Source: Cytophagaceae bacterium (GTDB lineage: Bacteria; Bacteroidota; Bacteroidia; Cytophagales; Flexibacteraceae). Taken from it: a DNA stretch of 41,827 nt. Below are positions 1 to 41,827 of the stretch, one piece after another. Each line of letters begins with the position of its first letter. Position 1 is the first letter of the stretch. The notes beneath the pieces are model-generated. The model made no database searches. It was not told where the DNA came from and saw only the letters and a list, made by a program, of their open reading frames with translations. Made by a program: the position numbers and the translations under genes. The stretch covers positions 1 to 41,827 of the forward strand of contig JAIXQU010000156.1 of NCBI GenBank assembly GCA_027485575.1. The letters are read 5' to 3'.

Positions 1-94
1 AAGGCAATTGGTCAATCTCTAAAAAGATTGAGGATTAGTTTATTTTTGTATTCCAATCTTACCCTTCTTTATTTTAACAATTGGCTAATCAGTA

Positions 95-895
95 TCAATT
101 GACAACCAAACGATAATTTTTCGACTCTTCCGGAGAAGATAATCTCAATAAATATATCCCCGAACAAAAATCACCAGAAACGATTCTGGATTCAGGAACG
201 ACGCCAGATTGAATAGTTTTTCCTGAAAGATCAATCAACTCGTATTTAAGTTTTTCGTGTGAAGAAAAATCTCCAAAAAATTGAATTTTACCTGAAGACG
301 GGTTTTGCACCTTCCATTGATGAAATCCATGACTCTTTTCGGTTTTGGTGGCTGAACCCCTTAAAATCCAATTGACAATGGCTGTATCATTAGGTTCCAC
401 GTTAGAAACAAAATGACGAACCCAATTGCCTTGTTCGTCAATCAGAAATTTGTTGAAGTTCCATGATACTGAGGCATTTGATGCTCCATTTAAAGATTTC
501 TTTTGGAGCCATTTGTAAACCGGTGCGGTATCTCCAATGGTAATAAAAATCTTTCTCATCATTGGGAAGGTAACTCCATACTGATTCGTGCAAAAACTCA
601 ATATTGTAGAATCTGCAAATGGATCCTGGCCCCCAAAATCGTTGCATGGGAAACCGATGACTCTAAAATTGAGATTGGAATACATAGAATCAAGCTGTTG
701 AAGCTTTGAAAACTGATGGGTATATCCGCAGAAACTGGCTGTGTTGACAACCATTAATTTTTTACCCGCATATTCTGAAAGAGAAATAGAGTCTCCAAAA
801 ATATTCTCAACCTTATAATTGTGCAGTGTCAGATTGGTCTGGCCAAAACTTAAAACAGCCTTAAAAAACAGGCAAAAAGCAATCAGGACTTTCAT
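95..895 (-). CDS. Secreted glutathione-peroxidase-like protein with T9SS type A tail
   Basis: Thiol peroxidase of the GPx fold, expected to reduce peroxides outside the cytoplasm. The 266-aa product starts with a signal peptide (cleavage near FGQ, residue 19). The GPx core follows at about residues 22-180: NTASFCGYT with candidate peroxidatic Cys56 (the usual motif is NxASxCG), FPCNDFGGQDP with Gln90, and WNFNKFL with Trp145/Asn146. The Cys56 codon is TGC, so this is not a selenoprotein. Residues about 194-266 form a second, beta-rich domain (VQNPSSGKIQF, YELIDLSGKTIQSG, GIYLLRL) typical of T9SS type A C-terminal targeting domains. Ordinary GPx proteins are about 160-185 aa and lack this tail. 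It is monocistronic, with a terminator of the upstream gene just before its start. Family call is firm. Secretion by T9SS is inferred from the tail. Confidence 0.9.
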   Translation of the reverse strand: MKVLIAFCLFFKAVLSFGQTNLTLHNYKVENIFGDSISLSEYAGKKLMVVNTASFCGYTHQFSKLQQLDSMYSNLNFRVIGFPCNDFGGQDPFADSTILSFCTNQYGVTFPMMRKIFITIGDTAPVYKWLQKKSLNGASNASVSWNFNKFLIDEQGNWVRHFVSNVEPNDTAIVNWILRGSATKTEKSHGFHQWKVQNPSSGKIQFFGDFSSHEKLKYELIDLSGKTIQSGVVPESRIVSGDFCSGIYLLRLSSPEESKNYRLVVN

Positions 896-954
896 AATTA
901 ATAGAGTGAAAATTTAAAATTCCTTCATAATAAAAAAAAAAATTCATTTTCTTG

Positions 955-989
955 AATCAAAAAAAAGCCAGAATTTTTCAAAACTGGCA
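955..989 (-). terminator. Rho-independent terminator of the 144-aa gene
   Basis: On the minus strand a GCCAG / CTGGC stem with a 12-nt loop (arms at 967-971 and 984-988) is followed by a run of eight T. It lies about 25 nt past the stop codon of the gene at 1012-1446. Confidence 0.75.
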
Positions 990-1011
990 TTCACTGGAAA
1001 AACGAATTTCC

Positions 1012-1446
1012 CTAGTCATTGTCTCTTTCTAAAAGTTCCTGTAAAGTTTCTTCAAGAAAAAGAAGACTGGCAGGCTCAGGAGCGTCCAACTTAAGAACTA
1101 TTGTTTCATACTTGTCTGGAATATCGTTTTCCAAAGTTGCACTGATCATTATTTTTTCTGCACCTTGAGCGGCAAATCTTACCGTTGGTCGAAGTGCTGA
1201 AAAAACTGACTTTTCTTGTTCTTTATCAACCAAATTCACCATGATGACAGGCATCTTGGTCATGGTTTGAGGAGAAGACTCAAGGTATTCTGATTCGATT
1301 TTCAATTCTAAATTCTCCGCGATTAGCTCCTTATTCATATTGGCCAATCGGGTTACAAAATTCCTTAAAACCTTTCTTGGGGCTGTATAATCTGGTTTTG
1401 GTTCAGCTTTTATGGGAACTAAAGGTTCGCTCTTTTTTCTTTTCAC
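1012..1446 (-). CDS. Hypothetical protein, 144 aa
   Basis: I do not recognise this protein. It has no signal peptide or membrane segment. The first 25 residues are rich in Lys and Pro (MKRKKSEPLVPIKAEPKP). A charged segment rich in Leu, Asn and Glu around residues 28-55 could form an amphipathic helix. The rest alternates hydrophobic and charged residues like a small alpha/beta domain and ends very acidic (LLERDND). It is likely cytoplasmic. A good terminator follows it, and the 276 bases upstream to the divergent TPR lipoprotein are AT-rich and hold no other gene I can support. Continuous length, plausible codon use and its own terminator make it a credible gene. Function unknown. Confidence 0.7.
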   Translation of the reverse strand: MKRKKSEPLVPIKAEPKPDYTAPRKVLRNFVTRLANMNKELIAENLELKIESEYLESSPQTMTKMPVIMVNLVDKEQEKSVFSALRPTVRFAAQGAEKIMISATLENDIPDKYETIVLKLDAPEPASLLFLEETLQELLERDND

Positions 1447-1722
1447 AGTTGAGATATTATTTAAATTATTACAATATAGTTCTTAATTTATCAATTTTCC
1501 AAATATCAATTTTCGGGCCATTCTTTTTTGACAGGAACAAACATACATTCCCATTTTAAAATCTGTCTCTGGAAAGGGATAAATTTAATATAATTCTAAT
1601 TCCTTTTCTGCAGAATTTTAGCCGGGCTTTTCAATTGGAACAAATGGCATATCAACACTGAAATGACTTTTGTTTCCCTTGAAAAAAACCAAAGAAATGG
1701 AAAAAAATATTTGTTTTGTTTT

Positions 1723-3471
1723 ATGGAAATAAAAAATAATACCCCAAACCCATTTACTTATCTCATTTGGATAAGTATTTTCATCAGCTCCTGCAACGAT
1801 CAGCCGAGGCATGAAACGTTATCTTCAAAACCAGATTCAAACAGCAATCTAATTGGCTGCCGTGTTCCTGAAGTATTGGATAAAGCGTGGTATACTTCGG
1901 GCAAGAAAGCACCGATACTTACAGGATTGGAAGGAATTCACTTTCCAGTCTCAACAAAAAATCCTGAGGCACAGAAATATTTTGACCAGGGTATGATGTT
2001 GTCTTTCGCATTTAACCACGCTGAAGCAGCACGTTCATTTTTTGAAGCTGCGAGGCAAGATTCAACTTGCGGCATGTGTTGGTGGGGTTTTGCTTATGTT
2101 TTAGGTCCGAATTACAATGGTGGAATGGAGAAAGATAATTTTAAACGGGCTTTCGATGCAAGCCAAAAGGCGAAGAAATACGCCACATCCTGCACGCAGA
2201 AAGAAAAAGAACTAATAGAAGCCCTGACTTATCGCTATTCATCCAATACTGAAATAGCCAGATCGGTACTTGATTCATCATATGCTGCTGCCATGCGTAG
2301 AGTCTACCAAAAAAACTCTTCTGATGTTACCATTGCTTCCCTGTTTGCTGAATCATTGATGGATTTACACCCATGGAATCTTTACCAAAAAGATGGAACG
2401 ATTCAACCATGGACTCCTGAAATTTTAACTGTAATTGAAAAAGGATTAAAATTAGAACCACGCCATGCCGGTGCAAATCATTTTTACGTCCACGCAACTG
2501 AAATGTCTCAGCAAGCCGAAAAAGCTTTGTTGAGCGCCAACCTGCTCCGTGATTTGGTTCCCGGTGCGGGGCATCTTGTGCACATGCCATCACATACCTA
2601 TATCCGAATTGGAAAATATCATGATGGTGTTGTTACCAATCAAAATGCAGTTTTGATTGACAGTTTGTATACGGAGGCTTGTCACGCCCAGGGGGTTTAT
2701 CCGCTTGCTTATTATCCCCACAATTATCATTTTATTTCAGCATGTGGCACACTTTCCGGTGAAAGTAAAATTGCCTTAAAAGGGGCACATGCAACTTCCA
2801 GGCATTCACATAAAAAATTGTTGCGTGACCCAGCATGGGCAACTCTGCAACATTATTACTCTATTCCATGGTATGTAGAAGTGAAGCTTGGTTTATGGAA
2901 TGACATTCTTCATGCTACAGCACCGGAAAAAGATTTAAAATACCCGTCTGTGGTCTGGCATTATGCACAAGGTATGGCTATGCTATCCCAAAATAAAATT
3001 TCTGATGCCAAAAAACACATGATAGAAATGAAAGCCCTCATGACGGATACCTCGATGAAAAAATTAACAATTTGGGGAATCAACAATGTGTTTGATTTAT
3101 GTGTGATAGCCACCAAAACATTGGATGGGGAAATCAATGCCAAAGAAAAAAATTATTCAACTGCCATTATGCTTTTGCAAGAAGCCGTGGCAAAAGAAGA
3201 TGCCTTGAATTATGACGAACCACCAGATTGGTTTTTTTCTATTCGCCATCACCTGGGTGCTGTGTTGATCGAGGCAGGAAAGTTTAAGGAAGCAATAAAA
3301 ATATATCAGGAGGATTTAAAAATCTACCGTGAAAACGGCTGGGCATTAAAAGGGCTCATGAATGCTTACGATAAACTTGGCGACAAAAAGAGATTCGAAG
3401 AAGCTAGAATCCGTTTTGAAGAGGCTTGGAAACATGCGGATATTAAAATAGCCTCATCACGAATACTGTAA
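1723..3471 (+). CDS. TPR-repeat lipoprotein, 582 aa
   Basis: Large tetratricopeptide-repeat protein, probably anchored in the envelope. I chose the ATG at 1723, not the in-frame ATG at 1663, because it gives a proper lipoprotein signal: a hydrophobic stretch ending in the lipobox FISSC with Cys24. TPR-like helices are visible at about residues 80-130 (YFDQGMMLSFAFNHAEAARS) and near the C-terminus (LGAVLIEAGKFKEAIKIYQE). The middle carries unusual His-rich motifs: NHFYVHATE (His253, His257), GHLVHMPSHTY (His284, His287, His291) and YYPHNYHF, plus a CGMCWW motif (Cys116, Cys119). I recall similar TPR proteins with an HMPSHxY motif from many bacteria, but no established biochemical role. It stands alone, divergent from the 144-aa gene. 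Clustered His and Cys suggest metal or haem binding, which is inference only. Confidence 0.85.
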   Translation: MEIKNNTPNPFTYLIWISIFISSCNDQPRHETLSSKPDSNSNLIGCRVPEVLDKAWYTSGKKAPILTGLEGIHFPVSTKNPEAQKYFDQGMMLSFAFNHAEAARSFFEAARQDSTCGMCWWGFAYVLGPNYNGGMEKDNFKRAFDASQKAKKYATSCTQKEKELIEALTYRYSSNTEIARSVLDSSYAAAMRRVYQKNSSDVTIASLFAESLMDLHPWNLYQKDGTIQPWTPEILTVIEKGLKLEPRHAGANHFYVHATEMSQQAEKALLSANLLRDLVPGAGHLVHMPSHTYIRIGKYHDGVVTNQNAVLIDSLYTEACHAQGVYPLAYYPHNYHFISACGTLSGESKIALKGAHATSRHSHKKLLRDPAWATLQHYYSIPWYVEVKLGLWNDILHATAPEKDLKYPSVVWHYAQGMAMLSQNKISDAKKHMIEMKALMTDTSMKKLTIWGINNVFDLCVIATKTLDGEINAKEKNYSTAIMLLQEAVAKEDALNYDEPPDWFFSIRHHLGAVLIEAGKFKEAIKIYQEDLKIYRENGWALKGLMNAYDKLGDKKRFEEARIRFEEAWKHADIKIASSRIL

Positions 3472-3777
3472 ATTTTAATCCAACTTTCTGTCTATTGGCC
3501 TGTTTTATTAGATAAATTATACTTAATTATCGTAGATTTTACCTTTGTTGGTTTATAAGCTTTGGCAGACAGGCCTGGCCCGGAAAGAACATGATTACCA
3601 ATCAAAAACTATTTGGCATTGAAAATCCTGAAAATATTGGAAGCCTTAGGATTAAGGTGGTTGGTCAAAAAAATCCCTTAAAACCAAAACAAGAAATACC
3701 TAATTAAAATATCAGAATCGCCACGCAAATTGAATTTAGGGTTGTGTGTACTGAAAATTCCCATTACTTTGCCCCGT
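3472..3777 (+). other. Intergenic region with weak 38-codon ORF and short repeat
   Basis: A perfect -7-type element TACCTTTG lies at 3540-3547. Downstream, 3591-3707 is an open frame of 38 codons (MITNQKLFGIENPEN...) with no recognisable family; I do not call it a gene. TTTGGCAGACAGGC at 3561-3574 recurs in inverted orientation at 12556-12569. No terminator for the TPR gene is obvious. Confidence 0.35.
3742..3771 (+). promoter_or_regulatory. Candidate promoter with start site at or near the ATG
   Basis: TTG (3742-3744), 19 nt, then TTACTTTG (3764-3771), one mismatch from the Bacteroidota -7 consensus TAnnTTTG. Only six bases (CCCCGT) separate it from the ATG at 3778, so the transcript would be leaderless or nearly so. 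This supports the downstream ATG rather than the in-frame one at 3730. Confidence 0.5.
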
Positions 3778-5814
3778 ATGAAAAAAGTGGTTTCTTCATT
3801 TCTTTTTATCCTGTTTGCCTTGGGGGCAAAGGCGCAACCTTATTTACCAATACCAGTTACGGGCTTCAATGAAGATGTGGTGGCTGAAACCGGGACTAGT
3901 GCCCTGGCAACCACCACCAGAGAAATGGATGCAGAATCCATTTCAAATTATGTTTTATGCACAAAAGGCTTTGCCCTTCAAAACAGTTTCACCCCCCCCA
4001 ATATATATGGCCTTCCAGACAGTGGCCTGCTAGTTTCACCGACAAGGACCTTTCAAATGGGGCCTTTCAATGCCGGAAATGCGGTTTATCTTTTTCCATC
4101 TGATACCGGCAATCTTAATCTGGTAAATCCATCCCGTTTCACGAACCTGAGCTTGCTTACTTTGGCCACAGAGGGAGATGCTGCAGTAAAAATAACATTT
4201 CATTTTTCGGACGGCAGTTTTCAAAATGCAACCAGAAATTTTACGGATTGGTTTGGGCCTGTTGCAAACCCTGTTTTTTTTGGATACGGCAGAGTCAAAA
4301 GAAAGGATGGGCCTTTTTCTGCAGGTGTGGATTATGAAGCGGCAGCAGGTGGAAATCCCAAATTTTCAAATATTGATTTTACCATGCCTTGTACCAAAAC
4401 CTTGGTCTCCATTGGTTTTAAAAACACTTCCATTTCTGGGCCAGGTAGCTCAAGGGCCTTTATCTTTGGTGTGTCTGGACTGGAAAAAAAGGTGATTCCA
4501 AAAATCACAGCAACAGCCTCTGATACTGTAGTTTGCAAAGGAATATCAATCAACTTCGTGGCCACCCCTGAATCACAGGGAACCACTCCGGTTTATACCT
4601 GGAAGGTGAATGGCGTTGTGGTTGGCTCAAACCTTCCGACTTTTTCCTCTACAACTTTACAAAATCAGGACATAATTACCTGCACGTTACAAAGCAATGC
4701 GGCCTGTGCAGCTCCACCTATTGTGGTTTCGAATTCTATAAAGGTCACAATCATACCACCAAAGGTCCCAGAAGTAGACTTGTCAGTAGACGATAGTACT
4801 GTTTGTGCCGGAGTTCAAATAAACTTTACCGCTACCCCTGTAGAACCTGGAACGGCTCCAATATTTACATGGAAAGTAAATGATTTGGTGGTTGGGACAA
4901 ACCAGTCAAGCTACTCTTCATCCACCTTGCAAAACCAGGATGTAATTTCATGCACAATGCAAAGCAATGCCACCTGTGTTTCACCTACTACGGTTGTTTC
5001 CAAAACCATAAGGGTCACAATTTCGCCCTTGCTCACACCTGCGGCCAGCATTTCGCTTGAAGACAGCACTGTTTGTGCGGGCCAACAGGTTGAATTCATT
5101 GCCAATGCAATTAATGCCGGCAACCCGCCAAAGTATGAATGGCAACTGAACGGTGTAGCTGTTGGAAAAGACAGCAGCAGATTTGTTTTGTTAGAACCAA
5201 AAACCGGCGATAAAGTGAGTTGTCTGGTGACCAGCACCGAAAACTGCAAAGCCTTAAATTCAGTAGCTACACCGACAAAAACAATTGAGGTTTTTCCGGT
5301 CTATAATCTTAGTATCCAGGTACCTGACTCATTTTTATTGGACGATTCATCCAAATTGGTTTTGGCAAGCCCTTCAGGAGGTTTGTTAAGTGGAAATGGA
5401 GTTCAGAATTCGAGGTTTTATCCGAATTTGGCAGGTACAGGAAGCCATACCATTCAATATTCATTTCCAGGAAACAATTGCACTCCAACCGTTTCCAAAT
5501 CGATTATTGTTACCGAAAAGATATTGCCCTGTAATCTTGAACCAGCCAACCTGATGACAATGAACGGTGATGGCCTGAATGACGCCTGGGATATTGGGGA
5601 TTTCGACAAGAATTGTATCCTTTCTGCCAGTATTGAAATCTTCAACCGTTGGGGAACTTTGGTGTTTAAATCCGAAGATTATAAAAATGATTGGTTTGGT
5701 AAAATAGATGGGGAACAACTTCCAACCGGTTGTTACTACTACACCATTAGCTATAAGACAGCACGTTCTACCGATCGCTTCAAAAAGAGCGGAGTTTTGA
5801 CTTTAATGAATTGA
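3778..5814 (+). CDS. Secreted multi-Ig protein with gliding-motility-type (T9SS type B) C-terminus
   Basis: Cell-surface or secreted protein of 678 aa. A signal peptide (MKKVVSSFLFILFALGAKAQ) starts at the chosen ATG; the longer frame beginning at 3730 would bury it. Residues about 20-240 form a beta-rich domain with a jelly-roll look (FHFSDGSFQNATRNFTDW), perhaps a binding module. Three Ig-like repeats of about 88 aa follow from about residues 246, 337 and 425, each with DSTVCAG or its variant, a TWKVNG or EWQLNG core and a second Cys near the end. Residues about 587-678 match the gliding-motility-associated (CHU_C) domain: NGDGLNDAWDI, IFNRWGTLVFKS, LPTGCYYYTI. That domain directs T9SS export. 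The protein is probably an adhesin or matrix protein. Its ligand is unknown. Confidence 0.88.
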   Translation: MKKVVSSFLFILFALGAKAQPYLPIPVTGFNEDVVAETGTSALATTTREMDAESISNYVLCTKGFALQNSFTPPNIYGLPDSGLLVSPTRTFQMGPFNAGNAVYLFPSDTGNLNLVNPSRFTNLSLLTLATEGDAAVKITFHFSDGSFQNATRNFTDWFGPVANPVFFGYGRVKRKDGPFSAGVDYEAAAGGNPKFSNIDFTMPCTKTLVSIGFKNTSISGPGSSRAFIFGVSGLEKKVIPKITATASDTVVCKGISINFVATPESQGTTPVYTWKVNGVVVGSNLPTFSSTTLQNQDIITCTLQSNAACAAPPIVVSNSIKVTIIPPKVPEVDLSVDDSTVCAGVQINFTATPVEPGTAPIFTWKVNDLVVGTNQSSYSSSTLQNQDVISCTMQSNATCVSPTTVVSKTIRVTISPLLTPAASISLEDSTVCAGQQVEFIANAINAGNPPKYEWQLNGVAVGKDSSRFVLLEPKTGDKVSCLVTSTENCKALNSVATPTKTIEVFPVYNLSIQVPDSFLLDDSSKLVLASPSGGLLSGNGVQNSRFYPNLAGTGSHTIQYSFPGNNCTPTVSKSIIVTEKILPCNLEPANLMTMNGDGLNDAWDIGDFDKNCILSASIEIFNRWGTLVFKSEDYKNDWFGKIDGEQLPTGCYYYTISYKTARSTDRFKKSGVLTLMN

Positions 5815-5824
5815 TTGGGAGCAA

Positions 5825-5862
5825 AAAAGACTTTGGTACTCTTATTACCTAAAGTCATTTTA
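5825..5862 (+). terminator. Probable terminator of the multi-Ig gene
   Basis: GACTTTGG (5829-5836) pairs with CCtAAAGTC (5848-5856) with one bulged T; AAAA and TTTT flank the stem. It lies just after the stop codon. Confidence 0.55.
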
Positions 5863-5912
5863 GTTGACCTCGGGTTCAAAAGAGATGGTAAAGAAAATAC
5901 TGATTAAAAGAT

Positions 5913-5920
5913 TAGTTTTG
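5913..5920 (+). promoter_or_regulatory. -7 promoter element TAGTTTTG
   Basis: Perfect TAnnTTTG match 22 nt before the ATG at 5943. I see no convincing TTTG at the -33 position. Confidence 0.45.
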
Positions 5921-5942
5921 TTTAAAATAATCCCAGCTAAAC

Positions 5943-6671
5943 ATGAAGATTCGTTTTTATTTTTTGATGATTTTACCCAGCATGTTTCTGCTGAACTCTT
6001 GTGGTTTGTATAGGCAAAATGTAGTTAACGTTCCTTTGTTTGAGAAAAAAGGGCAGGCCCAGGTTGGTGGCCATTTGAGTTTCACAGGAAAAAATCTTCA
6101 GTTGGGCTATTCGGTAACAAACCAATTTGGAGTGTTGGCCAACTATAGTTCATTCTACCACAAGGAGATTTATAGTGATATTAATTTTCAAAGATTTACC
6201 AATGAATTTAAGGAAATAGGAGCTGGATATTTCAGAAAAAGCTCGGACAAGTTTTATTTCGATGTCTTTTTTCTGGCTGGCAATGGGAATTCAAAAAGGG
6301 ATAGAATTTATTCCCGTAGGTATTCCTTCAAATCTATCAATTACAATCGTTTCGCAATTCAAACCGATTTTAGAATATATGATGGACCAGTGGAGTTTGC
6401 TATCTCTCCCCGGATCTTTATGCTATATCGTGGCAACTATAGACAAACTTATGATGAGACGCCATACTCAAACTTAGGAAAAATCTCATATTGGGGTGAG
6501 GTTGCAGTAACAACCAAATTCAGGATTTTCAAGTTTTTAAAAATTGTGGTCCAATCAGGCCTAACAGCACCAACTTCATTTGCCAACTACGCGTTTCTGG
6601 AAACCTCTCCATTCAACTTCAGTGTAGGTACTATCCTGAACTTCAATCTGATTAAAGATAAGACCAAATAA
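5943..6671 (+). CDS. Putative outer-membrane beta-barrel lipoprotein, 242 aa
   Basis: No named family recognised. The N-terminus is a lipoprotein signal ending in LLNSC (Cys20). The remainder consists of alternating hydrophobic/polar strands with many aromatic residues (GGHLSFTGKNLQLGYSV, FGVLANYSSFYH, IGAGYFRKSSDKFYFDVFF, FNFSVGTILNFNL), the pattern of an outer-membrane barrel of roughly eight to ten strands. I recall similar small lipoproteins in many Bacteroidota, often with 'QVGGHLS' near the start, but none has an assigned role to my knowledge. It is preceded by a -7 element and followed by a hairpin, so it is probably transcribed alone. Confidence 0.8.
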   Translation: MKIRFYFLMILPSMFLLNSCGLYRQNVVNVPLFEKKGQAQVGGHLSFTGKNLQLGYSVTNQFGVLANYSSFYHKEIYSDINFQRFTNEFKEIGAGYFRKSSDKFYFDVFFLAGNGNSKRDRIYSRRYSFKSINYNRFAIQTDFRIYDGPVEFAISPRIFMLYRGNYRQTYDETPYSNLGKISYWGEVAVTTKFRIFKFLKIVVQSGLTAPTSFANYAFLETSPFNFSVGTILNFNLIKDKTK

Positions 6672-6675
6672 AACG

Positions 6676-6707
6676 AGGCACTGGCCAGTGGCCTGACCTA
6701 ATTTTTT
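6676..6707 (+). terminator. Terminator with perfect 12-bp palindrome
   Basis: CACTGGCCAGTG (6679-6690) is self-complementary and sits about 7 nt past the stop codon; a run of six T follows at 6702-6707. The gap between stem and T-run makes it imperfect as an intrinsic terminator. Confidence 0.45.
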
Positions 6708-6872
6708 CGGCTCTATATGAGTCGTTCAAAAATAGTCTTAACAAAAATGCATTGACATTTTCCTGTAAAATTTTTGGGTTTAAAATCTCAAGAGTGGACT
6801 TTACATTACCTTGAACACTATTTTGGAACCAACTGAATTTCAATCTTTAAAGATTGGTAGTTGTTAAAACGT

Positions 6873-6880
6873 TAGTTTTG
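6873..6880 (+). promoter_or_regulatory. -7 promoter element TAGTTTTG before rsmH
   Basis: Perfect TAnnTTTG match, 13 nt before the ATG at 6894, giving a short leader. A TTG lies at 6854-6856, but the spacing of 16 is short for a -33 element. Confidence 0.5.
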
Positions 6881-6893
6881 TAACCATTCAACT

Positions 6894-7943
6894 ATGGAAA
6901 ACCAGGACGCAAAACCACAAAGACGGATAAGATATTCCGGAACTCATCCAAAAACCTTCAATGAAAAATATAAAGAGCTTCAACCAGAAAAGTATGTTGA
7001 AGATGTGGAAAAGGTGATGCAACAAGGCAGGACTCCTGCCGGGATGCACCGGTCTATTTGTGTCCGGGAGATATTGGATTTTTTTCAAATAGTACCGGGT
7101 CAAATAGGCCTGGATGCCACGCTTGGTTATGGAGGGCATAGTTTGGAAATGGCAAAATGCCTGACACCCGGAGGTAAGCTGTTTGCAATAGATGCCGATC
7201 CGATTGAATTGCCAAAAACCAAAAAAAGACTTGAAAGCCTTGGATTTGGGGAAGAAATCATCCAGACGAGGAAAATGAACTTTTCGGAAATAGACCAATT
7301 GATTTACGAAACCGGACCTTTTAACTTTATACTGGCCGATCTGGGTGTGTCCTCCATGCAGATTGACAATCCAGATAGGGGATTTTCCTTAAAACTGGAT
7401 GGACCACTTGACCTAAGGCTTAATCCAAAAACAGGAAAGCCGGCATCAGATTTTCTTAAAACCATTTCTAAAGGGGAGTTGGAATCCATCCTGGTCCAAA
7501 ATTCTGATGAACCTTATGCTGCAGAAATTTCAACGACCATATTGGAAAGACTAGCAAAAAGAATACCCATCGCCACAACAACCCATTTGAAAGAAGCCAT
7601 CAAAGAAGCATTGGATTTTCTTCCAGCAGCTGAACGGCAGGAAACTGTGAAAAAATCTGCCCAAAGGTGTTTTCAGGCGCTTCGTATAGAGGTAAACAAT
7701 GAATTTGGTGTTCTTGAAAAGTTTTTGGAGAAAATCCCAAATGTATTAGCTCCAAATGGAAAAGTAGCCATACTGACGTTCCATTCCGGCGAAGACCGCA
7801 GGGTAAAAAAATCGTTTCAAAGTCTTTGCAGACTAGGCATCTACAGCGAAATTTTGTCAGAACCTATCAGACCCTCAGTGGAAGAAATTAATGCAAACCC
7901 AAGGGCAAAATCTGCCAAATTGAGATGGGCGATAAAATCCTGA
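6894..7943 (+). CDS. rsmH: RsmH/MraW-type 16S rRNA (cytosine-N4) methyltransferase, extended subfamily
   Basis: SAM-dependent methyltransferase related to RsmH, which makes m4Cm1402 in 16S rRNA. Family motifs are in order: DATLGYGGHS (SAM site), IDADPIE, ADLGVSSMQIDNPDRGFS, DGPLDLRL, CFQALRIEVNNE, ILTFHSGEDRRVKK and NPRAKSAKLRWA. It differs from the common form in three ways. About 50 residues precede the point where RsmH usually begins (here GMHRSICVREIL). The usual FHSLEDR is FHSGEDR. It is not in a division and cell-wall cluster with mraZ, ftsL, ftsI and mur genes but stands alone with its own promoter. I recall the same extended form (SGTHPKTF, TPAGMH) from Clostridia and other phyla beside the normal gene, so this may be a second copy with another target or role. 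Methyltransferase call is firm; the exact substrate is not. Confidence 0.88.
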   Translation: MENQDAKPQRRIRYSGTHPKTFNEKYKELQPEKYVEDVEKVMQQGRTPAGMHRSICVREILDFFQIVPGQIGLDATLGYGGHSLEMAKCLTPGGKLFAIDADPIELPKTKKRLESLGFGEEIIQTRKMNFSEIDQLIYETGPFNFILADLGVSSMQIDNPDRGFSLKLDGPLDLRLNPKTGKPASDFLKTISKGELESILVQNSDEPYAAEISTTILERLAKRIPIATTTHLKEAIKEALDFLPAAERQETVKKSAQRCFQALRIEVNNEFGVLEKFLEKIPNVLAPNGKVAILTFHSGEDRRVKKSFQSLCRLGIYSEILSEPIRPSVEEINANPRAKSAKLRWAIKS

Positions 7944-8023
7944 CAGTAGTTGATTTCTAGTTTCAGCTTTTAAAAACAGTTATTTTTTAGCCTTTAAAAT
8001 TCTCTGATGCCAGTTAAATAGGA

Positions 8024-8074
8024 CCAAACAAAAAGAGGAAGCATTTATGGCATTAAACCAAATACTTCCTCTTT
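8024..8074 (-). terminator. Terminator of the 33-aa gene
   Basis: Perfect 10-bp stem AAAGAGGAAG (8032-8041) / CTTCCTCTTT (8065-8074). Read on the minus strand it is followed by TTTTTGTTTGG. On the plus strand no T-run follows, so it serves the minus-strand small gene about 70 nt away. Confidence 0.65.
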
Positions 8075-8143
8075 CTAAAAAAACCAACTTATCATTAATC
8101 CCTAAAAACTGATCTTGAAAATACTCGATTTCAGAACAATAAA

Positions 8144-8245
8144 CTATCCTTTCGCCTTTTTCTCCCGTTTTTCAGCTTGCTTTTCTTTCGTTGTTTTAGC
8201 TGGCTTTTTCTTGGTCTCCTTTTTTGCATCCTGGCTTTTTGACAT
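8144..8245 (-). CDS. Small lysine-rich protein, 33 aa
   Basis: A short ORF reading MSKSQDAKKETKKKP, then KTTKEKQAEKREKKAKG after one Ala. About 42 percent Lys, one Arg pair partner, no hydrophobic core, so it is probably disordered and nucleic-acid or ribosome associated. I recall very similar 30-40 aa proteins (MSK...DxKKxxKKxPAKT.KEK.AEK) encoded in many Bacteroidota genomes, usually left unannotated. Support here: a clean reading frame, an A-rich leader typical of the phylum and a strong minus-strand terminator downstream. Function unknown. Confidence 0.65.
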   Translation of the reverse strand: MSKSQDAKKETKKKPAKTTKEKQAEKREKKAKG

Positions 8246-8567
8246 AAAAAACAATGGTTTAAATTGAGGGGCATTTTAGGAATAAATTATGAATTCTACC
8301 TCAAATTTTATTTTCACTTTTTCTCCAAGACCTTAAACCAAAAAAATGGCTTACCGATTTGGTTAAAACCAAATGACCTTAACAATTGGGGTACGACAGT
8401 TTCGGTTGATTTCAATCTCCAATCCGAGCAAAAAAAAGTTCGCCATCAAAATTGGCTGATTTGTGCTTTTTTCCAATGATATTTCAAATTTACTCCATAC
8501 TTTCACCGTTGAGATTGTGGTCGTCCACGGTGGAGGATTATTATCATAAGCAACAACAATTAAAAAA
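8246..8567. other. Intergenic region between divergent small gene and lipoprotein gene
   Basis: AT-rich. It contains a perfect palindrome ATTTGGTT-AA-AACCAAAT (8357-8374), a possible operator or transcript hairpin, and GTCCACGGTGGA near 8524, which shares ten bases with the repeat element found at 38752 and 40799. No gene seen. Confidence 0.4.
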
Positions 8568-9023
8568 ATGAAAAAGAGCATTCTATCAGTATCCGGCTTA
8601 CTTTTCCTTTGTTTGGTTATGGCTTTAACCAGCTGTAAGAAATTTAATTTTGACAGACACCATGAAAAAGAAGTTACCATAATTTCCGAGGAGAGACAAA
8701 TCAAAACAAATGAGACTTTAAAATTTGAATTGCCGGAAAGCTTTAACAAGGGAACACCTGTTATTTCCACCCAGCCTTTGCACTTTTTAGTGAGCCTGTT
8801 GGAAAAGGACGAAACTACCGGCAAATGGGTTTATACCTATACCCCGAAAGAAGGATATGTAGGTGCTGAAAAAGTAGTCATTGATTCTGAAGAAGATCAT
8901 GAAGATGAAGATGACCATAAAAGAGGTTCCGGCCATGGAAAAGGTGGTTGCGGAAACCACGGGGACAAGGATGGCAACCGATTGGTGCTGGTGATTAACA
9001 CCCTTACTTCAGTTTCAGAATAG
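8568..9023 (+). CDS. Ig-like lipoprotein with His/Asp-rich insert, 151 aa
   Basis: Envelope lipoprotein: the signal ends in the lipobox ALTSC (Cys23) followed by KK. Residues about 35-107 resemble a single Ig- or cadherin-like domain, with the characteristic YTPKEGYVGAEKVVI strand-turn near its end (compare 'YTPxxGYxGxDxFxY' in bacterial cadherin-like repeats). Between this strand and the final strand NRLVLVINTL sits a loop of about 30 residues (108-137) made almost only of Asp, Glu, His, Gly and Lys, with one Cys (HEDEDDHKRGSGHGKGG). That composition suggests divalent-metal binding. No named family recognised; the domain assignment is by eye. Confidence 0.75.
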   Translation: MKKSILSVSGLLFLCLVMALTSCKKFNFDRHHEKEVTIISEERQIKTNETLKFELPESFNKGTPVISTQPLHFLVSLLEKDETTGKWVYTYTPKEGYVGAEKVVIDSEEDHEDEDDHKRGSGHGKGGCGNHGDKDGNRLVLVINTLTSVSE

Positions 9024-9043
9024 CCAACCTCTCTTTAAACATT

Positions 9044-9082
9044 AATAAAAAAGCCTGTCAAAACCTGACAGGCTTTTTTATT
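9044..9082 (+). terminator. Strong terminator after the Ig-like lipoprotein gene
   Basis: Perfect 17-bp stem (9044-9060 with 9066-9082), core AAGCCTGTCA / TGACAGGCTT, 5-nt loop AAACC, with T6 in the right arm. Confidence 0.9.
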
Positions 9083-9195
9083 GGACCTAATATCAGGAAA
9101 AGGAAAGTTATTGTTCATTATCATCTTCGGTAAAAAGTAAAAACTCCTTTTTTATTAAAAAAAATCTGTCATTTATTACTTATGTAAATCCGGGT

Positions 9196-9228
9196 TTTGG
9201 GTGGGACAATTGGCAAAGTTTTAGTTTG
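9196..9228 (+). promoter_or_regulatory. Candidate promoter of the 160-aa / protease pair
   Basis: TTTG (9196-9199), 21 nt, TTAGTTTG (9221-9228). The predicted transcript start near 9235 lies after the in-frame ATG at 9197, which supports the ATG at 9263 as the true start. Confidence 0.45.
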
Positions 9229-9262
9229 TTTCTTTCTTGCATTACTTAAAAAAAAACAAATT

Positions 9263-9745
9263 ATGGAAAATCATACGATAAGAAAACTTATCCTTAAAAA
9301 AGAAGGTCAACTCTTCCTCTTTTTTATAGGAATTGCTGCCTCATTTTTTTCTGCATTTACTTTTAAATTAAATTCAGACATTGAAAAAGAATTTGGAAAC
9401 AGCCTGACCTTTTCACGGCAAACTATTAACGAAATTTACAAACTGGATAAAGGAGAATCGTACACAGTTAACTGTATTGGTTCAAATCCAAAAGGCATTC
9501 AATTGACGGGCATAGTTTTCAGCCACATAAACAAAGGAGCAAAATCTGGTGCCATCCGTATGGATCTCAACTACCAGGAAGCAAAGTTCCGGATGCTACT
9601 TCTTCGAAAAGAATTGAATGGAGAATTGAAATACCAGATAAGCATAATCCAAACGGGTGGCGGAATAAACTTCAAGCTGAAATCTGAAGATAGGCTTTCA
9701 TTCATTTTGGAAAAAACAAAACTTGAAAACATCGTAACACAATAA
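9263..9745 (+). CDS. Hypothetical single-pass membrane protein, 160 aa
   Basis: Not recognised. The start was set at the ATG at 9263 because the promoter-like element lies between it and the in-frame ATG at 9197. One hydrophobic segment at about residues 16-36 (QLFLFFIGIAASFFSAFTF) is an uncleaved signal-anchor or signal peptide. The remainder (about 125 aa) is likely exported and beta-rich, with INEIYKLDKGESYTVNCIGSN and repeated hydrophobic strands. It lies 13 nt before the metalloprotease gene on the same strand and shares its promoter, so it may assist, inhibit or anchor the protease. That link rests only on position. Confidence 0.7.
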   Translation: MENHTIRKLILKKEGQLFLFFIGIAASFFSAFTFKLNSDIEKEFGNSLTFSRQTINEIYKLDKGESYTVNCIGSNPKGIQLTGIVFSHINKGAKSGAIRMDLNYQEAKFRMLLLRKELNGELKYQISIIQTGGGINFKLKSEDRLSFILEKTKLENIVTQ

Positions 9746-9758
9746 TCACGAATCCGCT

Positions 9759-12461
9759 ATGAAGAAGTTTTTTTCGCTCAATTTATACATCTGTTTGTTT
9801 TTAACCTGCTTTGCAAATTTCGCATTTGGACAGGTGCCAACCTTAAGCAGCCTTCCAGGAAGCAGCGCCGTTATTTACCTCGATTTTGATGGTCATTCCG
9901 ACAATTCAGGATGGTGGGACGACATTGGATTTGTGAGCCCCATTGTAACTGCAGCATCTACTTTAACCACAACCCAGATGACTGAGGTTTTTAACCGGGT
10001 GGCTGAAGATTACAGGCCTTTCAATGTCAATATCACCACAACTTTATCAGTTTATAATGCAGCGCTTACTGCCAACCGACAAAGAGTAGTAATTACCTCA
10101 AATTCTGAATTTTACACAAATTCTAACGGCGGAGCAGGAGGAGTAGCCTATTTGAATACTTTTGGAGGAGGTGAAATTGCTTGTTATGTTTTTCCGAATT
10201 TTCTTGGGAATTCGGCAAAAAATGTGGCCGAAGCCTGTTCGCATGAAGCGGGCCATACGCTTGGCCTAAACCATCACTCCCAATTTAATTCTTCATGTAA
10301 CTATGTCCAGCAATACCATCCGGGAAAAGGGACCGGGCAAACAAAATGGGCGCCAATTATGGGAAATAGCTACAGCTCCATTATTTCGCAATGGTATAAT
10401 GGTTCAACCAATGGAACCACTTGCTCCAGTTCAGTTCAAAACGATGTTGCAGTGATAACCACAAATAATGGCTTTACCTATAGGGCAGATGATTTTGGAA
10501 ATTCAATTGCAGCCGCCGCAACATTAAATTTTGTAGGAACCAACATTACCCAAAAAGGAATCATTACGACCCAGGGAGATGTAGATGCCTTTAAGATCGT
10601 AATTCCAACTGCTGGGGTCTATTCGCTTTTTGCTGCCCCGACATCTTTAAGTTCAACCACTTATTCAGGCGCCAATCTTGATGTAAGAATGTGGATTACG
10701 ACATCGGCTGGAATCATCATCTCTACCTCAAATGACACAACAAGGTTAGATGCAACTCTTCCTGCAGTTTCGCTTGCTGCGGGAACTTATTACATATTGA
10801 TTGATGGCGTTGGAGTTTCCAATTACCTTGATTTTGGAGGCATTGGACCCAATGACAATGGTTCTCTGGGAGAATACACATTGACCGTGAACCGATTGTG
10901 TACTCCCGTAGTTACATCCACAACAGCTGGTAGCCGATGTGGTTCAGGCACGGTAACTCTCAGTGCAACTGCCAGTTCAAATACCATAAATTGGTATGCC
11001 TCGTCTACATCCACCACAGTCCTTGGCACAGGAGTTTCCTTTACTACGCCATCCCTTAGCCAAACTACAACTTATTTTGTTGGAGTTACTGCCTCCGGAT
11101 GTGCTACTCCCAGCTCAAGGGTAGCAGTGGCCGCAAATATCAATTCGTTTCCAACTGTAAATGCAGGAAGTGACCGAAGTTTTGCCCAAAACGCAGGAGA
11201 TCAAACGCTTATCGGGACCCCTTCTGGTGGTATCTGGAGTGGTTTTGGTGTTAGTTCCGCCGGAGTATTTAATCCTAACAGACCTGCAGGCGTGTATTCA
11301 TTGACATACTGTGTCAGCAACAGCAATTGCACCAAATGTGATACCATGAATGCAACAGTAACGCCCCAACCCGGCCAGGCTGCTACACCTGTAATCACAC
11401 CTGCAACGGGTTCTTATCTTGGGGGCCAAACAGTCGTTATTTCTTGCGCCACTCCCGGAGCATCGATTTACTATACCACAAGTGGAAATACTCCGGTTAT
11501 AGGGGTTGGCCATACAAAATTATATGTCGGGTCTTTTTTCATATCTGCAACTACAACTGTTAAGGCAATAGCTGTTGCTTCAGGTCTTTCCAATTCAGGC
11601 CAGGCTACCAACATAATTTCTATAACGATTCCAGAAGTTGTGGCGACTCCGGTTATTACACCTGCTGCCGGTACTTACCTTGGGCCTCAGACGGTAACAA
11701 TTACCTGCGCAACTCCAGGTGCAACCATCCACTTTACAAGCACAGGAAACACCCCTGGAACCACATTAAATACAATTACAAAATTGTATACAGGTCCATT
11801 TACCATCACAGGAAATGTCACCATTAAAGCCATCGGATTAAAAACCGGAATGAGTGTATCTGCAACTGCAACCAATGTTTTCACAATTAATAGCCAGACT
11901 ACTACCGTAGCCACTCCGGTAATAACGCCTGCAACAGGAACTTACCTTGGTCCGCAAACGGTGAGTATCAGTTGCGCAACGGCTGGGTCTTCTATCTATT
12001 ATACAACTTCCGGCAACAATCCAGTAGTGGGAACAAGCTTTACCAGGCTATACACCGGGCCGTTTCTGGTTACTGGTTTTACAACTGTGAGGGCAATAGG
12101 AACGGCGACAGGTCAATTGAACTCTGCCGTTTCTACTTCATTCATTACGATTTCTGCCGGTGGGCCAGTTGCCAACAACCCAGCTGAAGATGCTGGTAGT
12201 GAGTTGGTCCAATTTGGAAATGCGGAAAGCATTTTTGCTTATCCAAATCCTTCTGAAGGCAGATTTAATATTCAATTTGAAAGCAGTGATTCCAGGGAAA
12301 TTACAGTTTTTAACAGCAAAGGAATATTGGTACAGAATCCTCAGATTTCCAGTGAAGGCAATGTAACAACCATAAATCTGGAAGGCCAGCCCCAAGGTTT
12401 ATTTCTCATTTATATCGTTAAGGGAAATAGGGTTGAAAATCTGAAGATTTTCAAAAAATAG
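9759..12461 (+). CDS. Secreted zinc metalloprotease (metzincin) with chitobiase-C-like repeats and T9SS tail
   Basis: Exported protein of 900 aa. After a signal peptide (cleavage near FGQ24) comes a protease domain, residues about 30-240. It contains the zinc motif HEAGHTLGLNHH (His162, Glu163, His166, His172) and a candidate Met-turn, APIMGNSY with Met201, which is the metzincin layout. Residues about 245-380 resemble a bacterial pre-peptidase C-terminal domain (GDVDAFKIVIP, LAAGTYYILIDGVG). An Ig-like domain with paired Cys follows (about 383-455), then a short beta domain. Three tandem repeats of about 87 aa follow (from residues 542, 628 and 717), each reading TPVITPA.GTYLGPQTV...YYTTSGN.P...LYTGPF, like the chitobiase/FN3-type C-terminal module. 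Residues about 826-900 (YPNPSEGRFNIQF) are a T9SS type A sorting domain. Substrate unknown; protein or glycoprotein breakdown is likely. Confidence 0.92.
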   Translation: MKKFFSLNLYICLFLTCFANFAFGQVPTLSSLPGSSAVIYLDFDGHSDNSGWWDDIGFVSPIVTAASTLTTTQMTEVFNRVAEDYRPFNVNITTTLSVYNAALTANRQRVVITSNSEFYTNSNGGAGGVAYLNTFGGGEIACYVFPNFLGNSAKNVAEACSHEAGHTLGLNHHSQFNSSCNYVQQYHPGKGTGQTKWAPIMGNSYSSIISQWYNGSTNGTTCSSSVQNDVAVITTNNGFTYRADDFGNSIAAAATLNFVGTNITQKGIITTQGDVDAFKIVIPTAGVYSLFAAPTSLSSTTYSGANLDVRMWITTSAGIIISTSNDTTRLDATLPAVSLAAGTYYILIDGVGVSNYLDFGGIGPNDNGSLGEYTLTVNRLCTPVVTSTTAGSRCGSGTVTLSATASSNTINWYASSTSTTVLGTGVSFTTPSLSQTTTYFVGVTASGCATPSSRVAVAANINSFPTVNAGSDRSFAQNAGDQTLIGTPSGGIWSGFGVSSAGVFNPNRPAGVYSLTYCVSNSNCTKCDTMNATVTPQPGQAATPVITPATGSYLGGQTVVISCATPGASIYYTTSGNTPVIGVGHTKLYVGSFFISATTTVKAIAVASGLSNSGQATNIISITIPEVVATPVITPAAGTYLGPQTVTITCATPGATIHFTSTGNTPGTTLNTITKLYTGPFTITGNVTIKAIGLKTGMSVSATATNVFTINSQTTTVATPVITPATGTYLGPQTVSISCATAGSSIYYTTSGNNPVVGTSFTRLYTGPFLVTGFTTVRAIGTATGQLNSAVSTSFITISAGGPVANNPAEDAGSELVQFGNAESIFAYPNPSEGRFNIQFESSDSREITVFNSKGILVQNPQISSEGNVTTINLEGQPQGLFLIYIVKGNRVENLKIFKK
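11382..12170 (+). repeat. Three in-frame repeats (about 260 bp each) inside the metalloprotease gene
   Basis: Units start at about 11382, 11640 and 11907. Each encodes ATPVITPA.GxYLG near its start and LY.G.F near its middle. Units 2 and 3 are closest (both YLGPQTV and LYTGPF). They encode a modular stalk or carbohydrate-binding region. Confidence 0.85.
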
Positions 12462-12867
12462 ATTTCACTGTAGAAAACGATTAATTAAAAAAGCCCTTGC
12501 ATCTGTTTGCAGGGGCTTTTTCTTTGGATCAAACCCCGAATTGCAGTAAGGAAATGCCTGTCTGCCAAAAGACAGGTATTAAGAGTCTAAACTGCTTCAA
12601 ATCAGAAACTTCGTTCCCTTTTTTTCTGTATCCGACGCAGCTATGAATTTCAAAAAAAAGGGATAATTTATTGGCAGCTTGCCCTGTGCAACTTTGTTGT
12701 CGGGCTTGGACTATCATTGCGAAGTCCTGCCGGGTTTAACGTTGGTGAGTATTTTTTTTCGAATTGGTACAAAATCAATCTCCAATCCAGAAGTTTGCCT
12801 CAAAAATTTTAGAAACTAAAAGCTAAAAGAGGTAGTTACTTGCGTTTGTAAAAAACAAAGAGCATTT
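12462..12867. other. Intergenic region, no gene seen
   Basis: After the protease terminator there is a CCTGTCT...AGACAGG hairpin (12557-12576) containing the inverted copy of the 14-nt sequence at 3561. A 62-codon minus-strand frame (12529-12717) has no protein-like features. A weak -7-like TGCGTTTG lies at 12841-12848 before the ABC gene. Confidence 0.5.
12487..12523 (+). terminator. Terminator of the metalloprotease gene
   Basis: AAAAAAGCCCTTGCA pairs with TGCAGGGGCTTTTT with one G-T pair; loop of 6 nt; T-run follows. It lies 25 nt past the stop. Confidence 0.85.
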
Positions 12868-13500
12868 ATGCTTCAAATTACTGATTTCAAAAAATCATAC
12901 CATGGAATTCCGGCATTAGAAATTCCATATCTACTGATTCCCAAAGGAATTCATTGGATAAAAGGAAGCAACGGAGCCGGAAAAACCACACTATTCAGAT
13001 CCATAGCAGGTATGATTCCTTTTAAAGGACAAATACTTCTTGAAGATACCTTTGAGGTAAATAAAAATCCTGTTGAATACAGGCTTAGAGTCAATTATGG
13101 CGAGGCCGAACCCAATTATCCGGAATTCCTGACCGCACTTGACCTGATTCAATTTGTTGGCAAAGCAAAAAAAGCTTCTGAAAAACAGATGTTTGACCTT
13201 ATTGAACAGCTGGAAATCGGGTCTTATGTAAACAATCAGTTGGGCACCTTTTCCAGCGGAATGTTGAAAAAAACCTCCCTGGTTCTTTCCTTTTTAGGAA
13301 ATCCTTCGTTAATCCTTCTGGATGAACCATTAATAACGATTGACCAAAAAGCCATAGAAAACATGTTCAGGCTGGTCCAAACTTATCAAAAACAAGGAGT
13401 TTCATTCCTGCTGTCCTCCCATCAGGAATTCAAGGTGGATGAATTTACGATTTCAAATACTTATTGGATTGAAAACAGAACGGTTGTCCTAAAAAATTAA
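12868..13500 (+). CDS. ABC transporter ATP-binding protein
   Basis: ATPase subunit of 210 aa, a short single-domain ABC protein. Walker A is GSNGAGKTT (33-41), the signature motif is the slightly altered SSGMLKK (129-135; LSGGQ in most), Walker B is LILLDEP (148-154) and the switch histidine is His185 in LLSSHQ. A Q-loop-like region lies around residues 78-90 (GEAEPNYPEF). The next gene begins 7 nt after its stop and encodes a polytopic membrane protein, so the two should form an ABC-2-like transporter. Substrate cannot be read from sequence; such two-gene ABC-2 units often export small molecules or act in antibiotic or bacteriocin tolerance. Confidence 0.92.
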   Translation: MLQITDFKKSYHGIPALEIPYLLIPKGIHWIKGSNGAGKTTLFRSIAGMIPFKGQILLEDTFEVNKNPVEYRLRVNYGEAEPNYPEFLTALDLIQFVGKAKKASEKQMFDLIEQLEIGSYVNNQLGTFSSGMLKKTSLVLSFLGNPSLILLDEPLITIDQKAIENMFRLVQTYQKQGVSFLLSSHQEFKVDEFTISNTYWIENRTVVLKN

Positions 13501-13507
13501 TCTTAAA

Positions 13508-14617
13508 ATGACTTCAATTCTGTTCAAGGTTTTGGTAAGCGCTTATTACAGGCAAAACGCTGGCTTTTTCCTTTTCCTTTTTATTGTCGCCTTTGGATTG
13601 TTTACTGGTACTCAGCACGTTCAGCTGGGCAGATATGCGGTGCATTTTTTTCCGTATCTGGCTATGATTTATGGGACACTTTGGGTCCTTTATACTTTAA
13701 AAGTATGGATATTTATTTTCAAATCCTTTGCCAATTCTAAAAATGAATTTCTGTATTTAATTCGGCTCTACAGCATTTGGGACCAGGTTAAAAGTCTGGC
13801 TTTGGTTCAGTTTTCTTTGCTTCAACCCATAATCGCTTATGGTGTGTTTTTGGTTTATCTTGGCATAGAAGAGTTGGCATGGATGTCTGTGTTGGGGATT
13901 TTTTTCATTTTCGCCTTTCTCATCTGTGCACCTGTTTTATTGTATTTGAGACTACTGAAATCCCCAAATTCCGGACAGAATTTACCTGGCTTAATCACTC
14001 TTTTGCCAATTAAACTCAGAATTACTTATCCATTATTCTTTAGTTTCCAACTCCTTCAACATCAGAAAACACTTTTATTTCTAACAAAAATCCTGACGTG
14101 TTTTTTAATAACCGGAGTTTGTCTTTTATACAAAACTGACCAATATGACGAAAGATTGATTTCCATAGGTTTGTTGCTTGCTGGCATCAGTTTAAACTTC
14201 ATGACCAACCAATATCATAGTTTTGAACAAAGCAAGTTGTTGCTAATCAGAAATCTACCATTTTCAAGCACAAAAAGGTTTGGTTTATATGCCTTGGCTT
14301 ATGGTTTGCTGCTGATACCGGAATACCTATTTTTAGTTCGGTATCTCCCTAAAGAACTGGGCTATGAAATCGCTTTCCAGGGTGCTATTTATCTGGTCTC
14401 ATTCGTCGTGCTGTTCCACATGTATCTGTATTTCAATCCCTCCAATCCGGAGAAATCTGGAAAAGTCTTATTCGCTACTTTTTTCTTCAATCTTGTTTTG
14501 ATCATGTTCAAAATTCCAGTCTGGATTTTGAGCATAACTATGTTGTCAATTGCCGTTTTGCTTTTCAGGAAATATTATGAAAAAGTAGAGTATGAAAATG
14601 AATTCTTTGTCAATTAA
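13508..14617 (+). CDS. ABC-type permease, polytopic membrane protein
   Basis: Very hydrophobic 369-aa protein with about nine to ten predicted membrane segments (for example FFLFLFIVAFGLFTG, FFIFAFLICAPVLLYLRLL, ILTCFLITGVCLLY, ILSITMLSIAVLLF). There is no soluble domain. It is assigned as the permease partner of the ATPase gene 7 nt upstream on the basis of position and topology rather than a recognised family motif. The polar segment between the first and second halves (TKILTC, KTDQYDERLIS) is short. It ends 182 nt before the convergent HNH gene; no clear terminator is seen between them. Confidence 0.8.
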   Translation: MTSILFKVLVSAYYRQNAGFFLFLFIVAFGLFTGTQHVQLGRYAVHFFPYLAMIYGTLWVLYTLKVWIFIFKSFANSKNEFLYLIRLYSIWDQVKSLALVQFSLLQPIIAYGVFLVYLGIEELAWMSVLGIFFIFAFLICAPVLLYLRLLKSPNSGQNLPGLITLLPIKLRITYPLFFSFQLLQHQKTLLFLTKILTCFLITGVCLLYKTDQYDERLISIGLLLAGISLNFMTNQYHSFEQSKLLLIRNLPFSSTKRFGLYALAYGLLLIPEYLFLVRYLPKELGYEIAFQGAIYLVSFVVLFHMYLYFNPSNPEKSGKVLFATFFFNLVLIMFKIPVWILSITMLSIAVLLFRKYYEKVEYENEFFVN

Positions 14618-14799
14618 CCAACGATGGTAAATCCACTGAAATTGCCTTATGTGAGGCATAGAACAGCTCTCATTGGCATTATTTGGTTGAATTGATGTAA
14701 TAACCTTTTTTGGGAATTGGTTTTTAACAATACATGAATAAATGGGGATAATCTATTGGTCGAATTGGATACAATCTATATCGGTAAACGATACAAAAA

Positions 14800-15312
14800 T
14801 CAGGCTTGCTTTTGCCCGAGGTATAACAACCAATCTTCGCTGATTCTTTCGCTAAAATCACGAAGAAACATCACGAAAGAGGGTTTATAAGGTTTTGAGA
14901 TGAGGATCATTCCAGCCTCATCCGGAGTAAAATCTCCTTTTTTTCCATTACAGGATTTGCATGCGGTCACTAGGTTGTCCCATGAAGTTTTTCCACCCCG
15001 GCTCTTGGGTTGAACATGATCTAAGGTGAGGTCTTTGACTGATGTACAATACTGACATCTGTTGCTATCTCTTTTAAAAACATTTTGCCGGTTAAGCACT
15101 ACCCCACCCTGCCGAAAAGGCTTATTAACATATCTATTAAGCCTGATAATAGATGGCATTGGAAATGAACGTGTTATAGACCGAAGCTTTACCCGACCGT
15201 CTTCGGCAACCAATTCGGCCTTGTTCATATAAACCAGAAGAAATGCTTTAGTAGCACTGCATATTGTAAATGCAGTGTAATCCTGATTAAGCACTAAAAC
15301 TTTTCTGGCCAT
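14800..15312 (-). CDS. HNH endonuclease family protein
   Basis: A 170-aa protein with a complete zinc-stabilised HNH motif in its second half: CQYC (Cys86, Cys89), LTLDHVQPKSRGG (Asp98, His99), WDNLVTACKSCN (Asn113, Cys118, Cys121, Asn122). The N-terminal half (MARKVLVLNQDYTAF, ITRSFPMPSIIRL) is the part conserved with housekeeping HNH proteins found across Bacteroidota, cyanobacteria and others, so it is probably not an intron or intein homing enzyme. Its job in the cell is not established to my knowledge; nucleic-acid cutting or repair is inferred. It has its own promoter with a very short leader and stands alone. Confidence 0.9.
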   Translation of the reverse strand: MARKVLVLNQDYTAFTICSATKAFLLVYMNKAELVAEDGRVKLRSITRSFPMPSIIRLNRYVNKPFRQGGVVLNRQNVFKRDSNRCQYCTSVKDLTLDHVQPKSRGGKTSWDNLVTACKSCNGKKGDFTPDEAGMILISKPYKPSFVMFLRDFSERISEDWLLYLGQKQA

Positions 15313-15322
15313 AATTTTGCCC

Positions 15323-15354
15323 CGAAGTTAGCTGCCAAATTTTATTTTACCAAA
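15323..15354 (-). promoter_or_regulatory. Promoter of the HNH gene
   Basis: On the minus strand TTTG (15351-15354), 20 nt, TAACTTCG (15323-15330), one mismatch from TAnnTTTG. The ATG is 10 nt further on, giving a leader of only a few bases. Confidence 0.55.
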
Positions 15355-15672
15355 ACAATCTGAGACCAAAACAAACATTGCCAAAACAAAAACCACCATA
15401 TTATCTATGGATCAACTTCAGATTATGGAATTGTGAAATTTTAAAAACATCTTTTTTAAAATCCGCTTTGTTCACAAATGCTTTTACATAAATCAAAGCG
15501 CCCTTTGTTTCATTTTATGATAGACCGAAATCAAACTCAGATTAAGCAATAAGATTTAAATGATCGATTTTATGTGCTTTACAACCTCATCTAAATCCGC
15601 TCCAATGTAGAGGACTCACATCTTTGTATTTCGGGATTTGGGTTAAATTGAGAGGAATAAAGAGGAACAAAT

Positions 15673-15720
15673 CAAAAAAAAACCAACGGTCCAGAACTTT
15701 GAAAAGTAATGGACCGCTGG
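15673..15720 (-). terminator. Terminator of the glutamate dehydrogenase gene
   Basis: CCAaCGGTCCA (15683-15693) pairs with TGGACCGcTGG (15710-15720); on the minus strand a run of nine T follows. About 45 nt past the stop codon. Confidence 0.8.
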
Positions 15721-15764
15721 AATTGAAAATCAAAAAATTAAAACTAAGTATTGAGTTCCCCCTA

Positions 15765-17180
15765 TTAAGGAAAAATACCTAATTCCATATAGCTAATGGC
15801 TACTTTGTTAATGGCATTCACATATGCTGCCGTTCTCATGTCAGGAATGGTTGGATTTTTTTTCCAAATTTCCATTATTTCTCTGGTTGCTGAAATCATA
15901 GTTTCTTCCAAACCACTGTGCACCAGATCTATTTCATCAGCACCCCGCATTATGGCCAATCTCTCTTCAGCAGAAACCGTTTTTCCGGTGAGCTCTTCAA
16001 TTTGGGCAAGGATGTGCATATTTTTATTTTCTCTGAATCTTTTTTCCATTCGACCATACCTCACGTGGCTTAAATTCTTTAACCATTCAAAATAGCTAAC
16101 TGTAACGCCACCTGCATTGAGATACATATCCGGAACAATCAAAGCCCCTTTTGATGTCAAAATCTCATCAGCATCCGGAGTCAGGGGACCATTTGCAGCT
16201 TCTGCAATTATTTTTGCCTTAACCTTTGGGGCATTGTCCTTATTAATTACATTCTCTAAAGCTGCAGGAACCAGGATGTCACATTCAAGCTCAAGTGCAT
16301 CTGAATTTTTGGCAAGATGGGTCGCACCTGGAAAATTAAGAATTGAACCTGTAGCCTTTCTATGTTGAAAAAGCGCCTCTTCATTTATTCCTTCTGAATT
16401 ATAAATGGCTCCTTCGAACTCGGCGATGCAAACAACCTTTGCACCCCCTTGTCTGAAAAACCTGGCACTATGGTAGCCAACATTACCAAGACCCTGAACG
16501 ACAACAGTTTTACCAACAAGACCGGTAGAAAGCCCTAGTTTTTCCATAATTTCAGGCATGCTACAAATTTCCCTGATGCCATAAAACACACCAAGACCAG
16601 TCGCTTCCTTTCTTCCATGAACTCCACCCTGAGAAATTGGCTTACCGGTTACGCAACCTGCAGCATCAATTTCACCTGGCTTTAAAGACGCATAAGTATC
16701 TACTATCCAAGCCATTTCTCTTTCTCCGGTTCCATAGTCAGGGGCAGGAACATCAATTCCAGGTCCGATAAAGTTTTTCTTCACCAATTCAGAGGTATAT
16801 CTCCTGGTGATCTTTTCCAATTCGTAGGTTGAGTACTTTTTGGGGTCAATTTTTATCCCTCCTTTTCCTCCGCCAAAAGGAACATTAACAATGGCACATT
16901 TATAGGTCATCAAAGAGGCAAGAGCCATCACTTCATCCTGATTTACTTCATCGCTAAACCGGATACCTCCTTTGCATGGTGCTTTGTGCTGGCTGTGCTG
17001 AACCCTGTAGGCTTCTATCACTTCAATTCTGCCATCGTCCATTTTTACAGGAAATCGCATGGCATATATGCTGTTACAAGCTTTAATCTGTTCTAAAAGT
17101 CCTTTCTCCCATTTGGTAAATTGGGCGGCCTTGTCAAAGCTTCTTTCGACGCTTTGAAAAAAACTATAAGTATGGGGCAT
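15765..17180 (-). CDS. Glu/Leu/Phe/Val-type dehydrogenase, probably glutamate dehydrogenase
   Basis: Oxidative deamination of glutamate to 2-oxoglutarate and ammonia (or the reverse), linking amino-acid and central carbon metabolism. The 471-aa chain has the family signatures: HKAPCKGGIRFS with the substrate-binding Lys, MTYKCAIVNVPFGGGKGGI with the catalytic Lys region, GPGIDVPAPDYGTGEREMAWI, and a Rossmann motif VVVQGLGNVGYHSARFF. Also EAANGPLTPDADEIL and DMYLNAGGVTVSYFEW. The length is longer than the 410-450 of common bacterial forms and closer to the eukaryote-like class. The acidic residue after the Rossmann glycines (CIAEFEGAI) favours NAD over NADP, which is inference. It is monocistronic with its own terminator. 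Confidence 0.93.
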   Translation of the reverse strand: MPHTYSFFQSVERSFDKAAQFTKWEKGLLEQIKACNSIYAMRFPVKMDDGRIEVIEAYRVQHSQHKAPCKGGIRFSDEVNQDEVMALASLMTYKCAIVNVPFGGGKGGIKIDPKKYSTYELEKITRRYTSELVKKNFIGPGIDVPAPDYGTGEREMAWIVDTYASLKPGEIDAAGCVTGKPISQGGVHGRKEATGLGVFYGIREICSMPEIMEKLGLSTGLVGKTVVVQGLGNVGYHSARFFRQGGAKVVCIAEFEGAIYNSEGINEEALFQHRKATGSILNFPGATHLAKNSDALELECDILVPAALENVINKDNAPKVKAKIIAEAANGPLTPDADEILTSKGALIVPDMYLNAGGVTVSYFEWLKNLSHVRYGRMEKRFRENKNMHILAQIEELTGKTVSAEERLAIMRGADEIDLVHSGLEETMISATREIMEIWKKNPTIPDMRTAAYVNAINKVAISYMELGIFP

Positions 17181-17378
17181 TTTTTGTTATTTGTTATCAA
17201 TTTGGTGTGTAAAGAATAAAAGCAGGGAAATCTATCCCAACTCTTATTTCAAGGGCAATACTAAGTTTTTGACTTGATTCGGCAAATTAAAAAATGAGTA
17301 AAAGCCAAATAAATAACCCTACTTTTTAAATAGATTATGGTTATTTTTCTCAGGATAAATTGAACAATCTCTTCATTT

Positions 17379-17807
17379 TTAAAGACCTATGGCAGGCCTT
17401 GAAGTCCGGTGGGCTACCCCTCTGAAAAGACCAACTATTTCAGCCTTCCCTTCCTTTTTGATTTCAATGTCATAGAGCCCGGATGATTTGGTCAAATTCA
17501 ATTCTTTGCTTTCGGCAACCAGAACCTCACCTAAAACTGCTGTTGCAGGAAAACTAATAGAGGCCTGAAGAGAAACACTTAACATTCCTTTTGAATTGAT
17601 AGCAAAGGCGAAACAGCTGTCTGCCAGAGAAAACGATATTCCACCATGAAGGATGCCAAATCCATTGAGCATTTCTTTTCTTACAACCATTCTCAATCTG
17701 CAAAAGCCCGGGCTAACTTCCATGATTTCAATGCCGAGCCATTGGCTAAAGAAATCTGTTTCCATCATTTTTGAAACAACCAAATGTGCCTGTTCTGATT
17801 CTGACAT
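17379..17807 (-). CDS. PaaI-family hotdog thioesterase
   Basis: Acyl-CoA thioesterase of the hotdog fold, 142 aa, the usual family length. Key motif: LNGFGILHGGISFSLADSCF, matching the PaaI pattern (N-x-x-G-x-x-HGG-x-x-x-x-LAD), where the Asn, His-Gly-Gly and Asp/Glu form the active site. The next strands (SVSLQASISFPATA, GEVLVAESKEL, YDIEIKKEGKAEIVGLFRGVAHR) follow the hotdog order. It starts 20 nt after the inositol monophosphatase stop on the same strand, so the two are likely cotranscribed. PaaI proper acts in phenylacetate breakdown, but no paa genes are here, so the substrate is open. Confidence 0.85.
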   Translation of the reverse strand: MSESEQAHLVVSKMMETDFFSQWLGIEIMEVSPGFCRLRMVVRKEMLNGFGILHGGISFSLADSCFAFAINSKGMLSVSLQASISFPATAVLGEVLVAESKELNLTKSSGLYDIEIKKEGKAEIVGLFRGVAHRTSRPAIGL

Positions 17808-17827
17808 TGGATAAATATTTATAATAA

Positions 17828-18658
17828 TCAGATTTCTTTAAACCATTCCTTTTGAATTTCAGGAAGTAATTCACCATGAACCGGTCCGGCTGCGACAATT
17901 TGCCGGCCATAAACTGCATTTGTCCCGCCATTGAAATCGGTTACTTTTCCTCCCGCTTCCTGGACGATACAAATCCCCGCAGCTACATCCCAGGGACTTA
18001 AATTATATTCAAAAAATCCTTCAAAGATGCCGCAAGCCACATACACCAAATCTATTGCTGCAGAACCCAATCTTCGCAATCCATGAGACTTTCGCATCAG
18101 ATTGTGAATTACATTCAGATAGGCGTGAATTTTATCAAATTCAAAGTATGGAAATCCGGTGGCCAAAAGACTTTCACCTAGTTTCGAAACCGGACTGACT
18201 GCTATTTTTTCACCATTACACCAGGCGCCCCCACCCTGCCATGCATAAAAAGTCTGTTGGTTGGGAACATGGACCACTACACCAAGAATTGGTGAACCCT
18301 TGTAAACCAATCCAATAGAAATGGAATAAACAGGAACTTTGTGCACAAAATTGGTGGTACCGTCCAAAGGGTCAATAATCCAAACCAAATCTGCCGAATC
18401 TTTGGCTCCGCTTTCTACCGTTCCTTCTTCTGTTTGAAATCCGGCTTGGGGTAAAATGGACTTGCAAGCGGCCACAATCTGCATTTCGGCTTCCCTATCA
18501 ACATAGGAAACAAGGTCATTAAAACCCTTGTAAACCACGGAAGAGTTGGTGAACTTTTGGTTTTCGGTACGTAGAAAAATTGAAACTTTCTCAGCAGCTT
18601 CACAAACCATTCTGCAAATTTCAGGCAGTTGATTTTGTATTTGAATTGGTATTTGCAT
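17828..18658 (-). CDS. suhB: Inositol-1-monophosphatase family protein
   Basis: Mg2+- and Li+-type phosphatase of the IMPase/FBPase superfamily. All metal-site motifs are present: FQTEEGTVESG (first acidic ligand), WIIDPLDGTTNFVH (the Asp-x-x-Asp-Gly-Thr core) and SPWDVAAG (last Asp). An ATG 48 nt further upstream is in frame, but starting at 18658 (MQIPIQIQNQL) gives 276 aa and matches the family's usual beginning. The substrate could be inositol phosphate or a related sugar phosphate; SuhB in enterobacteria also joins rRNA antitermination complexes. The gene lies between nuoM (74 nt upstream) and the thioesterase. Confidence 0.92.
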   Translation of the reverse strand: MQIPIQIQNQLPEICRMVCEAAEKVSIFLRTENQKFTNSSVVYKGFNDLVSYVDREAEMQIVAACKSILPQAGFQTEEGTVESGAKDSADLVWIIDPLDGTTNFVHKVPVYSISIGLVYKGSPILGVVVHVPNQQTFYAWQGGGAWCNGEKIAVSPVSKLGESLLATGFPYFEFDKIHAYLNVIHNLMRKSHGLRRLGSAAIDLVYVACGIFEGFFEYNLSPWDVAAGICIVQEAGGKVTDFNGGTNAVYGRQIVAAGPVHGELLPEIQKEWFKEI

Positions 18659-18732
18659 TCTGTTCAAAGTGTTAAAACCAAAATAATGAAGGATAAAACT
18701 GGCCACATGGGAAGACGATTACTGCCATCAAC

Positions 18733-20439
18733 TCATTTGCCTTCCACAATAAGGGTTAATCTCTCAATGGCTGGATTGATATATTCCAAAAGAAGCTGGG
18801 GATAAACTCCGAATATGACGGCTAAAGCCAGTAATGGAGTGAGCATGACATATTCCCTGATGGTCAGATCTTTCATCAAATCCTGAATGGATTTATCCTT
18901 CACCCAAAAAACACCGAAAAACATCTTTCTGGCGGTATACAAATAATAGGCAGCCGAAAGAAACAAGCCTGAAGTGGAAAGAATGGCTACTACCCTGGGA
19001 ATATTCTGGTTAAAACCGGCTGATTTAAAGGCACCTAAAATAACGAGTATTTCTGCAATAAATCCTGAAAACCCCGGAATTCCCATACTGGCAAAAAAAG
19101 CAAGCATGGCAAAAACCACAAAAACAGGCATGGGTTGGACCAAACCTGTAAAGTTATCTCTATGCCGGTCATGTGCTCTATCGTAAATTACACCTACCAA
19201 TAGAAACAAAAGTGGAGAAATGATGCCATGAGATAATGTTTGGAACAAAGAACCGCTAAGTCCTTCAGCGGTAAGTGCTGCAAAACCCAAAACTACATAC
19301 CCCATGTGGGACACGGAAGAATAGGCGACAAGCCTTTTCAAATCACTCGACCCCAGGGCGTTGAGGGCACCGTAAATCAAAGAGATAAGACCAATTACTG
19401 AAAGGGGAAAGGCGTATTGAACCACCAAATCAGGAAAAACCGGAAGGACAATTCTAAGCAAGCCATAAGCCCCCACTTTTAATAATAACCCAGCCAAAAC
19501 AACAGAAACTGCCGTTGGGGCTTCCACGTGCGCATCGGGCAACCAGGTGTGAAAAGGAATAGCAGGCAATTTGATTAAAAAACCAAGGGTAATCATGAAA
19601 AATCCCCAATTCCTCACTGGAATTCCCCAAAGCAAAGATTCAGATTCGAAGGAAAGGATGGAATATGGAATAAGATTGCTTTCATCTGAAAGATAGGGAA
19701 TAGAAAAAGTATGAACAATTTGTTCTACAGGGATACTTCCTGTTGCAAGCAATTGTTGAATTTCAAATACTATCTCACTGGTTAAAACATCACCTGTTTT
19801 CATCAATCCAAAGTTGACAGCCGTTTCAACCGGATCGATCATGGACATGTAAAGTGCAATCATGGTCATGAGAATGAACACGGAACCTGCAAGGGTGTAT
19901 AAAAAGAATTTTACAGCAGCGTATTCTTTTCTTGGTCCACCCCAAAGCCCGATGAGAAAAAACATGGGCAAAAGCATGAACTCAAAAAAGATGAAGAACA
20001 AAAAGAAATCGAGGGCCAGAAAACACCCGACAATACTTCCTGCCATTAAAAGAAAACTCAAAACATAGCCTTTGACACGGGATTCGATGGTCCATGAACT
20101 AATAGACGCGACCCATAAAACCATCGCGGTAAGTCCAAGGAGGCACAGATTCATCCCGTCAACACCGACCAGATAGTCAATAGAAAGGGTGCCATAAGCC
20201 TGAAGATTAAGGGTAATCCAATCCACTTTTTCAACCAATTGATAACCCATCCAGGTTTGTTTGAAAGTGAGGCCGGGGTCGTATCTAAGAAAAGCATATC
20301 CGCAGAAAATCGCCAGAACAGACATGCTGAAAACCAAAATAGACTTGAGCAATTTGGTCATTCCTGAAGGTACAAGCATGACAAAAAATGCCATTAGGAA
20401 TGGCCATAACAATATGTAGCTAAGTAGATTATTGCTCAT
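18733..20439 (-). CDS. nuoM: NADH-quinone oxidoreductase subunit M
   Basis: Proton-pumping membrane subunit of respiratory complex I, related to Mrp antiporters. The 568-aa protein has about 14 membrane segments. Signatures: FFEFMLLPMFFLIGLWGG with the conserved membrane Glu, the pumping Lys region, and LPDAHVEAPTAVSVVLAGLL. A polar loop of roughly 60 residues before the central helix (DVLTSEIVFEIQQLLATG, PYLSDESNLIPYS) makes it longer than the about 500-aa E. coli form. The start was chosen at 20439 (MSNNLLSY), three codons below the longest frame, because a -7 element sits right before it. No other nuo gene adjoins it; nuoD is 14 kb away in the cox operon. Confidence 0.95.
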   Translation of the reverse strand: MSNNLLSYILLWPFLMAFFVMLVPSGMTKLLKSILVFSMSVLAIFCGYAFLRYDPGLTFKQTWMGYQLVEKVDWITLNLQAYGTLSIDYLVGVDGMNLCLLGLTAMVLWVASISSWTIESRVKGYVLSFLLMAGSIVGCFLALDFFLFFIFFEFMLLPMFFLIGLWGGPRKEYAAVKFFLYTLAGSVFILMTMIALYMSMIDPVETAVNFGLMKTGDVLTSEIVFEIQQLLATGSIPVEQIVHTFSIPYLSDESNLIPYSILSFESESLLWGIPVRNWGFFMITLGFLIKLPAIPFHTWLPDAHVEAPTAVSVVLAGLLLKVGAYGLLRIVLPVFPDLVVQYAFPLSVIGLISLIYGALNALGSSDLKRLVAYSSVSHMGYVVLGFAALTAEGLSGSLFQTLSHGIISPLLFLLVGVIYDRAHDRHRDNFTGLVQPMPVFVVFAMLAFFASMGIPGFSGFIAEILVILGAFKSAGFNQNIPRVVAILSTSGLFLSAAYYLYTARKMFFGVFWVKDKSIQDLMKDLTIREYVMLTPLLALAVIFGVYPQLLLEYINPAIERLTLIVEGK

Positions 20440-20445
20440 GCGGGG

Positions 20446-20453
20446 CAAATATG
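20446..20453 (-). promoter_or_regulatory. Candidate -7 element of nuoM, near-leaderless
   Basis: Minus-strand CATATTTG, one mismatch from TAnnTTTG, then CCCCGC and the ATG. The arrangement TTTGCCCCGyATG is the same as before the gene at 3778. The -33 site is weak (TTC at 19 nt). Confidence 0.35.
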
Positions 20454-20631
20454 GCTGAGAATTGCCAAAAATGAAGGATTTTGGATGGAAGGAACTATAT
20501 TTTTATTGAACATGGAATTGAAACGGACGAAATTTTTGAAGGATAAAAGAGTCCGAAATTCAGCCAGTTCAATAGAATTGAAATGGTTCAGTGCCGAAAT
20601 TATTAAATTGTTGTATCTCAATTTATCCATT

Positions 20632-21909
20632 TTAACCGGCGTCTCTGGCAAGCATGTGGCCCCGATGGGCATCCAACTTCAAAAAGATAAACAACAGGAT
20701 TGTAAATGACCAAAGCGATGAACCTCCATAGCTGATGAATGGAAGTGGAATTCCAATTACGGGCATCAAACCAACCGTCATTCCAATGTTGATGGTAAAA
20801 TGAAAAAAGAGAATGGCGGCAACTGAATAGCCATATACCCGGCTGAATTTCAGCTTTTGTCTATCCGCCAGAAAAACCAACCGCCACAACATTCCCAAAA
20901 ACAAACCGCAAACCACAAGAGAGCCTATCCAACCAAATTCCTCTCCTATGGTGCAGAAGATAAAATCCGTGCTTTGCTCGGGAACGAAGTTGAATTTGGT
21001 TTGGGTTCCTTCCAGATATCCTTTACCAAAAAAACCACCGGAACCAATGGCATTTTTAGATTGCGTAACATTCCAACCCACTCCAAGTGGGTCGATGTTG
21101 GGATTGACAAGAACCTTGATCCGGTTTTGCTGGTGGGGTTGAAGGACATCGTTGATGAAATAGTTGGCACCAATAACAACCCCACAAACCACCAAAGCGA
21201 TGACGACAAGAGCGATGATGTTGTTCAACGTCTTATCAATCAGAAAGAAGAAAACCACCGCAAGGATGCCAATGATGACCAGCAGCCAGGTTTGGGGTAT
21301 AATCAAAGTGAGAACAAAAAGGAAAACAACGCCTACACCCAGATTTGGAATCCAGGGAGGCAAACCTTCCCTGAAAAGAGGAATAATAAATGCACTGAAA
21401 ACCAAGGTGCTACCTGTATCATTCTGAAGCAGAATGAGGATAGCAGGTACGCCGATGATGGCAGCAGCACGGTATAAATCTGGCCAGCGGTCCAATCTTA
21501 TCAGCGGATTGCTCAGGTATTTTGACAAGGCCAGGGCCGCCGCAAATTTTGCAAACTCAGAAGGCTGAACCCCAAAGCTACCTACGCCCAGCCAGGACTT
21601 GGAACCTGCCACAGTTTTTCCGATACCCAGTACGGCCACCAAAACCAGCAATACAGCCCCATATATAAAATAGCTAAAGATGTCGTAAAACTTATAATCT
21701 GTTGCCATAATGAGGATTATAAGCACAGAAGAGGTTCCGATAAAAAGAAGTTGCCTTCCAGAACTGATGGATAAATCCCAGGGAGGAAGATTGGCATTGA
21801 CATCCAATTCAGATGCATAGATGGTCAGCCAGCCCAGGAAAAGCAGGGCCATGTACATAAAAAGTAAGGGTAAGTCAATGGTTCTTACCAGCTTTTCGTC
21901 CCTTGCCAT
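20632..21909 (-). CDS. rodA: Rod-shape peptidoglycan polymerase RodA
   Basis: SEDS-family glycosyltransferase that polymerises lipid II for cell elongation, working with PBP2. The 425-aa protein has about ten membrane helices and SEDS motifs: GVGSFGVQPSEFAKFAAALAL, QNDTGSTLVF, FVPEQSTDFIFCTIGEEFGW with the conserved acidic residues of the large extracellular loop, and GIPLPFISYGGSSLW. The start overlaps the 3' end of mrdA by 35 nt, so the two are translationally coupled and make a 1:1 enzyme pair. The 183-nt gap downstream to nuoM holds nothing but a possible nuoM promoter. Confidence 0.95.
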   Translation of the reverse strand: MARDEKLVRTIDLPLLFMYMALLFLGWLTIYASELDVNANLPPWDLSISSGRQLLFIGTSSVLIILIMATDYKFYDIFSYFIYGAVLLVLVAVLGIGKTVAGSKSWLGVGSFGVQPSEFAKFAAALALSKYLSNPLIRLDRWPDLYRAAAIIGVPAILILLQNDTGSTLVFSAFIIPLFREGLPPWIPNLGVGVVFLFVLTLIIPQTWLLVIIGILAVVFFFLIDKTLNNIIALVVIALVVCGVVIGANYFINDVLQPHQQNRIKVLVNPNIDPLGVGWNVTQSKNAIGSGGFFGKGYLEGTQTKFNFVPEQSTDFIFCTIGEEFGWIGSLVVCGLFLGMLWRLVFLADRQKLKFSRVYGYSVAAILFFHFTINIGMTVGLMPVIGIPLPFISYGGSSLWSFTILLFIFLKLDAHRGHMLARDAG

Positions 21910-23749
21910 TGTCTTCTTTTTCTGTTGTGTCTTTGTGGATAAAGTCTCTGGTCAACATATGGTCGTAGAGGTTTTTCCGGTTTATGGTATCATTCAGGTA
22001 TTTTTCGACCATCAATGTAGCAATGGGAGCAGCCACAAAGCCACCAAAGCCTGAGTTCTCTACCACGGTGGCAACTGCAATCTGTGGATTATCCATTGGG
22101 GCAAAGCAAATAAAAATGGAATGGTCTTTTCCATGCGGATTTTGAGCGGTACCGGTTTTGCCGCAAATGGTCAAAGATTTCATCCTTGCCTGGCTCCAGA
22201 CTGTTCCTTGCTGAACGGCCCATCGCATGCCGGTAATGACGGCTTCAAAATGTTCAGGCTTTATTTTGGTGACATGCTTTTCTTTGTACTGCGGCAAGGG
22301 TTCTCCTTTATCCCCAATCTTTCTTACAAAATGAGGCGTGTAATAGTAACCCCTGTTTGCCAGTATGCAAGCCATGTTTGCCATGTGCAACGGACTTAAG
22401 CCCAGCTCCCCCTGACCGATGGACAAGGAGTAAACATTGGAATACTTCCAGTGTTTTTCTCCATAGATTCTGTCATAATAGGCAACCGTTCTGAGGATGC
22501 CTTTCTTTTCGCTTGGCATGTCTATGCCTAATTTCTGACCTATTCCAAAACTGGTCATGTAATCACGCCATTTCTCGAAACCAATCCGGGTATCGAGGAA
22601 GGTATTGCCACTCTTGTTTTGATTGAGAATCTTCCGGTAAACCTGCAGGTAATAGGGATTGCAACTCCACTGAATGGATTGCCGGAGATTGCAGGGTTGC
22701 GGATGTGGGTGGCAGTGCACAACATCCTGAATGCAACTCCAGGTGGTGTTAGAATCTATAACGCCTTCCTGCAATGCAGTAAGGGCTTGCAATGTTTTAA
22801 AGATAGAGCCGGGAGGATAAGGCGCCATCATAGCCCGATTAAAAAGTGGCTTTAAAGGGTCCTGCTGCAAGGCCATGTAATTTTTTGAAAACTCCCTGCC
22901 TCTGAGCAAATTCGGGTCATAAGTGGGTGATGAAACCATGGCCAGAATTTCTCCTGTTTTGGGCTCGATACAAATGATAGAACCTTTTTTATTGACCATC
23001 AATTCTTCGCCAAACTTCTGCAATTCCAAATCCAGAGAAGAATGGAGATTTTCACCACGGATGGCTGAGGTATCGTATATTCCACCTTTGTATTGCCCTT
23101 TCTGGATGCCATTGACATCCACCATCATAAATTTCACTCCTCTGCGCCCCCGGAGATTTTCTTCATAGAAGTTTTCCAGTCCGGCAATTCCGATATAATC
23201 GCCTGATTTGTAATAGTTATTTCCTTCTGCTTTGTATTTGTCTAACCTTCCGGCAGAGATTTCTCCAATATACCCAAGGGCAACACCCATGCTTTTGTGG
23301 TCGTATCCTCTCACAGTCCGGGGAGAAATGAAGAATCCCGGGAAATCGATGAGCTGATCCTGGATTTTAGCAAACTCGGTATGACTTAGTTGTTTGATAA
23401 ACGGGGAAGGCTTAACCTTGGAGTACTTCCTGGCTGCCGTCATGGTGAGGATGAACTCTTCTTTTGGAATGCTGAACAGTTGGCAAAACCGGAGGGTATC
23501 CATGTTTTTCTTCACCTCTTTGGGCAGCACCATGACATCGTAAACGGGAATGTTGTAGACACATATTTTCCCCTTTCTGTCATAGATTATTCCCCGGTAT
23601 GGATATTCTACTATCCGCTGCAAGGAGATGTTGGCTGCTGCTTCTTTGTAGCTGTCATCGATTACCTGCATATAAAACAGCCTCACTATAAAAGTGAATG
23701 CGACCAGTATGAAAATAAAAATGATGACCCTTTGCCTGCTATCGAACAT
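21875..23749 (-). CDS. mrdA: Penicillin-binding protein 2
   Basis: Monofunctional class B transpeptidase that cross-links peptidoglycan during elongation. The 624-aa protein has an N-terminal membrane anchor (VIIFIFILVAFTFIVRLFY), a pedestal domain (residues about 40-235, with GGIYDTSAIRGENLHSSLD at its end) and the transpeptidase domain with SxxK = Ser315-IF-Lys318, SxN = Ser362-Cys-Asn364 and KTG = Lys531. Between SxxK and SxN lies a Cys/His cluster (Cys339, Asp342, His345, Cys346, His347, His349, Cys353) where E. coli PBP2 binds zinc. It overlaps rodA by 35 nt. A perfect -7 box lies upstream. The mreBCD genes that often precede it are not adjacent here; the 684 bases upstream hold no gene. 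Confidence 0.96.
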   Translation of the reverse strand: MFDSRQRVIIFIFILVAFTFIVRLFYMQVIDDSYKEAAANISLQRIVEYPYRGIIYDRKGKICVYNIPVYDVMVLPKEVKKNMDTLRFCQLFSIPKEEFILTMTAARKYSKVKPSPFIKQLSHTEFAKIQDQLIDFPGFFISPRTVRGYDHKSMGVALGYIGEISAGRLDKYKAEGNNYYKSGDYIGIAGLENFYEENLRGRRGVKFMMVDVNGIQKGQYKGGIYDTSAIRGENLHSSLDLELQKFGEELMVNKKGSIICIEPKTGEILAMVSSPTYDPNLLRGREFSKNYMALQQDPLKPLFNRAMMAPYPPGSIFKTLQALTALQEGVIDSNTTWSCIQDVVHCHPHPQPCNLRQSIQWSCNPYYLQVYRKILNQNKSGNTFLDTRIGFEKWRDYMTSFGIGQKLGIDMPSEKKGILRTVAYYDRIYGEKHWKYSNVYSLSIGQGELGLSPLHMANMACILANRGYYYTPHFVRKIGDKGEPLPQYKEKHVTKIKPEHFEAVITGMRWAVQQGTVWSQARMKSLTICGKTGTAQNPHGKDHSIFICFAPMDNPQIAVATVVENSGFGGFVAAPIATLMVEKYLNDTINRKNLYDHMLTRDFIHKDTTEKEDNGKGRKAGKNH

Positions 23750-23759
23750 AATCCAGAGG

Positions 23760-23767
23760 CAAAAATA
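23760..23767 (-). promoter_or_regulatory. -7 promoter element of mrdA-rodA
   Basis: Minus-strand TATTTTTG, a perfect TAnnTTTG, ten bases before the mrdA ATG. No clear -33 TTTG at 19-20 nt. Confidence 0.5.
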
Positions 23768-24433
23768 GGAAATGAAAAACGGGGTTTTGTTTATTTTTAA
23801 ATCTGATGGAATAAGTTTTACAGGTTACCCAATGGATTGATGAATCTGAATGGCAATTGAATCGAAAAACACTTATCACAGACCTATTTTAGGTTTGCCG
23901 GATTTGAATGAAGTGGAACAGAAGTTTTCCTAAATATTTTTCCTGAAGTGAAGGAAAGCAGCCTTGAAATAATGCAATTGGGCAAAAACTAATTTGGGCA
24001 AACAGCAGACATAAATTCATCCTAAGATTTGCCAGTCTTAAAAAGGCAAGCAATATTCAAAAAATACAAAATCAGATTTTTGCCTGAATTATGGGCTTGT
24101 AAAAATTGGACTTGGTTTGAAATGAACCTTTCGGATAACCCTTTTCCAAAAGCGTTACAGCCTACTATGGATTTGAATCGTTATTGAGGAGATTTGATGG
24201 ATTTTTAGTATCGAAAAAAATCACCCGGTTCAGTAAAGTATGGTAAAATAACAGCAACTCTGGCTCACAAGCTGCAGTTGATGTTCAAAATATAATTTGC
24301 CATTGGCGCCTTCCTGCCATAATTTTGATTTTCAAATAGATAAACAAACATCAACTAAATAAGAGCATCGAGCCTTAAAACTCTAAATTCAGAACTGTAA
24401 ACTCTAAACTGTAAACTCTAAACCCCCAAAGCC
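23768..24433. other. Gene-free stretch of about 670 bases
   Basis: No reading frame of protein quality on either strand and no terminator. Base composition is like other spacers. It ends with a short tandem repeat before the MNT gene. It could be the eroded remains of an older gene, but I can name none. Confidence 0.45.
24379..24422 (+). repeat. Short tandem repeat AACTGTAAACTCTA
   Basis: Two perfect 14-bp units (24393-24406, 24407-24420) with partial copies on both sides, about 12 nt before the mntA start codon. It may be the leader of the toxin-antitoxin transcript or a target for its autoregulation. Confidence 0.7.
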
Positions 24434-24757
24434 ATGTACATAGACCAATACATAGCCAATCACAAAGATGAATTTCGATTTTTATGCCAGACCTATAAGG
24501 TAAATACTTTGTATGCATTGGGCTCCTCTACCAGGCTGGATTTTAATCCTTTGGCCAGTGATATAGACCTTTTGGTAATCATAGACGAAGAAGATCCGAT
24601 AGAGCGGGGCAATCTTTTGTTGGGCATTTGGGCCAAAATGGAAACCTTCTTTAATCGCAAAGTCGATTTACTTACTTTCGATTCCATGCGCAATCCCATT
24701 TTGAGAAAGGCCGTTGACCGCGACAAAGTGAAAATTTATGACCGAGCAAACGATTAA
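24434..24757 (+). CDS. mntA: MntA-type nucleotidyltransferase antitoxin (MNT domain)
   Basis: Minimal nucleotidyltransferase of 107 aa. The catalytic signature is complete: Gly30-Ser31, then Asp43-x-Asp45 in ASDIDLLV, with a third carboxylate at Asp78 (KVDLL). In the HepT-MntA family, MntA transfers AMP units from ATP onto a tyrosine of the HEPN ribonuclease HepT and thereby silences it. The stop codon overlaps the start of the HEPN reading frame by 20 nt, the usual two-gene layout (here antitoxin first). The gene shows no damage, although its partner does. Confidence 0.9.
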   Translation: MYIDQYIANHKDEFRFLCQTYKVNTLYALGSSTRLDFNPLASDIDLLVIIDEEDPIERGNLLLGIWAKMETFFNRKVDLLTFDSMRNPILRKAVDRDKVKIYDRAND

Positions 24758-25077
24758 ACATCTCACAGACATTAGTCAAGCCATAACCTTGATCGAATCC
24801 TTTACTGCGGATGTTTCAGATTTTGAAGTCTATAGATCTGACCCAAAGACCAGAAGTGCCGTAGAAAGGCAATTGGAAATCATTGGTGAAGCAGCCAACA
24901 AACTGGATAAATTGGAATCAAATGTCAAATTGGTGCATAGCAGCCAAATGATAAGCCTAAGGAACAGACTTATACATGCCCTATGACAGCATAGACGATG
25001 CCATAGTCTGGGCCATCATAAAGCGGCATATTCCAATGCTAAAGGAGGAAATTTCACCTATTTTGAAGCAGTTATAA
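24738..25077 (+). pseudogene. hepT: Frameshifted HepT (HEPN ribonuclease toxin)
   Basis: The frame from 24738 encodes 82 aa with a HEPN fold (RSAVERQLEIIGEAANKL) and reaches the RNase motif Arg75-Asn-Arg-Leu-Ile-His80-Ala81, then reads CTA TGA and stops. Skipping one C of the CCC at 24979-24981 restores TAT GAC AGC and continues for 31 more codons (YDSIDDAIVWAIIKRHIPML...) to a TAA at 25075-25077, giving a normal 112-aa HepT. The extra base therefore falls exactly at the Tyr of the RX4HXY motif, the residue AMPylated by MntA, and removes the last helix. The predicted product is a truncated, probably unstable or inactive toxin. A sequencing error in the C run is the main alternative. Confidence 0.85.
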
Positions 25078-25213
25078 AGACATTAGATGAATGAAAGCGA
25101 TAGCAAACGATTGGTCAGATACCATTAAAAAGACAGTATCTGAAAATGCTTTGAATTTGATTGGTTTCATTAATTTAAGCTTCCTATTATCATAAATTTT
25201 AATAATTCAGAAA

Positions 25214-25417
25214 ATGATACAAACCACAGTCTTAGATGTGGTCAATGAAAATGCACTCAGGCTTTTACGTGATTTGGAATTGCTACATTTGATTAGAATT
25301 CATAAAAAGTAAAATCAAGAAATAGAAACCAAGCCAAGCCTGAAAGGCCGAATGAGCAAACAAAGCCATACAGAAATTGATAGCCAGTTAAATGAACTTC
25401 GAAACGGATGGGAGTAA
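25214..25417 (+). pseudogene. Small antitoxin-like gene with in-frame stop
   Basis: A 67-codon frame beginning MIQTTVLDVVNENALRLLRD and ending LNELRNGWE, interrupted by one TAA at codon 33 (25310-25312). Both halves are in the same frame and together resemble a Bacteroidota family of about 70-aa addiction antitoxins (pattern: TTVL...NALKLLxDLExLxLI, ending in RxxWE). I recall this family by pattern only. No RelE- or PIN-type toxin follows. With the damaged hepT just upstream it suggests a decaying toxin-antitoxin locus. The 130 bases between the two hold nothing recognisable. Confidence 0.6.
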
Positions 25418-25486
25418 ATTACCTCAGTTTTCACATTTTTTTGAACACTAACTCTCAATAAGAAATTTTAATTCAATATCCGGGAT

Positions 25487-25519
25487 AAAAAAATGCCCCT
25501 GCAAGACAGGAGCATTTTA
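25487..25519 (-). terminator. Terminator of the beta-helix lipoprotein gene
   Basis: AAAATGCcCCTG (25490-25501) with CAGGaGCATTTT (25507-25518), one mismatch, 5-nt loop; on the minus strand the stem runs into T7. Confidence 0.75.
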
Positions 25520-25542
25520 GTAGTCAATAAAGCTAGTAAAAA

Positions 25543-27021
25543 TTAGTAAGCCGTATTTTTAGGGTCGAAGTTTGACCAGCCATCTGTCCAGTCAGTGGCT
25601 CCAAATGCACCGTGAAACTCAACCAGTTGGAAAAAACCATTGGTTAACTTAGCTGCAGTTTTGTTGGCTCCGTTTGTAATAACCCCTGTAGGCACAGCAA
25701 AAGAAGGATTTGCAGGATAAACCGGAGTTTTTCCCATGTATAAGTTAACATTAATTCCAAGGGCATTGTAGTCCAGATTCTTTGTAAGGCTCACATATCC
25801 AGCAGGATTGTTCTCGTTGTAATATGTTTTCACCTCATCATCGGTATTGCCTGTTCCTCCCTGAAAAGGTTTTGGAGCAGTTCTGTTGCCCAAAGAAATC
25901 AATAAGTTGTTTTTGATTTCACCTGTAGATGATGCCAAATTGTAATTGTCCTGGGTTGATTTGCCATCCAATCGGATTCCAACCGGATATCCTGTTAATA
26001 CAGAGTTAAAAATTGAAGAAGCAGTTCTTCTTCGGAAATGAACTGCATGTTGGTAATTGGCAGAAATGGAAGTAGTTGAATCAAACCTTGGACCAAAAAC
26101 TGTAACATTGGAAAAAACAGGGGCTGTCAATGGAGTAAGTGTAGAACCACCCGCATCATTGTCAGATTCAAAAGCATTAGAACCAGATTGATCGGCTGAA
26201 AATGGGTCGCGAACTGCCACAGCAAACTGAACTTTTCCAGTGTAACCAAAATCAGTATCAAAATCATCATCCCATGTTCCATATGAAATCAGGTTTTTGG
26301 CATTAACAGTACCCCCAAACCACTCAAATCCATCATCCCCGCCATATGAAACCTGTACATTTTCAATGATGGTTCCATTGCCAACTCCGCCCATAGTTAA
26401 ACTATTTGTTTCGTTGTTTGGAGAAAGGGCAATGCCCGCATATTCAATCCGAACGAATTTTAATACACCGGAATTTTCACCATCATTGGCAGTGCTGTTT
26501 TGCGTTCCGAAATTTACTGCTGGCGTAACTCCTTCTATTGCAGGGTTGTTCTGATTTACATTGGCATTTCCAAGAAGAATAATCCCGCCCCAGTCGCCTT
26601 TGTCTCTTTCGCCTGGCCCTAGTTTGGATGTGAATATGATAGGCTTTTCAGCGGTTCCTTCTGCGATAAGTTTTCCACCTTTGTTAATAATTAAAGTTCC
26701 TTTTGTTGATTTATCACCCATGATTATTGTTCCAGGAGGTATTGTTAAAACCTGACCGGATTGGACAAAAACAAACCCTTTCAATAGGTATTTTTTAGTA
26801 GCATTTAGGGTTTGAGTGGTTATTGTACCCTGAAGTGTAATGATTTCAGAAATTGTATTTACGGTATCCGTATTATTGATTGTGTCTTTAACAACGATGG
26901 TATCTGTGACCACAACAGTAATTGGAGAAACAGGATCCTTCTCATCTTTTTTACATGAAAAGACTAAGGCGATTGCCGAAACTAAGATTAAGTATTTACA
27001 AATGAAACGATTGAATAACAT
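25543..27021 (-). CDS. Beta-helix surface lipoprotein paired with the TonB-dependent receptor
   Basis: Lipoprotein of 492 aa: the signal ends with the lipobox VFSC (Cys23) and KKDEKD. A Thr/Val/Asp-rich linker (VVVTDTIVVKDTINNTD) leads into a domain of short parallel-strand repeats (LTIPPGTIIMGD, GTLIINKGGKLIAEGTAEKP, DWGGIILLGNANV), the look of a right-handed beta-helix. The middle contains acidic loops (YGTWDDDFDTDFGYTG, NAFESDNDAGGS) that may bind Ca2+ or a ligand. The end (WTDGWSNFDPKNTAY) is conserved-looking. I recall this family beside SusC-like receptors without SusD, which would make it the ligand-capturing partner of the next gene. A terminator lies between the two, and each has its own PhoP-box-like repeat. 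Ligand unknown; phosphate-containing compounds are inferred from the operator. Confidence 0.8.
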   Translation of the reverse strand: MLFNRFICKYLILVSAIALVFSCKKDEKDPVSPITVVVTDTIVVKDTINNTDTVNTISEIITLQGTITTQTLNATKKYLLKGFVFVQSGQVLTIPPGTIIMGDKSTKGTLIINKGGKLIAEGTAEKPIIFTSKLGPGERDKGDWGGIILLGNANVNQNNPAIEGVTPAVNFGTQNSTANDGENSGVLKFVRIEYAGIALSPNNETNSLTMGGVGNGTIIENVQVSYGGDDGFEWFGGTVNAKNLISYGTWDDDFDTDFGYTGKVQFAVAVRDPFSADQSGSNAFESDNDAGGSTLTPLTAPVFSNVTVFGPRFDSTTSISANYQHAVHFRRRTASSIFNSVLTGYPVGIRLDGKSTQDNYNLASSTGEIKNNLLISLGNRTAPKPFQGGTGNTDDEVKTYYNENNPAGYVSLTKNLDYNALGINVNLYMGKTPVYPANPSFAVPTGVITNGANKTAAKLTNGFFQLVEFHGAFGATDWTDGWSNFDPKNTAY

Positions 27022-27061
27022 AATAACAGTGTTTTAATTTTGTGCAAACAAGCACCAGCTA

Positions 27062-27078
27062 TGTTAAGCCAGTGTTAA
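27062..27078 (-). promoter_or_regulatory. PhoP-box-like direct repeat before the lipoprotein gene
   Basis: On the minus strand TTAACA-N5-TTAACA, extended as CTTAACA in both halves, an 11-bp period. It lies 41-57 nt upstream of the start codon, where an activator replacing the -33 element would bind. This equals the direct-repeat rule of the Bacillus PhoP box. Confidence 0.5.
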
Positions 27079-27154
27079 GGGAAGTTTAGCTTTATAGAAA
27101 AAATTGATTTTTAATGTTATCAAATTGTTGGCTCCATTCTATTTGATAAAACAC

Positions 27155-27188
27155 AAAAAAGCCCGGATAGAAATATTCCTTCCGGGCC
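27155..27188 (-). terminator. Terminator of the TonB-dependent receptor gene
   Basis: TCCGGGC / GCCCGGA stem (27181-27187 with 27161-27167), then T6 on the minus strand. It separates the receptor from the lipoprotein gene. Confidence 0.8.
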
Positions 27189-27210
27189 ATAGAACTTGAA
27201 ACGATTTGAT

Positions 27211-30012
27211 TTACAAGGTATAAGAAACCAAAAAACTAAAATACGAACCTCTTCTGAACCGGGAAATCAACTCGTCTCCTGAGGTAATTTTTGAATCACG
27301 GTTAGAGTCCTGAACAAACCGGGTTTGAAAGTTTAACAAATCGTTCACACCCAATTTTAGATTAACTCTTTTTGCCACCTGATGACTGACTGATAGATCG
27401 ATAATGTGTCTTGGCATCTCATAAATAGAAGGAAATGTGGCATCACCAACCATGAAAATTCTTTTGCCATAGACATTATATAAAGCTGAAAAACTGGTGG
27501 TTCCTTTTTCACTTGTGTAGAAAAATCCTCCGTTGACAACATAAGGCGACTGGCCTTGAAGGGCCCTGATTCTTTCCTGAGAACCTACCACACCCAAATC
27601 TACACGGCTATTGATCAAACTGGCATTGCTCACAAAAACCAACCGGTCAATAAAACGGTCACCTCCGGGAAGACCCAATGATTTTCTGATTTCCAATTCT
27701 ACGCCATAGTTATTGGCGGTGGTAGCATTGGAGTAGGTAAACTGAGGAGAAAGGCCTATTGGAGAAATTTTTGTTTCAATAGGATTGATAAAGTATTTGT
27801 AAAACGCACCAAAAGTGACCATTTCTCCTTTGGAGGGATAAAACTCAAGCCTATAGTCAAGATTATGAATATCAGCTACTTTCAGGTCTTTATTTCCAAC
27901 GAAATTGGCATCCAGATTGAAGTCATAGTACACAAATGGGGCCAACTCCCGAAATTCTGCCCGGTTGATGGTTTTACTGTAAGCCGCACGCATCGTCCAG
28001 CTTTTATTGACCTCATAAGAAGTATTAAAAAATCCCAAAGGGCTCAAAATTGGGTTATTAACATTTACCCTTTCAGAAGATGTAGCCGATTGTAAAGCCT
28101 GGCGGTTAAACTCTGGTCTGATTCCACCAATAAGTTTAAATCTCCCAATTGGGATCATTGTCTCTATAAATCCAGCTGCCAGAAAATTCTGGGCCTGGTA
28201 AGCATCTTGTGGGCGGGTTCCTTCTTCCAGCACAAACTTTTGGGTGCTAAGGTTGTCTGTACTGAAAATCTGGTTGAGGGGCTGATAAATCAGATCTTGA
28301 TTTTGTCCGGGATTTTTTAGCAGATAAGCAAAAAATCTAGCGTCAAACACCCTTGATTTGGTTTCTACATATGCTCCGGTTCTCAATGTAGCTTTTGCAG
28401 AATCCCAGGAAACAGAAAACTGCCGTGTTAAAGTGGTAGAAATGGTTCCTACATGTTCATTAAGTTTTGAATAAAAACGTCCTGTTTCATCCAAACCACC
28501 AGAACCAGCAGCAGGCACCAATTGAAAAGGCTCTTCTGTTTGGGCCTGGCGAACAGTTTTAATTCTTCTATAATCCGGCTGACTTCGGTGTGTATAGCTG
28601 TAACCGGCCACCCAATCAATCTGGTTATTTTCATTAAGCATATGATTTCCAACCAATTGAGAACTTAATAAACTTCTGCTTAAGTAGTTATAGCTGTAAT
28701 TTTTAAATTCATCGCTGCTTCTATCTGATATTTTTCCGGTTCGGATTACAGTTTCATTATCGCCGATTTGGTTGAATAGATTTTTGAATTCAAACCTGGA
28801 TTTTGAAGTTTTATACATCCAATTTGAAATGGCTGAAATCCTGATATTCCGGGCATAAGACTGGTCAGAGTATTGAAAAAGTGTGTCCTGACTTTTTTGT
28901 AACTCTTCGTTCCATGAGGCATATCTGAATCTGGAAATCTTTGTATTCTGAGAGGTAGAAGTGTAGTTCAGTGAAGAAACTGTACTCAATACATTTTCAT
29001 TTAGCTTCCATCTTTTTCCGAAGTTAAGTCCGAACCGCATGTCAGGAAGATTCGAAGATTGTTTGTTGGCAAAGTTTCCATTCAATTGGCGTGCATATTC
29101 AACTTGCTGACTCACTGGGAGATTCTGATAAATATCTGTTTTGGGGAAATAGGATGGTAGTTCTCGTTTTCCATTGTCGTACCCTAAAAAATCTGATGAA
29201 GATCCTTCTGAGGACAGATTGTTTTGAAGAGTGGTCAAGGGCCTGAGGGCAGAACCAAAACTTAGATTGAAAAAATCTTCTCCAAAGGTGTTTTTGGTAA
29301 ATATTTTTACTACACCCCCGGCAAATTCACCCGGTAGAGAAGCTGAGCCAGACTTATAGATCATCATTCTTTCAATCATATTGGAAGAAATCAAATCAAA
29401 TGAAAATGCCCTTGTATCTACCTCTGTCCCCGGAGAGATGGCATCATTGATCATCACAGAATTATAACGCTCATTTACACCTCTGATCATCACAAACCGA
29501 TTGTCGACCACGGTAACTCCTGGCACCCTGGCCATTACCTGTGCTGCATCCCTATCCTGGGTTTTTGCAATTTGTTCTGATGAAACCCCATTTACAACCA
29601 TTTCAGCTTTTTTCATATCAGAAATCAAACTGATGTCTGTGTCCTTTCTTCGAACCACGGAAACAGTTACTTCCTTATTTTCTTTGATATCTTCTTCCAG
29701 GGTAATGTCCAGTGCTCTTACTTCTCCCGAAGGAATAGGTTGAAGAGGCAATCGCCTTGTTTTGAATCCAACATACCTGAAAATCAAGGTTTGTTCCTTT
29801 TCCGCAGGAATATCCAATTTGTATTTACCGTCAAAATCAGTCTGGGTTCCGGTGGTGGTTCCCTCAATAAGAATGGTGACCCCAAACATCCCTTCACTTT
29901 TTCCAGCTTCTTTAATCTGGCCCTTTATGGTTACTTTCTGTGCAAAGGATTTCAGCTGTAATCCACTGATTAAGAACACGAAAAGACCAATTCTAAAATA
30001 TACTTGCTTCAT
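27211..30012 (-). CDS. TonB-dependent outer-membrane receptor with CarboxypepD_reg-like domain
   Basis: Active-transport porin, 933 aa. A signal peptide (cleavage near SFAQ) is followed by a carboxypeptidase-regulatory-like domain (about 26-110: IKGQIKEAGKSEGMFGVTI, GTQTDFDGKYKLDIPA, FRYVGFKT). Next comes the plug domain (about 125-250: QVMARVPGVTVVDNRFVMIRG, NSVMINDAISPGTEVDTRAF, LPGEFAGGVVKIFTK), then a 22-strand-type barrel to the C-terminal strand SYFSFLVSYTL. No SusD gene is adjacent, so it is not a classical SusCD glycan system. The neighbour is a beta-helix lipoprotein in the same orientation. A PhoP-box-like repeat 85-101 nt upstream matches one before that lipoprotein gene. Divergent from tRNA-Thr. 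Confidence 0.95.
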   Translation of the reverse strand: MKQVYFRIGLFVFLISGLQLKSFAQKVTIKGQIKEAGKSEGMFGVTILIEGTTTGTQTDFDGKYKLDIPAEKEQTLIFRYVGFKTRRLPLQPIPSGEVRALDITLEEDIKENKEVTVSVVRRKDTDISLISDMKKAEMVVNGVSSEQIAKTQDRDAAQVMARVPGVTVVDNRFVMIRGVNERYNSVMINDAISPGTEVDTRAFSFDLISSNMIERMMIYKSGSASLPGEFAGGVVKIFTKNTFGEDFFNLSFGSALRPLTTLQNNLSSEGSSSDFLGYDNGKRELPSYFPKTDIYQNLPVSQQVEYARQLNGNFANKQSSNLPDMRFGLNFGKRWKLNENVLSTVSSLNYTSTSQNTKISRFRYASWNEELQKSQDTLFQYSDQSYARNIRISAISNWMYKTSKSRFEFKNLFNQIGDNETVIRTGKISDRSSDEFKNYSYNYLSRSLLSSQLVGNHMLNENNQIDWVAGYSYTHRSQPDYRRIKTVRQAQTEEPFQLVPAAGSGGLDETGRFYSKLNEHVGTISTTLTRQFSVSWDSAKATLRTGAYVETKSRVFDARFFAYLLKNPGQNQDLIYQPLNQIFSTDNLSTQKFVLEEGTRPQDAYQAQNFLAAGFIETMIPIGRFKLIGGIRPEFNRQALQSATSSERVNVNNPILSPLGFFNTSYEVNKSWTMRAAYSKTINRAEFRELAPFVYYDFNLDANFVGNKDLKVADIHNLDYRLEFYPSKGEMVTFGAFYKYFINPIETKISPIGLSPQFTYSNATTANNYGVELEIRKSLGLPGGDRFIDRLVFVSNASLINSRVDLGVVGSQERIRALQGQSPYVVNGGFFYTSEKGTTSFSALYNVYGKRIFMVGDATFPSIYEMPRHIIDLSVSHQVAKRVNLKLGVNDLLNFQTRFVQDSNRDSKITSGDELISRFRRGSYFSFLVSYTL

Positions 30013-30096
30013 AAAAATTTGAAGCTTAAAGTAGGATTTTTGCCATTACCCAAAGTTTCCCTGGATGTTATGGGAGTATTATATTTTTGGCCTCAA

Positions 30097-30113
30097 TGTT
30101 AAGAGAATGTTAC
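30097..30113 (-). promoter_or_regulatory. PhoP-box-like direct repeat before the receptor gene
   Basis: On the minus strand GTAACA-N5-TTAACA, one mismatch from the repeat before the lipoprotein gene with identical spacing. A TATAAT-like hexamer follows about 14 nt downstream. A further single TGTTAT (plus strand) lies at 30066-30071. Confidence 0.45.
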
Positions 30114-30170
30114 CCAATTTCGTTTTGGCACTGGCCTAAGAAAAAAAAACCAAAAACAAAGGCAAAAACT

Positions 30171-30201
30171 TTTGGAACAAAAAAGAAGACCTCTATATTT
30201 G
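30171..30201 (+). promoter_or_regulatory. tRNA-Thr promoter
   Basis: TTTG (30171-30174), exactly 19 nt, TATATTTG (30194-30201): a perfect Bacteroidota -33/-7 promoter. The tRNA begins 12 nt after it. Confidence 0.9.
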
Positions 30202-30213
30202 CGGTCCCAAAAC

Positions 30214-30286
<73 letters not shown>

Positions 30287-30288
30287 CT

Positions 30289-30328
30289 AAACGAAAAAAG
30301 CTCAGAAATTTCTGAGCTTTTTTCGTTT
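30289..30328 (+). terminator. Perfect 40-bp inverted repeat, tRNA-Thr terminator
   Basis: Two 20-nt arms (30289-30308, 30309-30328) are exactly complementary with no spacer; core AGCTCAGAAATTTCTGAGCT, flanked by A6 and T6. Works as an intrinsic terminator in both directions; only 3 nt after the tRNA. It is also about 80 bases past the uvrA stop on the other strand, so it may serve both. Confidence 0.9.
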
Positions 30329-30408
30329 TAATACCGTGTAATGAATTGGTTTTGAAGTCTCTGCTTATAAATCCGGAAAATTCGGGTACCCGTGACACCA
30401 ACCCCTTT

Positions 30409-33285
30409 TTATCTGCTCATTTTTTCTCTTAAAGCTTCCGCAGTATATCCACTTCCTGAAGCGATCATTTCTTCCGGGGTTCCTTCAAAAACAAGGTAAC
30501 CGCCATCTTGTCCACCTTCCGGCCCAAGATCAATGATCCAATCCGCGCATTTTACTACCTCCAGGTTGTGCTCAATCAAAACCACTGAGTTGCCTCTATC
30601 AACCAATCTGTTGATTGCCAAAAGCAGTTGGCCAATGTCATGAAAATGCAAACCCGTTGTGGGCTCATCAAAAATGAAAAACATATTCTGCGTTTCATTT
30701 TTTCCTAAACTCAGGTAATATGCCAGTTTTACCCTTTGCGCCTCCCCTCCTGACAAAGTATTGCTGCTTTGACCCAATTGCACATATCCCAAACCTACAT
30801 CCAACAGAAATCTGATTTTTTCTGCAATTTTAGGTTTGTCTTCAAAAAATGGAACCGCCTCGGCTACTGTCATCTGAAGAACGTCGGAAATGGTTTTTCC
30901 TTTATACTCTACTTCGAGTATTTCCTGCATAAACCGCTTTCCACCACAGGATTCACAGGTAAGGTGGATGTCGGCCATAAACTGCATTTCTATTCGCATA
31001 ACGCCCTCACCCTGACACATTTCACACCTTCCACCTTCCACATTGAAACTGAAATGGGATGGCTTATATCCTCTTTGAACCGAAATTGCCTGTTCAGCCC
31101 AAAGGTTTCGGATTAAATCATACGCTTTGATATATGAAATCGGGTTGGATCGGGAACTCTTTCCAATTGGGTTTTGATCCACATATTCCACTTGCTGAAT
31201 CTTCTGATAGCTGCCTTCCAAACGAAGAAATTTCCCGCTTTCATCTGTACTGATGCCCAGCATTTTTCCGAGGGCAGGATACAAAACCTTGTTAATCAAT
31301 GTTGATTTTCCAGAACCACTCACTCCCGTAACTACAGTGAGTATGTGCATGGGAATTTTAACTTCCAGATTCTTAAGGTTATTTTCTGAAGCACCCAAAA
31401 CTTTTATAAAATCCCTCCATTGCCTTCTAAGGGCTGGAACTGGAATTTCTTCAAGTCCATTCAAAAATCTGAAAGTGTGGGATCGGCTGGCGAATGGACT
31501 AAGGCTCAGATCTTCAGTGTCTGCCACTTCCATAACCTTTCCTTGAAATACAAGCTCGCCACCATGTGTTCCTGCTTCTGGCCCAATGTCTATCAATTGA
31601 TCCGCAGCGAGCATTACCTCTTCTTCATGCTCTACGACAATAACTGTGTTGCCAAGATTCCGCAAAGTTTTCAAAACATTGATCAGTCTTTTTGTATCAC
31701 GCGGATGCAGTCCGATACTTGGCTCATCGAGAATATACATCGAACCTACAAGGGCTGAACCCAAAGAGGTTGCAAGTTTTATTCGCTGGTATTCGCCACC
31801 CGATAGTGTAGATGTTAGCCGGTTTAAGGACAAATATCCCAAACCTACCTCTTTCATGTAAAGTAATCGGTTCTTAATTTCCTTGAGAATCTGGCGGGTT
31901 ACGTCCTTGTCATAGTCGTTCAAGTCTAATTGATTGAACCATGAATGCAAATCCTGAATTGGCAAAAGGACGAGGTCAATAATAGATTTTCCACCAATTT
32001 TCACATAGCCAGCATCTTTTCTGAGTCGGCTTCCTTTACAATCCGGACATGTAGTTTTGCCCCTGTATCTGCTAAGCTGCACCCGGTATTGAATTTTATA
32101 CGCATTGGCTTCCAGATATTTAAAATAGGCATCCAGGCCGGAAAACTGAGAATTTCCAGTCCAGATCAAGGATTTCTCTTCCTCCGAAAGTTGGAAATAG
32201 GGTCTGTGAATCGGGAAATCAAACATGATCCCATTTCTAAGCAGGGGTTGAAGCCATTCCTTTTTTAAGTTCTCGGAATTCCAGGGAGAAATGGCTCCTT
32301 CAAAAACGGAAAGATTGGGATCGGGGAAAACCAGGTTGGGATCCAGCCCAAGAACATTGCCAAAACCATCACAGGTTTTGCAGGCCCCAAAGGAGTTATT
32401 AAAACTAAACAGATTGACGGAAGGTTCTTCAAAAGAAACGCCATCGGCTTCAAATCTGTCAGAAAATATCCGCTTAACCCCATCGTGCCAAACCTGAAGA
32501 TAACCTTCTCCCTCAAAAAATGCGGTTTGCACAGAGTCAGCCAATCGAAAGGTTTCTTCTTCCGAATGATTAATGACGGCCCTGTCTATCAAAATGAAGA
32601 TTTCTTCATTTTTCTTTTCAACTTTCTTTTTGCCCTTTGTTTCTTCAGGGATTGAAGCCAGAAAATCTTCAGTAAAAACAACTGCTTCATCCTTTATCAA
32701 CCTCGGGTAGCCCTTGGAAAGCAGAATCTGAACCTCGATTTTTAATGTTCTGTCTGCCCTGATATTCAATGGGCAAAGTATCATTGCCTTTGATCCGGCT
32801 GGAAGAGAATTGAGATAATTGACAACATCGGTCACAGTTTCTCGCCTGACTTCCTGGCCGGTAATTGGGGAAATGGTTTTTCCAATCCTGGCAAAAAATA
32901 ACTTTAAGTAGTCATAAATTTCTGTGCTGGTGCCTACGGTAGACCTTGGATTTTTATTGCTTACCTTTTGCTCAATGGCAATGGCTGGCGATACTCCCCT
33001 GATATACTCAACTTCAGGCTTTTCCATCCGGCCAACAAACTGACGGGCATAGCTGCTCAATGTTTCGACGTACATTCTTTGACCCTCAGCAAAAAGGGTA
33101 TCAAAGGCAAGAGAAGACTTTCCTGAACCCGAAAGGCCAGTAATTACTATCAGCTTGTTTCTTGGAAGAGCTACCGATAAACCTTTGAGATTATGAGCCC
33201 TTGCACCTTTAATAATAATATATTGCTTTGGATTCAATTCATCCAAAGGAGCTGGCAAAATGGTTTCAACTATCCGGCGGGCCAT
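30409..33285 (-). CDS. uvrA: Excinuclease ABC subunit A
   Basis: DNA-damage recognition ATPase of nucleotide excision repair, working with UvrB and UvrC in the cytoplasm. The 958-aa length is normal. There are two ABC cassettes, with Walker A motifs GLSGSGKSS (near residue 49) and GVSGSGKST (near residue 660). Signature motifs are [13 protein letters not shown] and [13 protein letters not shown]; Walker B motifs are [12 protein letters not shown] and [12 protein letters not shown]. Zinc-binding Cys pairs [16 protein letters not shown] and [16 protein letters not shown] are intact. A charged insertion near residues 215-230 ([15 protein letters not shown]) lies in the UvrB-binding or insertion region. 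Neighbours ndk (upstream) and tRNA-Thr suggest no functional operon. Confidence 0.98.
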
Positions 33286-33318
33286 AAATTAAAGACTGAA
33301 AAATATTTCCTTTTAATT

Positions 33319-33350
33319 AGAAAAGGCCTGCATATACACAGACCTTTTCT
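33319..33350 (-). terminator. Probable terminator of ndk
   Basis: AGAAAAGGcCTG (33319-33330) with CAGaCCTTTTCT (33339-33350), one mismatch and an 8-nt loop, between the ndk stop and the uvrA start. The T-run after it is weak. Confidence 0.55.
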
Positions 33351-33394
33351 TATGTTTTTGTGAGCCGAAAGGCCCAATATTCCTGAACAAAATC

Positions 33395-33814
33395 CTATAT
33401 TCTCTCTAATTCAGAAAAGAAAAATGCACCTTCTATGGCCGCATTTTCATCAGAATCTGAACCGTGAACTGCATTTGCTTCAATGCTTTTTGCAAATATT
33501 TTTCTGATGGTCCCTTCTGCAGCATTTGCCGGATTGGTAGCGCCAATCAAAGTCCTGAAATCGGCAACTGCATTTTCTTTTTCAAGAATAACAGCAACGA
33601 TTGGACCGGAACTCATATAAGCACAAAGGTCATTGTAGAAAGGCCTTTCGCTGTGAACGGCATAAAATTTACCAGCCGTTTCAGCGGTCAATTTGGTTAA
33701 TTTAACAGCGATTAGTTTAAAACCCGCTTTTTCTATCATACTAAGAATTGCACCAGAATTTCCATCTGCAAATGCATCAGGTTTTACCATGGTGAAGGTC
33801 CTGTTTGTTGCCAT
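33395..33814 (-). CDS. ndk: Nucleoside diphosphate kinase
   Basis: Transfers the gamma phosphate from ATP to nucleoside diphosphates, keeping NTP and dNTP pools balanced. The 139-aa chain has the family start ([17 protein letters not shown]), the nucleotide-binding Arg/Lys residues ([18 protein letters not shown]) and the phospho-histidine His117 in NAVHGSDS. Length and motifs are normal. It has its own promoter with a leader of about 40 nt and a probable terminator before uvrA. Confidence 0.98.
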
Positions 33815-33862
33815 TTATTTGTAAGTCAGTAAGTTAAGAAATTATTTTTTATTTTCAGGCTG

Positions 33863-33894
33863 CAAAAATCGGGATAAATAACTGTAAGGACAAA
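33863..33894 (-). promoter_or_regulatory. ndk promoter
   Basis: Minus strand TTTG (33891-33894), 20 nt, GATTTTTG (33863-33870), one mismatch from TAnnTTTG. Confidence 0.5.
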
Positions 33895-33919
33895 TGGAAT
33901 GAAAAAAAATTCTGACAAT

Positions 33920-33947
33920 AAAAAAGCCCTCCTGATTTGGAAGGGCT
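33920..33947 (-). terminator. Terminator of the 168-aa membrane-protein gene
   Basis: AGCCCT-CC / GG-a-AGGGCT hairpin (33925-33947) followed on the minus strand by T6. About 26 nt past the stop. Confidence 0.75.
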
Positions 33948-33973
33948 TCGAAATGAGTTTCTTTAAGATATAA

Positions 33974-34480
33974 CTAATTGAAAACGTATCTGACACTCAA
34001 AGCACCATATCCTCCTCCAAAGCCAGACCCATATCCAGAAATGAAAATTATGGGCATCCAGTCAACCGAAAGATTTAATGGCAATTCTTTAAACTTATAG
34101 TCAACACCAATCTGACCAAGTAAACCACCAGAAGTCTTTGAATACGAAGGGTTTCCTGCAAATTTTCCTGAATAATCGTATGACCAGAAAAATGCAGAAG
34201 CACCTCCACCTGCATACCAGCCAAGGCCTTCATAAATATCTTTTAAGGGATTATACCATGTGTAAGCAGCACCAATCATTGTCCAGCTTGCAAATGCACT
34301 TGAACTGTATCTTCGATGTCCCAGAAAAGCCTCCAGGGAGTTTTTTTCTTTTACAAAATATTTAACTGAGGCAGATAACGGGCTTCCTAATCTCAACCCC
34401 GCTGCAAGTTTATAGGGCTGTGCTTGTGAGATTGTACCAATCAGAATTAATACAAAAAAGGCTTTCAAAAATTTTAACAT
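33974..34480 (-). CDS. Small outer-membrane beta-barrel protein, 168 aa
   Basis: No named family beyond OmpA/OmpW-like small barrels. A signal peptide (LKAFFVLILIGTISQAQ) precedes about eight amphipathic strands rich in Gly, Tyr and Phe (LAAGLRLGSPLSASVKYFV, SLEAFLGHRRY, IGAAYTWYN, GWYAGGGASAFFW, GLLGQIGVDYKF, LSVDWMPIIF) and ends in the C-terminal aromatic strand GALSVRYVFN, which BAM recognises. The length fits an eight-stranded barrel. Single gene with its own terminator. Function unknown. Confidence 0.8.
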   Translation of the reverse strand: MLKFLKAFFVLILIGTISQAQPYKLAAGLRLGSPLSASVKYFVKEKNSLEAFLGHRRYSSSAFASWTMIGAAYTWYNPLKDIYEGLGWYAGGGASAFFWSYDYSGKFAGNPSYSKTSGGLLGQIGVDYKFKELPLNLSVDWMPIIFISGYGSGFGGGYGALSVRYVFN

Positions 34481-34604
34481 ATAACGTTTAAGGTTTAAAA
34501 AAATTAAAGTTACTCAATAAACTTTTAGGTTACGTCTCCATTTACTCCAATAATGGATTCAGGAGCTACAATGGAAATGAATGAACTTCAAAAAACTAAT
34601 GGAA

Positions 34605-35849
34605 TTATCTATCCACTTCGCCCATTACAAGGTCCAACGAGCCCACAATGGCAATAAGATCTGCCAGCAAGTGTCCCTTGGCCAACTCCGGCAGAACGGT
34701 TAGATTACTAAAAGACGGAGCCCTGGCCTTCAGCCTTAATGGTATATCCGATTTTCCATCTGCGGCCATAAAAAATGCAAGTTCACCTCTGGGAGTTTCT
34801 CCCCGAAAAAAGTAATTGCCTTCTGATGGCCTTATTTTATTGGGGCAATTGGCCTGGGGATTAAATTCCCTTGTCCGTTTATGGGGCCCTAAAAGCTTTT
34901 CTACACATTGCTCAATCAAAAAGACAGATTCTTTGCATTCCATTACCCTGACATAGGTTCTATCCCAGCAATCGCCGGAATTACCTGGCTCTGATTTTCC
35001 AATCGGAACGTCAAAGTCAAGCTCATCATATTTGCTGTAGCCTTCCGATTTCCGCAAATCCTGTTTCAGACCGGAAGCACGGAGCATGGGTCCTGTCACT
35101 CCATAATTAATGGCCATAGCCCTGGGCAAAACACCGATTCCAGAGGTTCTTTGAATAAAAATTGTGTTGTAAAGCAACAAGTCTTCAAGCTCTTTCAGTT
35201 TTGGCTTCAGGTATTTGGCAAACTCCAAAGCCCGTTCTTCAAAACCTATAGGTAAATCATAAAATAAACCTCCGACCCAAATATAGTTATACAGCATTCT
35301 GGCACCAGAAGCCCATTCTAACATCCGCATAATGTGCTCTCTGTCACGCATCACCCACAGAAACGGAGTAAATGCGCCGATGTCAAGTCCATAGGTACCT
35401 ATCGCAACGAAATGAGATGCAATTCGGTTAAGTTCGGCCACCAGAATCCGGATGAACTCTACCCTTGGATGAATATCTTTATCAATGCCCAACCACTTTT
35501 CAACCGCCATGGCATAGACGTGTTCAGAGTTCATAGCACCTACATAATCCATCCGGTCTACATATGGGATTATCTGATTAAAAGGCAAAGCCTCAGCATG
35601 TTTTTCAAAACAGCGGTGCAGATATCCAATATGCGGATCAACATCTATGACCAACTCACCATCCAATTTCACCTCCAACCGAAGGACACCATGTGTTGAT
35701 GGATGCTGTGGACCGAGATTAACAAGAAATTGTCCATCTTCAAGGTCTTCAGTTTTCCAAAGTCCTCGTTCAGAATCTTCCAGGTTTCCTGGTTTGTATT
35801 CGTATTGAATGCTTCTCAAATCGGTTAAGTTGGAAACAGGAAAGTTCAA
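34605..35849 (-). CDS. nuoD: NADH-quinone oxidoreductase subunit D
   Basis: 49-kDa subunit of complex I, which forms the quinone pocket on the cytoplasmic arm. The 414-aa chain carries NLGPQHPSTHGVLRLEVKLDGE (quinone-site His/Thr region), GYLHRCFEKHAE, PYVDRMDYVGAMNSEHVYA, ELNRIASHFVAIGTYGLDIGA, and the end SLDLVMGEVDR typical of NuoD. It is a stand-alone D, not a CD fusion. It is the last gene in a minus-strand operon headed by cytochrome oxidase subunits and lies 53 nt after the small CxxC protein. Neighbouring nuoC or nuoE genes, normal companions, are absent within this window. Confidence 0.97.
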   Translation of the reverse strand: MNFPVSNLTDLRSIQYEYKPGNLEDSERGLWKTEDLEDGQFLVNLGPQHPSTHGVLRLEVKLDGELVIDVDPHIGYLHRCFEKHAEALPFNQIIPYVDRMDYVGAMNSEHVYAMAVEKWLGIDKDIHPRVEFIRILVAELNRIASHFVAIGTYGLDIGAFTPFLWVMRDREHIMRMLEWASGARMLYNYIWVGGLFYDLPIGFEERALEFAKYLKPKLKELEDLLLYNTIFIQRTSGIGVLPRAMAINYGVTGPMLRASGLKQDLRKSEGYSKYDELDFDVPIGKSEPGNSGDCWDRTYVRVMECKESVFLIEQCVEKLLGPHKRTREFNPQANCPNKIRPSEGNYFFRGETPRGELAFFMAADGKSDIPLRLKARAPSFSNLTVLPELAKGHLLADLIAIVGSLDLVMGEVDR

Positions 35850-35902
35850 ACTTTTCTATTTTGAATTCCAAAAAAATTATTGGAATTCCGGAAAATCAGA
35901 AA

Positions 35903-36154
35903 TTATCTGAATTTTGGCATGGCCTTTTTCGCTTTTGCGTTTTTATACCATAAAAATCCAAGAATGGATGCAGCGATATAAGGTACTGACATCAAATACA
36001 AGATACCGGTATTGAGCCCAACACCATATTTATTTGAATTGGCTGAATTTGCCTCGATGGTCGCCTTGCACATGGCACATTGCGCCAGAGCAAAATCAGT
36101 AGAAAAACCAATTATCAGAAGGGTTAAAAGGAAGAAAATCAAGAATTTATTCAT
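35903..36154 (-). CDS. Small CxxC membrane protein, 83 aa
   Basis: Conserved-looking protein without a named family. A signal-like first helix (FLIFFLLTLLIIGFSTDFALA) is followed by QCAMCKATIEANSANSN, with a CxxC pair (Cys26, Cys29) that would face the periplasm. A second membrane helix (ILYLMSVPYIAASILGFLWY) and a basic tail follow. It starts 1 nt after the DUF420 stop, so it belongs to the cytochrome oxidase operon. I recall similar CxMC proteins next to oxidase genes in Bacteroidota. A role in copper delivery, haem or disulfide handling during oxidase assembly is plausible but inferred. Confidence 0.8.
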   Translation of the reverse strand: MNKFLIFFLLTLLIIGFSTDFALAQCAMCKATIEANSANSNKYGVGLNTGILYLMSVPYIAASILGFLWYKNAKAKKAMPKFR

Positions 36155-36155
36155 C

Positions 36156-36749
36156 TTAAAAAGGATAAAAAGGACTAATTAAAAAATAAACTACTACACC
36201 AGAAATTGCTACAAACAGCCAAATTGGAAATGAAAACTTAACCAGCTTTCTATGTTTTTCAATTTGTCCGCTCAGGCTATAGTAAAACGAAAACAAGATA
36301 AATGGCAAACAAATTGCCGCCAAAACAATGTGCGAAATCAATATGACGAAATAAACCAAACGCATGGAACCAGCTGCGGTTTTTTCAATTTCTGAAACCA
36401 ACCCGTCATGATTTGTATCTCCATAGCGGGTGGATTGGCCCTGAAAATGATAGAGAACATAAAGGACTAAAAAACAAGCAGATAAAACAAATGCAGTGCT
36501 CATGAAAGTCCTATGAACCACAATATTTTTGTTTTTAACAGCAACCAAAGCAGCAATTAAGCATAGGGTTGTCAATGAGTTCAAAGTGGCATTAATGGCT
36601 GGAAATGCGGAAACATCAAAACTTCCAAGATTTCCAGTTTGAGGCACAAAAATCAAAAATGCGACCGCTGCAGGAATGGCAATAGAAATGATGATAACAA
36701 TTTTGCGGTAAAATTTTTCTTTCCCGGCATTTAAAAGTGTTTCAGACAT
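36156..36749 (-). CDS. DUF420 membrane protein (CtaM-like oxidase assembly factor)
   Basis: Polytopic 197-aa protein of the DUF420 family. The Bacillus and Staphylococcus member CtaM is needed for making active aa3/caa3-type oxidases. Five or six membrane helices with conserved His residues are visible: NIVVHRTFM (His79), LYHFQG (His101), LISHIVLA (His140) and EKHRKLV. Between helices 3 and 4, residues 111-122 read DTNHDGLVSEIE, an exact EF-hand loop pattern (Asp1, Asn3, Asp5, Gly6, Glu12). It lies 4 nt after the Sco-like gene and 1 nt before the small CxxC gene, fully inside the cox operon. Confidence 0.88.
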   Translation of the reverse strand: MSETLLNAGKEKFYRKIVIIISIAIPAAVAFLIFVPQTGNLGSFDVSAFPAINATLNSLTTLCLIAALVAVKNKNIVVHRTFMSTAFVLSACFLVLYVLYHFQGQSTRYGDTNHDGLVSEIEKTAAGSMRLVYFVILISHIVLAAICLPFILFSFYYSLSGQIEKHRKLVKFSFPIWLFVAISGVVVYFLISPFYPF

Positions 36750-36753
36750 ACAA

Positions 36754-37299
36754 CTATTTATCTAGCAAAATCTTATATTCAAGCATCAGTGTGTCCATAG
36801 ACTGACTGTTACATAACCCATAAACGCCTCTAAGGTTATTTAAAGTGTCAAATAAAAATGCCCTCGGTGGATTTGGAAGTCTTTTTTCCATTGGCCCTTT
36901 TGCTGTTTTTATGGACAAAACCGTATCAGCCGAAAACCAAAATTGTGGAATAATATTTTGAGAAACCCTGCCCTCCAAAGTCAGTTTTGAAATAGGTGGA
37001 TTTCGTTCGGCTTCCAATTGAAAGATTCTCGGTTTGGCATCCAGTTTATTAAAAAAAATTGCCAACCGGGTCAATTCATTTTGAAAATCCCTGTCTTGTT
37101 TGGGATTTTCAGTAGAAGAGAACAAAATTAATGGTGAAGATGCGTTTTGAATTGCCTTTGGAAATCCAGAAACCGTTAAAGGATAAGAATCCAGCTCAAA
37201 CTTATTGTTTCCAAAAAGGTATAAAAAAACAAAAACCAAAAACGGACCCATTGTAATAAACAACAGAACTCCGGTTTTGGCTTTTTTGGGGAAATACAT
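36754..37299 (-). CDS. Sco-like membrane-anchored protein lacking copper ligands
   Basis: In Bacteroidota cox operons a Sco/SenC gene normally sits between oxidase subunit IV and DUF420; this gene holds that place. It has an N-terminal membrane anchor (GVLLFITMGPFLVFVFLYLF), a first strand SSPLILFSSTENPKQDRD where Sco has the CxxxC copper site, and an end (RAFLFDTLNNLRGVYGLC, then DTLMLEYKILL) that matches the Sco end 'aFLvDxxGxirgxY...L..dIkiL'. There is no CxxxC and no conserved His; the one Cys (about residue 163) is at the C-terminus. So a thioredoxin-like protein that can no longer bind copper in the Sco way. 181 aa. Sco kinship is inferred from position and the C-terminal pattern. Confidence 0.65.
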   Translation of the reverse strand: MYFPKKAKTGVLLFITMGPFLVFVFLYLFGNNKFELDSYPLTVSGFPKAIQNASSPLILFSSTENPKQDRDFQNELTRLAIFFNKLDAKPRIFQLEAERNPPISKLTLEGRVSQNIIPQFWFSADTVLSIKTAKGPMEKRLPNPPRAFLFDTLNNLRGVYGLCNSQSMDTLMLEYKILLDK

Positions 37300-37302
37300 T
37301 AA

Positions 37303-37632
37303 TTATCGCACCATCAGGACAGAATCACCTTCTACCATGAGTGCAATTACAAACCATACGATGAAAGAGACCGGGAGAACAATGCTCCAGATTAACACTT
37401 TTACCTCATGTTTCAAGTGCATAAATTCTCCAACAATATAAAAGGCTTTGTATAGTGTTAAAATTAGGAAAATACTGATTCTTAACATCTTCATGCTCGG
37501 GTCAGTCATTGTAAACGCAACAATAAATTCTATAGTTGTTGCGGCCAAAAGAAACCAGAATGTTCTCCAGATTGCACCGGTATTTGGCTTTTGCATGGCT
37601 ACTGTGCCATTTTCCTGATGTGAATGTTCCAT
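37303..37632 (-). CDS. Cytochrome c oxidase subunit IV family protein
   Basis: Small accessory subunit of haem-copper oxidases, 109 aa, of the CyoD/caa3-subunit-IV family. A short His-containing N-terminus (MEHSHQENG) precedes three membrane helices (TFWFLLAATTIEFIVAFTM, LRISIFLILTLYKAFYIVGE, VLIWSIVLPVSFIVWFVIAL). The motif YKAFYIVGEFMHLKHEVK between helices 2 and 3 is typical of the family. It starts 19 nt after the subunit III stop and ends 3 nt before the Sco-like gene. Confidence 0.9.
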   Translation of the reverse strand: MEHSHQENGTVAMQKPNTGAIWRTFWFLLAATTIEFIVAFTMTDPSMKMLRISIFLILTLYKAFYIVGEFMHLKHEVKVLIWSIVLPVSFIVWFVIALMVEGDSVLMVR

Positions 37633-37651
37633 ATATGAAATTTTTGAAGCG

Positions 37652-38395
37652 TTAGATCAAATAGAAAAATGTAAAAACGAAAACCCAGACAAGGTCAACA
37701 AAGTGCCAGTAAAGTCCCACTTTTTCAACCATTTCATAATGGCCCGTTCTGTCATAAACGCCAATTACGGTATTATAAAAAATAATGATATTCAAAAGAA
37801 CACCGGATAAAACGTGGGTTCCATGAAAACCTGTGATGAAAAAGAAAAGGTCGGCGAATGCCGGAGGCCCATATTCATTGCGCACCAGGTTGGCACCAAA
37901 AAACGGTTTTCCATCGATTAGAGAACCGGTTTCAGTTCCTGTAATTAAGTGTGTCCATTCCCAGGCCTGGCAACCCAGGAAAGCAATACCACCCAGAATA
38001 GTCCACAACATCCATTTCTGAACATCGTTTCTATCCATCCGGTGGCCAGCTTCAACTGCCAATACCATGGTTACAGAACTCATGATGAGGATAAAGGTCA
38101 TGATACCAACAAATACCAATGGCAAATGGACACCGTGTAAAAATGGAATGGCATTAAAAACTTTATCCGGTATGGGCCAGTATTCCTGTGAAAAAACATA
38201 GCTGTCTATGTCTCCGAGATAAGCATGGTTCGAAAATCGAATCATCCCGTATGTTATCAGCAATGCCGAAAATGTGAATGTATCGGACATAAGGAAAAAC
38301 CACATCATCAGCTTGCCGTAGCTTGCTTTCATTGGTTCTACTCCTCCGCCCCAAAGATTTGCACTTTGTGTAGTTGTTGCGCTATGTGAAGCCAT
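37652..38395 (-). CDS. ctaE: Cytochrome c oxidase subunit III
   Basis: Membrane subunit of a haem-copper oxidase, 247 aa. Subunit III motifs: KLMMWFFLMSDTFTFSALLI (first helix with the family's Glu replaced by Asp), the helix around LGCQAWEWTHL, FITGFHGTHVLSGVLLN with the conserved HGxHV, and GLYWHFVDLVWVFVF at the C-terminal helix. It heads the visible operon subunit III - subunit IV - Sco-like - DUF420 - CxxC - nuoD. Subunits I and II are not upstream here; repeats lie there instead. A second subunit III copy is common in these operons and is also absent from this window. Confidence 0.95.
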   Translation of the reverse strand: MASHSATTTQSANLWGGGVEPMKASYGKLMMWFFLMSDTFTFSALLITYGMIRFSNHAYLGDIDSYVFSQEYWPIPDKVFNAIPFLHGVHLPLVFVGIMTFILIMSSVTMVLAVEAGHRMDRNDVQKWMLWTILGGIAFLGCQAWEWTHLITGTETGSLIDGKPFFGANLVRNEYGPPAFADLFFFITGFHGTHVLSGVLLNIIIFYNTVIGVYDRTGHYEMVEKVGLYWHFVDLVWVFVFTFFYLI

Positions 38396-38424
38396 TTAGA
38401 TTTTCAAAATATTAAAATCGGGTG

Positions 38425-38456
38425 CGAAGTAATGGTATTTTCATAAATGGACCAAA
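38425..38456 (-). promoter_or_regulatory. Candidate promoter of the cox operon
   Basis: Minus strand TTTG (38453-38456), 20 nt, TTACTTCG (38425-38432), two mismatches from TAnnTTTG. It gives a leader of about 25 nt. Confidence 0.4.
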
Positions 38457-38682
38457 GCGATGTGATAGATTGAGGCAATTAGTTTGAAAATTTAATTTCG
38501 ATTTGCCATATTTTCTCATTTAAGCAGGCATGAAAAGTGGTCTATCTACCTCTGAGGTTGAAGTTGGCCACGCGACATTCCTTTCCTGCAAATCGCAATT
38601 TTAAATTCCGGTTCCTGAGCGGGAACTCGAAACGGGCTTGTCGCACCGGACTTTTTTTGTTTTTCGTTATTGACTCATTTTG

Positions 38683-38729
38683 AGTGAAACTAAGTTAAAT
38701 TTTGTGTCAACGTTTTTCAGGACAAGTCA
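38683..38729 (+). repeat. 47-bp direct repeat, left copy
   Basis: Starts AGTGAAACTAAGTTAAAT and ends CAGGACAAGTCA. The right copy (39161-39207) differs at two of 47 positions. The pair brackets the tandem array. Confidence 0.9.
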
Positions 38730-38751
38730 TGTTACTTTTTTTAAAAAATTT

Positions 38752-38814
38752 CCACCGTGGTCAGTGGCACATTGAACACAATTCGGCCAGTGAGCCACAG
38801 ACCGAGGGAAAACA
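38752..38814 (+). repeat. Dispersed element beginning CCACCGTGGTC, copy A
   Basis: Contains CCACCGTGGTC, AACACAATTCG, TGAGCC and CGAGGGAAAA in this order. Copy B is at 40799-40860; a shortened copy C is at 39112-39160. Confidence 0.8.
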
Positions 38815-39111
38815 CTGTAAATATCAACTTAGATTAGCCCCATCGGGGCAAAATACTGGTAGAATTCGTTACCACCAAAGTTTTCAAGTCCCAGCGGGAC
38901 GAAATATTTGTTCATGGTAGAATTAGCACAACCTTAGGTTGTCGGCTATGGTGAGCCACAGAACGAGGGAAAACACTAAAAATATCAAATTAGATTAGCC
39001 CCATCGGGGCAAAATATTGGTAGATTTCGTATCCACCAAAGTTTTCAAGTCCCATCGGGACGAAATATTTTTTCATGATAGAATTAGCACAATCTTAGGT
39101 TGACGGCTATG
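38790..39111 (+). repeat. Two tandem 161-bp repeats
   Basis: Units 38790-38950 and 38951-39111 are the same length with no indels and differ at about 13 positions (92 percent identical by hand count). Each holds two 13-nt hairpins: GCCCCATCGGGGC (for example 38837-38849) and GTCCCaGCGGGAC (38888-38900; aT in unit 2), each followed by CGAAATATT or CAAAATA.TGGTAG. I recall similar motifs as abundant noncoding repeats in Bacteroidota genomes. Confidence 0.9.
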
Positions 39112-39160
39112 GTGAGCCACAGAACACAATTCGGTTAGTGAGCCACAGACCGAGGGAAAG

Positions 39161-39207
39161 AGTGAAACTAAGCTAAATTTTGTGTCAACGTATTTCAGGA
39201 CAAGTCA
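39161..39207 (+). repeat. 47-bp direct repeat, right copy
   Basis: Same as the left copy at 38683-38729 except T-to-C and T-to-A changes. It ends six bases before the stop codon of the esterase-like gene. Confidence 0.9.
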
Positions 39208-39212
39208 GTTTT

Positions 39213-40529
39213 TTATTGTCCATTTAAGTTTACAGTCTTGTCAATATAAATTATACCATTGTATGATCCAGTATAGTCCATTCTCAATTCGAGTGTTAAA
39301 TCAAACAACCGTGAATAAAACCAAGGAAAACTGCTTGGCTTTCCCTGCCCGCGAGGAAGGGGTATAAAGGCTGATCCTCTTTTCTTACGTCGGAAATAAT
39401 ATTCTAAAGATTGTTCATTTGACTTTGGTACGTTTGCTGTTTTAGAAAAGTCAGCGTGGAAGTTGTCATTTCCAAAAAATAATGGCGAGTAATTACCGGT
39501 AGATGATGTAATCGCCAATGAATAAACCTGATTGCCATATTCTCGAAAAATCTCGGCACCCAAATATGAAAATGTTTTGTAGGTGTCATTTGAATACCAC
39601 CATTTGGCCCAATCAGGATCTGTAGAAGCATATGTATTTACATCTAACACATTGTGATTGTTATGAGACCAAACAATAATTTTTTTGTTCGGATAGATGT
39701 AATTAAGAATTAGTCTAAAGTTTTGAGCCATATATATATCTCTGTTTTTTCCATTTAACAGATAATCAAAAAAATAACTAAGGTTATTGAGTTCAATTAA
39801 CCATAAATTCCTTAAAGGATCTGATACACCAAACTCAAAATATTCCTTAACTGATTTCAATTCAGAATTCAAATTATCTACATCAACGCTGTCCTCTCTA
39901 GAGTTAAACTCATTCTTTAAAAGATAATTTACGTTTTTGACAAAAATTTTGAATGAAGTATTTTCTATGTTGTATTTATTTCTAGAAAGAACATTTGTTA
40001 ATTCACTTCCAAAGTTATTCTTAGCAAAATCACCCGAGTGACGACAGTCAATTCCGCCCAATAAAATTGGATGCTCAGATAATAATTGCTTATTGAAATA
40101 TGTCCATAAGTCTTGGCTTACATTGCTTTCAGTCCAACAAGTATATATATTCTCTCTAGCCCTAAGTTTTGTCTGCGTAGTATCTTTTAGGTTAGTCATT
40201 CCAAACATTATTGAAAAGAGGTCAGCTTCAAATAGTAGAACATCAAATCCCTTTTTTTCGTGAAGATATTTCACTAATCTAGCTTTCATTTGAATTGCAC
40301 CACCGTCACCATGATTTGGTTCTCCAAGTAAAACAATTTTTTTGTCGCCAATAGAGTCTCCAATAACTTTAAGGTCATCAAAGTTTGTTTCCTTGGGACT
40401 GATAGATTTTATTGAACTACTTGTTTTAAATAGTCCATCAATATATAATTTTGAAAAGTCAGTTTTGGTTTGTCCAATCGCAAGCTTTGCAAGTAGTAGT
40501 AAAATTAATTGAAGTGCAAAATATCTCAT
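39213..40529 (-). CDS. Secreted erythromycin-esterase-like protein
   Basis: Hydrolase-like protein of 438 aa. A signal peptide (LILLLLAKLAIGQ) means it acts outside the cytoplasm. The Ere-family active-site order is kept: LLGEPNHGDG (Glu70, His73), FEADLF (Glu101, 28 residues after His73, as between His46 and Glu74 of EreB), and VWSHNNH (His289, His292). The residue nine after His73 is Lys82 where EreB has Arg55; Arg84 lies close. Many Ere-like proteins do not cleave macrolides, so the substrate is unknown. It looks more AT-rich than the neighbouring core genes and sits between repeats, which hints at gain by transfer. No promoter or partner gene seen. Confidence 0.82.
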   Translation of the reverse strand: MRYFALQLILLLLAKLAIGQTKTDFSKLYIDGLFKTSSSIKSISPKETNFDDLKVIGDSIGDKKIVLLGEPNHGDGGAIQMKARLVKYLHEKKGFDVLLFEADLFSIMFGMTNLKDTTQTKLRARENIYTCWTESNVSQDLWTYFNKQLLSEHPILLGGIDCRHSGDFAKNNFGSELTNVLSRNKYNIENTSFKIFVKNVNYLLKNEFNSREDSVDVDNLNSELKSVKEYFEFGVSDPLRNLWLIELNNLSYFFDYLLNGKNRDIYMAQNFRLILNYIYPNKKIIVWSHNNHNVLDVNTYASTDPDWAKWWYSNDTYKTFSYLGAEIFREYGNQVYSLAITSSTGNYSPLFFGNDNFHADFSKTANVPKSNEQSLEYYFRRKKRGSAFIPLPRGQGKPSSFPWFYSRLFDLTLELRMDYTGSYNGIIYIDKTVNLNGQ

Positions 40530-40889
40530 TTATTTGTTTTTAGCTGATTCAAAACATGTTAATTCTTTGTCTAAAAATTGCCACTAACGTCAGGGATATT
40601 TGCAAAGTGGTGGAATTCCAGGCACTAAACTTTCTATCTTGCTGTCTGTTTGCTTCATGGCACAAAACCCAAAACTATCACACTGCCATCATTTTGCAAA
40701 TATTCCAGTTATGCGAAGTTGCGTCGGGTCCATTGGCTTTTTGGTCGCAACGTAGTAGCTCAGCCCAGTCTCAATCTTCTCTGTAAAACCACAGGACTCC
40801 ACCGTGGTCTGTGGCAAACAGAACACAATTCGATCTGTGAGCCTCAGAACGAGGGAAAATGTATTGGAATCTAATGCTTGATTTTATCC
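40530..40889. other. Gene-free repeat-bearing spacer
   Basis: Contains AGTTGCG...CGCAACG dyads near 40720-40760 and copy B of the CCACCGTGG element. Two short overlapping plus-strand frames (about 75 codons) read as low-quality sequence and are rejected as genes. Confidence 0.5.
40799..40860 (+). repeat. Dispersed element beginning CCACCGTGGTC, copy B
   Basis: Same ordered blocks as copy A at 38752 (CCACCGTGGTC, AACACAATTCG, TGAGCC, CGAGGGAAAA). It lies just downstream of the restriction-type gene's stop, as the other copies lie downstream of the esterase-like gene. Confidence 0.8.
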
Positions 40890-41827
40890 CTATTCTTTAG
40901 ATTTGTCGTAATAATCCAATGTCTTGAGTAAATCTTGTGCGTGAGTGAAAATGTCGTCAAGAGTTGCGATTTCTTTTTTGATTTCTTTTTTCTGGTCGTC
41001 CATAATGCCAATATATTTTTTGTTACCCAGGTAAAGGCGGCAAATGGTTTTTCGGTTATTGTCATCGAGCAAAATGGCAAAATAAGATTGAGCGTCCCGG
41101 TAAGTAATTCTGGTCGCAGCAACCTTTTGCCGAAGTATTGTTTTTACAATCATAAAGCCTTCAAGTTCTTCATCAGTTGTTACAACTTTCGTTGCGTCTG
41201 GGGCTTGAACTTCAGCTCTCAAAGCGGTCTCGTTTTCTTTTGAAACTTCATCCTCCTTTGTTAATGCTGTTTTTAGTCTTTCAGTTATGAGGTCGCTGAT
41301 ATGTTGCTGAAAGGATTTTTTAGTCAGCGCTGTAAATTGTTCCAGAACCTTTGCAGTAATCATACTTGGATAAACCTGTTTTGCAAAATGCTTCACAAAT
41401 TCGGGAGTTGGGTTGTTAATTTCCGATTGGATGATATGTTTAAGTTCATTGGTAAATTTTAGTTCACTTGCCGTATTTACTATGCTGTCAATGTCGAAAT
41501 ACGACTTGTGGAATTTTTTCAATTCCTCGATTTGGTTGTCCTTAATTTCGGAAATGTTAAATTCCAAAAATGGTTTTTCGTCCATTTTGTTGGCAGCAAC
41601 CAGGTCAGAGTAAAAACGGTAAATAATTCCGTTGGTAAGTAGGCCGAATTTGGCCTTAGAAACATGAAAATACCTTAATAGCTGTCCATCGTGGACGCTA
41701 AGGTTTTGATTCCAGTGTTTACATTCAATAAGTATTGTCGGCGTTCCGTCCTTGAAAATTGCATAGTCAATTTTCTCACCCTTTTTAAGGCCGATGTCGG
41801 AAATAAATTCTGGTACAACTTCAATAG
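40890..41827 (-). CDS. Restriction-type nuclease domain protein (HSDR_N), 5' end beyond the window
   Basis: The frame runs without a stop from 40892 to the window edge; the ATG at 41585 is internal. The edge region translates to a PD-(D/E)xK core: GEKIDYAIFKDG (Asp20 of the visible part) and ILIECKHW (Glu34, Lys36), followed by HDGQLLRYFHVSKAKFGLLTNG, the pattern of the type I restriction R-subunit N-terminal (HSDR_N) domain. The remaining about 230 aa (including FHKSYFDIDSI, a basic/acidic helix LITERLKTALTKEDE, and YRDAQSYFAILLDDNN) form a C-terminal domain; there is no helicase. Visible length 311 aa, probably 350-370 in full. Such stand-alone proteins are common in Bacteroidota, and a defence role is assumed, not shown. 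Repeats lie beside it. Confidence 0.88.
   Translation of the reverse strand, partial: IEVVPEFISDIGLKKGEKIDYAIFKDGTPTILIECKHWNQNLSVHDGQLLRYFHVSKAKFGLLTNGIIYRFYSDLVAANKMDEKPFLEFNISEIKDNQIEELKKFHKSYFDIDSIVNTASELKFTNELKHIIQSEINNPTPEFVKHFAKQVYPSMITAKVLEQFTALTKKSFQQHISDLITERLKTALTKEDEVSKENETALRAEVQAPDATKVVTTDEELEGFMIVKTILRQKVAATRITYRDAQSYFAILLDDNNRKTICRLYLGNKKYIGIMDDQKKEIKKEIATLDDIFTHAQDLLKTLDYYDKSKE

Follow-up and report, generated by a model that had tools for sequence, protein, structure and literature searches.

We identified, in the promoters of a TonB-dependent receptor gene and of the gene for its lipoprotein partner in a Cytophagaceae bacterium, tandem TTAACA-type repeats whose conservation in relatives and recurrence before phosphate transport genes argue strongly for control of the pair by the response regulator PhoB. 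Judging from these sequence comparisons, phosphate depletion very probably switches the pair on. The import of a phosphorus compound by the receptor is a less certain proposal than PhoB control. Both genes lie in what we refer to as the window, the whole 41,827-nt stretch of DNA analyzed (assembly GCA_027485575.1, contig JAIXQU010000156.1, positions 1-41,827 of the forward strand).

Genes and predicted proteins of the pair

The receptor (933 aa; open reading frame at 27211..30012 of the minus strand, annotated ATG at 30012) carries an N-terminal CarboxypepD_reg-like domain and a Plug domain (PF13715, E = 1.9e-17; PF07715, E = 2.8e-12). Its closest NCBIfam family was TIGR01782 (TonB-Xanth-Caul, E = 1e-43, below the family cut-off), and the match to the SusC/RagA family TIGR04056 fell far below the cut-off (62.3 of 368 bits). 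Translation of the second gene (25543..27021, minus strand, annotated ATG at 27021) yields a predicted surface lipoprotein of 492 aa. It starts with a lipobox-like VFSC, and the KKDEKD after it appears to resemble the K-(D/E)-rich signal for surface export in lipoproteins of Bacteroidota. Searches placed the lipoprotein in no Pfam or NCBIfam family and returned no PDB sequence match (phmmer). The structural model (pLDDT 80, pTM 0.83) is a right-handed beta-helix, which VIA-align matched over 240-308 residues (Z about 18-22, 6-15% identity) mostly to beta-helix polysaccharide lyases and epimerases (both Z about 21) and to phage tailspikes. Such a fold is by itself no proof of the function or substrate of the protein. 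Invariant acidic residues are clustered in the segments GDDxFEWFGG, WDDDFDTDFG and ESDND (among the conserved positions are D229, D230, E233, D251, D252, D255, E285 and D287), and this clustering suggests a metal-binding or catalytic site.

The pair is flanked by tRNA-Thr/UvrA and MntA-HepT-like genes and has no adjacent SusD-like protein, in agreement with a first-pass annotation of this DNA that had described a receptor/beta-helix lipoprotein pair lacking SusD. The same annotation had proposed that the two genes are separately terminated. Strong hairpins, each with a U tract, do lie on the minus strand 3' of the receptor gene (27160..27188; -18.1 kcal/mol, z = -3.0) and of the lipoprotein gene (25489..25518; -17.1 kcal/mol, z = -3.7). 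A simple terminator scan also returned a hairpin overlapping the repeat of the lipoprotein promoter (27074-27053), which we read as a chance match because an unmistakable terminator sits just upstream.

Direct repeats in the two promoters

The PhoP box of Bacillus is TTAACA-N5-TTAACA, with an 11-bp spacing between hexamers, and the boxes in the window resemble it as direct TTAACA repeats with the same spacing. The lipoprotein gene carries its box (TTAACACTGGCTTAACA, two TTAACA hexamers around CTGGC; 27078-27062, minus strand) 40 bp upstream of the ATG; the exact TTAACA-N5-TTAACA form occurs at three sites in the whole genome, this being one of them. In the receptor promoter, a distal repeat (GTAACATTCTCTTAACA, GTAACA and TTAACA around TTCTC; 30113-30097, minus strand) is located 84 bp upstream of the ATG and has a similar array in two members of the genus (G001 and G004). 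These are the two repeats of 11-bp period, oriented with the genes, that had been reported upstream of the pair, and both are present. Two further elements were absent from that report. One, a proximal repeat in the receptor promoter recovered by pattern match (ATAATACTCCCATAACA, ATAATA and ATAACA around CTCCC; 30082-30066, minus strand), aligns with N5-spaced repeat boxes built on TTAATG, TTAACG or TTAACA in three other genus members. The other is a degenerate third repeat, CTAAAC (27089-27084, minus strand), which precedes the lipoprotein box by 11 bp; its GCTAA is kept in register in all four genus members.

Counting both strands, the window contains just three sites of the relaxed pattern TAAYA-N6-TAAYA, each of them upstream of one of these two genes and on the right strand, for an expectation of 0.37 sites; one shuffle in 100 reached at least three. 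Genome-wide (3.9 Mb), this pattern showed no enrichment over its reversed control (39 vs 79 sites), nor did TAACA-N6-TAACA (12 vs 19). Because of this lack of enrichment, the motif alone is weak evidence and conservation is what gives it significance; we therefore compared the promoters of relatives.

Conservation of the boxes across the order

The comparison drew on 59 genomes, namely the window's own and those of its genus, family and order. The order as a whole has kept the receptor/lipoprotein pair: receptor matches were present in 57 of the genomes and lipoprotein matches in 55, with the two genes commonly neighbors. Across 60 upstream regions, the window's own two included, pairs of NTAACA half-sites exactly 11 bp apart numbered 17 on the sense strand and 0 on the antisense strand (0.07 per shuffle), and the multiples 22 and 33 were among the other spacings. 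The background consisted of 430 regions taken upstream of other genes at the same loci; 13 of them (3.0%) had a box. The first-pass annotation had made conservation before orthologs a check of its proposal, and the boxes were indeed enriched, on the sense strand only, before receptors (9/30 promoters of the order; Fisher p = 2e-6, ancestry ignored) and lipoproteins (6/30; p = 7e-4, ancestry likewise ignored). The exact box is absent from most of the orthologous promoters (21/30 receptors and 24/30 lipoproteins). As to the concern that the motif might be equally frequent at random sites, counting over the whole genome shows no enrichment and is uninformative by itself; of the 430 background promoters, 13 have the motif.

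A second set of 121 promoters, which partly overlaps the first, came from named genomes across Bacteroidota and neighbors. Receptor promoters were again enriched (11 of 46 with a box, p = 2e-6, ancestry ignored; 14 half-site pairs sense, 1 antisense). Exact boxes were not in excess at the lipoprotein promoters of this set (2/75, p = 0.68).

Boxes before phosphate transport genes

The same motif was sought before phosphate genes. In the promoters of an unrelated gene family, the PiT phosphate transporters, from 30 genomes, the window's own included, the 11-bp pairs numbered 12 sense and 0 antisense, and 12 of the 30 genomes had a PiT box (p = 2e-9 vs background). The box of the window's own genome, TTAACATAACGGTAACA, begins 71 bp before the PiT start codon. 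Three relatives that have a pst operon also carry boxes there: 60 bp before pstS in one (G055), as three successive repeats 62 bp upstream of that gene in another (G016), and, in the third (G024), before a leader gene that is followed by pstS-C-A-B. Apart from pstB, the pst genes of these relatives were assigned by how their sequences begin and by gene order. Profile searches of the window's genome returned no PstB over the cut-off and no PhoU, and among the 59 genomes of the order set PstB was found in 10 and PhoU in 9.

Phasing of the repeats with the -7 element

When 62 promoters were anchored on their best box, TAnnTTTG, the -7 element of Bacteroidota, began 37 nt past the first base of the box. 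The TTTG fell at offsets of 30, 41, 52, 63 or 74 nt, all in one helical phase; the first set showed this at 31 of its 50 TTTG sites, the second at 32 of 33. Such offsets would be expected from an activator bound to one face of the helix through a variable number of 11-bp repeats. In the lipoprotein promoter, the candidate -7 element CTTGTTTG (27045..27052, minus strand) places TTTG at offset 30, in the phase of the relatives. This promoter reads CTAAAC, TTCCC and the two TTAACA hexamers around CTGGC, then CTTGTTTG, and the islands conserved in four genus members are GCTAA, TAACA and TAA. The receptor promoter has a poor -7 element and an ambiguous phase. A weak candidate, TACTTTA (30033-30027, minus strand), aligns with TTTG-bearing sites of genus members, and AAACTTTG (30058-30051, minus strand) is an alternative; the choice between them is uncertain. 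A sigma-70 promoter reading was rejected, with hits at background.

The PhoB/PhoR system

Using PhoB of F. micromati as the query, we retrieved from the window's genome a best match on another contig (C57:20013-20675; 50%, 252 bits) well separated from the next one (127 bits), which by its sequence is the one clear PhoB ortholog. This response regulator scored below the TIGR02154 cut-off, as does PhoB in all 59 genomes. A kinase gene follows phoB, and Pfam detected in this PhoR only HisKA and HATPase_c domains. The TlpA-like gene that precedes phoB carries GTTACACTGTCTTAACA 29 bp upstream, a single weak site that fits autoregulation of phoB. The phoB gene of the window's genome is unlinked from the receptor/lipoprotein pair. 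In F. micromati, F. fontis, a Flavobacterium MAG and a Bacteroidia MAG (loci L157, L162, L165 and L188), phoR-phoB is divergent from the pair, and PhoB homologs also occur near it in five other cases (G017, G050, G025, L220 and L226).

Repeats of 11 bp in the same orientation, boxes at phosphate transport genes and orthologs of PhoB and PhoR are among the features expected of a PhoB regulon, and the window's genome has these three. The PhoB/PhoP-type co-regulation postulated by the first-pass annotation is therefore well supported computationally by the conserved boxes, the PiT and pst sites, the phase of the promoters and the linkage to phoBR. The regulator is most likely the PhoB ortholog on C57.

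Relationship to known phosphate-starvation systems

A close parallel comes from F. johnsoniae, in which the PUSIV genes Fjoh_0543-0546 encode PhoR, PhoB, a TonB-dependent receptor and the lipoprotein FII (IPR011050) (Lidbury et al., 2020; PMC8115612). The same study places Fjoh_0545/0546 in the phoBR operon and describes both as strongly upregulated under Pi depletion, with tabulated transcriptome values of 8.0 and 9.9. The window shares with PUSIV a receptor with Plug and CarboxypepD_reg_2 domains, followed by a beta-helix lipoprotein, and the absence of SusD; a homologous pair lies beside Flavobacterium phoBR. The likeness at Fjoh_0546 is by published description, and the accessible part of the article describes no operator there. 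The PUSIV gene order (PhoR-PhoB/receptor-lipoprotein) recurs in F. micromati (L157), whose lipoprotein is 53% identical. Unlike PUSIV, the window pair lies apart from phoBR, and its two genes have separate promoters and terminators. The pair also resembles the SusCD/PusCD systems of Flavobacterium (PMC8115612) in coupling TonB-dependent outer-membrane uptake to a lipoprotein partner under Pi regulation. It differs from them in lacking SusD, in the distance of its receptor from the SusC/RagA cut-off and in its beta-helix partner.

A second parallel is ElpS (CC0170) of Caulobacter crescentus, a surface lipoprotein made under phosphate starvation and encoded next to the TonB receptor CC0171, a co-occurrence that the authors noted (Le Blastier et al., 2010; PMC2996285). 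The lipoproteins FI, FII and FIII are reported to be 31-36% identical to ElpS (PMC8115612). By analogy, the window pair would be a phosphate-starvation lipoprotein with an adjacent TonB receptor, although its link to ElpS runs only via this identity of FI/FII. The Caulobacter pair also differs in being alphaproteobacterial, in adjoining T2SS genes and in having a receptor that, unlike ElpS, was reported as constitutive (PMC2996285). With these differences noted, the window pair is probably a further case of the known low-phosphate receptor/lipoprotein type that Fjoh_0545/0546 and CC0171/ElpS represent.

Proposed regulation and function of the pair

We infer a mechanism in which PhoR phosphorylates PhoB at low phosphate, and PhoB would then bind at least two tandem 11-bp TTAACA repeats at the -33 position, phased to TAnnTTTG. 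Bound PhoB would activate the receptor and lipoprotein genes from two separate promoters. The lipoprotein, presumably displayed on the cell surface, may use its beta-helix to bind or cleave a phosphorus-bearing polymer, and the adjacent TonB receptor may import the product of this action.

The last steps are those with the strongest competitor. The boxes could be genuine PHO boxes of a pair that is no phosphorus importer, its lipoprotein serving as a secreted protein that aids phosphatases or as an adhesin and its receptor supplying some other need of starved cells (e.g., a metal). We regard this as possible, if somewhat doubtful; it competes with the uptake role only and is compatible with PhoB control. 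Overproduction of ElpS raised the activity of secreted alkaline phosphatase, with no change seen in intracellular phosphate (PMC2996285), and the beta-helix fold alone shows no substrate. Against it stands the tight co-occurrence of the lipoprotein with a TonB receptor across the order.

As to the regulator, the boxes might instead be operators of another member of the OmpR/PhoB family, ArcA-like or RprY-like proteins also being direct-repeat binders, that responds to a different stress. The genome does encode several more OmpR-family regulators (on C9, C166, C72 and C154). Further, the DAP-seq motif of PhoP from Riemerella anatipestifer, another member of the Bacteroidota, was noted as similar to that of E. 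coli ArcA (PMC9603813). We consider this reading improbable, however, for the same boxes precede PiT genes and pst operons and the pair adjoins phoBR in several relatives. The most conserved nucleotides of the Riemerella motif are TTTAACA, so it shares the TTAACA core of the window boxes; no repeat spacing is given in the accessible portion of the article. PhoB of B. fragilis is known to bind its own pstC promoter (PMC3547664).

Even less probable is that the proximal repeat is a variant -33 element of a constitutive promoter that needs no activator. The repeat does sit about 20 nt before TAnnTTTG, at the usual -33 position, but the repeats are tandem, in at least two copies and at offsets of 30/41/52/63/74 nt, and they seldom precede other genes and cluster at those for phosphate. 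That the sites match by chance within AT-rich intergenic DNA, as suggested by a genome-wide pattern no commoner than its reversed control and by boxes in about 3% of unrelated promoters, is hardly credible given that orthologous promoters conserve the exact 11-bp spacing on one strand only, the location of 3/3 window sites at these two genes, the phase of the boxes with the -7 element and the PiT boxes (12 sense vs 0 antisense).

With PhoB control as the preferred reading, what sets the window-type repeats apart from the Bacillus and Riemerella boxes is their fixed phase relative to TAnnTTTG, the -7 element of Bacteroidota. In the open-access literature, we found no published PHO box for Bacteroidetes/Bacteroidota beyond the Riemerella PhoP motif and no paper on an 11-bp repeat phased to a -7 element. 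PHO boxes persist in this order even though most of its genomes are without Pst and PhoU, and both are absent from the window's own genome. We tentatively suggest that the norm in the order may be a PhoB regulon without PstSCAB/PhoU, in which PhoR, with no PAS domain detected, would sense phosphate starvation by an undescribed route, with boxes before PiT and the pair, and with a lipoprotein that would be an uncharacterized beta-helix enzyme or binder of phosphorus-bearing polymers. The pair itself is widespread and uncharacterized and would be tied to phosphorus acquisition. The 11-bp-period TTAACA repeats phased to TAnnTTTG provide a concrete operator that can be tested for a part in the phosphate control of Bacteroidota, which would help call phosphate-starvation genes from sequence across the phylum.

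Receptor/lipoprotein pairs and their boxes

The genome that contains the window (G000) carries a paralogous pair of receptor and lipoprotein genes on contig C141 (locus L100), with a near-match to the PHO-box-like repeat, TTAACATTGATTTTACA, upstream of the receptor on the minus strand (about 12719-12735 in locus coordinates). In the relative G025 (contig C56, locus L107), PhoB, lipoprotein, receptor and ExbB/ExbD-like genes form a single run (5961-15714), and boxes precede the lipoprotein as well as the receptor. The ExbB/ExbD-like genes, which we named from sequence starts only, lie immediately 3' of the other three. Across the order (G000 and 58 relatives), PhoB-like regulators are almost universal, although PhoU occurs in only 9 and PstB in only 10 of the 59 genomes; a search of the whole G000 genome found neither PstB nor PhoU.

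Probable toxin-antitoxin remnants in the window

At 24434-24986, the plus strand of the window encodes an MntA-like nucleotidyltransferase (a weak NCBIfam match, under the cut-off) followed by a HepT-like ORF. The toxin gene looks truncated, because the 82-aa HepT-like ORF stops shortly past RNRLIHA. The two genes are probably a degraded type VII toxin-antitoxin pair.

Boxes near genes for secreted proteins

The exact repeat TTAACA-N5-TTAACA occurs just three times in G000, and one of these sites (contig C38, locus L102, 4023-4039) lies 51 bp upstream of a minus-strand gene (3406-3972) for a 188-aa predicted secreted protein without known family. A second PHO-box-like cluster (locus L103, positions 70000-79000 of G000 contig C134) is located between two divergent genes for large secreted proteins and comprises a triple repeat (4249-4276, minus strand) and a repeat pair (4393-4409, plus strand). 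One flanking product, a T9SS protein of 975 aa, contains OB-fold and Calx-beta domains; a Pfam search with the other (1507 aa) returned zero matches. Both are possibly further phosphate-regulated exoproteins.
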